In this document: in pieces, positions 1 to 64,000 of the stretch
Layout of the letters: each line of letters begins with the position of its first letter
How positions within the stretch are numbered: the stretch's first letter is position 1
From: Halegenticoccus soli
GTDB lineage: Archaea; Halobacteriota; Halobacteria; Halobacteriales; Haloferacaceae
Reading direction: 5' to 3'
Assembly: GCF_002844195.1 (NCBI RefSeq)
Contig: NZ_PEND01000005.1
Coordinates: 310,001 to 374,000 of the forward strand
Length of the DNA: 64,000 bases
Notes under the pieces: generated by a model
What the model was told of the DNA's origin: nothing
Seen by the model: only the letters and a program-made list of their open reading frames with translations
Database searches by the model: none
Position numbers and translations under genes: made by a program

Positions 1-153
1 TGCGGTGCTTGCGTCGCCCACCTTCCTCCAGCGACTCGGGGCTTTCGAGGCGGTTTCGGCCCTCCCGAAGCAAGCCACTACGCCTTCTCTGAAAAGTACC
101 CGTCGCCCCGACGCAAACGTTGATTAGCGCGGGGCCGAGTGTTCGGCGTGCAC

Positions 154-501
154 ATGAAGGAAGTCGACTTCGCCGACGCTGAATCGTACGAACCCGACGA
201 GGGGTGGCGGCGCGTGTCGCTCGCGGGCAGCGAGAAGTTCACCTTCGAGTGGTTCGAGAAGCCGCCGGGGCACTCCTCGCCGATGCACGACCACGGGAAC
301 GAGCAGGTGTGTCTCGTCCTGGAGGGCGAACTCACGATCTACACCGAAGACGACGAGGTGACGCTCGGAAGGTACGACTCGGTGTGGCTCGACGGCGACG
401 AACCGCACCGCGTCGAGAACACCGGCGACGAGCGGGCCGTCGGCCTCGACGTGTTCGCGCCCGGCCGCTCGTTCGACTTCTGGACGGATCGAGAGGAGTA
501 G
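154..501 (+). CDS. Small cupin-fold protein
   Basis: This is a single-domain cupin of 115 residues, probably a cytoplasmic metal-binding sugar- or acid-related protein. The first cupin motif is visible as HDHGNEQ with candidate ligands His45 and His47, and the second as GDEPHRVEN with His85. I chose the ATG at 154 because the upstream in-frame GTG adds only an unconserved MFGVH. The protein stands alone and converges on the next gene. Cupins are too diverse for a substrate to be assigned; its position next to a sugar ABC transporter makes a catabolic or sensing role plausible, which is inference only. Confidence 0.75.
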   Translation: MKEVDFADAESYEPDEGWRRVSLAGSEKFTFEWFEKPPGHSSPMHDHGNEQVCLVLEGELTIYTEDDEVTLGRYDSVWLDGDEPHRVENTGDERAVGLDVFAPGRSFDFWTDREE

Positions 502-571
502 CGAAGACCGCGCCCGCCGTCCCGCCGTCCCGATGGTCGGACCCACTCCGGTTCGGTCTCGTCCTCTCCGT

Positions 572-1822
572 TCAATCCACAGACACGGTCGTCGGCGTCG
601 TCGCGGTCGTCGGTGCCGTGGCGGTCGCGACGGTCGTTTCGGCCGTCGGGGATCCGTCGGACGGCGGCTCGGCGAGCAGCCGGTCGACGCACGCGCGGCC
701 GAGGCGGCTCCCGTTCGGCTTCGACACCGCGGCGAGCAACGCGCGCGCCCGATCGCGGTGCCGCTCGCCGTCGAGCCGTCCCGCGTCGGAGTACCCGGAA
801 ACGGCGACGGTGTACCGTCCCCAGACCAGGACGGCGAGCCGATCGGCGGCCGTCTCCTCACCTATCGTACGGGCGAGCGACGGCGAGCGCCAGCGGTCGA
901 GCGCGACGCGGTACGTCGTTCCCTCCGGCGACGCGTAGCTCGCCACGTGACGGACCTCCGGGTCGTGCGAGGGCGCGAGGTCGGTCCGGCCGTGGAACGA
1001 CGTCACGTTCGCCGCGGACCGAAGCGTCCAGCCGTCGAGGCCGAAGGCGCTCGTCTCGGAGACGACGGCCGGTCGGAGCAGCGCCGGGTGCGCCGCCCGC
1101 GGCGGCGACGGACAGCCGACGATCGAACCCTCGGAGGGAGCTCCCGAGGTGAGTGCGGGACGCGAGTTCGGCGACAGGGGGCCGCCGGACGGACCCACGA
1201 GCTCCGGGGAGCGGGTCGAATCGACGGAAACGACGTCGAGGTGGACCGCGGCGGCGGCACCGAGAACGAGCACGAGCGCGACGACGGCCGCGATCGTCAG
1301 CGCCCGCGCCGGGGAACGGGCGTGGGGCGATCCGTCCCGGTTCGACGACGGCTCGTCCGGGTCAGACGGCGGATCGACAAGCCCGCTCCGACCGAAGTAC
1401 CGGCGGCAGAGCGCGTCGAACTCGTCGCGATCGACGGCGTACAGCGCCATCTCGTGGAGCGCCTCCGCGCCGAAGATCGCCGGGCGGGCGGAGTCGCCGG
1501 CCCGGCGACTCTCGGGGGCGCGGGATCGGCGGCCCTCGGAGACGCGCGACCGGCGATCCTCGGGGACGCGGGCGCTCGTGACGACGGCGTCGACGTCGCC
1601 GTCGGCGAACCGCGCCAGCGCGTCGGGCGGGGGAATCCGGCGGGCGACCGCGAGCGTTCGTCGCTCCGGGGCGGGCGAGTCGCGTTCGACGCGGACGAGG
1701 TCGCCCTCGACCGTCGCCTCCCACCCACGGGCGCGCCAGAGATCCGCGACGAAGCGGGCGAGCGCCGCCGCGTCGAGCCGCCGCAGTTCCCGCCCGAACG
1801 CCTCCGAGCCGAGCGGCCGCAT
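572..1822 (-). CDS. Membrane-anchored protein with endonuclease-like N-terminal region
   Basis: The protein has 416 residues. The N-terminal ~150 residues (FVADLWRARGWEATV, later DAVVTSARVP) resemble the restriction-endonuclease-like fold found in haloarchaeal membrane proteins, but no complete catalytic triad can be confirmed by eye. A single hydrophobic segment near residues 187-212 (AAVVALVLVLGAAAAVHL) would anchor it, leaving a ~200-residue C-terminal domain outside. Residues ~107-128 hold a degenerate Arg/Ser/Glu repeat (DRRSRVSEGRRSRAPESRR). It ends 70 nt from the cupin gene and starts 13 nt after the dehydrogenase stop, so the two may be co-transcribed. Function unknown. Confidence 0.7.
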   Translation of the reverse strand: MRPLGSEAFGRELRRLDAAALARFVADLWRARGWEATVEGDLVRVERDSPAPERRTLAVARRIPPPDALARFADGDVDAVVTSARVPEDRRSRVSEGRRSRAPESRRAGDSARPAIFGAEALHEMALYAVDRDEFDALCRRYFGRSGLVDPPSDPDEPSSNRDGSPHARSPARALTIAAVVALVLVLGAAAAVHLDVVSVDSTRSPELVGPSGGPLSPNSRPALTSGAPSEGSIVGCPSPPRAAHPALLRPAVVSETSAFGLDGWTLRSAANVTSFHGRTDLAPSHDPEVRHVASYASPEGTTYRVALDRWRSPSLARTIGEETAADRLAVLVWGRYTVAVSGYSDAGRLDGERHRDRARALLAAVSKPNGSRLGRACVDRLLAEPPSDGSPTAETTVATATAPTTATTPTTVSVD

Positions 1823-1834
1823 GCGTCGGCGGCG

Positions 1835-2890
1835 CTACAGGCGCTCCCGGAGGTCGGCAACGACGTCCTCGGTGCCGCCCTCCCCGCCGAGGTCGGGCGT
1901 CCGCGGCGCGTCCGGGTCGGCGAGCTGATCGGCGACGGCGTCCCACAGCGCGTCCGCGGCCGCGTCCTCGCCGAGGTGGGAGAACAGCATCGCCCCGGAG
2001 AGCACCGTGGCGAGCGGGTTGGCGACGCCCTGCCCGGTGATGTCGGGCGCGCTCCCGTGGACGGGCTCGAACATCGAGGGGTAGTCGCCGTCGACGTTGA
2101 CGTTGGCCGAGGGCGCGAGGCCCATGCTCCCGCTCACGATCGCGCCGATGTCGGTGAGGATGTCGCCGAAGAGGTTCGAGGCGACGACGACGTCGAACTC
2201 CTCGGGGCGGCGGATGAGGTCCATCGACGCCGCGTCGACGAGGAGGCGCTCGACCTCGACGTCGGGGTACTCCTCGCTCACTTCCTCGACGATCTCGTCC
2301 CAGAAGACCATGCCGTACGCCTGCGCGTTCGACTTCGTGACGTTCGTCAGCTTGCCGTCGCGCGCGGTCGCCTCCTCGAAGGCCGCGCGGACGATGGCTT
2401 CGGTGCCGGCGCGCGTGTACACGGCCGTCTGCACCGCGAGCTCGTGGTCGAATCCGCGGTGCTCGCGGCCGCCGATGTCGGCGTACTCCCCCTCGGTGTT
2501 CTCCCGGAAGACGACGAAGTCGATGTCGCCGCCGCCGTACCCGCGGAGCGGACTCTCGACCCCCTCGAACAGCACCGAGGGGCGCTTGCACACCTGCTGG
2601 TCGAACGTCTTGCGGATGGGCAGCATCAGCCCCCTGAGGGTGACGTGGTCTGGGATGTCCGGGTGGCCGACGGCGCCGAGGAGGATCGCGTCGTGCGATT
2701 CGAGGCGGTCGGTGCCGTCCTCGGGCATCATCGCCCCCTCCTCCAGATACCGCCGGCTTCCCCACTCGTAACGCGTGCCGTCGAGGTCGAATCCGGCGGC
2801 CGCCGCGGCGTCGCCGAGCAGCGGCCAGGCGGCGTCGATCACTTCCGGTCCGATGCCGTCGCCGGGGATGATCGCGATGTCGTATGTCAC
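1835..2890 (-). CDS. Isocitrate/isopropylmalate dehydrogenase family, D-malate/tartrate dehydrogenase type
   Basis: A 351-residue NAD-dependent beta-decarboxylating dehydrogenase. It carries the family signatures IIPGDGIGPEV at the N-terminus, VVFRENTEGEYADIGG, TNVTKSNAQAYG, ASNLFGDILTDIGA and EPVHGSAPDITGQG. The stretch GAVGHPDIPDHVTLRGLMLP resembles D-malate/tartrate dehydrogenases (DmlA/TtuC) more than LeuB, in my reading. The start is the GTG at 2890 (V-T-Y-D-I-A-I), because the 24 residues upstream in frame are unconserved. It lies behind the sugar ABC transporter and would oxidise and decarboxylate a 2-hydroxy dicarboxylate such as D-malate. LeuB function cannot be excluded without a tree. 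Confidence 0.85.
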   Translation of the reverse strand: MTYDIAIIPGDGIGPEVIDAAWPLLGDAAAAAGFDLDGTRYEWGSRRYLEEGAMMPEDGTDRLESHDAILLGAVGHPDIPDHVTLRGLMLPIRKTFDQQVCKRPSVLFEGVESPLRGYGGGDIDFVVFRENTEGEYADIGGREHRGFDHELAVQTAVYTRAGTEAIVRAAFEEATARDGKLTNVTKSNAQAYGMVFWDEIVEEVSEEYPDVEVERLLVDAASMDLIRRPEEFDVVVASNLFGDILTDIGAIVSGSMGLAPSANVNVDGDYPSMFEPVHGSAPDITGQGVANPLATVLSGAMLFSHLGEDAAADALWDAVADQLADPDAPRTPDLGGEGGTEDVVADLRERL

Positions 2891-3004
2891 GTTCTGACAT
2901 CGGCGAAACGGGGTAAAAGCTTTCCTGACGGAGCGGCCCCGGCGCGTCGGGGCCGCTGGCACGTGCTGTACGCGTCGTCCGTTCGAGGCCCGATCGAGGC
3001 GGCT

Positions 3005-4171
3005 TCAGGCTTCGGCTTCCTTCGCGATCGTCTTCTGCGCCTCGTGGTCGGCCCGGGAGTGACCGTGAACCGCGGCTCGCTCGGAGTTGCGGTCGAAGAG
3101 GTGCAGGTCCGACTCGTCGAAGGTGAGCGTGACCGTCTCGCCCTCCTCGGGTTCGATCTCCGAGGACGTGCGGACGCGGCACTCCCGGCCGCTCACGTCC
3201 AGGTAGACGAAGTTGTCGGAGCCGACGACCTCGACGACGTCGACCGTCGCGCTGATCGACTTGCCCGTCGGGGCGTCCTCCGCGATGCGGACGTTCTCCG
3301 GTCGGACGCCGAGGACGAACTCCGTCTCCGACGCGTCGAGGAGTTCTGTGAGCTCGTCCGAGACCTCGTAGGTGAACCCGTTGCCGACCAGCGCGGGCGA
3401 CCCCGCGCCGTCGTGCTGGAGGTCGACGTCGAAGAAGTTCATCGACGGCGAGCCGATGAAGTCGGCGACGAAGACGTTCGCGGGCCGATAGTACACCTCC
3501 TTGGGGCTTCCGACCTGCTGCAGCTCGCCGTTGTCCAGGATGGCGATCCGGTCGGCCATCGTCATCGCCTCCTCCTGGTCGTGCGTCACGTAGATCGTCG
3601 TGATGCCGAGCTCCGAGTGGATGCGCGAGAGCTCGGTCCGCATGTGCTTGCGGAGCTTCGCGTCGAGGTTCGACAGCGGCTCGTCGAACAGGAACACCGC
3701 CGGTTCGCGGACGATCGCGCGGCCGGTGGCGACGCGCTGCTGCTGGCCGCCGGAGAGCGAGCCCGGCTTCTTGTCGAGGAGGTCCTCGATCCCCATCATC
3801 CGGGCCGCCTCCTCGACCCGGCGGTCGATCTCCTCGTCGTCGAGATCGGAGCTGAGTTTCAGCCCGTAGGCCATGTTCTGCCGGACCGTCTTGTGCGGGT
3901 ACAGCGCGTACGACTGGAACACCATCGCGATGTCCCGCTCCTTCGGCGAGCGATCGTTGATGCGCTCGCCGTCGAGCCGTATCTCCCCGTCCGTGATCGT
4001 CTCGAGCCCGGCGAGCATGCGGAGCGTCGTCGACTTCCCGCAGCCGGACGGACCGACCAGGACGACGAACTCGCCGTCGGGGATGTCCAGATCGAGCTCC
4101 TCCACCGCGACGATCGGCCCGGACGTGTCCTCGAAGACCTTCGTTACGTTATCGAATTCCACACGTGCCAT
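3005..4171 (-). CDS. Sugar ABC transporter ATPase (MalK/UgpC type)
   Basis: The 388-residue ATPase energises the transporter whose other subunits are encoded at 5081-8549. Walker A is GPSGCGKST at residues 40-48, the Q-loop is VFQSYALYPH, the signature is LSGGQQQ, Walker B is FLFDEPLSNLD and the H-loop is [10 protein letters not shown]. Residues ~240-388 form the OB-type regulatory domain typical of MalK/UgpC proteins. A Shine-Dalgarno-like GGAGG lies 12 nt before the start, unlike the leaderless neighbours. The gene is separated from the permease genes by a tnpB relic and appears to have its own TATA element near 4212. Confidence 0.95.
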   Translation of the reverse strand: MARVEFDNVTKVFEDTSGPIVAVEELDLDIPDGEFVVLVGPSGCGKSTTLRMLAGLETITDGEIRLDGERINDRSPKERDIAMVFQSYALYPHKTVRQNMAYGLKLSSDLDDEEIDRRVEEAARMMGIEDLLDKKPGSLSGGQQQRVATGRAIVREPAVFLFDEPLSNLDAKLRKHMRTELSRIHSELGITTIYVTHDQEEAMTMADRIAILDNGELQQVGSPKEVYYRPANVFVADFIGSPSMNFFDVDLQHDGAGSPALVGNGFTYEVSDELTELLDASETEFVLGVRPENVRIAEDAPTGKSISATVDVVEVVGSDNFVYLDVSGRECRVRTSSEIEPEEGETVTLTFDESDLHLFDRNSERAAVHGHSRADHEAQKTIAKEAEA

Positions 4172-4206
4172 GCTAACTAATCCTCCAGCACCTCGTTTGG
4201 CGTGCT

Positions 4207-4222
4207 GTTATTTATTATTATC
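4207..4222 (-). promoter_or_regulatory. Probable TATA element for the ABC ATPase gene
   Basis: On the minus strand an AT-rich run (ATAATAATAAATAAC) lies about 40-50 nt before the ATPase ATG, between that gene and the tnpB relic. It would leave a short 5' UTR carrying the GGAGG ribosome-binding site, so the gene could still be expressed after the insertion split the operon. Confidence 0.5.
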
Positions 4223-4301
4223 CCTAGCTCCCGGCGTCGTAGCCTGTTTCCGCGGCGGAAACCGCGGTTTCAAACGCTCCTCTGACGTCAAGAGTAAGCT
4301 A

Positions 4302-4321
4302 CCACGCCCTGCAGGGCGTGG
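4302..4321 (-). repeat. Perfect 20-bp palindrome at the right end of a TnpB relic
   Basis: The sequence CCACGCCCTGCAGGGCGTGG is a perfect self-complementary hairpin directly after the tnpB relic. Hairpins of this kind mark the right end of IS200/IS605-IS1341 elements and, in active elements, the 3' end of the omega RNA. Confidence 0.7.
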
Positions 4322-4806
4322 CATTCAGCATGGACTCCCGTTCTAACTGTGTAACACAGTAGGCGAATACTCGCCATTCACGTTCATCATCCCGCTGTTC
4401 AAGCGCACGCCTACGGGTGCGCCTCCACGCCCAGACTTTTGCTGGTCGCGTCGTTGATTGTGACGGTTCGGGCATCGTAGCTGGCGAACCGCGACGTGAA
4501 GTGTGGTTTCGAGGCTTTCTTGCCTTGTTTCCAGCGTTCAACACAGCCTTTGACGGCTTCTGCGGCGCGGTTTCGTGCGGCTTGCACGAGGTTGGCCGGA
4601 AGTGGGGAGTCATCTCGAACGTCGTAGTAGGTGAGGTTGTGGAGTTTCTGTTTGCTGGTGATTTTCCAGTCTGGTTTCCACGCTACGTCTACGACGTAGT
4701 TGGCGGCGGCGAGAAAGTGGTCGGTTGTCTGGTGGAGGAGGTCAGCGGCACTCTCGTCCACGTCGAGTTTGACGGGGACGGTTCGAGTGCGTGAGTCTCC
4801 CACCAT
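4302..4806 (-). pseudogene. tnpB: tnpB relic, N-terminal part only (IS1341 type)
   Basis: The frame opening at 4806 gives a clear haloarchaeal TnpB N-terminus (TRTVPVKLDVDESAADLL, LVQAARNRAAEAVKG, RWKQGKKASKPHFTS) for about 117 residues. It then breaks after RTVTIND and the RuvC catalytic core and zinc finger are missing entirely. Only ~100 nt of terminal sequence and the right-end hairpin follow. The element therefore lost its middle by deletion and cannot be functional. It sits between the permease and ATPase genes of one ABC operon. Confidence 0.85.
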
Positions 4807-4889
4807 CTGTACTTCATATGTAGGAGTCTGTATTTATAATAGATTGGATTGCTGTTGGGAGTCGGCCTGCTATCGGGGATGATTTGTGT

Positions 4890-4937
4890 AATGGGTTGTC
4901 GGCTTCCTCCCACGCCTAAAGTCGCGGGTTTCCGCCT
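4890..4937. repeat. Imperfect IS200/IS605-like end hairpin
   Basis: The stretch around CTTCCTCCCACGCC-TAAA-GTCGCGGGTTTCC forms an imperfect stem-loop resembling end sequences of haloarchaeal IS200/IS605 elements. It lies upstream of the tnpB relic and probably belongs to the same or an overlapping decayed element. Confidence 0.4.
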
Positions 4938-5080
4938 CGCATTCATTATGAAATTCCAATTCTCGGTGACGACCGGCGCACCGCGATCGCATCCGGCGGA
5001 GATCAAGGAGGGAGGGAGGGAGGGATCGGGCCGAGAAAAGCAGAAGAAAGGGTCGAGCCGAGAAGATCAAAGGAGGAGAG

Positions 5081-5914
5081 TCACACGCCGCCGAGCCCTT
5101 CGCCGACGTAGCGCTGCGAGAGGCCGTAGAAGATCACCGGGGGCGCCACCAGCAGGACGACGGCGGCCATGAGGGCGTTCCACTGGCGGAGGACGTCGCT
5201 TCCGAGGATGTAGTGGATGGCGACCGTCGCCGTCCGGACCTCCTCGTCGCTAGTGAGAACGAACACCCAGAGGAAGTTGTTCCAGGCGGTCAGGAAGGAG
5301 AACAGGGCCGCCGCGCCGACCGCGGGCGCCGAAAGCGGCAGGACGATGCGCAGGAACGCGCCGATCTCCGTGTGGCCGTCGATGAGCGCCGCCTCCTCGA
5401 TGTTCTCGGGGATCCCCTGTCTGAAAAAGCCCTGCAACAGCCAGATGGTCTGTGGCAGAACGAAGATCGAGATGGCGATGGTGACTCCATCGAGCGTGTT
5501 GATAAGCCCCAGGAAGAAGAATACCTCGTAGACGGGGATAGTGATGACGATCCAGGGGAACATGATGGTGAACACCGCCGTGTAGAACAGGAACTTCCGA
5601 CCGGGGAAGTCCAGCCGCGCGAACGCGTAGGCCCCGGGGATCGAAAAGAGCAGTGAGATGAGCGTCGCCGCTATCGAGACGATGAGGCTGTTCGCGAAGT
5701 ACGTGGTGAAGTTGTACCGGTCCCAGATTTGCTCGTAGCCGACGAGGGAGAGGCTTTCGAGTGCCGGGATGTATCCGGTGTCGGAGCTGATAGCCGCAAA
5801 ATTCGTCAGCAACGACGTGCGAAGCACCCAGATGTATGGGATCAGTGCCCAAAGCGCGAATAGCGCGAGGCCCACGTACAGCACAGTTTTCGTGCGTCGG
5901 GTTTCGTTAAGCAT
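5081..5914 (-). CDS. Sugar ABC transporter permease (MalG type)
   Basis: A 277-residue inner subunit of a carbohydrate ABC importer with about six membrane segments, the first being VLYVGLALFALWALIPYIW. The EAA loop that contacts the ATPase reads EEAALIDGHTEIGAFLRIVLP. The start is the ATG at 5914 (MLNETRRTKT), just after the upstream permease stop at 5917; longer in-frame extensions overlap that gene. It ends 271 nt before the tnpB relic that separates it from its ATPase. Confidence 0.93.
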   Translation of the reverse strand: MLNETRRTKTVLYVGLALFALWALIPYIWVLRTSLLTNFAAISSDTGYIPALESLSLVGYEQIWDRYNFTTYFANSLIVSIAATLISLLFSIPGAYAFARLDFPGRKFLFYTAVFTIMFPWIVITIPVYEVFFFLGLINTLDGVTIAISIFVLPQTIWLLQGFFRQGIPENIEEAALIDGHTEIGAFLRIVLPLSAPAVGAAALFSFLTAWNNFLWVFVLTSDEEVRTATVAIHYILGSDVLRQWNALMAAVVLLVAPPVIFYGLSQRYVGEGLGGV

Positions 5915-5916
5915 GG

Positions 5917-6885
5917 TCAGACGTACAGCTCCTCTTCTTCCTGGATAACGGTCACGTAGAAGATCGCCGCCGTCATCGAGACGGCGACCATCGCCAGGCC
6001 GATCGTGTAGGCTCGACCGAAGTTCAGGTTGACGTAGGCGGTCTGGTAGGTGAAGATGCTCAGAAGCATCGTCTTCGTCCCGGGCCCCCCACCCGTGAGT
6101 TCGAACGGCTGAGCGAACTCGGCGACGTTCCACGCGGTCCGGAGCGCGAGGATGATGATCGTGGGCGTGACGAGGTGCGGCAGCGTCACGTCGCGGAAGC
6201 GCCGGAGTCTGCTCGCGCCCGCGAGCGCTGCCGCCTCGTATTGCTCGCGTGGGATACCCACAATAGCTGCAGCGTAAATGATTCCGGCGTAGCCGTAGTC
6301 GTGCCACGACTGGGCGACGATGAGCGAGACGTACGGCCACACCCCCGACGCTAAGAACGACGGCGCCGGTGAGTTAAACAGGTCGACCCAGAGTCTCGGG
6401 AGCATCCCGAAGTCGCTGTTCAGGAACCACATCCAGATGACACCCCCGGCGAGCGGCGCCGAGAAGTACGGCGACATGATGATCGCACTCAACCACTCGC
6501 GCCGGCCGCGCACGACTTCGGAGAGAAGGAGCGCAGCGAGCAACCCGATAGCCAACTGCAGGAACGTCGTGCCGAAGACGAACACGAGCGTCCAGCCGAA
6601 CGCGAACTGGAAGAGGTCGTTGGTGACCATCCAGGTGTAGTTTTCGAGCCCGACGAACTCCCCGCTGCCGCCGAGTCTCGTGTTCGTGAACGTCAAGAAC
6701 ACGCCCCTGGCTATGGGGAAGTAAAATAACAGCGTGAACATGACGAACGTCGGGATGATGAATAGGTACCCGATCCAATGCTCCTTCATCCGGTCGAGGA
6801 TCGTTTTCTCCTCGAGGCCATACTTCCGTCGGATGGCCTGTGCGCTTTCTTGAGACACGGTACCATACCAATTCCATTCATACAT
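5917..6885 (-). CDS. Sugar ABC transporter permease (MalF type)
   Basis: A 322-residue membrane subunit of the same importer, with an N-terminal cytoplasmic stretch of ~35 residues followed by six hydrophobic segments (first: YLFIIPTFVMFTLLFYFP). The EAA loop is EQYEAAALAGASRLRRFRDV. It is separated from the second permease gene by only two bases and follows the binding-protein gene by 140 nt, consistent with one operon. Confidence 0.93.
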   Translation of the reverse strand: MYEWNWYGTVSQESAQAIRRKYGLEEKTILDRMKEHWIGYLFIIPTFVMFTLLFYFPIARGVFLTFTNTRLGGSGEFVGLENYTWMVTNDLFQFAFGWTLVFVFGTTFLQLAIGLLAALLLSEVVRGRREWLSAIIMSPYFSAPLAGGVIWMWFLNSDFGMLPRLWVDLFNSPAPSFLASGVWPYVSLIVAQSWHDYGYAGIIYAAAIVGIPREQYEAAALAGASRLRRFRDVTLPHLVTPTIIILALRTAWNVAEFAQPFELTGGGPGTKTMLLSIFTYQTAYVNLNFGRAYTIGLAMVAVSMTAAIFYVTVIQEEEELYV

Positions 6886-7025
6886 AAAAAATATTCGGGA
6901 TGCGCGGCCGGAATATCGCCGCTACCGCCCGCTCAGAAAGGCCGGCGGACGTGAGCCGATCGCTCGGGGAACGAGATTTCGAGGGACGAGCGATGAGGGA
7001 CGACAGGAAGGTCGGCGCCGGTCGT

Positions 7026-8549
7026 TCAGTTGTTCTGGTTCTTCAGCGTTTTCTGGATGCGCTGCCGGACGAGTTGCGGCGTCTCCTCCATGTTGTGTTG
7101 GCCGGCGATGGCCTGGCTGATGGTCTCGTTGATGTCAGTCCAGCGGATCTGGTCCGTGGGTTTGACGTCCCACGCGGCCCCGGTGGACGCGTACTGGTCG
7201 CCGTACTGGTCCAGATTCTTGAAGGCCTGCGTCGTGCTCTGGGCGAGGTCGTACTCGTTGAGCACCTTGTCCATCATCGGATTGAGACCGGGGATCGCCT
7301 CGTAGTACTCGCCCCACGCCGGGAGGACGAACTCCTCGTCGCTCAGGAGGAACATGTTGAGATCCCACGCGGCGCTCTGCGTCTTCTCGTCGGTCTTGAA
7401 GATCGTCTGCTGCTGTTCGAGCGACCAGACGTGGCCGCCGTGGTCGCCCTCGACGCCTTCGAGTTCGCTGATACCGAAGTTGCTCCCGAACTCGGGGTCG
7501 ACCTTTGGGTTCGGAAGGAGCATGTAGTCGCCATTCCCCCCATTCCAGCCGATCTTCACGTCGTCCTTGGCGGCACGCCAGCGGTTCGCCGTCGGCGTGG
7601 CGTAGGTGAACGAGGCGACCTTTCCTGTCACCATGAGCGACGGGATTTCCTCGTCGCCGCGCGAGGCGGCCTCGGGGCTACTGAACTGATCTGCGAGTTT
7701 GACGCACGTTTTGATCATGCCGTCCGTTTTCCCCTGGTCGTCGTGGTTTTCGTTGGCGACGACGACGGTGGGGTCCTTCGGGTCGCCGCGGAGCCACGGG
7801 TCGGTTCCGCCTGTGTACGCCGTCCGAGCGTAGCCCCAGTAGGACTCCAAGTCGTTGTAGACGCCGGTCTCCTCGTACGCGATGGCGTCCGTCTGCTGGT
7901 CGATTTTCTGGATGGCGTCGAGAAAGCCGCTCCAGGTGCTCAGCTCCTCCATGGGATTCTGCACGCCGACCTGGCTGAACAGCTTGGGGCGGATACCCAG
8001 GTTGCTGTTGGTGTGGCGCATCGCGCCCGCGGACCAGTACTCACCGCGGAACTTCGCGGCCTCCTGGTTCGCGCTGGTGAAGTCGTCCGGCATTCCGTCG
8101 GTCTCTTCGATGTACTTGCTGTGGTCCGGGATTTTGTCGTTGAAGAAATACTGGAGACCCCCGGAGCCGGACTCCGCGAAGGCCGGCGGATTGCCGGACG
8201 AAACGGTCGAGGACAGCTTCGATTTGATGTCGCCGTACGAGGCGGTCTGGAGGTCGACTTTGACGTTCTCGTTTTTCTCTTCGAACGTCTTCATCGAGTC
8301 CTGGAAGTGGCTCTGGATGTCAGCGTTCTCGGCGGCCTGCGCTGAGAGGAAACTGACGGTCGTGGTTTCGGATCCACCCCCGCCTCCGCCTCCGCTGAGA
8401 CTGTCGAGACAGCCGGTGAGCGCACCCAGCGCACCCGCGCTCGTCGCCGCGGTCGTCGCTTTCAGAAACGTCCGTCGAGAGGTCTCGCCGGCCTCCGCGG
8501 TCTCTGCCTGTTCCGGACCGCCGTCTTGGTGATTGCCAGCAGGTGGCAT
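7026..8549 (-). CDS. Sugar ABC transporter substrate-binding lipoprotein
   Basis: A 507-residue family-1-type extracellular solute-binding protein. The twin-arginine motif RRTFLK is at residues 25-30 and the lipobox ends at Cys47 (ALTGC), followed by a Gly-rich linker. It would be exported folded by Tat and tethered to the membrane. It is the first gene of the transporter operon. The ligand is not evident; MalK/UgpC-type systems usually take up oligosaccharides or glycerol phosphates. Confidence 0.93.
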   Translation of the reverse strand: MPPAGNHQDGGPEQAETAEAGETSRRTFLKATTAATSAGALGALTGCLDSLSGGGGGGGSETTTVSFLSAQAAENADIQSHFQDSMKTFEEKNENVKVDLQTASYGDIKSKLSSTVSSGNPPAFAESGSGGLQYFFNDKIPDHSKYIEETDGMPDDFTSANQEAAKFRGEYWSAGAMRHTNSNLGIRPKLFSQVGVQNPMEELSTWSGFLDAIQKIDQQTDAIAYEETGVYNDLESYWGYARTAYTGGTDPWLRGDPKDPTVVVANENHDDQGKTDGMIKTCVKLADQFSSPEAASRGDEEIPSLMVTGKVASFTYATPTANRWRAAKDDVKIGWNGGNGDYMLLPNPKVDPEFGSNFGISELEGVEGDHGGHVWSLEQQQTIFKTDEKTQSAAWDLNMFLLSDEEFVLPAWGEYYEAIPGLNPMMDKVLNEYDLAQSTTQAFKNLDQYGDQYASTGAAWDVKPTDQIRWTDINETISQAIAGQHNMEETPQLVRQRIQKTLKNQNN

Positions 8550-8572
8550 GCCGATGTCGTTTTTCCGCTGCG

Positions 8573-8585
8573 TCGATAATAAGCT
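8573..8585 (-). promoter_or_regulatory. TATA box of the first ABC transporter operon
   Basis: The minus-strand sequence GCTTATTATCG lies about 27-30 nt before the ATG at 8549, the spacing expected for a leaderless haloarchaeal transcript. Confidence 0.55.
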
Positions 8586-8734
8586 TTCTCATACTTACGG
8601 GGCGTCGGAGTGCGATGAAATATGCGCAACATGTGTGAGAGGGGATCGTTCGAGGGAGAGACGCGGCCCGAAACGGGAGGTCGCACCCGGCGCACGGCAA
8701 CGAAGGAAAGCGCCGGCCCGGTGCCGTCCATCAG

Positions 8735-8743
8735 CTATACATA
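8735..8743 (+). promoter_or_regulatory. TATA box of the plus-strand chaperonin-like gene
   Basis: CTATACATA is centred about 28 nt before the ATG at 8767, predicting a leaderless transcript. No heat-shock-type element was recognised. Confidence 0.5.
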
Positions 8744-8766
8744 GGGTGTGAAACACATACACGGGT

Positions 8767-10341
8767 ATGGCCGACACGACGTTTGCCGATCTCGTCGCGG
8801 ACGCGGGGACGGTCTGTGACCTCGCTCGGACGACGCTCGGGCCGTTCGGAGCGACCAAGCTGGTGATCCGGCGGGGCGGGAACGTGACGACGACCGCGTC
8901 GGGCGCCGAACTACTGGACGACCTGGAAGTCACGGACCCGGGCGTGACGCTGCTTCGGACCGGCGCTACGGGGTTCCGCGACCGCCACGGAGACGGGGCG
9001 ACGACCCTGGTGACGTTCGCCGGCGCGCTTCTGGAGGAGGCGGTCGGCCTGGTCGATCAGGGGCTCCACCCGACGGCGGTCGAGCGCGGGTACCGGGAGG
9101 GGCTGTCCGTCGCGCTCGATCGGCTCGACGGGCGGTCGCACCCGCTCTCGCTCGTCGGTCCGGCCGCGGTCGCCCGGACGGCGCTCACCGCGACCCGCAA
9201 TCCGGCCGTGAAGCGGCGGGTCGGCGAGTACGTCGCGGAGGTCGCCGAAGCGGTGGGCGACGCCGGTCCGGCGGGGCCGACGTCCGTGAAGGTGTCCGCC
9301 CGCATCGGCGCGGCGTCGGAGACGGAACTCGTCCAGGGGCTGGTGCTCGATCACGAACCCGTCTCGGAGGCGATGCCGCGGCGCGAGCCCGACGCGGGCG
9401 TGGCGCTGCTCTCCTCGACAGTGGACCTCCCCCGGCTGGGCGGAGCGACCGGGGGACCGAACGCCCGCGTCGTTCTCTCGGCCGACTCGTTCGACGACCG
9501 AGCGGCGATCGGCGAATCCGAGCGGGAGGCGTTCAGAGACCGCCTGCGCGCGGCTGTCGACGCGGGCTGCCGGTTCGTCGCCACCGAGCGGGCGGTCAAC
9601 GACCGCGTGAAGAGCGTCCTGGCGGATCACGGGGTCGTCGCGCTCGAGCGCGTCGAACGGGACGACCTCGGCCGGCTCGCCCGCTCGACCGGCGCGCGCG
9701 TGGTCCCCTCGCTCGGCCATGCGTCGCCCGAGACGCTGGGACGCGCCGACGTGACGGTTCGACGCGAGGCGGGGCGGGACTTCGTCTTCGTCGAATCGGC
9801 CGCCGGAGACCCCGTCTACACGCTGTTCTGCAGGGCGCCGGACCCGCGCTCGGTCTCAGAGTTCGAGGCGTCCGTCGAGAGCGCGATCGCGGCGACGGTG
9901 CGCGCGGCCGAGGACGGGACCGTCGTCCCCGGCGGCGGGGCGATCGACGTCGAGCTCGCGCGAGCGGTTCGCGAGCACGCCCGGTCGGTCGATGGCCGCG
10001 AGCAGCTGGCGGTGGAGGCGTTCGCCGACGCGCTGGAGGTCGTCCCGCGGACCCTGGCGACGAACGCGGGGCTGGACGGCTGGACGGGACTCATCCGGCT
10101 CCGCGTCGCCCACCACGAGGGGCGATCGACGATCGGCATCGACGCGCTCGCCGGCGAAACGGGCGAGACGCTCCGCGACGACCCCATCGTCGAACCCGCA
10201 GGGCTCAAACGCGACGCGCTGAGCGCCGCGACCGACCTCGCGGCGCAGCTTATTCGCATCGACGAACGGCTCCCCGCGACAGACCTCGGACCGAGAGAGC
10301 CCGGACCACCCGAGGACGGCCAGCCGGTCTCCGAAACGTAA
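8767..10341 (+). CDS. Divergent TCP-1/thermosome-like chaperonin, hydrolysis-site residues lost
   Basis: A 524-residue group II chaperonin homologue. Family features include TTLGPFGATKLV, GDGATTLVTFAG (Asp76 kept), VVPGGGAIDVELARAV and GREQLAVEAFADALEVVPRT. However, the aspartate of the usual NDGATIL motif is Ser45 (TTTASGAELL), and the aspartate aligned with GroEL Asp398 is Ser372 (ASVESAIAATVRA). Both normally support ATP hydrolysis. It may therefore be a regulatory or structural subunit, or have a different role. It converges on a second chaperonin-like gene with a 53-nt gap. The canonical thermosome genes are presumably elsewhere in the genome (inference). Confidence 0.9.
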   Translation: MADTTFADLVADAGTVCDLARTTLGPFGATKLVIRRGGNVTTTASGAELLDDLEVTDPGVTLLRTGATGFRDRHGDGATTLVTFAGALLEEAVGLVDQGLHPTAVERGYREGLSVALDRLDGRSHPLSLVGPAAVARTALTATRNPAVKRRVGEYVAEVAEAVGDAGPAGPTSVKVSARIGAASETELVQGLVLDHEPVSEAMPRREPDAGVALLSSTVDLPRLGGATGGPNARVVLSADSFDDRAAIGESEREAFRDRLRAAVDAGCRFVATERAVNDRVKSVLADHGVVALERVERDDLGRLARSTGARVVPSLGHASPETLGRADVTVRREAGRDFVFVESAAGDPVYTLFCRAPDPRSVSEFEASVESAIAATVRAAEDGTVVPGGGAIDVELARAVREHARSVDGREQLAVEAFADALEVVPRTLATNAGLDGWTGLIRLRVAHHEGRSTIGIDALAGETGETLRDDPIVEPAGLKRDALSAATDLAAQLIRIDERLPATDLGPREPGPPEDGQPVSET

Positions 10342-10394
10342 GCGAAGCGACGTAGACGACGCCGTAGAGCGAAAAAGACGACGGCGGTCGGGAG

Positions 10395-12119
10395 TCAGTC
10401 GTGTTCGGTCCGCGGCGAGAAAGCCCCGAGGTCGACGCCCGGATACACCACGGCGTCGATCGTCAGCAGCCGTTCGGCCGCCGCGACGGCCGTCTCAACG
10501 GCCTGCGAGAAGATCCGCCGCGGCTCGACGATGCCCGCCGCCCACGCGTCGACCGGCTCGCCCGTCTCGGCGTCGAAGCCGATCGGCGCGGGGGAGGTGC
10601 CTGCGCCGTCGTGCGCCGTCCGGAGGTCGGCGAGCGAGTCGAGCGGATCGGAGCCGGCGTTGCGCGCGAGGGCGCTCGGCACCGCCTCCAGCGCGTCGGC
10701 GAACGCCTCGACCGCCAGTTGCTCGCGCCCGGCGACCGACGGGGCGAAGTGTCTGACGTCCCGCGCGACCGCGAGCGCGGGCGCGCCCGCTCCCGGCAGC
10801 ACCTGTTCGTCCATGGCGGCAACGGCCGCCACTTCGAGGGCGTCCGAAACCAGCCGCTCGCGCTTCCGCAACCCGGTGGCGGTGCCGGCGTCGACGACGA
10901 TCGTGAACACGCCGCCGCGGCAATCCTCGAAGTACGCCCACTTCTCGTCGCCGACGCGCCGCTCGCGGACCCGGCCGGCCCGCCCGAGTTTCGACGGCGC
11001 GAGGTCGTCCACGTGCGCGACGACCTGCGCCCCCGTCGCCCGCGCCACCCGGTAGATGTCCGACTTCGGGTAGTGAACGCGGTCGACGACGGCGACGCCG
11101 CGGGCGGAGAGCGCGCTCCGAACGGGGCCGTTGAGCTCGGCCTGGGCGACCAGCACGTCCACGCCGAGGTCGGCGAGACGGTCGGCCACGGCCTCGATCG
11201 CCGCGTCTCGGCCGGAGGCGTACTCCGCCACCGCCGAGGCCGACCGCAGTTCGACGCCCGAGTCCCGCTTTCCGCCGAGGCTCGTCGCGGTCTCCTCCAC
11301 GTCGATACCGCGTTCGAGCACCGCGACGGTCGCGTCCGCCACCGGTCGAGGGACGGCCGGCGTCCAGTCGAACTCGAGGCTGTTCGCCCGGCTCGCCTCG
11401 TGCTGTCCCGGTCGACGGCGGACGATCTGCCCCCGGTACACGCGGTGCGGTTCGCCCCGGGCCGTTCGGACCGACACGTAGTCGGTGTCGAGCCAGCCGT
11501 CGTCGCTCGCGTCGCGGAGGCCGCGGACGGCATCGGCGACCACGCGTGCGTATGCGCGACGCAGCGACGGGTCGAGGTCGGCAGTCATCGACGTCGCGGC
11601 GACGCGTCGCAGCGCGTCTCGGTCGTCGGACTCCAGAGGACGGGCGAGCGCGTCGAGAACGCGACCGGCGCGGTCAGACGCCATCGCGTACCCGACGACG
11701 ACGCTGCCGGGGTGGACGCCGCGTTCGACGAGCGCGGCGCCGCGTTCGACGAGTTCGCTCGCCAGGATGACGGCCGTCGTCCCTCCGTCGTGGAGCCCCC
11801 GCTGTATCGAGTCGACGCTGTCGACGAACAGCGCCGCCACGGGGTGGTTGAACCCGTCGCCGCGCTCGATGGCGTCGATGAGCTCGCCCGCGTCGGCCGT
11901 CACGACCGTCTCCGGTTCGTCCTGGTGGTCGTAGGTGTCGACGAGTTTCTCCATCCCCCGCGGGCCGAGCGTCGACTCGACCAGCGACCGAACCCCCCTC
12001 GTCGCGCCGACTACGTACGTGCGGGCGGCCTCGTCGCGGATGAGCCATTCCCCGTCGCCGAGCGAGGCACCGTCATCGTCACCGACTGTCATGGTGTCCA
12101 GGTGCGGACGCTCGATCAT
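10395..12119 (-). CDS. Divergent TCP-1/thermosome-like chaperonin
   Basis: A 574-residue chaperonin homologue: STLGPRGMEKLVDT, VVTADAGELI (Asp76), HDGGTTAVILASELVERG (Asp111), LVSDALEVAA (Asp426, aligned with GroEL Asp398), QVLPGAGAPALAVARDV and GREQLAVEAFADALEAVPS. The three catalytic or Mg-binding aspartates are kept, unlike in its convergent neighbour, although the usual GDGTTT reads HDGGTT and the GGG reads GAG. I start at the ATG at 12119 (MIERPHLDTM); the 51 residues upstream in frame are Arg/Ser-rich and unconserved, and Met at 12092 is an alternative. It may form mixed rings with the neighbour (inference). Confidence 0.9.
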   Translation of the reverse strand: MIERPHLDTMTVGDDDGASLGDGEWLIRDEAARTYVVGATRGVRSLVESTLGPRGMEKLVDTYDHQDEPETVVTADAGELIDAIERGDGFNHPVAALFVDSVDSIQRGLHDGGTTAVILASELVERGAALVERGVHPGSVVVGYAMASDRAGRVLDALARPLESDDRDALRRVAATSMTADLDPSLRRAYARVVADAVRGLRDASDDGWLDTDYVSVRTARGEPHRVYRGQIVRRRPGQHEASRANSLEFDWTPAVPRPVADATVAVLERGIDVEETATSLGGKRDSGVELRSASAVAEYASGRDAAIEAVADRLADLGVDVLVAQAELNGPVRSALSARGVAVVDRVHYPKSDIYRVARATGAQVVAHVDDLAPSKLGRAGRVRERRVGDEKWAYFEDCRGGVFTIVVDAGTATGLRKRERLVSDALEVAAVAAMDEQVLPGAGAPALAVARDVRHFAPSVAGREQLAVEAFADALEAVPSALARNAGSDPLDSLADLRTAHDGAGTSPAPIGFDAETGEPVDAWAAGIVEPRRIFSQAVETAVAAAERLLTIDAVVYPGVDLGAFSPRTEHD

Positions 12120-12976
12120 AAACTTACCCCGCCGCCGTCCGCGCGACCGGCCTTCCTCCGCGAACGGGGAGGGACGCGCGAGAGAGACCGTGTCGTTCCG
12201 TTCGTGACCGAGAGAATCCCGTTTCTCGATGATGGACGGTCTTTTTCGAGAGTCGAACCAATCCAGAAACACTCGATACGGGCGCTGTGACGGCCATCAT
12301 ACCCCATCTGAGACGAAAGGTGAGAGATGGACAACGGACGTGCGAAACGCCGGAGTTACGTCATTAGGCCTGTAACGCACGTATCGCAGGAATTAGTATC
12401 TCTCACGGTACTGTGCGACGATACTGAACAGATGTTTCGTGCGCTCTGTAAACTGAGCCGCCGGGCAGACCGGCGGTCTGACCGGAAACGGGGCGTCCGC
12501 TCCCTCGACGGTGGGGAGACGATCGGCTGGTCGACGGTCGCGTCGCGACCTGTGACGGTGATTTCAATTACATCGGTACGCTTGTAATCGGCGCGTCGGT
12601 GATAAGTCCAGTGCGGATCGAAGCGAAGAGGGAGAAACCGGTGAGACGGGGAAACGATCTCGCGTTACTCATCTTCATCGGGCGGTTTCACGCCGTATTC
12701 GACGTCATCGAGCGACCGAATCCGCGTGAGAGACGCGATTTCGGCGACGCCTACGCGTCGTTCACTATCGCCGAACGCCTGTTTCGCGTTTGTTTCTCGG
12801 ACGAACGTGACGGTTCGAGGGGTGCACACGGAACGTGTATCGACGATCTCGGCTGAAAGACTCGGATACGGAGGGAAAAACGCCGTTTTCCGGACAGGAT
12901 CACAGAAGCCCGCCGATCGAACGGCCGGTTCGGCGTTCTCTATCGAAAGACGCGCGCATGGGACACAGAGCTGTGA
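12120..12976. other. Intergenic region without a supported gene
   Basis: About 860 nt. Two plus-strand open frames (12327-12587 and 12599-12856) show no recognisable domain, no good promoter spacing and composition typical of shadow frames. I see no repeat or RNA gene here. Confidence 0.5.
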
Positions 12977-13738
12977 TCACTGCTCGAAGCGGAGAGCAAT
13001 CACGTCCGCGGCGTTTTCGAGAAGGGAGGGGAGATCCCGTTCGAAACGCTCTCCTCGCATCCGGTTCGCCGGCCCCGAGACGCTGATCGCGGCTTCGACG
13101 CCGCCGTCGCCGTCACGGATCGGCGCGGCGACGCACCGGAGCCCGCGTCTCCGCTCCTCGCGGTCGAAGGCCACCCCGCGCTCGCGGATCCGTTCGAGAT
13201 CACCCCGGAGGGCGCGCCTGTCGACGATCGTTTGTTCCGTCACGGCGGGGAGTCCATGCTGATCGAGGATTCGCCGAACTCGGTCGGCCGGAAGGTGGGC
13301 GAGAATCGCCTTGCCGACGGCGGTGCTGTGGAGGTACACTCGCTGGCCGATGTGGGCGTCGACGGTCACGCCGCGCTCGCCGACCTCGCGGTGGATGAAG
13401 ATCCCGCGTCCGGCCTCCTCGACGAGCAGGTTCACGAGCTCGCCGGTCCGTTCCGCGAGTCGACGCATCTCCGGTTTCGCGGCCTCGTAGACGGCCTGTC
13501 GGTTCCGCGCGACTTCGCCCAGTTCGAGGAACCCGAGCCCGACGTGGTACTCGGTTTCCTCCTTCGTGACGTACCCCATCTCCCGCAGCGTCGACAGGTA
13601 GTTGTGAACGCTACTCTTCGCCAGTCCCACGCTGTCGGCCACCTCCGTCACGCTGGCGCCGTTGTCACGCACGAGCACCTCGACGATGCTGAACGTCGTA
13701 CGCGTCGCCTTGATTGGGTTCTTGGTCACGTCCGTCAT
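12977..13738 (-). CDS. IclR-family transcriptional regulator
   Basis: A 253-residue regulator with an N-terminal winged helix (VTEVADSVGLAKSSVHNYL, residues ~33-51) and a C-terminal IclR effector-binding domain (HSTAVGKAILAHLP, RGLRCVAAPIRDGDGGVEAA, ISVSGPANRM). The start is the ATG at 13738 (MTDVTKNPIKATRT); longer frames upstream are unconserved. It is divergent from the enolase-superfamily operon at 13909 and most likely controls it in response to a sugar acid or its breakdown product. Confidence 0.93.
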   Translation of the reverse strand: MTDVTKNPIKATRTTFSIVEVLVRDNGASVTEVADSVGLAKSSVHNYLSTLREMGYVTKEETEYHVGLGFLELGEVARNRQAVYEAAKPEMRRLAERTGELVNLLVEEAGRGIFIHREVGERGVTVDAHIGQRVYLHSTAVGKAILAHLPADRVRRILDQHGLPAVTEQTIVDRRALRGDLERIRERGVAFDREERRRGLRCVAAPIRDGDGGVEAAISVSGPANRMRGERFERDLPSLLENAADVIALRFEQ

Positions 13739-13877
13739 GAAATTCCATGATGTTACTGAATACAAAAAAATATTGGCCCGTGTCCGCAGTCCAATCCGTC
13801 GAAAAGTAGAACCTCGGCATCGCCGCACGGAAGATGTTTTCCGCGAGATGAGTTCGAATACTCTATCAGTCGGCACG

Positions 13878-13886
13878 ATTTATTAC
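13878..13886 (+). promoter_or_regulatory. TATA box of the enolase-superfamily operon
   Basis: ATTTATTAC lies about 27 nt upstream of the ATG at 13909, predicting a leaderless transcript. The space shared with the divergent IclR gene is where its operator would be expected, but no clear palindrome was seen. Confidence 0.5.
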
Positions 13887-13908
13887 CGTGGGTCGTATTG
13901 CCCACGTC

Positions 13909-15084
13909 ATGGCGCCGAAGATAACGCGCATCGAGAGCACCGAATTCCGCTATCCGCTCGAAGACGTCGGCACCGACGAGAACGGATTCAATCTGATCTA
14001 CTCACCGGGGGAGACGACCGAGCGCAAGTTGTTCGCGCTGCAGATCCACACTGACGAGGGGATTTCGGGAGAGTACGTCGGGGGGAATTCGCCCGCCGCC
14101 GCCCAGATCAACACGTTCGCGAACTACCTCGTCGGCAAAAACCCCTTAGAGCGTGAGCGCCACTGGAGCGAGATCAAGCGCGCGCTCCGCAAGTACGATC
14201 GGATGGGCATGGGCCCGATCGACATCGCGCTGTGGGACTTCGCGGGTAAATACTACGACGCGCCCATCCACGAGCTACTGGGAACCTACCGCACCCGGCT
14301 TCCTGCCTATGCCTCGACGTACCACGGCGATGAAAACGGTGGCCTCGATTCGCCCGCGGCGTACGCCGACTTCGCCGAGCAGTGTCTCGAAATGGGCTAC
14401 CCCGGTTTCAAGATTCACGGCTGGGGCGGCGGGGACGCGGCGCGCGACGTCGACCGCGAGATCGAGACCGTGCACGCGGTGGGCGAGCGGGTGGGCGAGG
14501 AGATGGACCTGATGCTCGATCCGGCGTGCGAACTCGAGACGTTCGGCGACGCGCTGAAGGTCGGGCGCGCGTGCGACGAGGAGGGCTTCTTCTGGTACGA
14601 GGATCCCTTCAGAGACGGCGGGATCTCCCAGCACGCCCACCGTAAACTCCGCGAGCTCCTCGACACCCCCATCCTCCAGTCTGAGCACGTCCGCGGACTC
14701 GAACCGCACTCGGATTTCATTACGGCTGACGCCACCGACTTCGTGCGGGCAGATCCAGAATATGACGCGGGGATCACGGGGGCGATGAAGATCGCCCGCG
14801 TCGCGGAAGGGTTCGGCCTCGACGTGGAATTCCACGCGCCCGGCCCCGCCCAGCGCCACTGCATCGCCGCGGCGCGCAACGCCAACTACTACGAACTCGC
14901 ACTGGTCCATCCGAAGTGTCAGAACACGATGCCGCCGGTGTACCGCGACGGGTACTCGGACATGCTCGACGCGATCGACGCCGACGGTACCGTTCCCGTC
15001 CCCGAGGGGCCCGGATTGGGCGTCGAGTACGACTGGGAGTACATCAAGGACAATCAGACGGGCAGCGTCCACGTCTACGAGTAG
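13909..15084 (+). CDS. Enolase-superfamily sugar-acid dehydratase (mandelate racemase type)
   Basis: A 391-residue mandelate racemase/muconate lactonizing enzyme homologue. The N-terminal capping domain is followed by the barrel with GFKIHGWG (catalytic-strand Lys), DLMLDPACE (metal Asp), FWYEDPF (metal Glu), LQSEHV (metal Glu) and VEFHAPGPAQ (His general base region). KIH replaces the usual KxK, which points to a subgroup with a single barrel-strand lysine. It likely dehydrates an aldonate or aldarate. The start ATG at 13909 is preferred over the GTG at 13888, which lies on the promoter. First gene of a three-gene operon. Confidence 0.88.
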   Translation: MAPKITRIESTEFRYPLEDVGTDENGFNLIYSPGETTERKLFALQIHTDEGISGEYVGGNSPAAAQINTFANYLVGKNPLERERHWSEIKRALRKYDRMGMGPIDIALWDFAGKYYDAPIHELLGTYRTRLPAYASTYHGDENGGLDSPAAYADFAEQCLEMGYPGFKIHGWGGGDAARDVDREIETVHAVGERVGEEMDLMLDPACELETFGDALKVGRACDEEGFFWYEDPFRDGGISQHAHRKLRELLDTPILQSEHVRGLEPHSDFITADATDFVRADPEYDAGITGAMKIARVAEGFGLDVEFHAPGPAQRHCIAAARNANYYELALVHPKCQNTMPPVYRDGYSDMLDAIDADGTVPVPEGPGLGVEYDWEYIKDNQTGSVHVYE

Positions 15085-15087
15085 CCC

Positions 15088-16185
15088 ATGACCTACAGAG
15101 CGGGGATCATCGGCGCCGGCGGCATCGCCGGCATGGGCATCCTGGGGATGCACGACGAGGAAGACATCGGGCGGAAGAAAGTCACGGCGAGCCACGCCGG
15201 CGGCTACGACGCGACCGACGGGATCGAACTCGTCGCCGTCGCCGACGTCGACGCGGACAAGCTCGACCGGTTCAGCGAGGCGTGGGAGATCCCGCCGGAG
15301 CGGCGGTACGTCGGCCACGAGGCGATGCTGGAGGCCGAGGATCTCGACGTGATTTCAGTGTGCACTCCCTCGTACCTCCACCACCGCCACGTCGTGGACG
15401 CGGCGCGATCGCAGGCGGATCCGGCGGTCGTCTGGTGCGAAAAGCCGATCGCGTCGAGCGTCTCCGACGCGAACGAGATGGTGGCGGTCTGCGAGGAGAC
15501 GGGCACGGAGCTCGTCGTCAACCACTCGTTCCGCTTCACCGACAAGCTGCGGCGGTTGCGCGAGTTGATACAGGAGGGGGGCCTTCTGGGCGACGTCCGC
15601 TCCGTGAGCACGCAGTTCAGGATGGAACTGCTCCGCAACTCCACGCACCTCCTCGACACGCTCGTCTACCTGCTCGACACGCGCGCGGAGCGGGTCGCAG
15701 GCCACATCACCGGCGAGAACGAGGCGGTCGAGTCGCTCGGGGCCGGTCGGGCGGTCGACGACGCCGGCGGCGGCGGGTTCGTGGTGATGGAGGACGGCAC
15801 CTTCGCGACGGTCGACTGCACGATCCCCCGCGCGATCTCCTCGATGAACATGCAGTTCATCGGGACCGAGGGGAAGCTCTACATGAACAACGACGACGGC
15901 GAGTGGCGCTACTGGCGGCTCGAAGGCGGCGAGCACGTCGAGGCGGCGCTCCCGGGGATCAAGGGCGCGTGGACTTGGGACGACGACTACCGGCGGGCGT
16001 TTCCGAACGCCGCGCGGCGAATCGAAGCGATGCTCGACGGCGAAACCGAGAACCCATCGACCGGCGAGGAGGCGACCCGATCGCTCGAAATCATCGTCGG
16101 CCTGTACCTCTCCGACTACACGGGCGGACAGGTCTCGATCCCGCTCGAACGGCCGCTTCGGGACGTCGAAATAACCTCCTGGTGA
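15088..16185 (+). CDS. Gfo/Idh/MocA-family oxidoreductase
   Basis: A 365-residue NAD(P)-dependent dehydrogenase with an N-terminal Rossmann fold (GIIGAGGIAGMG), the family's catalytic EKP motif (WCEKPIA) and a C-terminal substrate domain with a histidine in NSTHLLDTLVYLLDT. It starts 3 nt after the first dehydratase gene and ends 3 nt before the second, so it belongs to the same transcript. It may oxidise or reduce the sugar or sugar acid handled by the flanking dehydratases. The exact substrate is unknown. Confidence 0.88.
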   Translation: MTYRAGIIGAGGIAGMGILGMHDEEDIGRKKVTASHAGGYDATDGIELVAVADVDADKLDRFSEAWEIPPERRYVGHEAMLEAEDLDVISVCTPSYLHHRHVVDAARSQADPAVVWCEKPIASSVSDANEMVAVCEETGTELVVNHSFRFTDKLRRLRELIQEGGLLGDVRSVSTQFRMELLRNSTHLLDTLVYLLDTRAERVAGHITGENEAVESLGAGRAVDDAGGGGFVVMEDGTFATVDCTIPRAISSMNMQFIGTEGKLYMNNDDGEWRYWRLEGGEHVEAALPGIKGAWTWDDDYRRAFPNAARRIEAMLDGETENPSTGEEATRSLEIIVGLYLSDYTGGQVSIPLERPLRDVEITSW

Positions 16186-16188
16186 CCC

Positions 16189-17325
16189 ATGGGAGTCACG
16201 ATCGACCGCGTCGGCGCCGTGCCGCTCGAAGCGCCGCTCTCGGAGCCGTTCGGCTACGCGCAGGAGTGGGTGACCGAGCGGTCCGCGCTGCTCGTCCGGA
16301 TCGAGGCGAGCGACGGCACCGTCGGCTGGGGTGAATGCTGGGGGCCGATCGCCGGAACCCGCGGAACCGTCGAACGACTGCTCGGCCCGGAGATCGAGGG
16401 GGAGGACCCGCTCGACGTCGAGCGCCTCTCGGAGACGCTGTACGACGTCGGCCGCGCGGCCTACCAGTCGGTCGTGCCGCTGCCCGCGCTCAGCGGGATC
16501 GACGTCGCGCTGTGGGACCTCACCGGGAAACTGCTCGACGTACCCGTTTCGACGCTCCTCGGGGGCGCGCGTCGGTCTGCCGTCCGCGCGTACGCGACCG
16601 GCCACTACTTCAAGCACGGGTGCGACCTCGACGAGCAGTACGAGCGGATCGCGGCCGAAGCGATCGAGAACGCGGCCGCCCTGGATGCGGTGAAGCTCAA
16701 GACCGGCCTCGACTTGATCGGGTACGGTCCGCGGGAGGACGTCGAGCTCGTCCGGCGCGTCCGGGAGGCCGTCGGCGACGAGGCGACGCTTCTGGTCGAC
16801 GCCAACTACGCCTACGACGCGCCGACCGCCCGGGAGGTGGGACGCGCGCTGGAATCGCTCGACGTCCACTGGTTCGAAGAGCCGGTCCCCCCGGAGGACC
16901 TCGACGGGTACGCGCACCTCCGCGAGGCGCTCGACGTCAGAGTCGCAGGCGGGGAGTGCCACGCCCCCTACGAGTTCGACCGGCTGTTCGAACGGGGCTG
17001 TCTCGACGTCGCCCAGCCCGACGTGTGCAACGTCGGCGGGTTGACTGCCGCGCGCCGGGTCGCGACGACCGCGAGCGCGCACGGCGTGCCCGTCGTTCCG
17101 CACGTCTGGGGAACGCCCGTCGCCATCGCCGCCAGCCTCCACCTGATCAGCACGCTCCCGGGCCACCCGTGGCTGGAGTTCGACCGATCGGCCAACCCGC
17201 TCCGGGAGGCCGTCGCCGCCGACCCCCTCACGGCCGACGACGACGGCCGAGTCCCCGTCCCGGAAGGCCCGGGCCTCGGGATCGAACTGGACGAGGAGGC
17301 GATCGCGCGGTACCGCGTCGAGTAG
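16189..17325 (+). CDS. Enolase-superfamily dehydratase/racemase (second copy)
   Basis: A 378-residue mandelate racemase-type enzyme. The KxK strand is VKLKTG, metal ligands appear in LLVDANYAY, WFEEPV and VAGGECHA, and the His region is VVPHVWGTP. Unlike the first copy it keeps a canonical KxK, so the two enzymes probably act on different stereoisomers. It is the last gene of the operon starting at 13909 and converges on pdxA2 with a 17-nt gap. Confidence 0.88.
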   Translation: MGVTIDRVGAVPLEAPLSEPFGYAQEWVTERSALLVRIEASDGTVGWGECWGPIAGTRGTVERLLGPEIEGEDPLDVERLSETLYDVGRAAYQSVVPLPALSGIDVALWDLTGKLLDVPVSTLLGGARRSAVRAYATGHYFKHGCDLDEQYERIAAEAIENAAALDAVKLKTGLDLIGYGPREDVELVRRVREAVGDEATLLVDANYAYDAPTAREVGRALESLDVHWFEEPVPPEDLDGYAHLREALDVRVAGGECHAPYEFDRLFERGCLDVAQPDVCNVGGLTAARRVATTASAHGVPVVPHVWGTPVAIAASLHLISTLPGHPWLEFDRSANPLREAVAADPLTADDDGRVPVPEGPGLGIELDEEAIARYRVE

Positions 17326-17342
17326 GGACCGGCCGGGCGAAC

Positions 17343-18344
17343 CTAGTCGGCCCGCGCCACCTCGGCGGCGACCCGGACGGCGTCGACCATGCTCGCTGCC
17401 GAGGCGACCCCCTCGCCGGCGATGTCGAACGCGGTGCCGTGGTCGACGCTCGTCCGGACGATCGGCAGCCCGATCGTCATGTTGACGCCGCTCACGCCGG
17501 CTCCGCCGTCGAACCCGAGCATCTTGATGGGAATGTGTCCCTGATCGTGGTACATCGAGACGACGCAGTCGGCCGCGCCCTGCGCCGCCTGGACGTAGAC
17601 GGTGTCGGGCGAGTCCGGTCCCCGAGCGTCGATACCCTCCTCCCGCGCGCGCTCGACCGCCGGGGCGATCTCGTCGTCGTCCTCGTCGCCCAGCAGGCCG
17701 CCGTCGCCCGCGTGGGGATTGAGCCCGGCGACGGCGATCGTCGGCTCGTCGACGCCCAGGTCGCGGAGGGCCTCGTCGGTGACGCGGATCGTGTCGAGGA
17801 CGCGCTCCTCGGTCACGAGGTCGCACGCCTCCCGGAGGGGGACGTGCGTGCTCACGTGCGTGACGCGCAGGTCGTCCTCGATGAGCATCATCGAGTAGTT
17901 CTCGGTGCCGGTGTGGGCCGCCAGCATTCCGGTGTGGCCGGCGTACTCGCTGCCGGCGAGCCGCGTCGCCTGCTTGTTGATCGGCGCGGTGGCGATGGCG
18001 TCGATCTCACCCGCTTGGGCGAGCCGGATCGCCCGCTCGACGTACGCGAGGCTCGCGCGCCCGTACTCCTCGCGGAGCTCGCCGTACGCGACCTCCGAGA
18101 CGTTGTCCAGATCGAGGACCGAGAGCGCCCCCGGATCGTCCGTTGCCTCCGAGACCGCGGAGATCGGCCGGACTTCGAGGTCGCTCCCGCAGACGTCGAC
18201 CGCCCCGCGCATCGCGTCCGCGTCCCCGACGACGACGAGGCGGGCGTGCTCGCGCGCCTCCGGGTACGCCTTGGCGATCACTTCAGCGCCGATGCCGGCC
18301 GGGTCGCCCATTGTGATCCCGACGAGGGGCTTATCGAGGGTCAT
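17343..18344 (-). CDS. pdxA2: 4-phospho-threonate/erythronate dehydrogenase (PdxA2 type)
   Basis: A 333-residue PdxA-family enzyme (GITMGDPAGIGAEV, STAPINK-like ATAPINKQATRL, HTGMLAAHTG, HVPLREACDL, NPHAGDGGLLG, MYHDQGHIPIK). The three histidine clusters bind the divalent metal. Because it overlaps a DUF1537 kinase gene rather than a B6 gene, it is best read as PdxA2, which oxidises and decarboxylates 4-phospho-D-threonate or D-erythronate to dihydroxyacetone phosphate. The ATG at 18344 lies inside the end of the kinase gene (14-nt overlap), implying translational coupling; a GTG one codon upstream is an alternative. Confidence 0.9.
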   Translation of the reverse strand: MTLDKPLVGITMGDPAGIGAEVIAKAYPEAREHARLVVVGDADAMRGAVDVCGSDLEVRPISAVSEATDDPGALSVLDLDNVSEVAYGELREEYGRASLAYVERAIRLAQAGEIDAIATAPINKQATRLAGSEYAGHTGMLAAHTGTENYSMMLIEDDLRVTHVSTHVPLREACDLVTEERVLDTIRVTDEALRDLGVDEPTIAVAGLNPHAGDGGLLGDEDDDEIAPAVERAREEGIDARGPDSPDTVYVQAAQGAADCVVSMYHDQGHIPIKMLGFDGGAGVSGVNMTIGLPIVRTSVDHGTAFDIAGEGVASAASMVDAVRVAAEVARAD

Positions 18345-19641
18345 CACGCCCTCCGAGCACCGCCAGACAGTTAGAGATTGCCTCCGTCGAGCCGAAGGCC
18401 CCCGCCTTCGTCACGACCGGCGTCCCGTCCGCTCGTCCGCCGTCGATCCGTCCGACCGGGACTCCCGCTTCGACCTCGCTGCCGGCGAGCCGGACGCCCG
18501 TCGCCCCGAGCGCCCCGAGCACCGAGATCGCGACCGCGCCGCCCGTCGCGAAGAGCCCGCGCGGCTGGACGCGGTCCCACACCCGCTCGACGGCCCCGGC
18601 GAGCGCCGTCGAAACTCGCTCGCGCACGTCCCACTCGCCGACGCCGCGTGCACGGCCGGCCCGAAGCGCCACGTCGGCGTCGTCGGCCGTCCGCGCGGAG
18701 ACGAGCACGGCGTCGCCGCCAGCGTCGAGTCGGTCGAGACAGCGCTCGGCCGCGTCGGACGCGGCTCGGTCCGGATCGGCGACCGTCGCTTCGAGGTCGA
18801 GTTCGACGAGGAGTTCGTCCGGGAGCGCCCGCACCTGTTCGAGCGTCCGGGGGTTCGTGCTCCCGGCGACGGCGAGCGCCGGTCCCTCGGGTCCGTCAGC
18901 TGTCGGGTCCGGCGGGGAAACGCGACCTTTCCGTCCCTCGGCGGCGACGGAGACGTGCCGAGCGAGCCCCGCGCTCCCGACGTAGACGACGGACAGCCCG
19001 CTCGTGGCCGCGCCGTCCGCCAGCGCTTCGAGGTGCCGCTCGGCGACCGCGTCGGCGACGACGACGGCGGGTCCGTCGGCCGCAAACTCGCGGAGCGCGT
19101 CGCGGACCGCCTCGCTCCCGGCAGCGGCGCGCTCGACGCCGACGCGGCGGACCGGATGCGAGGAATCGCCGAAACGCGTCGGCAGGTGCGCCGTCTCGAC
19201 CGGCCTGTCGGGGTCGCGGCCGGCGGCCGTGTCGGTCACGAGCCAACCGTCGACGAGGTGGTACCCGCACGCGGTCGTCCGGCCGTTCCGGGGGAACGCG
19301 GGCGCGACCAGCGCCGCGTCCGCGTTGGCGCTCCGGATCGCCGCGTCCGTCTCGGCGACGAGGTTCCCGCGGAGGGTCGAATCCACCTTCTTGTAGACGA
19401 CCGACGTGTCGCGCGACGAGAGGGCGCGATCGACCGCGGACGCGGCGTCCTCGGCCGGGAGGTACCGGGAGTCGGTGTTCGCCACCAGCACGTCGGCGTC
19501 GTCCGCGTCGTCCGAGCCGCCCTCTCCACGGCCCTCGCCGAGGAGCACGAGCGTCGACAGTCCGCGGGCGGCGAACTCGTGACCGGTGTCCATTGCGCCG
19601 GTCAGGTCGTCCGCGACGACGAGTCCGTTCGGACGGGTCAT
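18331..19641 (-). CDS. Four-carbon acid sugar kinase (DUF1537, DtnK/OtnK type)
   Basis: A 436-residue kinase with the N-terminal DUF1537 motif VVADDLTGAMDTGHEFAARG, then TDSRYLPAEDA and KKVDSTLRGNL, and the C-terminal nucleotide-binding domain with FATGGAVAISVL, GVPVGRIDGG and VVTKAGAFGS. Family members phosphorylate D-threonate, D-erythronate or 3-oxo-tetronates. Overlap with pdxA2 supports a D-threonate/D-erythronate kinase. The start ATG at 19641 gives MTRPNGLVVADD; the long frame upstream is a shadow. Confidence 0.9.
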   Translation of the reverse strand: MTRPNGLVVADDLTGAMDTGHEFAARGLSTLVLLGEGRGEGGSDDADDADVLVANTDSRYLPAEDAASAVDRALSSRDTSVVYKKVDSTLRGNLVAETDAAIRSANADAALVAPAFPRNGRTTACGYHLVDGWLVTDTAAGRDPDRPVETAHLPTRFGDSSHPVRRVGVERAAAGSEAVRDALREFAADGPAVVVADAVAERHLEALADGAATSGLSVVYVGSAGLARHVSVAAEGRKGRVSPPDPTADGPEGPALAVAGSTNPRTLEQVRALPDELLVELDLEATVADPDRAASDAAERCLDRLDAGGDAVLVSARTADDADVALRAGRARGVGEWDVRERVSTALAGAVERVWDRVQPRGLFATGGAVAISVLGALGATGVRLAGSEVEAGVPVGRIDGGRADGTPVVTKAGAFGSTEAISNCLAVLGGRDDPR

Positions 19642-19801
19642 GCGGCGGGCTTTGCGGCGGGCCGGTAAAAAGCCACCCCCACGGCGGACTCCGAACGGTC
19701 CGCCTCCGCGGTAGACCGGCAAAAATCCGCCTCCGTGATGGGAGCAAAAGCGTCCCCGAGGCGGGGAAAGAGCTAATTCGCCGAGTTCCGATGTGCGAAG
19801 C

Positions 19802-20992
19802 ATGGCTCCAACGTTCACCGGGTACCGGCGCGCGGACGGCCGCGTCGGCGTCCGGAACCACGTCGCCGTGATCCCCACGTCGGTGGCGGCGAGCAGCGTC
19901 GCGGACGCGATCGCGTCGGCCGCCGGTTCCCCGGCGCGCGCGACGCCGCACCAGATGGGCACGTCGCAGCCGCGACCGGCCCGCGAACAGACCGAGCGCG
20001 TCCTCGCCGGCGTCGGCCGCAACCCGAACGTCGGCGCGGCGCTCGTCGTCGAACTCGGCACCGAGGACGTCGACGCCGAGTCGCTCGCCGACGAGATCGC
20101 AGAAACCGGCAAGGCGGTCGAAACGCTGTCGATCCGGGAGGTCGGCGGCACCCGCGCGGCGCTCGCCCGAGGCGAGGAACTCGTCGCCGACCTCGCCGAC
20201 GAGGCGGGGCGCGCCCGCCGCGAGGAGGCCGACGCGAGCGAACTCGTCTTCGGCGTCGAGTGCGGCGGCAGCGACGCCACGAGCGGCATCGCCGCGAACC
20301 CGGCCGTCGGAAACGCCTGCGACCGCCTGATCGACGACGGCGGCACGGCGAGCTTCAGCGAGACGCCCGAGTTCATCGGCGCGGAGCACATCCTCGCCGA
20401 GCGGTGCGTCGACGACGGGGTCCGTGAGCGACTCCTCGACCGCGTCTCGACGCGCGAGAGCATGGCCGAGCTCATGGGCGTCGACCTCCGCGGGGCGCAA
20501 CCGACACCGGGGAACCAGGAGGGCGGCCTGACGACCATCGAGGAGAAGAGCCTGGGCGCCATCTCGAAGGGCGGCACCCGGCCGGTCCGCGGCATCGTCG
20601 ACTACGCGGAACAGCTTCCGGTCGGCGGCGGGCTCGTCCTCATGGACACGCCGGGGTACGACGTGGAGAGCGTGGTCGGCAAGGTCGCCGGCGGCGCGCA
20701 AATCGTCGCCTTCACGACTGGCCGCGGCAGCACGACCGGCAACCCGATCGCCCCCGTCATCAAGGTCACCGGCAATCCGAAGACGTGGGCGCGGATGGCG
20801 AACAACGTGGACGTGAACGCGAGCACCGTCTTCGGGGGCGAGTCGATCGCGGCCGTCGGCGAGCGCGTCTACGAGGCGCTGCTCGCCGTGGCCGACGGCC
20901 GACGGACCGAGGCCGAGCGCCGCCGGCTGGAGGAGTTCGCCGTCAACGAGATCCAGCCGAACGAGCTGGCCGACGCGGGGGCGGACGCATGA
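19802..20992 (+). CDS. uxaA: UxaA-family dehydratase, large (catalytic) subunit
   Basis: A 396-residue altronate/galactarate dehydratase-type protein (VGVRNHVAVIPTSVA, RNPNVGAALVVELG, FGVECGGSDATSGI, AANPAVGNACDRLI, FSETPEFIGAEHIL, GGLTTIEEKSLGAISKGG, FTTGRGSTTGNPIAPVIKV). The motif ECGGSD is intact, but the usual H-x-x-GC-x-Q reads HQMGTSQ (Thr54 for Cys), and the usual KSLGC reads KSLGA. Whether those cysteines are needed in this subgroup is uncertain. It overlaps the SAF-domain subunit by 4 nt (ATGA). Hexuronate-derived altronate or galactarate is the expected substrate class. Confidence 0.88.
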   Translation: MAPTFTGYRRADGRVGVRNHVAVIPTSVAASSVADAIASAAGSPARATPHQMGTSQPRPAREQTERVLAGVGRNPNVGAALVVELGTEDVDAESLADEIAETGKAVETLSIREVGGTRAALARGEELVADLADEAGRARREEADASELVFGVECGGSDATSGIAANPAVGNACDRLIDDGGTASFSETPEFIGAEHILAERCVDDGVRERLLDRVSTRESMAELMGVDLRGAQPTPGNQEGGLTTIEEKSLGAISKGGTRPVRGIVDYAEQLPVGGGLVLMDTPGYDVESVVGKVAGGAQIVAFTTGRGSTTGNPIAPVIKVTGNPKTWARMANNVDVNASTVFGGESIAAVGERVYEALLAVADGRRTEAERRRLEEFAVNEIQPNELADAGADA

Positions 20993-21306
20993 AGGGGCGC
21001 GTGTTCGACGAGGCGGCGCTCGTGATGAGCGAGCGGGACAACGTCGCCACCGCCGTCGACGATCTCGACGAGGGCCGGGAGTTCGACGTCGACGGGTCGA
21101 CCGTCCGCCTGGCCGAGGCAGTCCCGTTCGGTCACAAGTTCGCGCTCGCCCCGCTCGACGCCGGCGACGAGGTGTACAAGTACGGCGAGGTCATCGGCCG
21201 CGCGATGGCCGCAATCGAGCCCGGCGAGTGGGTCCACACGCACAACTGCGAGAGCACGCGCGGACGGGGCGACCTCGCCGCGGCCGAAGGGGGTGCGGAC
21301 GCGTGA
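20989..21306 (+). CDS. UxaA-family dehydratase, small SAF-domain subunit
   Basis: A 105-residue SAF-domain protein (VPFGHKFALAPLDAGDEVYKYGEVIGRA, a shortened citation of the domain core being FGHKFAL and YGEVIG) that corresponds to the N-terminal domain of altronate dehydratase. In archaea this part is often a separate gene. The C-terminal WVHTHN is the family signature. It overlaps the large subunit at the 5' end and the paralogue at the 3' end, each by 4 nt. Confidence 0.88.
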   Translation: MKGRVFDEAALVMSERDNVATAVDDLDEGREFDVDGSTVRLAEAVPFGHKFALAPLDAGDEVYKYGEVIGRAMAAIEPGEWVHTHNCESTRGRGDLAAAEGGADA

Positions 21307-22418
21307 GCGTCGGAGGTTCGACGGGAATACACTCGTTCTCGGGGGTCCCGCGAGCGGAAGGAACGATCGGCGTCCGCGACCGCGTGCTCGTCCTCCCGTC
21401 GGTCATCTGCTCGCACGTGGTCGCGGACCGCATCGCCGCGCGGGTCGACGGGGCGGTGAGCGCGCCGCACGACCACGGCTGCGCGCAGCTCGGGGCCGAC
21501 AACGAACAGACCCGCCGGGCGTTCCTCGGCCTCGCCCGCAATCCGAACGTCGCCGGCGTCGTAGTCGTCGGCCTCGGCTGCGAGGAGCTCCAGAGCGACA
21601 GCGTCGCCGCGGAGATGGAGTCGGCGGGCGTCGAGGTCCGCGAGCTCGCCATCCAGGGCGTCGGCGGGACGGACGCCTGCGTCGAAGCGGGCGCGTCCGT
21701 CGCGACGGAGCTGGCGGACGGGCGGGAAGACCGCCGGGATTCGGCGGACCTCTCGGACCTCACGGTCGGCGTCGTCTGCAGCGATCTCGCCGACTCGACC
21801 GTCGATCGGGCGGATCCGCTCGCGGGGGAGGTCGTCCGGCGCGTCGTCGAGGCCGGCGGTCGCGCCGTCGTCGCCGGAAGCGAGCGCCTCGTCGCGCATC
21901 CCGACGCGGCCCGCGAGGCGACGGCGCCCAGCGCGGTTTCGGACCTCGAAGCGCTGTTCGAACGCCACCGCGGCGCGCCGGCGAAGGTGACCCGCGTCGC
22001 CAGACGAGCCAGCGAACTAGGGTTCGCTGACGCGACGGTGGCGTGGGGCGGGCGGCGGATCGAGGAGGTGCTCGCCTACGGCGATCGGGCGTCGATCGAC
22101 TCGGGGCTCGCGGTCGTCGACGCGCCCTCCGAGTTCGCGGAAGCCGCGACCGGGCTCGTCGCCGCCGGGGCGCAGATCGTCCTCCACGTCACCGCGGACG
22201 GCATCCCGGCGGGCCACCCGCTCGCGCCCGTAGTGAAGGTGTCCGCCGACCCGGGGACGGTCGCGGCCCTCCCCGACGACGTCGACCTCGACGCGTCCGC
22301 GGCGAGCGTCGACGACGCGCTGTCCCGCCTGCTGGCGGTGGCGGGCGGCGAGCCGTCCTGCGCGGAGGAGCACGGCCTCTCAGAGTTCGCGATCACGCGC
22401 GTCGGCCCGTCGATGTAG
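21303..22418 (+). CDS. Degenerate UxaA large-subunit paralogue
   Basis: A 371-residue relative of the upstream large subunit (IGVRDRVLVLPSVICSHVVA, ARNPNVAGVVVVGLGCEE, GGRRIEEVLAYGD, HVTADGIPAGHPLAPVVKV). It keeps the cysteine of the N-terminal motif (HDHGCAQLG, Cys60) but lacks ECGGSD, the SET..IGAEH block and TTIEEKSLG. It therefore complements the losses in the neighbouring subunit. The start is a GTG overlapping the SAF gene stop (GTGA). It may form a mixed complex with the two preceding subunits (inference) or be an evolving paralogue with another role. Confidence 0.75.
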   Translation: MSVGGSTGIHSFSGVPRAEGTIGVRDRVLVLPSVICSHVVADRIAARVDGAVSAPHDHGCAQLGADNEQTRRAFLGLARNPNVAGVVVVGLGCEELQSDSVAAEMESAGVEVRELAIQGVGGTDACVEAGASVATELADGREDRRDSADLSDLTVGVVCSDLADSTVDRADPLAGEVVRRVVEAGGRAVVAGSERLVAHPDAAREATAPSAVSDLEALFERHRGAPAKVTRVARRASELGFADATVAWGGRRIEEVLAYGDRASIDSGLAVVDAPSEFAEAATGLVAAGAQIVLHVTADGIPAGHPLAPVVKVSADPGTVAALPDDVDLDASAASVDDALSRLLAVAGGEPSCAEEHGLSEFAITRVGPSM

Positions 22419-22494
22419 CTTCCCGGTCGGTGAGGTGAGAGAGACGGTAAATCGGATTCGAACGCGCTGCCCCGTGAACCGGGGCCGACGATAC

Positions 22495-22503
22495 CATTAT
22501 ACT
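22495..22503 (+). promoter_or_regulatory. TATA box upstream of a short leader ORF and the Ldh-type gene
   Basis: CCATTATAC is about 27 nt upstream of the ATG at 22530, so a leaderless transcript would begin at the leader ORF, not at the dehydrogenase gene 80 nt further on. Confidence 0.5.
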
Positions 22504-22529
22504 TTTCAGTCGAGAATCAGCGCAACTGT

Positions 22530-22613
22530 ATGAGTCAACCGAGAGGTGCGATGCCGATACAGAGAGCGAACCGAATGGTTCTATCGCGCTGCGATCGGTG
22601 GGGAGACCAATGA
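22530..22613 (+). CDS. Possible 27-residue leader peptide
   Basis: An ATG placed at the predicted transcription start opens a 27-codon frame (MSQPRGAMPIQRANRMVLSR and seven more residues). Its TGA overlaps the ATG of the following dehydrogenase gene by four bases. The peptide is Arg-rich and unlike any family I know. The geometry fits a translationally coupled leader; it could also be chance. Confidence 0.35.
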   Translation: MSQPRGAMPIQRANRMVLSRCDRWGDQ

Positions 22614-23665
22614 AGGGAACGCCCGAGAATGCGACGTTCGTCGATGCAGCCGCGCTCGAAGCGTTCGCCGCGTCGGTGCTAGAGGGTGCAGGCCTCGACG
22701 AGGAGTGTGCGGACGTCGTCGCGAACACCCTCGTCGACGCGAACCTCCGTGGCGTCGATACACACGGCGTCGTTCGCCTCGAACCGTATGCCGAGCGCAT
22801 AGAGTCGGGCGGGCTGAACCCCGATCCCGACGTTCGCGTTGAATCCGTCCGCGAGGCGGCGGCGGTCGTGGACGGCGACGGCGGACCGGGGCAGGTGGCG
22901 ACGCTGCGGGCGATGGAAGGGGCGATCACCCTGGCAGAAGACGCCGGAGGCGCCTTCGTCGGCGTGCGGAACAGCAACCACTTCGGAACCGCCGCCTACT
23001 ATACGAACGTTGCCGCGGAACGGGGGTACATCGGCCTGTGCATGACACACGCTGGGCCTAACGTAGCCCCGTTCGGCGGGGCGGATCCGTACTTCGGGAC
23101 GAACCCAATCGCCGTCGGACTCCCCGGAGAGGAGTTCCCGGTCACGCTCGACATGGCGACGAGCGTCACCGCGAAAGGGAGCGTCATCCTCGCCGAGGAG
23201 GAGGGCGAGGAGATTCCGCCGGAGTGGGCGATCGACGCGTCCGGACGACCAACGACCGATCCCGCCGATTTTCACGCGCTCCAGCCGCTGGGCGGACCGA
23301 AGGGGTACGGGCTGGCGTTCGTCGTCGACGCACTCTGCGGCGTCCTCCTGGACACCGTCTTCGGCGAGGGCGTGCCGACGATGTACGACGACCTCTCGTC
23401 GCCGCAGGAGCTGGGTCACTTCGTCGGCGCGATCAACGTCGAGGCGTTCACCGATCTCACCGGCTTTCACAGACGGTTATCCCGGATGATCGCGGAGGTG
23501 AAATCGACCCGACCAGGCGAGGGATTCGAAGAAGTCCTGGTTCCGGGTGAGCCCGAGGCACGGACGAAAAAAGAGCGTCTGGAGGAGGGTATTCCGCTCG
23601 GGTCGGGCGTCTCTGGGACGCTCCAATCGCTCGGTGACCGGTACGGACGGGAGTTCCCCGCGTGA
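22610..23665 (+). CDS. Ldh-family (type 2 malate/lactate dehydrogenase) oxidoreductase
   Basis: A 351-residue NAD(P)-dependent 2-hydroxyacid dehydrogenase of the YlbC/ureidoglycolate dehydrogenase family. Visible motifs are NLRGVDTHGVVRLEPY, VRNSNHFGTAAYYT (catalytic His), FGTNPIAVGLPG, LDMATSVTAKG and GGPKGYGLAFVVDALCG. It probably oxidises or reduces a hydroxyacid such as malate, lactate or a 3-keto sugar acid. The ATG at 22610 overlaps the stop of a possible leader ORF. It follows the UxaA genes on the same strand but has its own promoter. Confidence 0.9.
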   Translation: MKGTPENATFVDAAALEAFAASVLEGAGLDEECADVVANTLVDANLRGVDTHGVVRLEPYAERIESGGLNPDPDVRVESVREAAAVVDGDGGPGQVATLRAMEGAITLAEDAGGAFVGVRNSNHFGTAAYYTNVAAERGYIGLCMTHAGPNVAPFGGADPYFGTNPIAVGLPGEEFPVTLDMATSVTAKGSVILAEEEGEEIPPEWAIDASGRPTTDPADFHALQPLGGPKGYGLAFVVDALCGVLLDTVFGEGVPTMYDDLSSPQELGHFVGAINVEAFTDLTGFHRRLSRMIAEVKSTRPGEGFEEVLVPGEPEARTKKERLEEGIPLGSGVSGTLQSLGDRYGREFPA

Positions 23666-23749
23666 GTGCCGCGGCGAGACGACCGAAGCGACCGTCGGAC
23701 GGAGCACCGGTCGGCCCGCTCGCCCGCTCGACTGTCCCGGTTCAACCGT

Positions 23750-24124
23750 CTACTCGACCGCTGCCGGGCGCCCATCGTCGACCGTCGGCGGCGCGCCGAC
23801 GACGAGCCAGACGTGTTCGCCCTCGGTGTCGTTGAGCACCTGCCTCGACGTCTCGGGCGGGACGCGGACCGCCGTCCCCTCGGGGACGTCCAGCAGTTCG
23901 CCCTCGATCTTCATTCGCCCCGGCCCGTCGAGAACGTAGTAGAGCTCCTCCTGTTCGGTCTGGCGGTGGTAGCTCATCGCGTCACCGGGCGAGAGGTACC
24001 ACACCTTCGGTCGCATCTCCGTGCAGCCGAGCCGGTCGACGAGGTCGACGTGCATCGTGCCGGAACCCGCCGACGGCTCCCGTTCCGCGTCGTCGACCCG
24101 AATCATGCTGTATTCATCCGCCAT
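23750..24124 (-). CDS. Cupin-domain protein
   Basis: A 124-residue single cupin. Motif 1 includes YHRQTEQEELYYVLDGPGRM and motif 2 VPEGTAVRVPPETSRQVLND. Only one clear motif-1 histidine is seen with Gln and Glu as possible ligands, so metal binding is uncertain. It lies between the Ldh-type gene and the Lut genes and may be an isomerase or sensor of a small metabolite. Function not assigned. Confidence 0.8.
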   Translation of the reverse strand: MADEYSMIRVDDAEREPSAGSGTMHVDLVDRLGCTEMRPKVWYLSPGDAMSYHRQTEQEELYYVLDGPGRMKIEGELLDVPEGTAVRVPPETSRQVLNDTEGEHVWLVVGAPPTVDDGRPAAVE

Positions 24125-24145
24125 GCGCGGAGAATTTATCGCCGC

Positions 24146-24156
24146 TCGTCATAAAG
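24146..24156 (-). promoter_or_regulatory. TATA box of the cupin gene at 24124
   Basis: The minus strand reads CCTTTATGAC about 27 nt before the ATG at 24124, matching a leaderless start. Confidence 0.45.
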
Positions 24157-24226
24157 GTGAGCGCGAGCCGTCCGGAGGACCGTCACGGAAGTGAACCGTC
24201 CCGGAAAACGGGCCGTCCGGCGAAAC

Positions 24227-26434
24227 TCAGGTGCGCTTTGGATCGAGCAGTTCGACCGGGTGGCGCGTCCCCTCGTCGAACAGGGCGTCGAGCTGTTCGA
24301 GACAGGAGGTGCCGCTGGCGACGATCTCCCGGTCGGGGTGGGCGGCGAACTCGGATTTGAGGTCGCCGCCGACGTCCATGCTCAGCTCGTAGTACTCCGC
24401 CTTGTACCCAAACGAGCCCGCCATCCCGCAGCACTCGACCGTCGAGGACAGCACATCGTAGCCGCGCGCGTCGAGCACGGCCTCGGTGTGCGCGTCGAGC
24501 CCGAGCGTTCGCTGCTGGCAGTGACTGTGGTACGCGATCGTCCGACCGTCTCCGTCGGCCAGCGCCCCGGCGTCGGCCCCGTTTTCGAGGAGACCGTACA
24601 CGTATTCGAGCACCTCGTAGCTGTTCTCGCTGAGGCGCTCGTACGATCTCTCGGGGAGGAGCTTCTCGTACTCGCGGCGGAACATCGCGAGGTCGCTGGG
24701 TTCGACGACGACGACGTCGCGCCCGGCGTCGACGTGCTCGGCCAGCGCGCCGTAGACGGCGCTCGCGCGTTCGTCGGCCGTCGCCACCATCCCCTGCGAG
24801 AGCGGCGCGCGACCGCTCTCCGGAATCTCCGGCACGCGGACGTGGACGCCCAGGGCTTCGAGAACGCGGACTGCCGCCCTGCCGCGATCGACCTGCACGT
24901 AGTTCGTGTACGGATCGGCGTAGAGCACCGCCTCGCGATCGGCGTCGGCGAGCGGGACGCGCGAGCCCCCCCTGGCGTCGAACCACTTGCGCAGTGTCTC
25001 GCGCTCGAACGTCGGGAGGTCCCGCCGTCGGTCGATACCGAGCGTCCGCTCCATGAGCCCGCGCGCGGGACCGGCGTTTGCAATCCAGTTCGACAGCGGG
25101 GCGGTCGCGCTGCCGAGCTTGGCGACCGTCTCGAAGTTCCCGAAGAACCGCTTCTGGAGGCTCATTCCGCCCGGTTCCGCGTCCGGCGTGAGCCCCTCGA
25201 CGAGCCAGTCGAGCTCGGCGTCCTCTCCTCTGTTGATGCGGTCGCGGACGACCGTGTTGATCCACGGGATGTCGATCTTCACCGGGCAGGCGTTCACACA
25301 GCGGGTGCAGCCGGTGCAGAGATCGTTGAACTCGGCGGCGGTGTCGAGCCCCTCGATTCCGGCCTCCCAGCCGGTCGCGATGCCGCCGGTGTACGTCTCG
25401 CCGCCGAAGGCGTGCCCGCCGACGTGCTGGAAGTTGGCGCAGGAGTTCGCGCACGCGCCGCAGCGGATACAGTAGAGCGTCTCGCGGAGCTGGTCGTCCT
25501 CGCGCATCGCCGTGCGCCCGTTGTCGACGAGCACCAGGTGGAACTCGCGGTCGCTTTCGCCCGCCGCCTCCGAGAGCGGAACGTCGGCGTCGAAATCGAG
25601 CGTCGGGGAGTCGACGGGCGGCGAGAGCATAGTGAGGTACTGCGGGTAGTCCTGGCCGGTCGCCGCCCGGGCGATGAGCTCCGTGAACGGTTCCAGCTCC
25701 TCGACGGAGGGGATGAGCTTCTCGACGCCCGCGACCGCCACGTGCGCGTCGGGCGTGACCGCGCTCTTCCGGGCGTTCCCCTCGTTCGTCACGAGGACGA
25801 TCGTGCCGCTGTCGGCGAGGACGAAGTTCGCGCCCGTCACACCCATGTCCGCCTCGACGATGCGTTCGAGGAGGTAATCGCGCGCGAAGTTCGTCAGCTC
25901 CGTCGCGGTTTCGAGCGGCTCGTCGAGGTCGAAGTGCGCGTTGAAAAGCTCCGCGATGGCCGCCGTCGACTTGTGCAGCGACGGCCCCACGAGGTGTGAC
26001 GGGGCCTCGTCGGCCACCTGGACGACGAACTCCCCGAGGTCCGTCTCGTAGACGTCGACGCCCGCGGCTTCGAGGTGCTCGTTCAGGTCGAGCTCCTCCG
26101 TGGTCATCGACTTGCTCTTGACGAGCGTCTCGGCGTCTCGGTCGCGCACCACCTCCTCGATGTACCGGTTCGCGTCGGCGGCGTCGTCGGCCAGGTAGAC
26201 GGTTCCGCCGTTGGCCTCGACGCTCTCGCGGACGCGCTCGATCAGCTCCGGCAGGCGCTCGATCGCGTCCTCCTTGACCGCGCGGGCGGCGTCGCGCGCC
26301 TCCTCGTAGCGCTCGAACCGCGCGGCTGCGTCGTACCGCTCGCGGTTCATGTGGGTGGTGTTCTCGCGGATCGCGTCCCGCTCCGTCTCCAGCAGGTGGC
26401 GGATCTCCGCCGCCTTCAGTCGCGCGTCGCTCAT
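24227..26434 (-). CDS. LutB-LutA-type fusion: LUD, 4Fe-4S and CCG domains
   Basis: A 735-residue iron-sulfur oxidoreductase. The N-terminal ~300 residues are an LUD domain (SKSMTTEELDLNEHLEAAG, GANFVLADSGTIVLVTNEGN). Two 4Fe-4S clusters follow (CIRCGACANSCANFQHVGG and CTGCTRCVNACPVKID). The C-terminal half has a cysteine-rich LutA/GlpC-type region with CCGMAGSFG and a paired region near AYHSHCQQRTLG. It thus joins the functions of LutB and LutA, which oxidise L-lactate to pyruvate. It overlaps lutC by 4 nt. The true start is the ATG at 26434; the frame runs on upstream without a gene. Confidence 0.92.
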   Translation of the reverse strand: MSDARLKAAEIRHLLETERDAIRENTTHMNRERYDAAARFERYEEARDAARAVKEDAIERLPELIERVRESVEANGGTVYLADDAADANRYIEEVVRDRDAETLVKSKSMTTEELDLNEHLEAAGVDVYETDLGEFVVQVADEAPSHLVGPSLHKSTAAIAELFNAHFDLDEPLETATELTNFARDYLLERIVEADMGVTGANFVLADSGTIVLVTNEGNARKSAVTPDAHVAVAGVEKLIPSVEELEPFTELIARAATGQDYPQYLTMLSPPVDSPTLDFDADVPLSEAAGESDREFHLVLVDNGRTAMREDDQLRETLYCIRCGACANSCANFQHVGGHAFGGETYTGGIATGWEAGIEGLDTAAEFNDLCTGCTRCVNACPVKIDIPWINTVVRDRINRGEDAELDWLVEGLTPDAEPGGMSLQKRFFGNFETVAKLGSATAPLSNWIANAGPARGLMERTLGIDRRRDLPTFERETLRKWFDARGGSRVPLADADREAVLYADPYTNYVQVDRGRAAVRVLEALGVHVRVPEIPESGRAPLSQGMVATADERASAVYGALAEHVDAGRDVVVVEPSDLAMFRREYEKLLPERSYERLSENSYEVLEYVYGLLENGADAGALADGDGRTIAYHSHCQQRTLGLDAHTEAVLDARGYDVLSSTVECCGMAGSFGYKAEYYELSMDVGGDLKSEFAAHPDREIVASGTSCLEQLDALFDEGTRHPVELLDPKRT

Positions 26435-26940
26435 CGGTCGGTCAGGACGATAACGTGGACGGCCTTCGGTCCGTGCACGCCGTAGACGAGCGCCCCCATG
26501 TCGCCGGTCGCGCTCGGTCCGGTCGCGAAGACGGCGCTCTTCGGCCCCTCGGCGAACTCGTCGCCGAGCCGGTCGAACGCCGCGGGGACGTCCTCGACGA
26601 CGTCGCTCTCGCTGACGACGGCGACGTGGCGCTCGGGGTAGAGGCTCACCGGCTCGGTCCCCTTCGCGTCGGACGGGAGGAGCAGCGAGCCGTAGGACGA
26701 GACGCCGAGCGACGCGCCCGTGACGCCGGTCGTCGCCCCGAGGAGCTCCCTCGGCGTCGGGTCGACCGTGACCGGGGCGTCTCCGAAGTCGAGTCCCCAG
26801 TCGGAGAGGTCGGTCGCGACCGCCGGGGTCTCGATCGCCTCGGTCACCGCCGCGGCGAACGCGTCGCTCGTCGTTCGGGTCCAACTGCTGCCCTGTCGCC
26901 GTAACGCAGCTTCGAACTCCGTTTGGGGTTGGACGGCCAT
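26431..26940 (-). CDS. lutC: LutC-like LUD-domain protein
   Basis: A 169-residue LUD-domain protein (TTGVTGASLGVSSYGSLLLP, ERHVAVVSESDVVEDVP, GPSATGDMGALVYGVHGPKA). This is the LutC partner of the LutAB-type protein encoded immediately downstream, with ATG/TGA overlap. The TGDMG..V.GVHGP end is characteristic of LutC. The ATG at 26940 is chosen; a short upstream extension is unconserved. Confidence 0.92.
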   Translation of the reverse strand: MAVQPQTEFEAALRRQGSSWTRTTSDAFAAAVTEAIETPAVATDLSDWGLDFGDAPVTVDPTPRELLGATTGVTGASLGVSSYGSLLLPSDAKGTEPVSLYPERHVAVVSESDVVEDVPAAFDRLGDEFAEGPKSAVFATGPSATGDMGALVYGVHGPKAVHVIVLTDR

Positions 26941-27026
26941 ACCCGCTTCTCGGATCGACAACGGTTAACGTTTGTCCGTGGCGGCGAACGGTTCCGACTT
27001 CCGACGATCGCATCCTGGCACGACGG

Positions 27027-27815
27027 TCAGCACTCCGGATCGAACAGTCCGGCCGGGGTGTCGACGGTCGCGTCCGGCGCGGGACCCTCGTCCTCGGCCC
27101 GGGCGTGCGCCGTGACGTAGATGCTCTCGATCCCCGCCCGGCGAGCGCCTTCGACGTCGGACGCGAGGGAGTCCCCGACCATGGCGACCTCGCCGTCGAG
27201 GCCGGACATCGCCCGCTCGAACAGTTCGGGGTGGGGCTTTCCCACGACGGTCGGTTCCCGCCCGGTTGCGGTTCGCAGGGCGGCCACGAGCGCGCCCGTC
27301 CCCGGCGCGATCCCCTCGTCTGTCGGGTAGGCGTTGTCGTCGTTGGCGGCGACGAACGCCGCGCCGCGCTCGCGGATGAGCCGAGTCGCGGTCGCGAGCT
27401 TGTCGTAGGTCGCCGTCCGGTCGAGGCCGACGGCGACGGCGTCGGCGGCATCCTCAATTACGCTGTCGCCGCCGGCGCGTCCGTCCGTCGGCGTCACTCC
27501 GTGCCGGGACATCTCGGCAGCGAAACCGTCGTCGCCGAGGACGTAGACCGAGTCGGCGCCCGCGTCGGCGAGGTGGGCGGCGGTGGCCGACGCGGCGGTG
27601 TACATCTCCTCGACGCGCGCCTCGATGCCGAGGTCCCGCAGGTGCGCACAGAGCGCCTCGCGGGTCGAGCGGGAGTTGTTCGTCACGAATCGAATCGGCG
27701 TCCCGCGGTCGCGCAGGCGGGCGAGCGCGTCGACGGCGCCGTCGACGGGGCGGTCGCCGACGACGATGACGCCGTCGAGGTCGAACAGGAACGCGTCGTA
27801 CCGGTCGGCCAACAT
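27027..27815 (-). CDS. HAD-superfamily phosphatase, NagD type
   Basis: A 262-residue HAD hydrolase. Motif I is FLFDLDGVIVVGD, motif II is FVTNNSRSTREA, motif III is VVGKPHPELF and motif IV is VAMVGDSLASDVEGARRAG. The cap placement fits class IIA (NagD/p-nitrophenylphosphatase). It would dephosphorylate a small phosphorylated metabolite, possibly a sugar phosphate produced by the surrounding pathways. It is divergent from the iron alcohol dehydrogenase gene. Confidence 0.9.
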   Translation of the reverse strand: MLADRYDAFLFDLDGVIVVGDRPVDGAVDALARLRDRGTPIRFVTNNSRSTREALCAHLRDLGIEARVEEMYTAASATAAHLADAGADSVYVLGDDGFAAEMSRHGVTPTDGRAGGDSVIEDAADAVAVGLDRTATYDKLATATRLIRERGAAFVAANDDNAYPTDEGIAPGTGALVAALRTATGREPTVVGKPHPELFERAMSGLDGEVAMVGDSLASDVEGARRAGIESIYVTAHARAEDEGPAPDATVDTPAGLFDPEC

Positions 27816-27892
27816 CGCCCGACGGTTTTCGCGCCGCGCACTTGAGTCTCACCGTTGGTGCCGAACGGAACCCAGTGTCGAATCCAACGCCC

Positions 27893-27902
27893 GAGAATAT
27901 AA
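27893..27902 (+). promoter_or_regulatory. TATA box of the iron alcohol dehydrogenase gene
   Basis: AGAATATAAG lies about 28 nt upstream of the ATG at 27928, giving a leaderless transcript. Confidence 0.5.
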
Positions 27903-27927
27903 GACGGCGTGCGGGGTCTGTTCACGT

Positions 27928-29121
27928 ATGTTCGACGGCGTTCACTCGATCACCGAGACGAACAGCATCCAGTGGCCGAAGCGAGTCGAGTACGGGTTCG
28001 GGGCGACCGACGAACTCGCCGCGTTCGTCGAATCCGAGTCCGTCGACCGCGCGCTCGTCGTCACGGACGCCGACATCGCGGCGGCTGGCGTCGTGGACCC
28101 GGTCGAGGCCGCGCTCGACGCCGGGGGGGCGACCGTCGAGATTTTCGACGGCGTCATGCCCGAGCCGAAGCTCTCGATGGTCGAGGACGCGGCGGCGACG
28201 CTCCGCGACGGCGAGTTCGACCTCGTCGTCGGCGTCGGCGGTGGAAGCAGCATGGACACCGCGAAGCTCGCGTCGGCCCTCGCGGTCCACGACGTCCCGG
28301 TTCGCGACACCGTCGGCATGGGGAACGTCCCCGGCGCGGGACTGCCGCTCGCGCTGCTGCCGACGACCGCCGGAACCGGCAGCGAGGTGACCCACATCGG
28401 CGTCTTCTCGGACGCCGACGACGGCGGCAACAAGGTCGTCGTCTACGACGAGCACCTGTTCGCGGACCTCGCGCTCGTCGACCCCGCGCTCACCGAATCG
28501 CTGCCGGCGGGGGTCGCGGCCGCGACCGGGATGGACGCGCTCACCCACGCCGTCGAGGCGTACGTGACGATGCTGCGGACGCCGTACACCGACGTACTGG
28601 CCCGGGACGCCGTGGAGCGCATCGGCGACAACCTCCGCGCCGCGGTCCACCAGGGCGCGGGCAACGACGGGGCGCGCTACGAGATGAGCTTCGCGGCGAT
28701 GATCGCCGGGCAGGCGTTCGTCAACTCCGGGCTGGGCGCGGTCCACGCGCTCACCTACCCGCTCGGCGTCGAGTACGGCGTCGGCCACGGGCTCGCGAAC
28801 GCCGTCCTCCTCCCGCACGTCATGGAGTACAACGTCCCCGCCGAGCCGGAGCGGTTCGCCGAGATCGCCCGGCTCCTCGGCGAAGAGCGCGCGCCGGGCG
28901 AGACGACGCTCGACCTCGCGTACAAGAGCGTCGAGGCGGTTCGCGAACTCAACGAGGACGTCGGGATTCCGAATCAGATCAGGGATCTGGGCGACGTCGA
29001 CACCGAGGAGTTCGGGCGGTTCGCCGACGTCTGCTTCGAGTACTCGGAGCACAACATCGACCGCAACCCCCGCGACCTCGACCGCGGCGACGTCATCGAG
29101 ATCTTCGAGAACGCGTACTGA
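27928..29121 (+). CDS. Iron-containing alcohol dehydrogenase
   Basis: A 397-residue group III alcohol dehydrogenase. The NAD(P)-binding GGGSSMDTAK, the TTAGTGSEVTHIGVF motif, GMDALTHAVEAYV and the metal-binding HALTYPLGVEYGVGHGLAN are all present. Such enzymes interconvert alcohols or hydroxyacids with aldehydes or ketones, for example lactaldehyde, 1,3-propanediol or tartronate semialdehyde. The sugar-acid neighbourhood suggests a semialdehyde or lactaldehyde reductase, but this is inference. Confidence 0.92.
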   Translation: MFDGVHSITETNSIQWPKRVEYGFGATDELAAFVESESVDRALVVTDADIAAAGVVDPVEAALDAGGATVEIFDGVMPEPKLSMVEDAAATLRDGEFDLVVGVGGGSSMDTAKLASALAVHDVPVRDTVGMGNVPGAGLPLALLPTTAGTGSEVTHIGVFSDADDGGNKVVVYDEHLFADLALVDPALTESLPAGVAAATGMDALTHAVEAYVTMLRTPYTDVLARDAVERIGDNLRAAVHQGAGNDGARYEMSFAAMIAGQAFVNSGLGAVHALTYPLGVEYGVGHGLANAVLLPHVMEYNVPAEPERFAEIARLLGEERAPGETTLDLAYKSVEAVRELNEDVGIPNQIRDLGDVDTEEFGRFADVCFEYSEHNIDRNPRDLDRGDVIEIFENAY

Positions 29122-29184
29122 CGGCGCGCGGCCCCCGCGGACCGCCGATAGGGGGTCGGCGCTCGACCCGCCTCTCGCCGTCGC

Positions 29185-29961
29185 TCACGCGTCGAACGCG
29201 TCGGCCGTGAACCCGTCGTCGACGGTGAGGATCTCGCCGGTGGTGTAGCTCGCGGCGTCGCTCGCGAGGTAGATCGCAGCCCCCGTGATCTCGTCCGCCC
29301 GCCCCATCCGACCCTGCGTGGTTCGGCGACGGATCTCCTCGAACCGCGGCGTCCCCTCCGTGTAGGTTCCCTCCGTCTGGTCGCTCTGGATGAACCCCGG
29401 ACGGATGGCGTTGACCCGAATGTCAGGTCCGAGCTCCTTCGCCGCGACGCGCGTGAAGGCGTCGATTCCGCCTTTCGCGGTCGAGTACGCCGCCAGGTTC
29501 GGGATCGCGATGAGCGACGAGAGCGACGCCATGTTGATGACGCTTCCAGAGTCCATCCCGTCCGCGAACACCTGCGTCGCGCGGTAGGTTCCGTCGAGCT
29601 GAACCTCGAACACGTCGCGCCACTGTTCCTCGGTCACCTCCCGGACCGGCTTCCGCGCGATGTAGCTCGGCGAGTTGACCAGGACGTCGACGGTTCCGAA
29701 CTCCTCGCGGACCGCGTCGCGGAGGCGCTCCAGCGACTCGCGATCGGTGACGTCGCAGGTGATCTCGCGCGTGTCCGCGCCGAGCTCTCGGAGTTCGTCC
29801 GCGGTGGTCGCGACACGCTCGGGCGTCCGGCTGGTCGCGACGACGTCAGCCCCGTCCGCTGCGAACCCGAGCGCGATGGCCCGGCCGATACCGCTCGTCC
29901 CCCCGACGACGACGGCGACTTTGCCGTCGACGGTAACGGGGGTGTGGGTGAATTCCGCCAT
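29185..29961 (-). CDS. Short-chain dehydrogenase/reductase
   Basis: A 258-residue classical SDR. The nucleotide motif is VVVGGTSGIGRAIALGFA, the structural motif is NSPSYIA (in place of NNAG), the catalytic Ser is in INMASLSSL and the catalytic Tyr-Lys in AAYSTAKGGIDAF. It may reduce or oxidise a keto-sugar acid, for instance fructuronate with the UxuA mannonate dehydratase nearby, but the substrate is not shown by the sequence. Confidence 0.92.
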   Translation of the reverse strand: MAEFTHTPVTVDGKVAVVVGGTSGIGRAIALGFAADGADVVATSRTPERVATTADELRELGADTREITCDVTDRESLERLRDAVREEFGTVDVLVNSPSYIARKPVREVTEEQWRDVFEVQLDGTYRATQVFADGMDSGSVINMASLSSLIAIPNLAAYSTAKGGIDAFTRVAAKELGPDIRVNAIRPGFIQSDQTEGTYTEGTPRFEEIRRRTTQGRMGRADEITGAAIYLASDAASYTTGEILTVDDGFTADAFDA

Positions 29962-29984
29962 TGCGTCTCCGAGATGGGTTGACG

Positions 29985-29995
29985 TGCTTTTATAG
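29985..29995 (-). promoter_or_regulatory. TATA box of the SDR gene
   Basis: The minus strand reads ACTATAAAAGC about 27 nt before the ATG at 29961. Confidence 0.5.
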
Positions 29996-30076
29996 TTTCA
30001 GGGAAGCGACGGTCGCGGTTTGCACGCGGTGGATCGCCGCCGGGGGCGAGTGACAATTATCCACAATCAACATAAC

Positions 30077-30085
30077 CTATTTATG
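30077..30085 (+). promoter_or_regulatory. TATA box of the TRAP transporter operon
   Basis: CTATTTATG lies about 29 nt before the ATG at 30110, consistent with a leaderless dctP transcript. Confidence 0.5.
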
Positions 30086-30109
30086 TTAGTGAATATCATC
30101 CACTACCGT

Positions 30110-31177
30110 ATGCAGCAAGAGCGAGCAAGCCGTCGGTCCGTACTGAAGCGAACAGGAGCAGCAGGAGTCGCCCTGGCCGGAATCGCGGGGTGTCTCAGCG
30201 CCGACGACGGCAACGGTGGCGGAGGCGGTAACGGCAGCGGCGGAGGCGGTAACGGCAGCGGAGGTGGCGGCTCGGTGAACATGACCATCGCGAGTTCGTT
30301 CGAGCCGGGGCACATCCTCGTCGAACTCGGCCAGATGTTCAAAGAGCAGATCGAAGAGAAGTCCGACGGGGCGATCTCCGTGAACGTCCAGGGTGGCGGC
30401 TCGTACGGAGCGGAAGACGAGATCGGTGAACTCGCGAAAAGCGGCGGCGTCGAAGCGCACACGGCGGGAACGTTCCCGTTCTTCCAGTACGCCCCGAAGT
30501 ACTTCTTCTTCGCCAACCCGTTTGTGATGAATTCGTACGACCAGCTGGTGAAGCTCCTCGAATCGGACAAGATGCAACCGGCGTACGAGAGCATGAAACA
30601 GAACGGAAACCAGCGACCGCTCGGCCAGCAAGTCTACCGCGGCTTCCGTCACTTCACGGCGAAGAAACCGATCCGAACGCCGGATGACGTACAGGGGCTG
30701 AACGTCCGGTTGCCCGAGCTGGACACGTGGGTGCAAGTCTGGGAGGAGATCGGCGTCGACGCGACGCCGGTCGCGCTCGACGAGCTCTACAGCGCGCTCG
30801 AAACGGGGACGGCCGACGCCTCGGAGGGACCCGCCGAGCAGATCCACTCGTTCAAGCTGTTCGAGGTGCAGTCGCACTACAGCAAGACCAAACACCTCAT
30901 CGAGACGGGGAATCTCTACATGAACGAGGACTTCTACCAGGGCCTCGACCAGACGCACAAGGACCTCGTGAACGAAGTCGCACAGGACGTGACAAAGAAG
31001 GCGACGGAGACCGCGCAGGGTCGCGAGGAAGAGCTGATCAACGAACTCTCCAACGAAGGGATGACCATCGTCGAAGACGTCGACGTGGAGGCGTTCCGAA
31101 GCGCGGGTCAGCCGGCCGTCGAACGCCTGTTCGAGAACCAGTGGGCGCTCTCGTGGGACGAAGTTCGGAACATCTAA
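30110..31177 (+). CDS. dctP: TRAP transporter substrate-binding lipoprotein
   Basis: A 355-residue DctP-type periplasmic-equivalent binding protein. It begins with a twin-arginine signal (RRSVLKRTGAAG), a lipobox ending in AGIAGC and a Gly/Ser linker, so it should be membrane-tethered. The body shows the DctP pattern (GGGSYGAEDEIGELAKSG, DVQGLNVRLPELDTWVQVW, VALDELYSALETGTADASEG). TRAP systems import carboxylic acids using ion gradients; in this setting hexuronates or aldonates are likely. Heads the dctPQM operon. Confidence 0.95.
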   Translation: MQQERASRRSVLKRTGAAGVALAGIAGCLSADDGNGGGGGNGSGGGGNGSGGGGSVNMTIASSFEPGHILVELGQMFKEQIEEKSDGAISVNVQGGGSYGAEDEIGELAKSGGVEAHTAGTFPFFQYAPKYFFFANPFVMNSYDQLVKLLESDKMQPAYESMKQNGNQRPLGQQVYRGFRHFTAKKPIRTPDDVQGLNVRLPELDTWVQVWEEIGVDATPVALDELYSALETGTADASEGPAEQIHSFKLFEVQSHYSKTKHLIETGNLYMNEDFYQGLDQTHKDLVNEVAQDVTKKATETAQGREEELINELSNEGMTIVEDVDVEAFRSAGQPAVERLFENQWALSWDEVRNI

Positions 31178-31235
31178 TGCCCGCCCAGGCCCCACCTCGG
31201 ATCGGACGTTCAATCGCACCCCGTCAGGATCCCCA

Positions 31236-31835
31236 ATGGAAATCGACCAATCACTGAATCTGAAACGCGACACCTGGTTCGACGCGGCCGTCCTGTACAC
31301 CGCGACGGCGCTGTTCGGGCTCACGATCGTCCTGGCGGCGACGCAGGTCGTCGTCCGAGTGTTCAACATCCCGACGTTCGGGACGATGTACTGGACGGAG
31401 CCCGCCGCGCGGTTCGTGCTCATCGTCGCGACGTACCTCGGCGCCGCGGTCGCGACGCGGAACAACCAGCACATCGCGATCAGGTACGTCCTCGACAAGG
31501 TCCGGGAGCGATACCCGAAAGTCGGGGCGACTCTCAAGCTGTTCGTCGGAATCGTCGTCCTCGTCTTCGTCGCGGTCGCCCTCCAGGGATCGGTGCTCAG
31601 CGCGATGAGCGACTGGAACACGTCGATCGGCGGCATTTCGTTCGTGACGTCGGGGCGGTTGTACCTCGGCATCAGTATCGGGCTCGCGCTGATGGCGATC
31701 TACGAGCTTCTGAAGATGAAGGACGCGATCGTCAGCCTGAGCAGCGGAGCGGAACAGGACGATTCAGGAACCGCCCGGGGAGCCCTCGATAGCGAGACTG
31801 TGAGCGCCGGGCGCTCGGAGGGGAGTGACCGCTGA
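31236..31835 (+). CDS. dctQ: TRAP transporter small permease
   Basis: A 199-residue DctQ protein with four predicted membrane helices, for example YTATALFGLTIVLAATQVVV and LKLFVGIVVLVFVAVAL, and the family motif around TEPAARFVLIVATYLGAAVA. It lies 58 nt after dctP and its stop overlaps the dctM start (TGATG). The C-terminal ~35 residues are an acidic, Ser-rich cytoplasmic tail. Confidence 0.93.
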   Translation: MEIDQSLNLKRDTWFDAAVLYTATALFGLTIVLAATQVVVRVFNIPTFGTMYWTEPAARFVLIVATYLGAAVATRNNQHIAIRYVLDKVRERYPKVGATLKLFVGIVVLVFVAVALQGSVLSAMSDWNTSIGGISFVTSGRLYLGISIGLALMAIYELLKMKDAIVSLSSGAEQDDSGTARGALDSETVSAGRSEGSDR

Positions 31836-33136
31836 TGGAGCTCGTCATCATCAGCGCGCTGTTTCTCGGCGTACTGCTCCTCCTGTACGCGCTCGGCGTC
31901 CCGATCGCGATCGCGATGGGCGTGACGAGCATCATCGTGATGCTCTCTCCCTACGGCGGCGGCGGAATCAACTACGGTGTCATCAGCAAGCAACTGCTGT
32001 ACGGTCTAAACAGCTTCACGCTCCTCGCAATCCCGTTTTATCTCCTGTTGGGGCGGCTGATGAACCGAATCGGGATGACCGAGCGAATCTTCACGCTCGC
32101 GAACGCGATGGTCGGGCAGTTCCGCGGCGGTATCGCCCAGGTGAACGTCGTTGCGAGCATGATCTTCTCCGGGATGTCGGGGCTCGCCGTCGCGGACGCG
32201 GCGGGGCTCGGGCGTGTCGAGTACGCCTCGATGCGCGAGCACGGATACGACAAAGATATCTCGCTCGGCGTAACGGGATCGTCCGCGATCATCGGCCCGA
32301 TCATCCCGCCGAGCGTCCCGGCGATCATTTACGCCGTCCTAGCCGACGTATCGATCGGGCAGCTGTTCCTCGCCGGAATCGTTCCCGGCGTCCTCCTCGG
32401 ACTCGCGCTCATGGTGACCGTCTTCGTCATCGTCCGGCAGAAGGGATACGGTCCGTCGAGTCAGTTCGCCTTCGGCGAACTCTGGACGGCGTTCAAGGAG
32501 GCCTTCGCAGCCCTCCTCGCGCCGGTCATCATCATCGGCGGGATCCTCTCCGGCGTCTTCACGGCCACCGAGGCCGGCGCAATTGCCGTTATCTACGTCC
32601 TCCTCGTCGGCATGTTCATCTACAGGGAGCTGACGCTCGCGGGGATCGTCGCAGAGATGCGCGACGGCATGGTGGAGACGTTCTCGCTGACGTTCATCAT
32701 CGCCGCGGCGGCGCTGTACGGCTTCGTCGCGCTCAGGCTCCAGCTACCGATCCTCATGGCCGAAGGGATAACCGGCATCACCGAGGATCCGACGCTGATC
32801 CTGTTCATGCTCGTCGGCCTCCTGCTTGTCGTCGGCACCTTCATGGAGACCATCGCCGCCATCAGCATCCTCGTACCAGTGCTGTTGCCCGTGCTCCAGA
32901 TCGCCAACATTGACCCACTCCACTTCGGCATCGTCATGATCGTGACGCTGATGCTCGGGCTGCTGACGCCGCCGTTCGGCGTCATCCTGTTCGTCCTCGA
33001 AAAGGTGACCGACGCGAAACTCGAAGAGGTGATCCGCGCGGTCATGCCGTACTACGTGCCGATCATTCTCATCATCGTGCTGGTCATCCTCGTCCCCGAG
33101 ATCGCGACGTACGTCCCCGTCCGACTCATCGGCTGA
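31835..33136 (+). CDS. dctM: TRAP transporter large permease
   Basis: A 433-residue DctM-type permease with about twelve membrane segments. Typical stretches are AIPFYLLLGRLMNRIGMTER, GSSAIIGPIIPPSVPAIIYA and LTPPFGVILFVLEKVTDAK. It forms the translocation channel with DctQ. It is the last gene of the operon. Confidence 0.95.
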   Translation: MELVIISALFLGVLLLLYALGVPIAIAMGVTSIIVMLSPYGGGGINYGVISKQLLYGLNSFTLLAIPFYLLLGRLMNRIGMTERIFTLANAMVGQFRGGIAQVNVVASMIFSGMSGLAVADAAGLGRVEYASMREHGYDKDISLGVTGSSAIIGPIIPPSVPAIIYAVLADVSIGQLFLAGIVPGVLLGLALMVTVFVIVRQKGYGPSSQFAFGELWTAFKEAFAALLAPVIIIGGILSGVFTATEAGAIAVIYVLLVGMFIYRELTLAGIVAEMRDGMVETFSLTFIIAAAALYGFVALRLQLPILMAEGITGITEDPTLILFMLVGLLLVVGTFMETIAAISILVPVLLPVLQIANIDPLHFGIVMIVTLMLGLLTPPFGVILFVLEKVTDAKLEEVIRAVMPYYVPIILIIVLVILVPEIATYVPVRLIG

Positions 33137-33272
33137 TTCTCGCTTTTTCCCTCTCTTTCGACGATGCGCCGCCATCCGTCGCCATCACCCCGTCCAGCGC
33201 CGGCTCTTCCTCTCAAGCTCGGGTCGGACGACAGCTCGGGTACAGGTTTCCGAAAAAGCGGAGGGGACTACG

Positions 33273-34637
33273 TTACTGCAGCGGTAGCAGCGTCGAGAGG
33301 ACCAGTACGACCGTCAGTCCCGTGACTGACATCACAAAGTTGACCGCGGAGAACGTCTTGAAGGTCTCCTCCTGCGTGATGCCGGCGACCTCCTTGACGA
33401 TCCACCACCCACTGTCGTTGTACCACGCGAACAGCATCCCACCGGTGCCGACCGCCATCATCATGTACACCGGATGGACGGAGAGTGCGCCCGTGAGCGG
33501 CGCCATGATCGACGCCCCGGTCAGAATCGCAACTGTCCCTGAGCCCTGCGCGATGCGGATCAGCCCGGCAATGAGCCACCCTGTCATCAAAAGCGGGATG
33601 CCGAGATCGCTGAGGCCGCCTGCGATGTAGTCGCCGATGCCGGCGTTCTGGAGCATCGCGCCGAACGCGCCGCCCGCGGCGGTGATCGCAATGATGTTTC
33701 CGCCGCTCTTGAGCGCCTCGGTCAACTCGCCTTCAAGTTCCTCTTTGGTCAGGTCCTTCATCCGGAAGAACGTCCACGTCGCTGCCAGCGCGGAGAGCGT
33801 GAGCGCGATGTTCGGATCCCCGAAGAACGCGGTCACCGAGAGGATCGGGGAACCATCGGGGAGGAGAACGTCGGCGATCGTGTTCGAAGCGATCAACACG
33901 ACGGGGAGAGCGATGGGCAGTACCGCTTCGAAGAGCCCCGGAAGTTCGCCGATCGGCCGGTCAGCAGCCGATTTAATGCTTTCAGCCGTGGTGCCCATCG
34001 CGTCGCGGAGCGGGATGTCCATCCGGTGATCGATCCAGCGGCCGTACACGACGCCGCCGACGAGGCTCGTCGGGACGGCGACCATCGCGCCGACGACGAT
34101 GGCGACTCCGAGATCGACGCCGAGTTCGCTCGCCATCGCCAGCGGGCCCGGCGTCGGCGGGACTAGCATGTGGGTGCCGAGGGCCCCGGCGCCGAGTACC
34201 GACACGTACACTGCGAACTTGCCGCCGGTCCGCGCCCGCATGGACCGTCCGATGGGCGCCAGGAGGTAGAACACGTTGTCGAAGAACACGGGGATCGACA
34301 GGATGTAGCTGCTCCCCAGCAGCGCGTATTCGGACCGATCGTTACCCGTGAGACCGAGGAATCCTCGGACGATTCGTTCGGCAGCACCACTTTCCATGAG
34401 CGTTTTCCCTATGATCGCCGCCATCAGGATGGGGATCCCGATCGCCACGAGCACCTCGCCGAAGGCCTCCGCCGTGACGGTCGGCACTTCAGCGAAGGCG
34501 ACCTGCGGCGTGATGACCCCGACGACGATCGTCGCGATGATGAGCCCCACGAACGCGGGGAGTTTCAACCACACGAGCAACAACACGACGGTTAACAACC
34601 CGATGATGAACGGAACTAACGGGTTAGAGAGCACCAT
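33273..34637 (-). CDS. gntP: Gluconate/aldonate permease, GntP family
   Basis: A 454-residue GntP-family proton symporter with at least twelve hydrophobic helices. Characteristic pieces are FFDNVFYLLAPIGRSM, LVPPTPGPLAMASELGVDLG, GGAFGAMLQNAGIGDYIA and IRIAQGSGTVAILTGA. Substrates of the family are gluconate and related aldonates such as erythronate and threonate, which fits the DUF1537/PdxA2 genes in this window. It is divergent from uxuA. Confidence 0.95.
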   Translation of the reverse strand: MVLSNPLVPFIIGLLTVVLLLVWLKLPAFVGLIIATIVVGVITPQVAFAEVPTVTAEAFGEVLVAIGIPILMAAIIGKTLMESGAAERIVRGFLGLTGNDRSEYALLGSSYILSIPVFFDNVFYLLAPIGRSMRARTGGKFAVYVSVLGAGALGTHMLVPPTPGPLAMASELGVDLGVAIVVGAMVAVPTSLVGGVVYGRWIDHRMDIPLRDAMGTTAESIKSAADRPIGELPGLFEAVLPIALPVVLIASNTIADVLLPDGSPILSVTAFFGDPNIALTLSALAATWTFFRMKDLTKEELEGELTEALKSGGNIIAITAAGGAFGAMLQNAGIGDYIAGGLSDLGIPLLMTGWLIAGLIRIAQGSGTVAILTGASIMAPLTGALSVHPVYMMMAVGTGGMLFAWYNDSGWWIVKEVAGITQEETFKTFSAVNFVMSVTGLTVVLVLSTLLPLQ

Positions 34638-34661
34638 GCAGGGCTACGTTCCTAACGACCG

Positions 34662-34673
34662 TAAATTAATGTA
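34662..34673 (-). promoter_or_regulatory. TATA box of gntP
   Basis: The minus strand reads CATTAATTTACG about 27-30 nt before the ATG at 34637. Confidence 0.45.
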
Positions 34674-34729
34674 TTGATATAGAAGCTGATAGTAGCAGGC
34701 GCTCGCGGAGTCTCGTGGCCCCGAGAGAA

Positions 34730-34739
34730 ACCTATTAAT
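34730..34739 (+). promoter_or_regulatory. TATA-like element of uxuA
   Basis: CCTATTAATG lies about 33 nt upstream of the ATG at 34770, leaving at most a few bases of 5' UTR. Confidence 0.4.
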
Positions 34740-34769
34740 GAGACGACTCTGTAGCGAGGAACGATACCG

Positions 34770-35735
34770 ATGGTCAAGCCAGCACTCATCCTCCCGCCGA
34801 TCCCCGACGAGCGGTGGGAACTCGCGACGCAGATGGGGGTCACAGACGCCGTCATCCACCCGCTCGAAATCGGAGACGGACGAACGCACTGGAGCTACGA
34901 CGACCTGCTCGGCCTGCAGAACTGGCTCACGGACGCCGGCCTGAACCTCTCTGTCATCGAAGGGAGCGTTCCGATCTCCGACCGAGTCCGACTCGGCCAG
35001 CCCGGGCGCGACGAGGACATCGAAGTGTTCAAGCAGTTCCTGCGGGACTGCGGCGATCTCGGGATCCCCGTCGTCGCCTACGACTGGATGGCGGGCGTTC
35101 GGTGGGCTCGGACCGAAGCGCACACCGAGTCCCGCGGCGGATCGCTCGTCACGGGCTTCGACAACGAGAAAGTGCAGGGCGGGCCGGCCGTCGAGGCGGC
35201 GGAGGCGACCGAGGAGGACCTCTGGGAGGCGATCGAGTACTTCCTCAGGGAGGTCGTCCCGGTCGCGGAGGAGGCCGGCGTGAAACTTGCCCTCCATCCG
35301 GACGACCCCCCGCGGCCCGAGGTCCGGGGCATGACGCGGATCGTCCGGAGCGTCGACGCGTACGATCGCGTGCTCGACATCTACGACAGCGAGTACAACG
35401 GGATCACGTTCTGCCAGGGGAACTTCGCGGCGATGGGCGCCGATATCCCGGAGGCGATTCGGCACTTCGGCGACCGAATCAACTTCGTGCACTTCCGCGA
35501 CGTCGACGGCGACGCAGACCGGTTCGTCGAGACGTGGCACGACGACGGCCCGACGGACATGCTCGCCGCGATGCAGGCGTACGTGGACATCGGCTTCGAC
35601 GGGGTGATGCGGCCGGATCACGTCCCGACGATGGCCGGCGAGGACAACAGCAACCCGGGGTACCACACCAAGGGTCGGCTCTTCGCCATCGGGTACATGA
35701 GAGGATTGCTGGAAGCGGCCCGGCAGAACCGCTGA
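34770..35735 (+). CDS. uxuA: Mannonate dehydratase
   Basis: A 321-residue UxuA-type TIM-barrel enzyme that converts D-mannonate to 2-keto-3-deoxygluconate. Recognisable features are YDWMAGVRWARTE, VKLALHPDDPP, GITFCQGNFAAMGADIPEAI, INFVHFRDVDG and MRPDHVPTM, with the His, Cys, His and Asp ligands of the metal site. The protein is slightly shorter than bacterial UxuA (about 390), as is common for the archaeal and short-form enzymes. It links glucuronate degradation to the rest of the cluster. Confidence 0.93.
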   Translation: MVKPALILPPIPDERWELATQMGVTDAVIHPLEIGDGRTHWSYDDLLGLQNWLTDAGLNLSVIEGSVPISDRVRLGQPGRDEDIEVFKQFLRDCGDLGIPVVAYDWMAGVRWARTEAHTESRGGSLVTGFDNEKVQGGPAVEAAEATEEDLWEAIEYFLREVVPVAEEAGVKLALHPDDPPRPEVRGMTRIVRSVDAYDRVLDIYDSEYNGITFCQGNFAAMGADIPEAIRHFGDRINFVHFRDVDGDADRFVETWHDDGPTDMLAAMQAYVDIGFDGVMRPDHVPTMAGEDNSNPGYHTKGRLFAIGYMRGLLEAARQNR

Positions 35736-35763
35736 CCGAGAATCCGACGAGGCGAGTTGCGAC

Positions 35764-35856
35764 GGATCGAGCCGATCGAGGCGAACCGATCGAGGCGAAC
35801 CGAGTCAAACCGGTCGAGGCGGACCGAGTCGAACCAATCGAACCAAACCGAGTCGG
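35764..35856. repeat. Degenerate short tandem repeat
   Basis: Five to six imperfect copies of a 14-18 bp unit related to CGATCGAGGCGAACCGA follow each other between uxuA and the IclR gene. The unit reads GAGCCGATCGAGGC, GAACCGATCGAGGC, GAACCGAGTCAAAC, CGGTCGAGGCGGAC and so on. The spacer lies between convergent genes, so it may act as a transcription end region or be replication slippage. Confidence 0.7.
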
Positions 35857-35881
35857 TTCCTTCTTCGAGGAAGCCGACGCG

Positions 35882-36670
35882 CTACGAGTAGGTCATGTTG
35901 AGCTCGGTGACGTTCGCGGCGCTCTGGACGAGCTCCGGGATCTCCTCGTCGAACCGCTCGCCCTTCATGCGGCTCATCGGTCCGGAGACGCTGATCGCGC
36001 CAACGGCGTACCCGTTCTGGCCGATAATCGGCGCGGCGACACAGCGCAGCCCGGAGAGCCGCTCGCCGTCGTCCTGGGCGTACCCGCGCTCGCGGATGGC
36101 CGCGAGCTCCTCCTCCAGCACCTCGCGGTCCGTGACCGTCTGCGGCGTCCGCTCGGGGAGCCCCCACCGCTCGATTATCGCGTCGACCTGCTCTTCGGGG
36201 AGGTGCGCGAGAATCGCCTTCCCGAGCGACGTGCAGTGAAGCTTCACCCGCATACCAGCGTGAGTGTCGACCCGCACGGCCTGCGCGCCCCTCGCCCGGT
36301 AGACGTACACGCCCTCGCCGTGCTCTTCGACGAGCAGGTTGGCCAGCTCGCCGGTCTTCTCCGCGAGGTGGTCGACCTGCGGCTTCGCCACATCGTAGAT
36401 GCGCATCCGGTTGCGCGCGTGCTCGCCGAAGTCGAGGAACTTGAGTCCGACGCGGTAGGTGTCTCCGTCCCGCACCACGTACTCGTTCTGTCGCAGCGTG
36501 TTGAGATGGCTGTACACCGTGCTCTTCGGGATGTGCAGCTCCTTCGCTAACTCCGTGACCCCGGCGCCCTCCAGGCGCTTCAGCGCCTCCAGGACGCGCA
36601 GCGAGGTTTCCAGCGCCCCGATCCGTCCTTCGGTTTTTGCGGCCATGGTTTGCTGGCCGTTCACACTCAT
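35882..36670 (-). CDS. IclR-family transcriptional regulator
   Basis: A 262-residue regulator with a winged helix (VTELAKELHIPKSTVYSHL, residues ~40-58) and an IclR effector domain (LHCTSLGKAILAHLPEE, GLRCVAAPIIGQNGYAVGA, ISVSGPMSRMKGERF). The ATG at 36670 (MSVNGQQTMAAK) is taken as start; Met at 36646 is an alternative. It lies between uxuA and a fumarylacetoacetase-family gene and probably controls local sugar-acid genes. Confidence 0.92.
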   Translation of the reverse strand: MSVNGQQTMAAKTEGRIGALETSLRVLEALKRLEGAGVTELAKELHIPKSTVYSHLNTLRQNEYVVRDGDTYRVGLKFLDFGEHARNRMRIYDVAKPQVDHLAEKTGELANLLVEEHGEGVYVYRARGAQAVRVDTHAGMRVKLHCTSLGKAILAHLPEEQVDAIIERWGLPERTPQTVTDREVLEEELAAIRERGYAQDDGERLSGLRCVAAPIIGQNGYAVGAISVSGPMSRMKGERFDEEIPELVQSAANVTELNMTYS

Positions 36671-36673
36671 CAC

Positions 36674-36686
36674 ACAAAACGTTTGT
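36674..36686. promoter_or_regulatory. Possible IclR operator, palindrome AAACGTTT
   Basis: ACAAAACGTTTGT lies directly upstream of the IclR start codon and contains the perfect 8-bp palindrome AAACGTTT. Its position suggests autoregulation, but no second copy with the same extended sequence was identified. Confidence 0.35.
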
Positions 36687-36978
36687 TCATCATCATCGGA
36701 CAGGACGTGCGAGAGTCGGTTGCGTCCGAGGAGGCGGAACGAGCGTTCCGCACGCCAGTACGGGAGCGGAAATCGGCGCGTTCCGGAACGCGCTCGCGGG
36801 CCCGCCGTCTTGGGATTCACCCGGAGGGAAGAGGACCGCGCTCGAAACACAGATGCTGCGCCGACACCGGTCGAAAAATCTGAACGAGGGGGAGAGCGTC
36901 TTGGAGGGAGGTCCCCCACGAGACGAGTCGTTTGTCACGGACGGAAGAGCTTTGAGGGCTCTCGCGACAGTTTCCCGC

Positions 36979-37710
36979 ATGCACCGCGTTCGCTTTCGCG
37001 ACCCGGCGGGCAGCGTTCGAAACGGCACGTGGACCGATGACGGCATCCGCTTCGGGGGCGAAACGTACGACCCCGCCGACGTGGACGTTCTGCCGCCGAC
37101 CGAGCCGACGAAGATCGTCTGCATCGGGCTCAACTACGAGAAACACGCCGAGGAGTCGGGGATGGAGATCCCGGACCGGCCGCTGTTGTTCCTGAAACCG
37201 CCGAACACGCTCGCCGCCCACGGCGACACGATCACGCTGCCGGCCGGGAAGGAGCGCGTCGACTACGAGGCGGAACTGGGCGTCGTGATCGGCGCGCAGT
37301 GCCGCAACGTCGCCGCGGACGAGGCGATGGACGTCGTCGCCGGCTTCACCTGCGTCAACGACGTCTCCAACCGCGACGACCAGGAAGTAGAGCAGAACTG
37401 GATCCGCGGGAAGGCGTTCGACGGGGCCGCGCCCGTCGGTCCCGTCGTCGCCACGCCGGACGAGGTGCCGGACGACGCGCGGATCACCCTCCGCGTCAAC
37501 GGCGAGACGAAGCAGGACTCCTCGCGGGCGGACTTCATCTTCTCCGTGCCGGAGCTCATCGAGGAGATCACGACCTACATGACGCTCGAACCCGGCGACA
37601 TTATTTCAACGGGGACGCCCGAGGGCGTCGGCCCGCTCTCGGACGACGACCGGGTCGAGGTCGAGATCGAGGGCGTCGGCACGCTCGAACACGGTGTCCG
37701 CGCCGAGTAG
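36979..37710 (+). CDS. Fumarylacetoacetate hydrolase-family protein
   Basis: A 243-residue FAH-fold enzyme with VCIGLNYEKHAEESG, LFLKPPNTLAAHGD, VDYEAELGVVIGAQ (metal Glu pair), VNDVSNRDDQ, RGKAFDGAAPVGPVV and STGTPEGVGPL. Members hydrolyse or decarboxylate acylpyruvates or dehydrate 2-keto-3-deoxy acids. It is distinct from the XacE-type FAH gene at 51958, and its role here may be on 2-keto-3-deoxy sugar acids. The start ATG at 36979 begins the conserved region; upstream in-frame sequence overlaps the IclR promoter. Confidence 0.9.
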   Translation: MHRVRFRDPAGSVRNGTWTDDGIRFGGETYDPADVDVLPPTEPTKIVCIGLNYEKHAEESGMEIPDRPLLFLKPPNTLAAHGDTITLPAGKERVDYEAELGVVIGAQCRNVAADEAMDVVAGFTCVNDVSNRDDQEVEQNWIRGKAFDGAAPVGPVVATPDEVPDDARITLRVNGETKQDSSRADFIFSVPELIEEITTYMTLEPGDIISTGTPEGVGPLSDDDRVEVEIEGVGTLEHGVRAE

Positions 37711-37734
37711 ACCTCGCTCCTCTTCCACCCGTAC

Positions 37735-37744
37735 GCTTATATTT
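37735..37744 (+). promoter_or_regulatory. TATA box of the zinc alcohol dehydrogenase gene
   Basis: CTTATATTTC lies about 27 nt upstream of the ATG at 37766. Confidence 0.5.
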
Positions 37745-37765
37745 CCGCGAGAGGGATTCGCTGGC

Positions 37766-38809
37766 ATGCGCGGACTCGCCAAGACGAGCCGGAGCCGCGG
37801 CGCGATGGAACTGATCGACCTCCCGAAGCCGGAGCCGGGACCCAACGAGGCGCTGGTCGAGGTGGACTACGCGGGCCTCTGCGGGAGCGACGCCGGCATC
37901 TACAAGTTCAAGTCGGCCTTCGAGCGCATGAACCTCCCCACCGTCATCGGGCACGAGTACTCGGGGCGCGTCGTCGAAATTGGGGAGGACGTCGCGGCGT
38001 TCTCGCCGGGCGACCGCGTGGTCGAACGGCCCATCCGCGGGTGCGGCGAGTGCTATCAGTGCGAGATCGGCGAGGGGAACGTCTGCCAGAGCGCGTCCAT
38101 CACCGGCGTCGATCACGACGGCGCGTACGCGGGCTACATCGCTGTCCCGGAGCAGGCGCTGCACCGCGTGCCGGACGACGTCCCCGCGAAACACGCCGCG
38201 CTCGTCGAACCGACGAGCATCGGGGCCCGTGCAGTCATCAGGAACTCACGGGTCACCGCCGGCGACCGGGTTATGGTCGCGGGACCCGGTCCGATTGGGC
38301 TGCTCACCGCGCAGATCGCAGACGCGCAGGGCGGGAAGGTGGTCGTCGCCGGCGTCGGGCGCGACGCCGACTACCGCCTCCCGCTCGCGGAGGAACTGGG
38401 GTTCGAGACGATCAACGTCGAGGCCGACGACCTGGACGCCCTGCGGGACGACCTGACGGAAGGCGTCGGCTACGACGTCGTCTTCGATACGACCGGCCAC
38501 CCCTCCGGGTTGAAGATGGCCGTCGACGAGGTCCGCAAGGGCGGCCAGATCGTCCTCGTCGGCCAGACCGGCGAGACGACGATGGCGTACTCGCCGCTCG
38601 TCCGCGCGGAGATCGACCTCCAGTGCTCGTACGCCTCGACGTACGACGACTTCGAACGGTCACTACGCATGATCCGCTCGGGCGACGTCGACTGCGAGAC
38701 GTTCCTCGACGACCGGTTCTCGCTCTCGGACGCCGACGACGCCTTCGAGACGTTCCTTGAGGGCGGAACCGCCAAGCCGGTCTTCGACGTGTCGGAACTG
38801 CGCGCGTAG
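37766..38809 (+). CDS. Zinc-dependent medium-chain dehydrogenase
   Basis: A 347-residue MDR-family polyol or sugar-acid dehydrogenase. The catalytic zinc site is formed by the Cys of YAGLCGSDAG and the His-Glu of IGHEYSGRV. The structural zinc cysteines are in RGCGECYQCEIGEGNVCQ. The cofactor motif is VAGPGPIGLLTAQIA. It resembles threonine/sorbitol/galactonate-type dehydrogenases and would oxidise a hydroxyl group on a sugar or sugar acid. It follows the FAH-family gene by 55 nt but has its own promoter. Confidence 0.92.
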   Translation: MRGLAKTSRSRGAMELIDLPKPEPGPNEALVEVDYAGLCGSDAGIYKFKSAFERMNLPTVIGHEYSGRVVEIGEDVAAFSPGDRVVERPIRGCGECYQCEIGEGNVCQSASITGVDHDGAYAGYIAVPEQALHRVPDDVPAKHAALVEPTSIGARAVIRNSRVTAGDRVMVAGPGPIGLLTAQIADAQGGKVVVAGVGRDADYRLPLAEELGFETINVEADDLDALRDDLTEGVGYDVVFDTTGHPSGLKMAVDEVRKGGQIVLVGQTGETTMAYSPLVRAEIDLQCSYASTYDDFERSLRMIRSGDVDCETFLDDRFSLSDADDAFETFLEGGTAKPVFDVSELRA

Positions 38810-39004
38810 GCCACGCCGTCCGCCGCTGAGGGATCGCACTGTCCATCGCCGAAGTGCCGACGTCGCCCGTCGACGCCGTCGACACGTCCGGTACGAGACA
38901 CGAGGTGATTGACGCGTTCGGCGACGGGCGAACACCCTCCGAGTCGAAGTTGGAGCACGTCACGTCGGAGCGTTTTTGTGAGTGCCGAGGACTCATCACA
39001 GACA

Positions 39005-40078
39005 ATGATCGACTGGATCGACAACTACGACGCGCGGGATTGGCAGACGACGACGGAGGGAGAGCTCAGGTACGCCCTGATCGGGCTCGGGTGGTGGACG
39101 ACGGACGTGGCGCTTCCCGCGATCGAGGCATCCGACAACGGCAGGACGACGGTTCTTGTGAGCAGTTCCGCCGAGAAGGCGGAACGGGTCGCCGCCGACC
39201 ACGACGTCGAGCGCGGGATCAGCTACGACGAGTTCCACGACGGCGCAGCGAGCGACTCCTACGACGCCGTCTACGTCGGGACGCCGAACGCGTACCACCT
39301 CGACTACGCGGAGACGGCCGCGGGACTCGGAAAGGCGGTTCTCACCGAGAAACCGATGGAGGCGACGGTCGAGCGCGCCGAGCGGATGGTCAAGGTCTGC
39401 GAGGACGCCGGTGTGCCACTGATGGTCGCCTACCGGATGCAGACCGATCCGGCGGTCCGTCGCGCGCGCGAACTCGTCGACGAGGGGTTCCTCGGCGACC
39501 CCGTGTCAGTGTACGGCAACAACAGCCAGCCCCTCCTGGAGATGATTCCCGACACGGACCAGTGGCGGCTCGACCCGGACCTCTCGGGGTACGGGACGTC
39601 GGTGATGGACCTGGGCATCTACTCCATCAACACGACGCGCTTTCTGCTCCGTCGAGAGCCCATCGAGGTCACTTCGAGCATGGAGTCGCGCCACGAGGCG
39701 TTCGCCGACGTGCCCGACGAGCGGTCGGCCTCGATCCTCCGCTTCGAGGACGGCGTCCGGATGATCTCGACGTCGAGCCAGAACGCCCACGAGGACACCC
39801 ACCTGAAGCTCACGGGGACGGAGGGGCAGATCGAACTCCATCCCGCGTTCCACGGCGAGTGTACGCTCCACCTCTCGCGGGGCGACGTCTCCGTCCGCGT
39901 CACCCATGAGGCGTTCGACGCCGAGCAGGAGATGCGGGAGGAGTTCGACTACTTCGCGGATCGCGTGCTCTCGGGCGGCGACATCTACCCCGACGGGCGG
40001 CACGGACTACGGGACATGCGTATCATTGCGGCGATTCACGAGGCCGCAGAGCGCGGCGAAACTATCAACTTGGAGTGA
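39005..40078 (+). CDS. Gfo6-like D-xylose 1-dehydrogenase (Gfo/Idh/MocA family)
   Basis: A 357-residue NAD(P)-dependent oxidoreductase. The start MIDWIDNYDARDWQ leads into RYALIGLGWWTTDVALPAI, VYVGTPNAYHLDY, LTEKPMEATVERAERMV, AYRMQTDPAVRRARELV and QWRLDPDLSGYGTSVMDLG. This matches, from memory, the haloarchaeal xylose dehydrogenases (XacA/Gfo6) that start oxidative pentose degradation. With XacE and XacF at 50-53 kb it supplies part of that pathway. Related activities on arabinose or hexoses are possible. Confidence 0.88.
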   Translation: MIDWIDNYDARDWQTTTEGELRYALIGLGWWTTDVALPAIEASDNGRTTVLVSSSAEKAERVAADHDVERGISYDEFHDGAASDSYDAVYVGTPNAYHLDYAETAAGLGKAVLTEKPMEATVERAERMVKVCEDAGVPLMVAYRMQTDPAVRRARELVDEGFLGDPVSVYGNNSQPLLEMIPDTDQWRLDPDLSGYGTSVMDLGIYSINTTRFLLRREPIEVTSSMESRHEAFADVPDERSASILRFEDGVRMISTSSQNAHEDTHLKLTGTEGQIELHPAFHGECTLHLSRGDVSVRVTHEAFDAEQEMREEFDYFADRVLSGGDIYPDGRHGLRDMRIIAAIHEAAERGETINLE

Positions 40079-40265
40079 CTCAAGCTATCGAGATTTCAGT
40101 GTGAGTTGAGTAGCACGTCGTTTCGAACAGGTAAACGTACTCTGCGCTGGCTTCTTCGAAAAAATCGTTCCGAGAACCGTTAAGCTAGCCGGAAAATTAA
40201 TTACTCTTGCCTGTGAGTTGCTAGCTCGAGCCAAGAACGGCGATTGCGAATCACAGCCTATCAAG

Positions 40266-40294
40266 CTAAGAACGGAGGGATCTCTCGTTCTTAG
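40266..40294. repeat. Stem-loop with 9-bp arms
   Basis: CTAAGAACG and CGTTCTTAG pair perfectly across an 11-nt loop. It could be a terminator for the upstream dehydrogenase gene or the end of a decayed element. Confidence 0.5.
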
Positions 40295-40480
40295 ATCGGG
40301 CCATTGTCAGCCATATCCTGTGCCAGGTCGCTCGGTGCCTTCTTGGCTCGTTCCTTCGGTTACCAGTTTTGCGGGAAAGTCCCTCTGTCAGGCGTAGGAC
40401 CGTCAATTAAGCTATTTGCGATGGACTTCGATACCCCCTGTACCCAGTGAACTCAGTATTTGGTGTCAGCGTACAAAACC

Positions 40481-40490
40481 ATTATATAAC
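40481..40490 (+). promoter_or_regulatory. TATA box of the second ABC transporter operon
   Basis: ATTATATAAC lies about 26 nt upstream of the ATG at 40511, giving a leaderless transcript. Confidence 0.6.
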
Positions 40491-40510
40491 ACATTCTCAT
40501 TGTCTTCCCT

Positions 40511-41905
40511 ATGGAACAGAGCACTTACCAGAATAAGATCGTAAATAGAAGAAACTATCTTCGGCTCGCAGGTGGCAGTGTCGCAGTGAGCCTTGCTGGA
40601 TGCGTCGGAGGCCTTGGAGGCGGCGGTGGTGGCGGTTCACCTGGAGCTCAGGTAGAAAACGAAAGTAATCCAGCAGGCTCCTACCAAGGAGTATCACTTA
40701 ACTTCGCAACAAGTTCCCTTTACGGAGAGATCTGGCAGGATCTGGCAAATAAATTCTCGGAGGAAACTGGCATCGAAGTCAACGTCTCCTCGTATGCACA
40801 GAGCGAGATGCTGACCCAGCTGCTCAATCAGTTCCGAGCACGCGAAGCGTCCTTCGACGCGTTCATCAGCGACGTCATCTGGACGGGGTCTTTCATGGAA
40901 CCCGGGTTCGCAGAGGACCTCGGGCCGTACTTCAACTCACCACTAGCTAACGACGGATACGACTACGGCGACCACTTGGAGGTGTTTGCGAAGAACTACG
41001 GCCAGTGGAAAGGAACGCGCTACGGGCTACCCTGGTACGGCGACGTCATGAAACTCGTTGTTCGCAAGGACGTCCTCGAGAAACATGCCGACGCATACAA
41101 ATCCAAACACGGCGAATCTATCATGCCATCCTATCCGAAGGGGTACAAAAGCTACGACAAGTTCAACCGCGTCGCCAAGTTCATGCACGACAACGGTTGG
41201 GACATGGGCCTGGAGGGTCAACGCGGCTGGAACATCGTCTACTACTACCCTAACCGCTTCTCCGCCGAGACCGGACAGGCTGAGATGCTCAACGAGAACG
41301 GAAATTCGCGTCTTGGCTCGAAGGGCGCTGAGACCGCACTGCAGCACTACGTCGACCAGGCGCAGTGGGCGCGCAACCCACTCTCGACGGCGTACACGCA
41401 GAGCCGCGACCAGTTCCTTGACGGCAAAACGTGGGCGGTCGAGCAGTGGGGAACGGCGACCGCGAAATTCATCGACAAGTACGGCTGGGAGGAAGGCGTC
41501 CGCGTCACGCTCACGCCGGGGGGATGGCCAAACCTCGGCGGGTGGGGCGTGCTCTTGAACACCTACTCGGATCAGGAAAAGAAGGACGCCGCGTTCCTCC
41601 TCGCCCAGTGGGCGACCTCCAAGGAGATGGACAAGTACAGCTACACCGAACACGGCGTCACGCCGACTCGGGCATCGTCGTTCACGGAGGACATCAAAAA
41701 GCAATACCCACAAGCTCGATACCACGATCCCAAAGAGAATCCAGGTATTCGAAAGCTCTCGCTACGGCCACGCAATCCGAAGTATCAGGAGCTGGGAGAC
41801 ACGATGCAGACCCAGATCAGCGAAGCACTCTCCGGCAGTTCGAGCGTCTCGGAGACGATCACGACCATCCACCAGGAGTGGCAGAACATCATGAGCGGGG
41901 ACTGA
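40511..41905 (+). CDS. Sugar ABC transporter substrate-binding lipoprotein
   Basis: A 464-residue family-1-type binding protein. The signal has NRRNYLRLAGGS followed by the lipobox SLAGC and a Gly-rich linker, so it is a Tat-exported lipoprotein. The body shows LYGEIWQDLANKFSEETGI, DAFISDVIWTGSF and GGWPNLGGWGVLLNTYS. Codon use in the first ~200 bases is more AT-rich than in the rest of the gene. It heads a complete binding protein, two permeases and ATPase operon (40511-44789). Confidence 0.94.
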   Translation: MEQSTYQNKIVNRRNYLRLAGGSVAVSLAGCVGGLGGGGGGGSPGAQVENESNPAGSYQGVSLNFATSSLYGEIWQDLANKFSEETGIEVNVSSYAQSEMLTQLLNQFRAREASFDAFISDVIWTGSFMEPGFAEDLGPYFNSPLANDGYDYGDHLEVFAKNYGQWKGTRYGLPWYGDVMKLVVRKDVLEKHADAYKSKHGESIMPSYPKGYKSYDKFNRVAKFMHDNGWDMGLEGQRGWNIVYYYPNRFSAETGQAEMLNENGNSRLGSKGAETALQHYVDQAQWARNPLSTAYTQSRDQFLDGKTWAVEQWGTATAKFIDKYGWEEGVRVTLTPGGWPNLGGWGVLLNTYSDQEKKDAAFLLAQWATSKEMDKYSYTEHGVTPTRASSFTEDIKKQYPQARYHDPKENPGIRKLSLRPRNPKYQELGDTMQTQISEALSGSSSVSETITTIHQEWQNIMSGD

Positions 41906-41914
41906 CAACGAATC

Positions 41915-42835
41915 ATGAGCACCCTCGACACCTCAGCCATCCGGAAATCGCTTCACGGGCGACTGGACGACGATCGGACGATAGCCTGGCTGTTCGTCGC
42001 TCCGGCGGTGGTTCTTCTCCTGTTGGTCGCTATTTATCCGTTCTTGACGATGATCTACAACAGTCTCTTCAATTTCACCCAAGCCGGGCGGATAGACACC
42101 TTCGTCGCATTTCAAAACTACACAACCGTGCTCTCCGACGCGCGATTCATCGGAGCGACAGGATTCACGGTCGCATACGTCGTCGTCGTCGTGACGGTGG
42201 AATTCCTGCTCGGAATGGGTATCTCGTTGCTTATCTACAGCAAGCACGTCAAACGCCGTCAGCTACTCGTCGTTCTGAGCCTGCCGCCGATGATGTTGAG
42301 TCCCGTCGTCACCGGCCTCACCTGGCGGATGTTGCTCACGCCGGAGTACGGCATGGTGAACCACCTGTTCGGAACCGACATCGCGTGGCTGGCCTCCAGA
42401 CCGTGGTCGGCGGTCGCCGTGATCGTCGCTGATATCTGGATGTGGACGCCCCTGTTCGTGCTGGTGTTCACCGCGACGATGCAGTCGATACCGAACGTCT
42501 ACTACGAAGCCGCTCGGGTGGACGGAATGAGCCGCTGGCAGCAGTTCAAATGGGTCACGCTTCCGCAGATGCGTACGGCTATTGCCATCGTCCTGCTGCT
42601 GCGCGTCGTCAGAGCATTCAAGGTGTTCCCGAAAGTGCAGGTACTCACGCTCGGCGGTCCGGGCTCCTACACCGAGACGATCGCGATGATCACGTACAAC
42701 TACGGGTTCAGATTCTTCGATCTCGGGCGGGCGAACGCGGCCGGTGTGCTCTACTGGTTACTGATGTTCGGCGCCGCGTATCTCATCTTCAAATCCGTCG
42801 CGGAAGAACTCATCTCGGCGAAGGAGGGTTACTGA
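41915..42835 (+). CDS. Sugar ABC transporter permease (MalF type)
   Basis: A 306-residue permease with six hydrophobic segments, first IAWLFVAPAVVLLLLVAIYP. The EAA loop is YEAARVDGMSRWQQFKWVTL. It begins 9 nt after the binding-protein gene and its stop overlaps the next start by one base (TGATG). Confidence 0.94.
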   Translation: MSTLDTSAIRKSLHGRLDDDRTIAWLFVAPAVVLLLLVAIYPFLTMIYNSLFNFTQAGRIDTFVAFQNYTTVLSDARFIGATGFTVAYVVVVVTVEFLLGMGISLLIYSKHVKRRQLLVVLSLPPMMLSPVVTGLTWRMLLTPEYGMVNHLFGTDIAWLASRPWSAVAVIVADIWMWTPLFVLVFTATMQSIPNVYYEAARVDGMSRWQQFKWVTLPQMRTAIAIVLLLRVVRAFKVFPKVQVLTLGGPGSYTETIAMITYNYGFRFFDLGRANAAGVLYWLLMFGAAYLIFKSVAEELISAKEGY

Positions 42836-43665
42836 TGGAGCTTACCAAGTTACACAACTACTCACGGCTTGTGACGCGAGCGGCAGTGTTCGCCGTCATC
42901 GGACTCTGGCTGATCTGGATCTGGGGTCCCCTCGTTTGGGACTTCTTTACCGGATTGGCGGTCAACCCGCAGACGGATCCCCCACAGCTCATTCCCACGC
43001 AGTTCACGCTCGAGCACTACCGAAACGTCCTCTTCGCGGAGGATATGCCGACGTACATCAGAAACAGCGTCATCGTCACGACCGTCAGCACTGCAATCTC
43101 GGTGAGCGTCGGCGCGCTCGCCGCGTATGCGCTGACCCGCTACGACCCCGGTGACGGACAGGTGAGCTTCTTTATTCTGAGTATGCGCTTTCTCCCGCCC
43201 ATCGCCGTTGCGATTCCGATCTACATGATGTTCGTCGGCATCGGCTGGATCAACACCTGGCGAGTGTTGATTCTCGCCTACCTGCCGATCGGGATCCCCA
43301 TCTCGACGTGGATCATGCTCATTTTCTTCCAGCGCATCCCGAAAGAACTAGAAGAAGCGAGTAGAATCGACGGTTGGTCACGAATCCAGACGTGGCGGCG
43401 GGTCGTCCTCCCACTGGCCGCGCCTGGCATCTCCAGTGCCGCGATTCTGACGGCGATCCTCATGTGGAACGAGTACGTACTTGCGCTCGTGCTCACCACG
43501 ACCAAGGAGGCACAAACGATCCCGATTTACCTGGCGGGGTTCGTCACGACTCGCGGCATCCTCTGGGGTCGAATGGGCGCGGCGACGATGATTGCCATCA
43601 CGCCCATCGTCATTCTGTCGTTCCTCGCCCAAGAGCGGCTCGTCGCGGGATTCACGCTCGAATAA
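42835..43665 (+). CDS. Sugar ABC transporter permease (MalG type)
   Basis: A 276-residue permease with six hydrophobic segments, first AVFAVIGLWLIWIWGPLVW, and the EAA loop LEEASRIDGWSRIQTWRRVV. The ATG at 42835 sits in the TGATG junction with the preceding permease gene; the longer in-frame extension overlaps that gene and is not used. Confidence 0.94.
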   Translation: MELTKLHNYSRLVTRAAVFAVIGLWLIWIWGPLVWDFFTGLAVNPQTDPPQLIPTQFTLEHYRNVLFAEDMPTYIRNSVIVTTVSTAISVSVGALAAYALTRYDPGDGQVSFFILSMRFLPPIAVAIPIYMMFVGIGWINTWRVLILAYLPIGIPISTWIMLIFFQRIPKELEEASRIDGWSRIQTWRRVVLPLAAPGISSAAILTAILMWNEYVLALVLTTTKEAQTIPIYLAGFVTTRGILWGRMGAATMIAITPIVILSFLAQERLVAGFTLE

Positions 43666-43694
43666 TAGGAAACCAAACGGAGACTCACAACATC

Positions 43695-44789
43695 ATGGCA
43701 CGAACCGAACTCGATGAATTGCGGAAGGAGTATGGTGACCTCGTCGCGGTCAACGACGTATCGTTGACACTGAACGATGGAGAGTTCCTGGTCCTCCTCG
43801 GACCCTCCGGGTGCGGAAAGAGTACTACGCTTCGAATGCTCGCTGGACTCGAAGATCCAACCGACGGCGAGATACTGGTCGACGGCGAAGTCGTCAACGA
43901 CCGAGGACCGCACAGGCGTGACTTCGCGATGGTGTTCCAGCAGATCGCACTCTATCCCCACATGACGGTGCGGGAGAACATCTCCTCACCGCTGCGAGCG
44001 AACGGCGTCGACAAAGATACCATCGAAGATCGGGTTCAGCGGACCGCCGAGATGCTCGACATCGGCGAGTTGCTCGACCGGAAACCGGGCGCGCTCTCCG
44101 GGGGCCAACAGCAACGCGTCGCCATCGGCCGGGCGTTGATCCGTGAACCGCGGGCGTTCCTACTCGACGAGCCGTTTTCGAAGCTCGACCAGAAGCTCCG
44201 GATACAGCTCCAAAAAGAACTCAAGAGGCTGCAGGAGGAGATGGACGTGACGACCGTCTTCGTCACTCACGACCAGGAGGAGGCAATGGTTCTCGCCGAT
44301 CGTATTGCCGTGATGGACGACGGCGAACTGCAGCAGGTCGATACGCCGGAACAGCTCTACCGGTTTCCCGCTAACGAGTTCGTCGCCGACTTCATCGGCA
44401 ACCCCACGATGAACTTCTTCGAGGCCGATGTCTCCCACGGCACTATCGCCGTAGACGGCGTACCGTATGATCCGCCGGAAATAAACGGCCACCTGGAGTC
44501 GGTTCGCCGGATGGCCGCTCGACCGGAAGACATCACGCCGGTCCCTGCGGACGACGCTGACGGACTCGTAGCAACGGTCGAACTCGTTGAGATGCGGGGC
44601 ACAACAACTTACCTCATCGTCGACTGCGACGGGAAGGAGTTGACGGTGCTGCAACCCGACGAGCAGCGGATAGGGGAAGACGACCACGTCAGGCTCGAAT
44701 TCGACTTCGAGAACGTCTCCTTTTTCGACGGAGAGGGTGACCTCGTTCGACAGACGGAGCACGACCGCACGGAGACCTCTATTCGGTGA
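43695..44789 (+). CDS. Sugar ABC transporter ATPase (MalK/UgpC type)
   Basis: A 364-residue ATPase: Walker [11 protein letters not shown]-loop [13 protein letters not shown], signature ALSGGQQQR, Walker [14 protein letters not shown] and H-loop VTHDQEEAM, followed by a regulatory OB-type domain of ~120 residues. The Walker B-D-loop reads [10 protein letters not shown] rather than the usual EPLSNLDAKL of the first transporter's ATPase, so the two systems are not recent duplicates. Last gene of the operon. Confidence 0.95.
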
Positions 44790-44906
44790 TGACAGCAATT
44801 TGTCAATGAAATATTGAACAGCAGGCAGCACCTGTTCGAAAGACAATGAATCTGTATACCATCGGTCACAATTGTTATCTTACAGCATAGAGTTGATAGC
44901 AATGGT

Positions 44907-45824
44907 ATGCTAGGAAATATGTATCTAGCGGGGAAACTCCCGGTCACTGGATCGAAGGTCAGCACCCACAGCTGTTCGGTCACCGCCGGATGCGCCGGAC
45001 TGGAGCTGCTTGAGATTCTTAGGATTCTTTTCTGGATAGCTGTTTTCTGCATTCTCGTTATCGGAATGCTTAGTTCGATACCAGCAGCGCGAGCGCTTGT
45101 CGCCGAGGAACGGGGGAGGACTAACGATGAGCGGCAGGCGTTCGAAGCATTCATCCAACGGGTGAAGTCGCTGTCGCCGGCAGAGTCGTCTCCATCGCCC
45201 GGCGGTATTCAGATACGTACCGAGGATACACAGGACAGAGACGGACTTGAACCTGTCCGACAGGCGTATCGTGAGACAGTCATGGCTACCCCCCATTACA
45301 ATGATGACTACGACGAATCCCTAGAGACGAATCTACGCGAAGAATTTTCGGATGAAATTGCCGTTGCGGTCGTCGAAAGTGGTGATTTCACACCACAATT
45401 AAAGCGTGCTCTCGTGGAAAAAGGAATTAAGTCACGAAAGGAGCGTAAGATGTTACTGCAGGCGCTCGACGCCGAGGCCGACGAGTTAGAAGCAGCACAA
45501 CAGTTACTCCGACGGATCGTTCGAACATGTGAAGCGATTCAATCCCGTCAGCTCGAGCTGCGTTCGTACGACGAACTTACATCAACATGGCAGCGTCTCG
45601 ACTCGCTCGAAGCCAACTGTATTGACTGCTTGTACGACCGGCAGCAATCAATCCACGACGGCCATGTACTTGGCCACCGGCGAGCCAACAGTGATACGAT
45701 CCACGCATATCTCTATGGAGATCTCGACGAAACATATCCAATCTTGGCAGACGGAACACGTGTGTTCGAACTCGTTCAGGATATCAAGCGGGAGATAACA
45801 CAGCTGATCACGACGAAAGACTGA
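44907..45824 (+). CDS. DUF7260-like membrane-anchored protein
   Basis: A 305-residue protein with one N-terminal hydrophobic helix (ILRILFWIAVFCILVIGML, residues ~39-57) followed by a charged coiled-coil-like region (RALVAEERGRTNDERQAFEA) and a conserved block (VRQAYRETVMATPHYNDDYD, REEFSDEIAVAV). This arrangement matches, from memory, the haloarchaeal DUF7260 family of unknown function. It sits between the ABC operon and the IS elements and is more AT-rich than the left part of the window. No catalytic motif is visible. Confidence 0.7.
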   Translation: MLGNMYLAGKLPVTGSKVSTHSCSVTAGCAGLELLEILRILFWIAVFCILVIGMLSSIPAARALVAEERGRTNDERQAFEAFIQRVKSLSPAESSPSPGGIQIRTEDTQDRDGLEPVRQAYRETVMATPHYNDDYDESLETNLREEFSDEIAVAVVESGDFTPQLKRALVEKGIKSRKERKMLLQALDAEADELEAAQQLLRRIVRTCEAIQSRQLELRSYDELTSTWQRLDSLEANCIDCLYDRQQSIHDGHVLGHRRANSDTIHAYLYGDLDETYPILADGTRVFELVQDIKREITQLITTKD

Positions 45825-45842
45825 CCGCTTCCAGGTGAACTA

Positions 45843-45885
45843 CCCCGCCCTACTCGCGCCCTTCGGGCGCTCCTTGAGGGCGGGG
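45843..45885 (-). ncRNA. Right-end / omega-RNA-like hairpin of element 1
   Basis: CCCCGCCCT pairs with AGGGCGGGG around an inner GCGCCC-TTC-GGGCGC stem at the 3' end of tnpB. The equivalent stem of element 2 has CCGACCT and AGGTCGG, a compensatory change that supports an RNA structure. Confidence 0.5.
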
Positions 45886-46013
45886 CTTCCTGCTTCCACG
45901 ACGCGCTTTGCAGGAACCGAATCGGTTCCCGTAGGGAGCGCAGTCTCCACAGGCGTTAATTCGGAGTGAACCACTCCTACATCGGAAAGACCGCGAGAAA
46001 GAATGTTCCACGC

Positions 46014-46069
46014 CGTTGCCAAAACGCTCCGCGTTTTGGCTGCCCGCCAGAACCGGCGGTTCTGGCGAC
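46014..46069 (-). repeat. Double-hairpin repeat, copy A (56 bp)
   Basis: Read on the minus strand it is GTCG, hairpin CCAGAACC-GCC-GGTTCTGG, 7-nt spacer, hairpin CCAAAACGC-GGA-GCGTTTTGG, CAACG. Both stems are perfect with 3-nt loops. It lies inside tnpB and its removal restores the coding frame (AACGCG joined to GCGTGG). Confidence 0.85.
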
Positions 46070-47148
46070 CGCGTTCGCATCCCTGTCCGCCTCAAACCCG
46101 CAGGCGGGACAGGAGTGTTCACGGACCCACAACGGCTTCTCCGTCGAAACGCCGCAGGACGCACACTCCTTGGTCGTCCCTCTCGGGTTGACCGCCACGA
46201 AGTGCGTCCCCGCTCGCTCGCACTTGTATTCGAGCACCGAGAGGAACACTCGCCACGCGGCAGAGGCGGTGTTGCGGCTGTTCGACGGCGATTCGAGCAT
46301 CCCCTTCACGTTCAGGTCTTCGACCGCCACAAGGTCGTACTCCCGAGCGTAGTAGTTCGAGAGCTTGTGCAGGAAGTCGCGGCGCTTCCGTCGGAGGACG
46401 GCGTGACACTCCGCGACTCGACGCCGTTGCTTCTCGTAGTTGTTCGACCCGTGCTGTTTGCGCGAGAGGGACCGCTGTTCGCGCTCCAGCCGTTCCCGTT
46501 CGTCGGAGAGGTCGAGCGACCCGACTGCCGTCCCGTCGGTGTCGTGAGCGTACTTGAGAATCCCCACGTCGATGCCGACGCACTTCTCGGGATTCTCAGG
46601 CGGTTCGGGTGGCTCTCGGTCCATTTCGACACCGAAGGTGGCGAACCACTCACCCGTCGGCTCCTTCTTGACCGTGACCTGCTTGAGTGTGGCGTCGTCG
46701 GGGATGGCGCGGTGAAGCCGTATCGGTATGTCCGCGAGTTTCGAGAGACAGCACAGTCTGACCGCTCTTCTTGTCGAGCTTGAAGCCAGACTGGTTGTAC
46801 GTGAAACTGCGGAACTCCCGTGGCGGCTTCCACTTGAGTTGCCCGACACCGTAGCCGTTCTCCTTGAGTCTCCCGAGGGACTTCACGTTCTGCTCGATTC
46901 GCATGACGGTCGTTTGCAGAACTGTCGAGTATACATCCGAGAGACCATCCCACCACTCTTTCAGGGCGGGAAGTTCATCGCGGATGGACCGAACGCGCTG
47001 ATTGAGGGTGCCTGCGTCCTCGGGGATTTGGTTGAAGCGGTAGAGCGCGTGATTGTACAGTTGCCGACAAATGTCTCGGTGGCGGTCCAACTCCTCGCGG
47101 TGGACGTCGGACGGCTTGAGGCGGTACTTGTAGGCGTAGTACATGGCG

Positions 47149-47286
47149 CTACTCGCGTTCCTCGATGTACTCGTCAAGACACTCACGGATGAACGACGAG
47201 AGGTTCAGGTGGTGTTCCTGAACCCACTCGTGTTGGTCCTCTCGGAGCGTGATTGTGGTCCGCTTCACCGTATATACAGTATGCAT
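47149..47286 (-). CDS. Small ribbon-helix-helix protein upstream of tnpB
   Basis: A 45-residue protein (MHTVYTVKRTTITLREDQHE, ending SSFIRECLDEYIEERE) with the beta-strand and two helices of a CopG-like ribbon-helix-helix protein. It ends 4 nt before the tnpB start. Small RHH genes in this place are common in haloarchaeal IS1341 elements and may repress tnpB, which is inference. Confidence 0.75.
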   Translation of the reverse strand: MHTVYTVKRTTITLREDQHEWVQEHHLNLSSFIRECLDEYIEERE

Positions 47287-47365
47287 TCCAACCCCCCATA
47301 AACACACCGAAAGACGACGGTGGGCCTGTGGGCCTGCCACCGAATCGTGTATGAGAACCGTGCGG

Positions 47366-47423
47366 CGTTGACGAGACGCAAAGCGTCTCGTCCGCACACC
47401 AGAACGCTTCGCGTTCTGGGGAC
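47366..47423 (-). repeat. Double-hairpin repeat, copy B (58 bp)
   Basis: Minus strand: GTCC, hairpin CCAGAACGC-GAA-GCGTTCTGG, 7-nt spacer, hairpin ACGAGACGC-TTT-GCGTCTCGT, CAACG. It shares the GTC start, first arm and CAACG end with copy A, while the second-hairpin arms differ but still pair perfectly. It interrupts one arm of the inverted repeat; the other arm lacks it near 47632. Confidence 0.85.
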
Positions 47424-47481
47424 GCTGTATCCCCTCTCTGCTCGCGGCTTCGCCGCTCGCTGAGGAAGGGGGCTTAACGCC
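47424..47481 (-). repeat. Left-end inverted repeat, arm 1
   Basis: On the minus strand this arm reads GGCGTTAAGCCCCCTTCC, then TCAGCGAGCGGCG, GAGAGGGGATACAGC. It matches the plus-strand arm at 47565-47632 over most of its length. The two arms are the facing left ends of the two IS1341-type elements. Confidence 0.75.
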
Positions 47482-47564
47482 CTCGAATAAAGCTAATTCA
47501 GTCATGGCCTTCAGATACTCTCGATCGGCAAAAATAAACTCGGGTGTTCTTTTAGCTGAATTGA

Positions 47565-47632
47565 GGCGCTAAGCCCCCCTTCCTCAGCGAGCGCCGACCG
47601 AACGGGAGGCGCGAGCAGGGAGGGGATACAGC
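47565..47632 (+). repeat. Left-end inverted repeat, arm 2
   Basis: Plus-strand GGCGCTAAGCCCCCCTTCC, TCAGCGAGCGCCG and AGGGAGGGGATACAGC match arm 1. An inner stem differs in sequence between arms but is kept as a stem (GCGGC-GAA-GCCGC versus GCGCC...GGCGC). Confidence 0.75.
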
Positions 47633-47730
47633 GCCCGCACAGTTCACTTTCACTGTCTGCGGTATCTTTACTCCCCGCGCGGTCGAACGCGGTAGTAAGA
47701 CGCTCACCACGCTTCCGACGGTGTTCACAC

Positions 47731-47790
47731 GTGGTTCGAACCGGCGAAGCCGTTTCGTCATCACGAAAGGCGCTCCGCGCCTTTCGAACG
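47731..47790 (+). repeat. Double-hairpin repeat, copy C (60 bp)
   Basis: Plus strand: GTGGTTC, hairpin GAACCGGC-GAA-GCCGTTTC (one mismatch), 7-nt spacer GTCATCA, perfect 23-bp hairpin CGAAAGGCGC-TCC-GCGCCTTTCG, AACG. Architecture matches copies A and B, but the sequence is more divergent. Confidence 0.6.
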
Positions 47791-48003
47791 ACGACAAGAA
47801 GCGTGCACCGACGGTTGGGGCCGAGTGTCGCACCCGGGAGGAGTGGGACACTCCGAACCACCCAACGAGGGAAACGCCTGCGGAGTCTGGAACCGCTACG
47901 CCCGTCCGTGCGACGGGTGCAAGTTCCGACGCAGAAACAGGAAGCTCCGACCTCAAGGACCGAGGCGCGAAGCGCCGAGGGAGTAGGTCGGGGGAGTTCA
48001 CCG
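47791..48003 (+). pseudogene. tnpB: tnpB 3' remnant of element 2
   Basis: The frame reads ...TRETPAESGTATPVRATG and DAETGSSDLKDRGAKRRGS, which parallels the tail of element 1's TnpB (TPVETALPTGTD, VVEAGSPALKERPKGAS). Only the C-terminal tail remains; it lies directly after double-hairpin copy C. Confidence 0.65.
47945..47993 (+). ncRNA. Right-end / omega-RNA-like hairpin of element 2
   Basis: CTCCGACCT pairs with AGGTCGGGG around an inner GGCGC-GAA-GCGCC stem. It corresponds to the hairpin at 45843-45885 with compensatory base changes. Confidence 0.5.
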
Positions 48004-48252
48004 CGATGCCGTACTTTGCCTGGGATAATCGAACTCCCGGCGAGATGCGTGTGTGGCTTCGGACGGATTAAATGGATCCCCAAGGTTTCCGTTGCGGTTT
48101 CCCCAGTAGAAGCGTCTCCAACAGTCGGTCCAAGACTCGCCCGGTGGTCCACCATTCTCTCTGCGATGGCCGTCGCAGTGCAGTTAGTGACGGCGGCGAT
48201 TGCCGGGTGACAAACGCCCAAGCAGAACAGGTTAAAAAACAATGCATCCACA

Positions 48253-49698
48253 GTGGCTTCATATCCGAATCCGATCAGACTCACAATCCTCGCAATTGGA
48301 CTTGTACTCGCCCGTTTTGGCGTAATCGATCGCGAACGTGCGGTCGATACAACCGATCTTGCCTGGCCACGCATCGTCACAGGACTCGCACGGATGTCAA
48401 AAAGTGCGGTCGACGTTGCAATGGTTGGGGTTACCGTCGGGACCGCCGCCGTTGCTGGAGTTGGGTTCGCGAGTCCGTTCTACGGACTTGCCTTTGCCAT
48501 TGGAGGCGGTGTCGCAGGTGGCACTATTGCGTTGGTATCACAACGGTACGGCGCTGAAGCGTACGAGGAGCTCAGCCTCGTCGTACGGTCGAGCACACTT
48601 CTCGTTCTGATCATCAGCATACCTGTATCCGTGATTTTCTGGGTGTTCCCTCACGAACTCATTTCACTGCTTAGTGACAATAGTCAAGCAATTGCGTACG
48701 GTGCTGAGTACCTCAAGATCGTCGGTCTCGCCGTTCCGTTTGCGGGATTGAACCTCGTCGGGGGACGAGCACTCATTGGAGCCGATGACGCCTACACTGC
48801 GATGCAAGTTCGTGCGAGCGGGGCTCTCATCAACATTGCACTGAATAGTGTGTTCATCTTTGGCTTCGGCTGGGGGGTTACTGGTGCCGCGCTTGGAACC
48901 GTCTGCTCGAACGTTGCCGTCACGCTCACCTTCGTGATCGGAATCACACAGGGACGGTTTCCCGGAATGGGGAGGTTTCCTATTCAGGTTACCCCGCTTG
49001 GAACGTACGTCGATCCAGCAACGCTTCGCTCACTCGTCTCGATTGGTGCACCAGTTGGAGGGCGCAATCTCGTCTGGGTAGTCGCAGAGTTTCCGATGCT
49101 TGGTATCCTCGATATGTTCGGGGAAAGTACCGTCGCTGCGTTCGTTATCGCCCGTCGTATCTGGGGGATCATGAACACACCTGGTTGGGGATTCGGCCTC
49201 GCAGCGTCGAGTTTGGTTGGGCAGAGTCTAGGACGGAACGACGAAGAAACAGCAGCCGAATATGGTCGCGAGATTATCCAGTTCGCGGTCGCGACATATG
49301 CCGTTTCTGCGGTCCTTATCGCGATATTCGCTGACTCACTCGTGCTCTTATTCGCCGAGAGTGCGGCAAGCCCAGAGGTGCCGATTGCGATTACCCTTGT
49401 GTATGCGGCTTGCGTCGCAGTGATCTTTCAGGGTATTGCAGGTGCTTCCTCGGGCGCTCTTGATGCGAGTGGAGATACTCGGATTCCCTTTGCCAGCCAA
49501 ACACTCGGCATGTTCGGTGGTTCAATTCCCCTCGCCTATCTTGGTGCAACGACAGGACTCGGCTATTGGGGGCTGTATCTCGCCTTTATCGCGGAAACAG
49601 GCGTTCCTGCGATAATCAATTATGCCCGGTTCCGAACTGGGAAGTGGAAGGCGATAAGCAAAGCGTACCGACCCACAACCACGGTTGAAGACGATTGA
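48253..49698 (+). CDS. MATE-family efflux transporter
   Basis: A 481-residue multidrug/toxin exporter with about twelve membrane helices in two homologous halves (DLAWPRIVTGLARMSKSAVD begins half one; LRSLVSIGAPVGGRNLVW begins half two; GWGFGLAASSLVGQSLG is typical). The start is a GTG at 48253 (ASYPNPIRLTILAIG), which gives the N-terminal extension seen in haloarchaeal members. The 250 nt before it join directly to the right end of IS element 2, so its original promoter may have been replaced or lost. Confidence 0.9.
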   Translation: MASYPNPIRLTILAIGLVLARFGVIDRERAVDTTDLAWPRIVTGLARMSKSAVDVAMVGVTVGTAAVAGVGFASPFYGLAFAIGGGVAGGTIALVSQRYGAEAYEELSLVVRSSTLLVLIISIPVSVIFWVFPHELISLLSDNSQAIAYGAEYLKIVGLAVPFAGLNLVGGRALIGADDAYTAMQVRASGALINIALNSVFIFGFGWGVTGAALGTVCSNVAVTLTFVIGITQGRFPGMGRFPIQVTPLGTYVDPATLRSLVSIGAPVGGRNLVWVVAEFPMLGILDMFGESTVAAFVIARRIWGIMNTPGWGFGLAASSLVGQSLGRNDEETAAEYGREIIQFAVATYAVSAVLIAIFADSLVLLFAESAASPEVPIAITLVYAACVAVIFQGIAGASSGALDASGDTRIPFASQTLGMFGGSIPLAYLGATTGLGYWGLYLAFIAETGVPAIINYARFRTGKWKAISKAYRPTTTVEDD

Positions 49699-50297
49699 GC
49701 AGAGAGAGGCAGCTGAGTGGCTCTAATCTCCAAAATTTGCGTCCGTAGGGCACCGTTGAGATCCTATAGAAAATCTGTCATGTGGAAAGAAATAGCTGTT
49801 AGATAGATGTGCGAACGTACCGACGCCATAGTTGGGAGACCATGATATAGATATTAACACGAAGAAGGCGCCTGTATGACGGATCAAAATTGCGATGTGA
49901 TCAAAGACCTCGTCCAACAACACCGGAATAGCCGCGCAGCGACGTTCGATGACGAAAGCCACCACGGTATCTATCATCCAAGAGTAGTAGGATAAGTATT
50001 TTTCTGTAGGAGATATTCAAATTTATCTTGACGCTCCCAACGAGACGGCATATGACCGGAATTATTATTACTCCTGCGTTCGCTATGCAATAATTGGGGC
50101 TACAAACGGGACATTCAAGCCGAGAATTCCACCGTGTTTCCGACCGTCATCGGATTCGAGCCAGCCACTGTCAATTGAGTTATCGCCTCGGTTTACGATA
50201 GCCCGTTTCTAGCTCTCCCTTCCACTTTGCCTTGGAGAAGAATCGCTCTCCGGCCTACGCTTTTGAGCAGCGATAAAAAACTGTATTTGTGGTGAGC
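49699..50297. other. Intergenic region with one doubtful small ORF
   Basis: About 600 nt, AT-richer than its surroundings. A 39-codon frame at 49876-49995 starts MTDQNCDVIKDLVQQHRNSR and has no recognised relative; it may be a truncated gene. Nothing else could be supported. Confidence 0.4.
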
Positions 50298-51743
50298 TCA
50301 GTAGTTGAGGTAGACGGTCTTCGTCGTCGTGAAGAAGTCGATCGCGGCGTCGCCCTGCTCGCGGTACGTGTTGCTCGACGAGTCCTTGACGCCGCCGAAC
50401 GGGACGTGGAGTTCGAGGCCCGTGGTCTTCTCGTTGATCTTCACGACGCCGGCCTCGACGTCGTCGGCGAACCGGTTCGCCTCCGAGAGGTCGCGGGTGA
50501 CGATCCCGGCGGAGAGGCCGTAGGGGACACCGTTGGCTACCTCGATGGCTTCCTCGTAACTCCCGACGCGAATGACCGCGAGGACCGGGCCGAACACCTC
50601 CTCCTGGGCGATGCGCATGTCGGAGTCGACGTCGGAGAAGACGGTCGGCTCGACGAAGTACCCCTCGCTGTCGATCTCGGGGCGGTCGCCGCCCGTTTCG
50701 AGGGACGCGCCCTCGTCCTCGGCGATTTTGATGTATTCCAGCGTGCTCTCGAGTTCGCTCTCGCTCACCTGGGGTCCCATGTCCGCGCCGTCGAGACCGG
50801 GGCCGATCTCGATGCTCTCGGCGTAGTCGACGATGCCGTCGACGAACTCGTCGTACACCTCCTCGTGGACGATGGCGCGCGAGGTCGCGGTGCACGCCTG
50901 CCCGGTGACGCCGAACGCGCCCGCGCCGACGATGTCGATCGCCTTGTCGACATCGGCCGTCGGCATGACGACGGTCGGGTTCTTCCCGCCCATCTCGGTC
51001 TGGACGCGCTTTTCGTCGTCCGTCGCGGAGGCGTACACGTTGTGCCCGACGGACGAACTCCCGGTGAACGAGACGACGTGGACGTCGTCGTGCGTGGCGA
51101 ACGTCTCGCCGACCTCGCTGCCGGGACCCGTCACCATGTTGACGACGCCGTCGGGGATGCCAGCCTCGTCAAGCGCCTCGATGAGTTTGCGGCCGACGTT
51201 CGGCGCGAGCGACGCCGGTTTGAACACGACCGTGTTTCCAGTCGCGAGTGCAGGGGCGAGCTTCCAGGCCGGAATGGCGATCGGGTAGTTCCACGGGGTG
51301 ATGAGCGCCGCGACCCCGAGCGGCTCCCGACGGGTCGACAGCTGCCGCCCGGAGACGCTCGACTGTTTTACCCGTCCGCCGTAGTCGCGGGCCTTCTGCG
51401 CGTAGTAGTAGAAGATGTCGATCGCGCGCTGGACCTCCGGTGCTGCCTCGGCCGGCGTCTTCCCCTCCTCTCGGGAGAGCGCCTCCGTCAGCTCGTCCTT
51501 GCGCTCTTCGAGGAGCTTCGCCGCGTCGTTCAGAATGGCGCCGCGCTCCGGCCCGGGCGTGTCGGCCCACGCCTCGCGCGCTTCGTTTGCGGCCTCGATG
51601 GCTCGCTCTGCGTCCTCGGCTCCGGACTGCTGGAACGTTGCTACCACGTCGTTCGTGTCCGCTGGGTTTCGGACCTCGAACGTCTCGCCTGTCTCTGCCT
51701 CGATCCACTCGCCGTCGATGTAGTTGGTGACTGTCTCAGCCAT
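50298..51743 (-). CDS. xacF: Alpha-ketoglutarate semialdehyde dehydrogenase (aldehyde dehydrogenase)
   Basis: A 481-residue aldehyde dehydrogenase. Visible are LITPWNYPIAIPAWKLAPAL, the NAD motif SFTGSSSVG, the catalytic Glu in TEMGGKNPTVVMP, the catalytic Cys in VTGQACTATSRA and the end EKTTGLELHVPFGGVKDSSS. Whole-length resemblance, from memory, is to haloarchaeal XacF, which oxidises 2,5-dioxopentanoate to alpha-ketoglutarate at the end of the pentose pathway. It is divergent from xacE with a shared 214-nt promoter region. Other semialdehydes are possible substrates. Confidence 0.9.
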   Translation of the reverse strand: MAETVTNYIDGEWIEAETGETFEVRNPADTNDVVATFQQSGAEDAERAIEAANEAREAWADTPGPERGAILNDAAKLLEERKDELTEALSREEGKTPAEAAPEVQRAIDIFYYYAQKARDYGGRVKQSSVSGRQLSTRREPLGVAALITPWNYPIAIPAWKLAPALATGNTVVFKPASLAPNVGRKLIEALDEAGIPDGVVNMVTGPGSEVGETFATHDDVHVVSFTGSSSVGHNVYASATDDEKRVQTEMGGKNPTVVMPTADVDKAIDIVGAGAFGVTGQACTATSRAIVHEEVYDEFVDGIVDYAESIEIGPGLDGADMGPQVSESELESTLEYIKIAEDEGASLETGGDRPEIDSEGYFVEPTVFSDVDSDMRIAQEEVFGPVLAVIRVGSYEEAIEVANGVPYGLSAGIVTRDLSEANRFADDVEAGVVKINEKTTGLELHVPFGGVKDSSSNTYREQGDAAIDFFTTTKTVYLNY

Positions 51744-51923
51744 GTGTACCCATTCCCCCGCATCGCATACCTATCTTACGGCGACGGCGAACAAGACGGT
51801 CACTCCCCACGCGCCGGGTCCATCGTGAAACCAATCCGCCGACGAGCAGCGTCACCGACGGGCCGCTCAGCGTCGGTAGCTCGGCGACAGTTCCTCGTCG
51901 GGCGGTTTGGACCGAAAGGGGGC

Positions 51924-51935
51924 AATCATTATATG
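51924..51935 (+). promoter_or_regulatory. TATA box of xacE
   Basis: CAATCATTATAT lies about 26 nt before the ATG at 51958, consistent with a leaderless transcript in the xacF-xacE divergent promoter region. Confidence 0.55.
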
Positions 51936-51957
51936 GAACGGCCCAAAACATTGAATA

Positions 51958-52827
51958 ATGCGGTACTACAGACTGCAGGGTGACCAGCGGCCCAGGCTGG
52001 CGGTCCGTGACGGGGATGGAACCTTCGATCTGTCGAGCGCCAAGCCAGAGCTTCGGAGCTTCGCCGACCTGGCTCGCGCGGCGAGCATCGCGGAAGAGCC
52101 GGTCGACACCATCGCCGAGCGGAATCTCGACGAGGCCGCCGAGCTTCCCCCCGGAGCGATCGAAGAGCGATCGCTGGCGCCGGTCATCCCGGACGAGGTG
52201 TGGGCTGCGGGCGTCACCTACCAGATAAGTGAAGAGGCGCGCGAGGCGGAAAGCGGGATGCCGGAAGTCTACCTCGAGGTCTACGAGGGCGAGCGCCCTG
52301 AGGTCTTCTTCAAGGCGACCGCGAGCCGGACGGTCGGACCGGAGGAGGCGATCGGCGTCCGTGGGGATTCGGACTGGAACGTTCCAGAGCCCGAACTCGG
52401 CGTCGTCCTGCACCACGGCGAGATCGTCGGATACACCGTCGGGAATGACGTGAGCAGTCGCTCGATCGAGGGATCAAACCCCCTGTACCTCCCACAGGCG
52501 AAAGTGTATGATCGGTGCTGTGCGATCGGGCCGTGCATCGCATCGCCGAATACCGTCGGGGATCCGCACGACCTCGAAATGTCGATGACCATCGAACGTG
52601 ACGGGACGACCATGTATGAGGACTCGACCACGACCGCGGAGATGGTGAAGACGTGCGAGGAACTCGTCGCCTACTACACCCGTCACAACGCCGTTCCGGA
52701 GACGGCCGTCCTCCTCACGGGAACGGCACTCGTTCCCGACGAGGAATTCACCCTCAGCGAGGGTGACGTCGTGACGATCGACATCGACCGGGTCGGCACG
52801 CTGCGAAACCCGGTCGTCACGGTTTGA
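51958..52827 (+). CDS. xacE: 2-keto-3-deoxy-pentonate dehydratase, FAH family
   Basis: A 289-residue FAH-fold enzyme: WAAGVTYQISEEAREAESG, VYEGERPEVFFKATASRTVG, VRGDSDWNVPEPELGVVLHH (metal Glu pair), GYTVGNDVSSRSIEGSNPL and LPQAKVYDRCCAIGPCIA. This is the XacE/KdpD pattern; the enzyme turns 2-keto-3-deoxy-xylonate or arabinonate into alpha-ketoglutarate semialdehyde, the substrate of the divergent xacF product. Start and TATA spacing agree. Confidence 0.92.
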   Translation: MRYYRLQGDQRPRLAVRDGDGTFDLSSAKPELRSFADLARAASIAEEPVDTIAERNLDEAAELPPGAIEERSLAPVIPDEVWAAGVTYQISEEAREAESGMPEVYLEVYEGERPEVFFKATASRTVGPEEAIGVRGDSDWNVPEPELGVVLHHGEIVGYTVGNDVSSRSIEGSNPLYLPQAKVYDRCCAIGPCIASPNTVGDPHDLEMSMTIERDGTTMYEDSTTTAEMVKTCEELVAYYTRHNAVPETAVLLTGTALVPDEEFTLSEGDVVTIDIDRVGTLRNPVVTV

Positions 52828-53659
52828 ACGGCCGCGGACGCGAGCGGTGACCCACCCCTCGTACCGAGTGACATCGTTCTCCGCTCTACTGGCGGCCATC
52901 TGCTCTGGACGTCAGCGAGAGCATTCAAGGACGCCCTTCTCCGACGGTCGCATAGCCGGAAGGTACCGTATCGGGGCGTTCATCACGCTCGCACACGATC
53001 CTGACTGCGATCGGATAGGATGCTCACCTATGCAGGGAAGCCGAGGCGAAGAGTCCGTATCGTTGGCCCTCAAAACGCCGAAAATAGCCGGTCCCGGTAC
53101 AACCTGACGCTCATGCGCGACACGGGCGGTGTTCATCCACGGCGAACGAATCCGACGCAGTGCCGGTTGAACAAAGCTGGCAGCCGAGTGTGACGGCGTT
53201 TCGCTCCGAACGGGCGTTCACTATCGTCGGACGCCGTCGAAGGACGAGCGGCGGACGAGTGAGTCGACCTGAGAGTGGGGAACCTGACTGCAGTGTCGAT
53301 TACACAACTATGTTTGTAAGCCCAGCGGAAATCGCTCCTCACATTCCGTCGGTGTCGACGAGACTCTCGAATCAGACGTTACCGTTCAGAATATATTATA
53401 CTCCAGTGAAATAATATGGTCGAATATCCTCAGTAAGGATCATTAACTTAGGAGTATACAGGGAAGTGAAGCACGTAGGATGGAAATTATTCATGAATAC
53501 CAGCTATTTCGTTTTTATTTTCGTCTTCCTTCAACCCAACTTTCCCTCACCGACTTTAACTTTCCATCAGACCATATACTATTCAAGGATTTAGTCAATA
53601 TAACGTGAATAGCTTGCAGCGTGTAAAAATCGCACAGTGACGTCGTCGGCTCGTCCCCG
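52828..53659. other. Intergenic region, AT-rich in its right half
   Basis: About 830 nt. Short frames here show no domain. From about 53380 GC falls strongly, with stretches such as AATATATTATACTCC. It separates the catabolic region from the surface-polymer region. I see no gene. Confidence 0.5.
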
Positions 53660-54676
53660 TCACTCAGCAGACCGCAGAAAGCGCCCGAGCACTTCGACCG
53701 TCGCCAGTTTCTCGAGGAGTCCGGTCGCGGTCGATTCGGGGAAGGCTTCGAGGCGCTTTCGGGCGGAGGTCAGGTGGAGTCGCGCCTGCCGTGGGACCGC
53801 CTCAGAAGCGTCGGAGGGCGCATCTCCGTCGGAGGAAAGAGCGTTCGAACCGGTCCCTGACGGCTTCATCGACAGAGGGGCGGACGGTTCGCGGAAGTCG
53901 TCGACAGATGGCGCCGACGGGGAGGGATACGAGCCCCCTCCTGAGTTCGAAGCGGTCGATCGGGAGGCGAAGTACTCGACTAATAACCGAAGTCCGTCGG
54001 CGAACGATTCGCCGAACGCCGCCGCCGCTTCGACCGTCCGGTCGTCACCCCCGCCGAGGAGCGCCCCGATCTCGGCGGCGACGTCCAGGAACGACCCGTG
54101 TCGAGGGAGGCGTCGTCCGGAACGAACAGCGTCAGTTATCTTCCCGGAGTCGACGGCCTCCGAAGACGAACTGACGTCCGCGGCTCGGGTCTCACAGACC
54201 TGCCGGGAAGCGGCCGCGAGCCGGCGCAGGTAGGCGCGTCTCACGTCGGGAGGGCAGTCAGTTTCCAACAGGAGTTCGAACGCCCGAGAGAGGAAGAAGT
54301 CGCCGATCAGGATCGTCTCGGAGACGTCTCGGGCGTCCTCCCCATACTGACCGCCAGCGGACCCCCGCGAACCGGCGGTCAGGCTTGCGTGGGTCGCCGC
54401 GTGGGCGTGCGCGAACTCGACGGCGAGCCCCGCGGGCGTGAACGACTGTGTGCCGTCCGACTCGACCGTTTCGAAAGCGCGACCGGATCGGACGGCCTCT
54501 GCTACGAGCAGGAGGATCAGAGCGCGAAGCCGCGGGCGAAAGTCGTCCGTGAGACGGCGGTAGGCGGTCGAATGGAACGGCATGGACGCGTCTTCCGAAG
54601 CGCGGGCTACCAACGCGGCGTCGACGGCCGCGAGTCGCGACCGCAGCCGATCCTCGTCGTCCGGATCGCTAGCCAT
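53660..54676 (-). CDS. Polyprenyl-synthase-fold protein without Asp-rich motifs
   Basis: A 338-residue, probably alpha-helical protein that resembles trans-prenyl diphosphate synthases: LRALILLLVAEAV, AGLAVEFAHAHAATHASL, DARDVSETILIGDFFLSRAFELL, RRAYLRRLAAASRQVCE and DVAAEIGALLGGGDDRTVE. Both Asp-rich motifs that bind Mg-pyrophosphate are missing: the first is replaced by HAHAATHAS near residues 90-98 and the second by FADGLRLLVEYFA. Residues ~240-300 are a Ser/Pro-rich insertion. It cannot be a normal synthase and may be a regulatory subunit or have another role. It lies next to glycosyltransferase genes. Confidence 0.6.
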   Translation of the reverse strand: MASDPDDEDRLRSRLAAVDAALVARASEDASMPFHSTAYRRLTDDFRPRLRALILLLVAEAVRSGRAFETVESDGTQSFTPAGLAVEFAHAHAATHASLTAGSRGSAGGQYGEDARDVSETILIGDFFLSRAFELLLETDCPPDVRRAYLRRLAAASRQVCETRAADVSSSSEAVDSGKITDAVRSGRRLPRHGSFLDVAAEIGALLGGGDDRTVEAAAAFGESFADGLRLLVEYFASRSTASNSGGGSYPSPSAPSVDDFREPSAPLSMKPSGTGSNALSSDGDAPSDASEAVPRQARLHLTSARKRLEAFPESTATGLLEKLATVEVLGRFLRSAE

Positions 54677-54797
54677 TCGTTACTGTGTGTCCCGGTAGCA
54701 CATCCATTACTGTTTGGGTCGGGGTATCTCGCTTCGACGCGCGAGTCGGTGCGGCGCGTCGGCGCGATCGTCGTGGCGCGTTGAGGGGGATCGTAAG

Positions 54798-55949
54798 CTA
54801 CCAGTTTCCGGCGACGGCGCGCTCGTAAACCGACTCGGCGCGATCCGCGACGCTGTCCCAGTCGTACATCTCTGCACGTTCCAGCGGCGACGTGGCCGGT
54901 TCGACCCCGTCCAGAGCTCGATCCAGCGCGTCTGCGAGCTCGTCCGTCGTTGGCTCGACGAGAAACCCGGCGTCGCCTATCACTTCGCCCGCCGCGGAGT
55001 CCGGGTGCGACGCCGCGATGACGGTGCAATCGGCCGCCATCGCCTCCGCGAACGTGATGCCGAACCCCTCGCGCGTGGACGGCGAGGCGAACACACGCGC
55101 GGCGCGCATGTGCCCGAGGACGTCCTCGTACTCGTCGAGGAACCCGAGGAACGTCACCCGGTCCGCGTGATCGAGGCGGTCGGCGCGAGCCCGGAGTCGC
55201 TCCGCCTCCGGTCCGTCGCCGATGACGCCGAGGGTGGCATCGTGTCGGTCGGCGATCGAGTCGAAGGCGTCGAGCAGGAGGTCGACGTTCTTGTGTTCGA
55301 TCAGCCGGCCGGCGAAGAGGACGTCGTAGTGTTCTTGGTCGTTCTCTTCCGGGAAGGGAGCCTTACGGACCTGTTCCGCATCCATACCGGTCGGAACGAT
55401 TTCGATGGAGTCGCGGGCGGGGCCGATTTCGGCGAGCCGATCGGCCGTGAGCTCCGAGATAGCGACCGGATGCTGGGGGACGCGCGCCGTGAACCGCTCT
55501 GTGAATTTTCCGAACGGGGAGAGAGAGCCGAGGTACTCGTCCCAGTACGCGCGCCAGACCTCCAACCACGTGGTAACGAGAGGCGTGTCGGTACCGAGCG
55601 TCGCAAGCTTGGACGAAAGGACGGGGAAGTAAGGGAAGACGGACGCGACGACTAAATCGTGGTCACGCGCATCGAGGCGGTTCCGGAGAGGCGGTGCGAG
55701 ACGGGCCGCAAAGTCGATCGCTTCCGTGATTGAGCGACGGTCATCGGCGTACAGTTCGGCCGCCGGTGCGACGGCTCTGAGCGTCATTCCGTCGTGAGTG
55801 ATCTCCTCTGGCCCCTCCCAGTAGTGCCGACCGTAGATCGTGACGTCGTGCCCTCGGTCGGAAAGGCGCGTTCCGATTTCGTGTATCCGTTTTTCCGCGC
55901 CGCCTTTCACGAAGGGGTAGACGACGTTCGAAACGTAGGCGACATCCAT
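54798..55949 (-). CDS. GT4-family glycosyltransferase
   Basis: A 383-residue GT-B enzyme. The N-terminal acceptor domain begins VAYVSNVVYPFVKGGAEKRI, the donor domain has VLFAGRLIEHKNVDLLLDAF and the EX7E motif appears in TREGFGITFAEAMAADCTV. It transfers a sugar from a nucleotide or lipid-linked donor in assembly of a surface glycan. It is divergent from the phosphatase-superfamily gene at 56058. Confidence 0.93.
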   Translation of the reverse strand: MDVAYVSNVVYPFVKGGAEKRIHEIGTRLSDRGHDVTIYGRHYWEGPEEITHDGMTLRAVAPAAELYADDRRSITEAIDFAARLAPPLRNRLDARDHDLVVASVFPYFPVLSSKLATLGTDTPLVTTWLEVWRAYWDEYLGSLSPFGKFTERFTARVPQHPVAISELTADRLAEIGPARDSIEIVPTGMDAEQVRKAPFPEENDQEHYDVLFAGRLIEHKNVDLLLDAFDSIADRHDATLGVIGDGPEAERLRARADRLDHADRVTFLGFLDEYEDVLGHMRAARVFASPSTREGFGITFAEAMAADCTVIAASHPDSAAGEVIGDAGFLVEPTTDELADALDRALDGVEPATSPLERAEMYDWDSVADRAESVYERAVAGNW

Positions 55950-56027
55950 CTGTGCACTACTATTGATCGAGGCTGCGTAATTAGCTTTCAGGTCTTAATT
56001 TTTGCTCGCATTGTAGAACCCAAAACG

Positions 56028-56035
56028 ATTTATCG
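56028..56035 (+). promoter_or_regulatory. TATA box of the 56058-58414 operon
   Basis: GATTTATC about 27 nt upstream of the ATG at 56058 fits a leaderless start. Confidence 0.5.
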
Positions 56036-56057
56036 CTAAACGGTTTGGTGGTCAATA

Positions 56058-57338
56058 ATGAGTGGGCTCACTCGGAACGTCATCCTTCTCAGCGCAGATG
56101 CGCTACGTGCAGATCACCTCTCTTGCTACGGATACGATCGAGAAACGTCACCGAACATCGACCGATTCGCCTCGGAAAACGTCCAACTCCTAAACGCGTA
56201 TAGCGCAAGTTCGCACACGCGGGAGGCGGTCCCAGCACTGTTGACCGGACGGTATCCTGACGAGGCGATCGACGAGAAGTATCACTTGGACGCTCCGACA
56301 GTGGCCACCTATCTGAAGAGCGAGGGATATGCGACCGCAGGATTCCACTCGAACCCGTTCGTGTCGCGCGCGTATGGATACGATAGAGACTTCGACGTGT
56401 TCGACGACGACCTGCATCTCGGCAAACACAAGATCATCGCCCTCGCGCAACGGGCGTTGGACAAGCTGCGCAACCGCCACTACGCCCGGGCGTCCGAGAT
56501 CAACGAGCGCTCTCTCGACTGGATCGACTCGCTTGACGGTGGCCAGCCGTTCTTCCTGTGGAACCACTACATGGATCCGCACGGGCCCTACGAACCGATC
56601 GACGCGTACAGAAAACGGTTTCACGACGAGCCCGTATCGGACAAGCACGCTCAGAACCTCTACAAGCGTGCAATCCGTGACCCCGGTTCGATAAGTGACG
56701 AAGAACGCGAGACGCTCATCAATCTCTACGACGCGGAAATCCGCTACACGGACGAACACGTCGGCGCGTTCCTCGACGCGCTCGCGGACAGAGACCTTCT
56801 CGACGAGTCCGCCGTGATTTTTACCGCGGACCACGGCGATGCGTTCGGCGAGCACGGGTACTACGAGCATCCGCGCTATCTCCACGACGAACTAACCCGC
56901 GTTCCGCTGTTGATCAAGCATCCCGAAGTGAGCGAAGCGACCGTAACCCACGCTGCAAGTACCGTCGACGTGCTTCCGACGATTCTCTCGGTGGTGAACG
57001 CCGATCCGGAGGGACTTCCCGGTGAGCCGCTCGTACCGCTCGCCTCCGAGGATCTCGAAGATCGGGCGATCTTCTGTCAGGCCCGCGGTGAAGGTCAAGA
57101 TAGCGCCGTTCGGCGGTTCCGAGCATGCTCGATCGCCGGGTCGGCGTTCGCCGACGCTCGAGTATCCGGCAGCGAAATCGAGCTCACGAATCAGAAGGGT
57201 AACGCGGTACTCAGCGAGAGGCTGTCCGACCACATCGCTTCGCGCATAGCCGAGTTCAAACCGATCGAGAAACGCACCGAAGAACAGGAGACGAAGGCAA
57301 TCAACGACCGGCTCGAAGCGTTAGGGTACAAAGAATGA
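56058..57338 (+). CDS. Alkaline-phosphatase-superfamily ('sulfatase-like') enzyme
   Basis: A 426-residue protein with a sulfatase fold: metal-binding LLSADALRADHLSCYGYDRE at the start and FTADHGDAFGEHGYYEHP near the end. At the nucleophile position, aligned with the formylglycine Cys of CxPSR sulfatases, it has Thr54 (SSHTREAVPALLTG), so it is not a formylglycine sulfatase. Thr nucleophiles occur in phosphoglycerol and phosphoethanolamine transferases. It ends DRLEALGYKE, a tail shared with other proteins nearby. No membrane anchor or signal is evident. It overlaps the following glycosyltransferase gene by 4 nt. Confidence 0.85.
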   Translation: MSGLTRNVILLSADALRADHLSCYGYDRETSPNIDRFASENVQLLNAYSASSHTREAVPALLTGRYPDEAIDEKYHLDAPTVATYLKSEGYATAGFHSNPFVSRAYGYDRDFDVFDDDLHLGKHKIIALAQRALDKLRNRHYARASEINERSLDWIDSLDGGQPFFLWNHYMDPHGPYEPIDAYRKRFHDEPVSDKHAQNLYKRAIRDPGSISDEERETLINLYDAEIRYTDEHVGAFLDALADRDLLDESAVIFTADHGDAFGEHGYYEHPRYLHDELTRVPLLIKHPEVSEATVTHAASTVDVLPTILSVVNADPEGLPGEPLVPLASEDLEDRAIFCQARGEGQDSAVRRFRACSIAGSAFADARVSGSEIELTNQKGNAVLSERLSDHIASRIAEFKPIEKRTEEQETKAINDRLEALGYKE

Positions 57339-58414
57339 CCAAGGTTGGCATCAACGCGCGGACCTTCTCGGTGGACGAGCCGGGCGGCGCTGTCCAAGCA
57401 GCGATCAACGTGACCCGGGAGATACTTTCAGACGATTCAGTGGAGGTAATCCTCTTCGGACACCGGTCGGTAGCCGATCTGTTTCCCGACGCCCCAGTGG
57501 ACAGCAGTTTCTATCCTCGCAGTTCTCAACTCTACGGGCTGTTCTGGGAGCGAACCGCCCTGCCCTATCTCACCAAGAAACACGACCTCGACGTCCTCTA
57601 CTGCCCCAACGGTAACGGGCCTCTACGCCCCGTGTCATGTCCCGTCGTGATGTCAATCATGGACGTCAACGCGCAGAAAGGGATGTCGAGCGGCGTCCAC
57701 CAGCTGTATCGTAAGCTAGCTGTTCCCCCCGCCGCGCGGGCGGCGGAAAACATTATCACTATCTCGAATTTCTCGAAGCGGGAAATCGAAACCACGCTGA
57801 GCCTACCGGGGTCGAAAATCCGCGTCGTCTACCCGGGGTTGAAATCTGTCTATCTAGATGACGTCCCTGCCACTGAGTGTGACCTTCCGGACGAGTACAT
57901 TCTGTACGTCGGCGCGTTGAATCCTCGAAAGAACGTCTCGGGGCTCATACGTGCGTATCGGAGATTGAAGGACGAAATTCCGCACAAGTTGGTACTCATC
58001 GGACCGGGGAATCACGCGATATTTAAAAACCTGAATATCGAGGAATCAGACGATATCGTTCGTCCGGGATACCTCACCGAACGGGAGCTGAAATTCGCGT
58101 ACGCGAACGCGGATGCGTTCGTTTTCCCGTCGCACTACGAGGGGTTCGGACTGCCGCCCTTAGAAGCGATGGCCTGTGGGACGCCAGTAGTTGCGTCGCG
58201 GGCTACAGCGTTGCCGGAGGTGCTGGGCGACGCGGCCGAACTGGTCGATTCGAGCAGTGTCGACGCTATCGCAGAGGGCATCGAACGAGTTCTCACGGAC
58301 CCTGAATACTCCCAGTTACTCGTCGAAAAGGGACGAGAACGCGCGGGACTGTACACGTGGGAGAAAGCGGGTCGTCAGACGTTGGCCGTGTTAAAGGCCG
58401 CCCGAAACCAATAG
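57335..58414 (+). CDS. GT4-family glycosyltransferase
   Basis: A 359-residue GT-B enzyme: INARTFSVDEPGGAVQAAIN at the start, YILYVGALNPRKNVSGLIRA in the donor domain and the EX7E motif in YEGFGLPPLEAMACGTPVVA. It starts in the stop of the phosphatase-superfamily gene (ATGA), suggesting that the two act in the same pathway, perhaps adding a sugar and a phospho-substituent to one polymer. Confidence 0.93.
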   Translation: MTKVGINARTFSVDEPGGAVQAAINVTREILSDDSVEVILFGHRSVADLFPDAPVDSSFYPRSSQLYGLFWERTALPYLTKKHDLDVLYCPNGNGPLRPVSCPVVMSIMDVNAQKGMSSGVHQLYRKLAVPPAARAAENIITISNFSKREIETTLSLPGSKIRVVYPGLKSVYLDDVPATECDLPDEYILYVGALNPRKNVSGLIRAYRRLKDEIPHKLVLIGPGNHAIFKNLNIEESDDIVRPGYLTERELKFAYANADAFVFPSHYEGFGLPPLEAMACGTPVVASRATALPEVLGDAAELVDSSSVDAIAEGIERVLTDPEYSQLLVEKGRERAGLYTWEKAGRQTLAVLKAARNQ

Positions 58415-58451
58415 GATACACCGATCCAGAGTATCTCCCAGAACGAAGCTC

Positions 58452-58715
58452 TCACTCGAGGTATCCTAAGTCGCGAAGGTGGCTCTGCGCCGAATTAGAA
58501 AGTTCGACTGAAACGTCCGGTCGATCCTCGCTAGCGTTTTTCAGCCGCTCTATCTGGCGTTTCGCCTCCTTGCACGAACAAGGAGGGATCCCGTAAGAAG
58601 AGTACGCAGGAAAATAGGACGAAACGGACGAAAGGGCGTGGTTTCGGACGAAATGGCGCTTAGCTCTATCGATAGGTCGATCAAGAATTCGGGCTAGCCA
58701 GTTTCGTAAATTCAA
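58452..58715 (-). CDS. Small protein with RLxxLGYL-like tail, or end of a decayed gene
   Basis: An 87-residue frame with a TTG start (NLRNWLARILDRPIDRAKRH...). Its last residues are SHLRDLGYLE, the same tail as in the phosphatase-superfamily proteins of this region. It contains a CSC pair in PPCSCKEAKRQIERL. It begins 39 nt after the stop of the 58755 gene on the same strand. It may be a genuine partner protein or the surviving C-terminus of a deleted sulfatase-like gene. Base composition is intermediate. Confidence 0.5.
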   Translation of the reverse strand: MNLRNWLARILDRPIDRAKRHFVRNHALSSVSSYFPAYSSYGIPPCSCKEAKRQIERLKNASEDRPDVSVELSNSAQSHLRDLGYLE

Positions 58716-58754
58716 AATATTAGGTGTATGACTACACGATATTCAGAATACCTA

Positions 58755-60194
58755 TCAGATATATCCCAAATCTTTCAGTCGCTGTCGGCTTTCACCATCT
58801 ATCTCAACTGAATCAGATTCATGAGATTGGATAGCATCGAATTTCTCATCAAGTATACTACTGAAGTGGTCCTGTCTTTCTACGTCTTCACCGCACTCGT
58901 TTGATTCGTATTGGTCTACGGTAAGATCGAATAATTCCGTTGAGCCATCAGAATATTCAATGTACTTCCAATGTTTATCACGGACAGATTGGATGCTTCG
59001 ATCTAATCTTTGCGTAGGAACATTGGACCCTACTTTCCCCTTTAGTGAATCCATAGATGGCTGTGGTGTTATATACTGAGCAAAGACGTACTCTCGTGAT
59101 TGACGCGGAAGCGGCGTTTTCGAGACGGTAGCCGGCAGTGTGTCTGTTGATACTCCTGCTGCATCAAGCAACGTAGGATAGAGGTCTCTCGTCTCAATCA
59201 AATCATCACAAGTATCTGCGTCGAACCGTTTAGGGAACCTGATAATCAAGGGAACATTCAATAGCGTTTCATAGAGACAATACTGATGGTCCATCAGTCC
59301 GTGTTCGCCAATGTTCTCTCCGTGGTCACCGACAATAACGATCATCGTCTCCTCCAATATGCCTTCGTCCTTTAGAACCTGGAAGAGACGTGAGAGCTGT
59401 GTATCAAGATACGCTAGTTCGGCACGGTAAAGGCCACGTAAGATTTTGAAGTCATTTTCATCCATTTCGATGGTTCCAGCGATGTAAGCCCACGGATCCT
59501 GATTCGTTTCAGCGATACGTTCTACAGCTATGTCTGGTAGCTGCGCTTCGACAAATTCACGGGGAGGTCTATATGGGAGGTGTGGTTCAATGTAATTGAG
59601 GAACAGGAAGAATGGTACATTTTTTTGATTTACTTGCTTCATCCAATTTACCGCGCGATTGGTGATCCGTTTAGCTCCGTCATCAGCTTCACTGCTCATT
59701 TTTCTCTTTATCGCCGAAAACATCACTGAAGGGAAACTCGCCACAGACGACTGCTCCCAGAGAGCTTTGATTTTCTCCACTAGCGAATCAGCTCTCACAG
59801 CAGCAGTCAAATCTACTTCGCTCCACCCAGCGTTCCACCTCATAGAGAAATCCTCGAACCCCCGGTCAAAACCAAACACCGGACTAATCCACGGATTAGC
59901 CGAAATGCCAGCTGTTCGGTATCCTCTCTGAGAAAGCTGTTCCGCCAAAGGAGAAACTGAGGGAGTAAATTCACGAGAGTTAGCGTGCGTCCCGTGGTCA
60001 CTTGTATACTGGCCTGTGAAAATCGATGCGTGAGAGGGTAACGTCCACGGGGCAACTGAGCTGGCGTTTGTATAAACCGTTCCTTCATCAGCGACACGTT
60101 TCATAGCCGGCATTAGGCCAGATTCGAGGCCTGACAAGACCGTTCTCGATCGGGCAGTGTCTAATACTATAAGTAGAACGTTCGGTACAGACAT
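58755..60194 (-). CDS. Alkaline-phosphatase-superfamily ('sulfatase-like') enzyme
   Basis: A 479-residue protein. It has the metal Asp in VLLIVLDTARSRTVLSG, Thr51 at the nucleophile position (APWTLPSHASIFTGQY) and metal ligands in IVGDHGENIGEHGLMDH. Other family marks are YRTAGISANPWISPVFGFDR and FFLFLNYIEPHLPY. The Thr argues against a formylglycine sulfatase and for phosphodiester or phosphotransferase chemistry. The C-terminus is RQRLKDLGYI. GC is clearly lower than in the left 50 kb. Confidence 0.87.
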   Translation of the reverse strand: MSVPNVLLIVLDTARSRTVLSGLESGLMPAMKRVADEGTVYTNASSVAPWTLPSHASIFTGQYTSDHGTHANSREFTPSVSPLAEQLSQRGYRTAGISANPWISPVFGFDRGFEDFSMRWNAGWSEVDLTAAVRADSLVEKIKALWEQSSVASFPSVMFSAIKRKMSSEADDGAKRITNRAVNWMKQVNQKNVPFFLFLNYIEPHLPYRPPREFVEAQLPDIAVERIAETNQDPWAYIAGTIEMDENDFKILRGLYRAELAYLDTQLSRLFQVLKDEGILEETMIVIVGDHGENIGEHGLMDHQYCLYETLLNVPLIIRFPKRFDADTCDDLIETRDLYPTLLDAAGVSTDTLPATVSKTPLPRQSREYVFAQYITPQPSMDSLKGKVGSNVPTQRLDRSIQSVRDKHWKYIEYSDGSTELFDLTVDQYESNECGEDVERQDHFSSILDEKFDAIQSHESDSVEIDGESRQRLKDLGYI

Positions 60195-60437
60195 AGGTAA
60201 TCGTTCGGCACCGCTAACTTAGTTTTTTTCTTTATTGATTGAATCATTGAAGATTATCTTCTATGAAGGCTCGGTCTTGCGTCAGGGCAGATTTAGCTAA
60301 CACAGTCATATCAGTAACAAAAAGAGTCGGTTAGTCCCCTCCCTTTGAATCCTGCAGGGAAGGCCGGTCAAGTGTTCTCAGTTTGAATCAATATAGAGAA
60401 AAGACTAAGTACGAAAATCCACGAAATAGAGTAACTA

Positions 60438-61649
60438 ATGGTGAAAATTTGTCTTGTTAATTCATTGTTCCCGCCAGATATGCATGGAGGGGCTGAAAAC
60501 TACGTTCTACGGACAGCTAAAGAGCTTCAACGGCAAAACCACGAGGTATCTGTAATTACAACGAAGACCTTTGAGAGCACAGGTTCGTTACAACCTGAAA
60601 AGGAAAGATACGAAGGGGTTAAGGTTTGGAGGTTTTATCCTGCTAATCTTTCGCATCGAAGTGATGGTACTGGTAAAAACATCTTTGGGAAGGGTATCTG
60701 GCATCAGATCGACACAATCAATCCTCACTCAGCATACACCGTCGGCAAACTTCTTGACCGCATCAACCCGGATATCGTCCACACAAATAACTTAGTAGGA
60801 ATATCACCCACCGTAGCTCAAGCGATTCAGCAACGGAACGTACGTCACGTACATTCACTTCACGATTACAGTCTTCTCTGTCCGAAAAGCAATCTGCTCC
60901 GCGAGCGCACAGCACCCGACGATGAACTCACTGTCTGTGAGGATCCTCCCTTGCCTTGTAAGTTACTTGCAAAAGAAAAAAAGCTCGCTATTGGATCACC
61001 AGATGTTGTGACGGGTCCGAGTAAACACGTTCTCGATGTCCATCGAGAGCACGGGTTCTTTGAGGGAGTGAGAGCGGTACGAGTGAGACTTGGAATCCAA
61101 AACGTCGAACCTGAACCTCCTGGGACGCCGGAACAACCATCTGTACTCTATGTGGGTAAGCAATTGCGAGCAAAGGGACTTGACACTCTTTTCGACGCCG
61201 CAAAGGAATTACCTGGTGTGACTGTTCACATTTGTGGGACAGGACCTTACGACGACGTTGTTAGATCACGAGCAAAAGAGACCAGTAATGTCGTCTACCA
61301 TGGGTTTGTTTCTGACGATAGATTAAATCGTCTACGAAGAAAAGTTAGTGCCGCAGTCGTTCCGTCAATCTGGATGGAAAACTCCCCTATGACCATCTAT
61401 GAGAGCTTCGCAGCGGGTCTGCCAGTTATCGGTAGCAATATTGGTGGAATCCCGGAGCTAATTTCCCAAGGGGAAACGGGGTACCTCTTTGAGCCAGGGA
61501 ATGCTAAACAGCTCAGTGAAGCAATCAGCACCCTTATCTTCGAGACAGGTGAAATTGGAGAAATGCAACGAAGTGCGATAGAGTGGGCCCGAGATCATAC
61601 TGTCGAGTCACACGTTAAAAAGCTGGTTAGTGAGATTTACGAACATTAG
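60438..61649 (+). CDS. GT4-family glycosyltransferase
   Basis: A 403-residue GT-B enzyme: CLVNSLFPPDMHGGAENYVL at the start, VLYVGKQLRAKGLDTLFDAA in the donor domain and the EX7E-like motif in WMENSPMTIYESFAAGLPVI. An HXXXD-like HSLHDYSLLCP lies near residue 140, and several cysteines are present in CEDPPLPCKLL. It likely adds a sugar to a lipid-linked or surface polymer. Confidence 0.93.
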   Translation: MVKICLVNSLFPPDMHGGAENYVLRTAKELQRQNHEVSVITTKTFESTGSLQPEKERYEGVKVWRFYPANLSHRSDGTGKNIFGKGIWHQIDTINPHSAYTVGKLLDRINPDIVHTNNLVGISPTVAQAIQQRNVRHVHSLHDYSLLCPKSNLLRERTAPDDELTVCEDPPLPCKLLAKEKKLAIGSPDVVTGPSKHVLDVHREHGFFEGVRAVRVRLGIQNVEPEPPGTPEQPSVLYVGKQLRAKGLDTLFDAAKELPGVTVHICGTGPYDDVVRSRAKETSNVVYHGFVSDDRLNRLRRKVSAAVVPSIWMENSPMTIYESFAAGLPVIGSNIGGIPELISQGETGYLFEPGNAKQLSEAISTLIFETGEIGEMQRSAIEWARDHTVESHVKKLVSEIYEH

Positions 61650-61795
61650 CTGCCCACAAATAAATAAGAACAATCAGGAATGCCAAGGCGTATTCAATGC
61701 ATTGTAGTAATGAGAACAATAACACGTAATAAGATATAAATCTACTTCCTTGTTAATCTAGAAAAGTCTATAGGGGACACAGAATATCACCTAAT

Positions 61796-62716
61796 ATGGG
61801 AAAAGTAACAAGGTGGGCGGCCGAATCAATCAATGCAATTCGAACTCGTGGTTTCAGGGGATTAGCCGATGCAGCGAGGCCGGTCTATAGAAAGGCGCTT
61901 CATCAAACGCTACCACTGTCAGGGGGAGAACCAATCTACGCTAGGGATTGGGACTTACTTATTGTCCTTGATGCTTGCCGTCTTGATCTATTTCAAGAAG
62001 TTGCGGGTGAGTACGACTATATTCCGTCAGTGGATGAATTTCGTTCGCTTGATTCCATGACGAAGCACTGGATGTTACGCAATTTTACGCCAGCCCACGC
62101 AGACGAGATGAGCGAGACGGCTTATGTATGCGGGAATCCGTTCTCTGAGGAGGTACTGAAAGCCTCAGACTTTGCTCTTTTAGATGAAGTTTGGAGGTAT
62201 GCATGGAGCGCCGACCTCGGAACACTACCGCCTCGTCCGATAACAGACCGAACGATCAACGTCGCGCGTGAACACAATCCGGGTCGAATAATCGCACACT
62301 ACATGCAACCCCATTGCCCATTTATCAGTGCAAATAACGACTATAATCAAAAGAAAGTTGAAAAATGGGGTGCTCAAGGAACAGATGTCTGGCACCAGCT
62401 TGAAGCTGGGGAAGTTGACCAAGAACAAGTATGGCGAGACTACCGTCAAAACCTTCGGTACGTACTTGATGATCTCGAACTACTTTTGGAAAACATTGAT
62501 GCTAATCAAGTGGTAATCACATCGGACCACGGTAACGCACTCGGTGAATGGGGACTTTATGGCCATCCGATTCACATGCCGTTCAAATGTTTACGGAACG
62601 TCCCATGGGTAGAAACTACCGCAAAAAATGCCGGAACTCACGTTCCAGAAACCTATCGCAAGAGTGAGGTGGAAGTAGATACGCAAGAACGACTTGAATC
62701 ACTTGGATACCTGTAA
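61796..62716 (+). CDS. Short alkaline-phosphatase-superfamily protein with LGYL tail
   Basis: A 306-residue, reduced member of the superfamily. The first metal site is DWDLLIVLDACRLDLFQE (Asp59), the second is VVITSDHGNALGEWGLYGHP. The nucleophile region is altered (SLDSMTKHWMLRNF, candidates Ser87 or Thr89) and the usual LLTG is missing. It ends QERLESLGYL. It could act on glycan substituents or be a non-catalytic relative. AT-rich, as are its neighbours. Confidence 0.8.
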   Translation: MGKVTRWAAESINAIRTRGFRGLADAARPVYRKALHQTLPLSGGEPIYARDWDLLIVLDACRLDLFQEVAGEYDYIPSVDEFRSLDSMTKHWMLRNFTPAHADEMSETAYVCGNPFSEEVLKASDFALLDEVWRYAWSADLGTLPPRPITDRTINVAREHNPGRIIAHYMQPHCPFISANNDYNQKKVEKWGAQGTDVWHQLEAGEVDQEQVWRDYRQNLRYVLDDLELLLENIDANQVVITSDHGNALGEWGLYGHPIHMPFKCLRNVPWVETTAKNAGTHVPETYRKSEVEVDTQERLESLGYL

Positions 62717-63018
62717 GGGAATAGATTTCCGAAACCTCTCTTCGATTATCCCCCTTCTTTAATAATGCGACAGCTGGTCAAATAACGCATAATATCTGTC
62801 TGCTCATAGTTCTGAGCCTTGGTAACACGAACAAATAACGTTTGAGCGACGCGGAGGTTGGTATGAAATGTCTTGAAGGCGCTAACTGAGAAAAGATCAC
62901 TATCTGAGGTTGAGGGAGAAGGGTCCTCAAGTTACTAGTTGAAGACGATTCATTGACATCCCAGTGAGAGTGCTTTTAATAAGAGTAATTTTAAGTATAA
63001 GAAGAGCCATTTGAAGTT
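62717..63018. other. AT-rich gap with an orphan minus-strand reading frame
   Basis: A 62-codon frame without a start codon runs on the minus strand from 62931 to 62746. It encodes FKTFHTNLRVAQTLFVRVTK and MRYLTSCRIIKEGG before a stop. It is probably the C-terminal remnant of a lost gene. I do not recognise the family. Confidence 0.4.
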
Positions 63019-63228
63019 GTGAACGAAGAGATAGAGATTCCTGAGAGTATTATAAACAAAATAAAGGGAAGAGTAGAAAAAACTGATTTCGAAACTGTTG
63101 AGGAATATGTGATATATGTTCTGACTGAGGCGCTTTCTGTAGCGGAGAAAGCGGGCGAAGATGACGCCCATTTAACTGAACACGATGAAATCGAAGATCG
63201 GCTAAAAACACTCGGATATTTGAATTAG
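63019..63228 (+). CDS. Small RHH-like protein ending in RLKTLGYLN
   Basis: A 69-residue protein with a GTG start (NEEIEIPESIINKIKGRVEK). The N-terminal part, including FETVEEYVIYVLTEAL, looks like a ribbon-helix-helix or dimerisation fold. An acidic linker follows, and the last residues EDRLKTLGYLN match the tail of the nearby phosphatase-superfamily enzymes. It is 15 nt upstream of such a gene and so almost certainly co-transcribed with it. A role as partner, adaptor or regulator is inference. Confidence 0.7.
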   Translation: MNEEIEIPESIINKIKGRVEKTDFETVEEYVIYVLTEALSVAEKAGEDDAHLTEHDEIEDRLKTLGYLN

Positions 63229-63243
63229 GAGACAACAATATAA

Positions 63244-64000
63244 ATGAAAGAGAACCATAAAAACATCCTGCTAGTTTCTACAGACAGCGTCAGAGCTGAT
63301 TATTGTGGATACTTAAACAAAGAATATAATACTACACCTTTTCTGAATTCCATAAAAAATAAAAGCACGATATTCACAAATGCCGTTTCTCCAGGACCGC
63401 GTACGCCCTCGGCAATGCCTGTAATATTCACCGGAGAACACTATAGATTTACACCGTCCGGGGATGATTTTGGTTCACGATATAAAAGAATTGCGGATCA
63501 TATGCAACGATATGAGACGGTTGCCGAAATGCTTTCGAGACAAGGATATTCTACAGCAGCGTTTACAGCCAATCCATGGACTACTGATGCAACATTATTC
63601 GATCAGTCAATTGATCAGTTCCAGATGATTGGTTCTAAACATCAGCAAATAAAAGAAGATCAAACAGGCAATAAAAACGTTAGTCTCTACGAGAGATTAT
63701 CTCACCTAGGGAATCAATGGCTGAAAAAAACCGACTGGTTCTCCCAATGGCCCGCATTTTATGAAGACATTCGAGCAGCGATTAACCAATTAAAGGAGCC
63801 GTGGTTTATATGGGTTTTTCTCCTTGACACGCACAGTCCCTATATCGTTCCAAAGAAGTTTAGAAACGAAACATCAGGGCTTGCGATGTACTACAGCGCC
63901 ATACGCCACAACTATACAATTATGCGAAATGGCAATCATGATAAACCCCCCCAACACCTCGTATCATGCTTGGAGCGAAGTTATCGTGACTCAATACGGT
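63244..64000 (+). CDS. Alkaline-phosphatase-superfamily enzyme, cut by the window end
   Basis: The first 252 residues of a sulfatase-like protein: KNILLVSTDSVRADYCGYLN (metal Asp14), GPRTPSAMPVIFTGEHYRF with Thr54 at the nucleophile position, TVAEMLSRQGYSTAAFTANP and WFIWVFLLDTHSPYIVPKKF. The C-terminal metal site and tail lie outside the window. It belongs to the operon starting with the small RHH-like gene at 63019. The DNA is AT-rich and codon use differs strongly from the first 50 kb. Confidence 0.85.
   Translation, partial: MKENHKNILLVSTDSVRADYCGYLNKEYNTTPFLNSIKNKSTIFTNAVSPGPRTPSAMPVIFTGEHYRFTPSGDDFGSRYKRIADHMQRYETVAEMLSRQGYSTAAFTANPWTTDATLFDQSIDQFQMIGSKHQQIKEDQTGNKNVSLYERLSHLGNQWLKKTDWFSQWPAFYEDIRAAINQLKEPWFIWVFLLDTHSPYIVPKKFRNETSGLAMYYSAIRHNYTIMRNGNHDKPPQHLVSCLERSYRDSIR

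Follow-up and report, generated by a model that had tools for sequence, protein, structure and literature searches.

A protein with a predicted prenyl-synthase fold and no catalytic motifs at the edge of a glycan cluster in Halegenticoccus soli

What might a protein do that resembles a prenyl synthase, has neither of the Asp-rich motifs and is encoded at the edge of a glycan cluster? The question is raised by one gene, here called P0001, in the 4.6-Mb genome of Halegenticoccus soli. It lies in the window (the whole stretch of DNA that was analysed; 64,000 nucleotides, C5:310001-374000) at positions 53660-54676 on the minus strand, exactly where the first-pass annotation had placed it, and the reading frame is intact, with 338 codons for a protein of 338 amino acids. 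The assignment draws on the open reading frame, profile and PDB matches and a structural model. The best NCBIfam match is to geranylfarnesyl diphosphate synthase (E 1.5e-11), with all NCBIfam matches falling far below those models' own cut-offs, and phmmer against the PDB gave chain 1wy0 (E 1.1e-8). Pfam PF00348 scored 14.7 bits (E 0.018) and did not reach its gathering cut-off of 27 bits. Judged from these sequence scores, the homology of P0001 to trans-isoprenyl diphosphate synthases is beyond chance. The host has two canonical synthases, on contigs C10 and C2, and neither adjoins P0001.

To locate the active-site residues, P0001 was aligned with 80 canonical synthases, with 13 rows and 48 rows from two groups of motif-less haloarchaeal homologues (sets A and B, described below) and with a single further protein, L062. 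The canonical rows were the best 80 of 364 relatives from a second genome-contig scan, all of them canonical; they had been picked by likeness to P0001 and by a GDxL..AFE-type pattern, not by their Asp motifs. The stretches HAHAATHAS and FADGLRLLVEY, which had earlier been read as standing in place of the DDxxD motifs, do map to the two Asp-rich regions in this alignment, and both motifs are absent. According to the alignment columns, the first region (residues 91-101, AHAATHASLTA; 54374-54406, minus strand) has A/S/A for D97/D98/D101, so that only H96 is left of H D D ... D, and the second (residues 225-237, FADGLRLLVEYFA; 53966-54004, minus strand) has V/E/A for D233/D234/D237. D97, D98 and D101 occur together in 80/80 canonical rows, all of which read HDDxxD, and in 0/13 and 0/48 rows of sets A and B; D233 with D234 is found in 78 of the 80 canonical rows and again in 0/13 and 0/48.

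The losses extend to other catalytic positions. The lysine of the IPP-site GGK is P48 in P0001, the RR pair of canonical enzymes is S106/A107 and their K-T is R192/H193. Retained are R49, R51, E87, H96, G125-D126 and A132-F133-E134, among which E87, H96 and D126 are common to P0001, 13/13 set A rows and 80/80 canonical rows. Measured against 30 haloarchaeal canonical rows, the mean identity of P0001 is highest in the block of residues 116-138 (0.48), followed by 0.45 at residues 46-64; each Asp-motif helix reaches only 0.15. The conserved helix ILIGDFFLSRAFELL (residues 122-136; 54269-54313, minus strand) was delimited by its identity to the canonical rows. Loss that is this uneven, and centred on the catalytic helices, is not what uniform decay would give.

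The structure was modelled with AlphaFold2 from an alignment with 55 canonical homologues (pLDDT 78.2, pTM 0.81). Since a single-sequence control model was poor (pLDDT 41.3), the fold rests on homology and on the alignment-based model. The top structural matches are GFPP/GGPP synthases at Z 26 over about 260 residues: 5e8h (Z 26.4, 3.0 Å over 260 residues) and the archaeal GGPP synthase 5jfq (Z 26.3), which was also the best Foldseek match (E 1.1e-7). On this model, which is steered by the canonical-synthase alignment, P0001 is predicted to have the all-alpha trans-isoprenyl-diphosphate-synthase fold; the first-pass annotation had proposed a prenyl-synthase fold, and the prediction agrees with solved synthases and not with an unrelated fold. 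Its description of a Ser/Pro-rich insertion of about 60 residues has to be revised. The Ser/Pro/Gly-rich stretch, defined by pLDDT, alignment and composition, comprises the 42 residues 246-287 (53816-53941, minus strand), all with a pLDDT under 50 and read as disordered by prediction. It stands where canonical enzymes carry their GK...SDL.E.K segment, and the distance from the second Asp motif to the last helices is 72 residues in P0001, the canonical rows having a median of 83 (range 35-87), so that the stretch replaces this segment. Compared with canonical IdsA-type enzymes (GGPP/GFPP synthases, PF00348), P0001 is alike in fold, helix order, the GDxLxSxAFE helix and E87/H96/D126, and differs in being without both Asp motifs, the GGK lysine, the RR pair, K-T and the GK...SDL.E.K segment.

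Composition separates the two parts of the gene. The core has a G+C content of 0.72/0.55/0.78 at the three codon positions, which is a coding pattern, whereas residues 241-290 (0.58/0.70/0.70) are without coding periodicity. Over the whole gene the G+C content at second codon positions is 0.566 versus 0.41-0.50 in six neighbours. High values at this position are also seen in the motif-less sets, with medians of 0.52 (11 of the 13 A rows) and 0.54 (48 B rows). The Asp+Glu content of P0001 (0.145) lies inside the ranges of set A (median 0.156) and set B (0.154) and under that of IdsA (median 0.20, 17 rows).

No orthologue of P0001 was found in 2 genomes of the genus, 170 of the family or 391 of the class. 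The best non-self match had an E-value of 2.8e-11 among the 170 family genomes and, among the matches listed, 1.6e-13 among the 391 class genomes. Plasmids, phages, viral contigs and a first scan of genome contigs likewise gave no orthologue, the contig scans using short patterns that distant orthologues could escape. A recent copy of the host's own IdsA is not favoured as the source of the gene, this IdsA matching at E 3.1e-5 and the IdsA of another family at E 1.6e-13 (among the matches listed). A DDxxxD-type motif is present in 57 of the 59 matching frames (60 loci), the exceptions being P0001 itself and L062 (first numbered L036).

The gene directly upstream, on the same strand, encodes a GT4-type glycosyltransferase (54798-55949), and farther upstream there are sulfatase-like and more glycosyltransferase genes. 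The first-pass annotation had drawn on this position, at the edge of a glycan cluster where lipid carriers matter. The cluster does adjoin P0001, but it is collinear with that of a congener (G001, about 80% nucleotide identity) only up to about window position 54808, the glycosyltransferase being the last gene of the collinear block. P0001 is absent from the congener both at the synteny break (an 18-kb stretch) and genome-wide. Because the synteny stops beside P0001, the lipid-carrier argument is weak. P0001 is just outside the conserved glycan cluster and not a conserved part of it, as seen in the one congener compared. It is also absent from a 16-kb stretch around a 55%-identical glycosyltransferase in genome G018.

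The collinearity ends at window position 54808 and at L302:7891, where the glycosyltransferase gene has its 3' end. Read from its sequence, the next gene in the congener past the break resembles a ParA-type ATPase. We found no convincing repeats (52800-54850) or tRNA (44000-62000) that would mark an insertion near P0001. The G+C content falls to about 0.41-0.51 at window positions 58000-64000, as against 0.63 for the whole window. At 45977-46849 there is an open reading frame that resembles, again as read from sequence, an IS200/IS605-type OrfB/TnpB, and it clusters with frames near two of the set B loci (L113 and L114).

The two frames without a DDxxxD motif among the matches to P0001 led to further motif-less haloarchaeal homologues. 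Set A consists of 13 checked rows from 13/391 genomes and set B was found in 47/391 genomes and 22/87 genera; the proteins are about 250-280 amino acids long in the former, shorter than P0001, and mostly about 260-300 in the latter. Both sets were searched with profiles built from members in the same genomes, cut at E 1e-30; at E 1e-12 the set A profile also matches 30/30 canonical control loci. Set B occupies 50 places, of which 48 were taken with their flanks (those in G144 and G131 being left out), and L128 and L129, which duplicate L174 and L177, were not counted. The set B proteins have D-R-W-Y-G in place of K-R-L-R-P (44, 40, 42, 43 and 46 of 48 at the successive positions), and 48/48 have Glu at position 87 and Arg at the H96 position.

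The neighbourhood of set B is a conserved cassette of TetR, MATE and motif-less synthase, to which a second, divergent TetR gene and a small zinc-ribbon protein are often added; examples are L113:4186-7084, L128:3872-6774 and L129:3931-6819, the coordinates of loci being given for frames taken from stop to stop. In 32/48 loci a same-strand MATE gene is directly upstream, and 16/48 have no such MATE. TetR is nearby in 43/48 loci and in none of the other 5/48, with two TetR genes in 25/48, and a zinc-ribbon gene occurs anywhere in the stretch in 28/48, the one member that was tested matching DUF7575. Here, directly upstream means a frame on the same strand that ends less than 400 nt ahead of the synthase frame, and nearby a distance of up to about 4.2 kb. 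Because part of the same loci went into the TetR, MATE, zinc-ribbon and RND profiles (the MATE profile including the one in the window), these counts favour detection; around 30 canonical haloarchaeal idsA-type genes the same profiles gave TetR in 0/30 and MATE in 0/30 loci. Genes for TetR, MATE and a 'polyprenyl synthetase' are nearly contiguous in Natribaculum luteum (MU558_RS20855) and Natrinema versiforme (FEJ81_RS21520).

In set A, TetR is nearby in 10/13 loci and MATE directly upstream in 0/13. MATE is downstream or close by in three set A loci (L061, L092 and L105), and two set A loci adjoin RND-type genes. In one genus the motif-less homologues (L109:4193-4978 and L111:4168-4953) are immediate neighbours of a gene for a large RND-type transporter and not of a MATE gene. 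L062 (L062:6910-7917, genome G217), which is next to a TetR gene, retains E87, H96, D97 and D98 and has lost D101 and the second motif; this half-eroded site is possibly an intermediate state.

P0001 was compared with both sets. With set B it shares a synthase homology without the catalytic residues and an acidity lower than that of IdsA, but the set B proteins are shorter and have marks that P0001 does not: it has no MATE directly upstream and no TetR nearby, reads PRLRA at the DRWYG positions and keeps H96 where set B has Arg. With set A it shares H96, E87 and D126 (as do canonical enzymes), the change of K48 to P (8 of the 13 rows) and that of K192 to R (9/13), but the set A proteins are shorter while P0001 is of full length, and it has no TetR within about 4 kb, unlike the 10 set A loci. 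The profiles gave no TetR match in the window, and its sole TetR/MATE-type match is the MATE at 48253. We considered this MATE (48253-49698) as part of a dispersed cassette and rejected it, since the type occurs in 42/60 relatives and chance is likely. Its identity is 24-25% with the five best-matching MATEs of set B and 74% with the MATE beside the set A gene L105.

Scores and trees were also compared. P0001 scored 66.3 bits with the set A profile, 58.3 with the haloarchaeal canonical profile and 24.5 with that of set B, but the likeness to set A is not decisive because the host's own canonical synthase L001 scores about as well with the set A profile (69.8 bits). One quick tree split P0001 with sets A and B from 16 canonical rows and L062 (SH-aLRT 96.6), and an earlier tree had P0001 on the canonical side (support 86); the branch of P0001 is very long, and quick trees with long branches can mislead. 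None of the constrained placements was rejected (p-AU 0.534 with set A, 0.561 with set B and 0.251 with the canonical rows). P0001 would probably be kin to the haloarchaeal motif-less homologues, as a relative specific to its lineage, and not a fresh copy of the host's own IdsA.

On its function, we give roughly even credence to the proposal that P0001 is a non-catalytic pseudo-synthase which retains the fold and acts by binding. That it is not a catalyst, as the first-pass annotation had suggested, is presumed from the absence in the alignment of both Asp motifs and of the IPP-site lysine: since neither metal-binding site is left and the IPP-phosphate site is missing as well, it would not carry out the Mg-dependent condensation. 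It would retain the fold as a whole, together with the GDFFLSRAFE helix, a part that lies at the dimer face in FPP-synthase structures. Most likely its target would then be either a lipophilic ligand of isoprenoid type, bound in the former chain pocket, or a second protein.

A more specific role, which we regard as somewhat unlikely, is that of a non-catalytic partner subunit, as the first-pass annotation had proposed. It would pair with a canonical synthase (the one on C10 or that on C2) and adjust the rate or the length of the chain. Small subunits of this kind are familiar: Micrococcus HexA pairs with a synthase partner, the gene of the bacterial HexA/HepS type stands beside that of the large subunit, and CxxxC motifs define the plant type. 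P0001 would suit such a role in having the retained fold, the lost Asp motifs and the relatively conserved GDFFLSRAFE helix, and its model also matches the mint heterotetramer 3krp (chain D, Z 25.3, which may be either subunit). PMC7839719 describes a plant small subunit that shares about 15% identity with other synthases, is without DDxxD, as is P0001, and is taken as the regulatory partner of a catalytic large subunit, and a bacterial HexA that as small subunit may set chain length. Against this, P0001 differs from the plant GPPS/GGPPS small subunits in having no CxxxC motif, its only cysteines being 141 and 161, and from the HexA/HepS type in lying on C5 with no canonical synthase or large-subunit gene adjacent, and P0001 was not found in the congener, whose genome also encodes this kind of canonical synthase.

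Another reading is a synthase gene, recently acquired or duplicated, that no longer functions and is degenerating although its frame has not yet closed. The very long branch of P0001, its place at the synteny break and the failure to find orthologues among the 170 family and 391 class genomes would fit this. The raised G+C content at second codon positions relative to the neighbours and the missing periodicity of residues 241-290 point the same way. But 338 codons have stayed open, the core keeps its coding pattern, the motif-less sets are likewise high at second codon positions and the losses are concentrated in the catalytic helices, and we consider such a drifting orphan unlikely. Very improbable, in our estimate, is an enzyme of another kind, with a reaction that does not use Asp-Mg chemistry. 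The E87, H96 and D126 kept in P0001 and 13/13 set A rows could suggest it, but they are also in all of the canonical rows and may be structural, and no such reaction was found among the papers listed, as judged by titles and the starts of abstracts.

On a wider reading, which we regard as unlikely, the haloarchaeal prenyl-synthase fold may have become a non-catalytic, isoprenoid-binding accessory family for TetR-controlled MATE exporters, for example in handing over or sensing a lipophile, with P0001 as a stray and fast-evolving member outside the operon. Motif-less prenyl synthases in TetR-MATE operons were not found among the open-licence papers listed, as judged by titles and the starts of abstracts, and 'prenyl' occurs 0 times in the accessible part of PMC11721430. 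Inactive prenyl-synthase relatives as such are a known kind of protein.

P0001 alone is an orphan pseudo-synthase, of smaller import than the TetR-MATE-linked sets. Some of the motif-less proteins are labelled 'polyprenyl synthetase' in RefSeq and the catalytic Asp pair is present in 0/61 rows of sets A and B, so that haloarchaeal prenyl synthases may be overcounted. If the link to TetR and MATE reflects a joint function, an enzyme fold would have been recruited into lipophile export or sensing in archaea.
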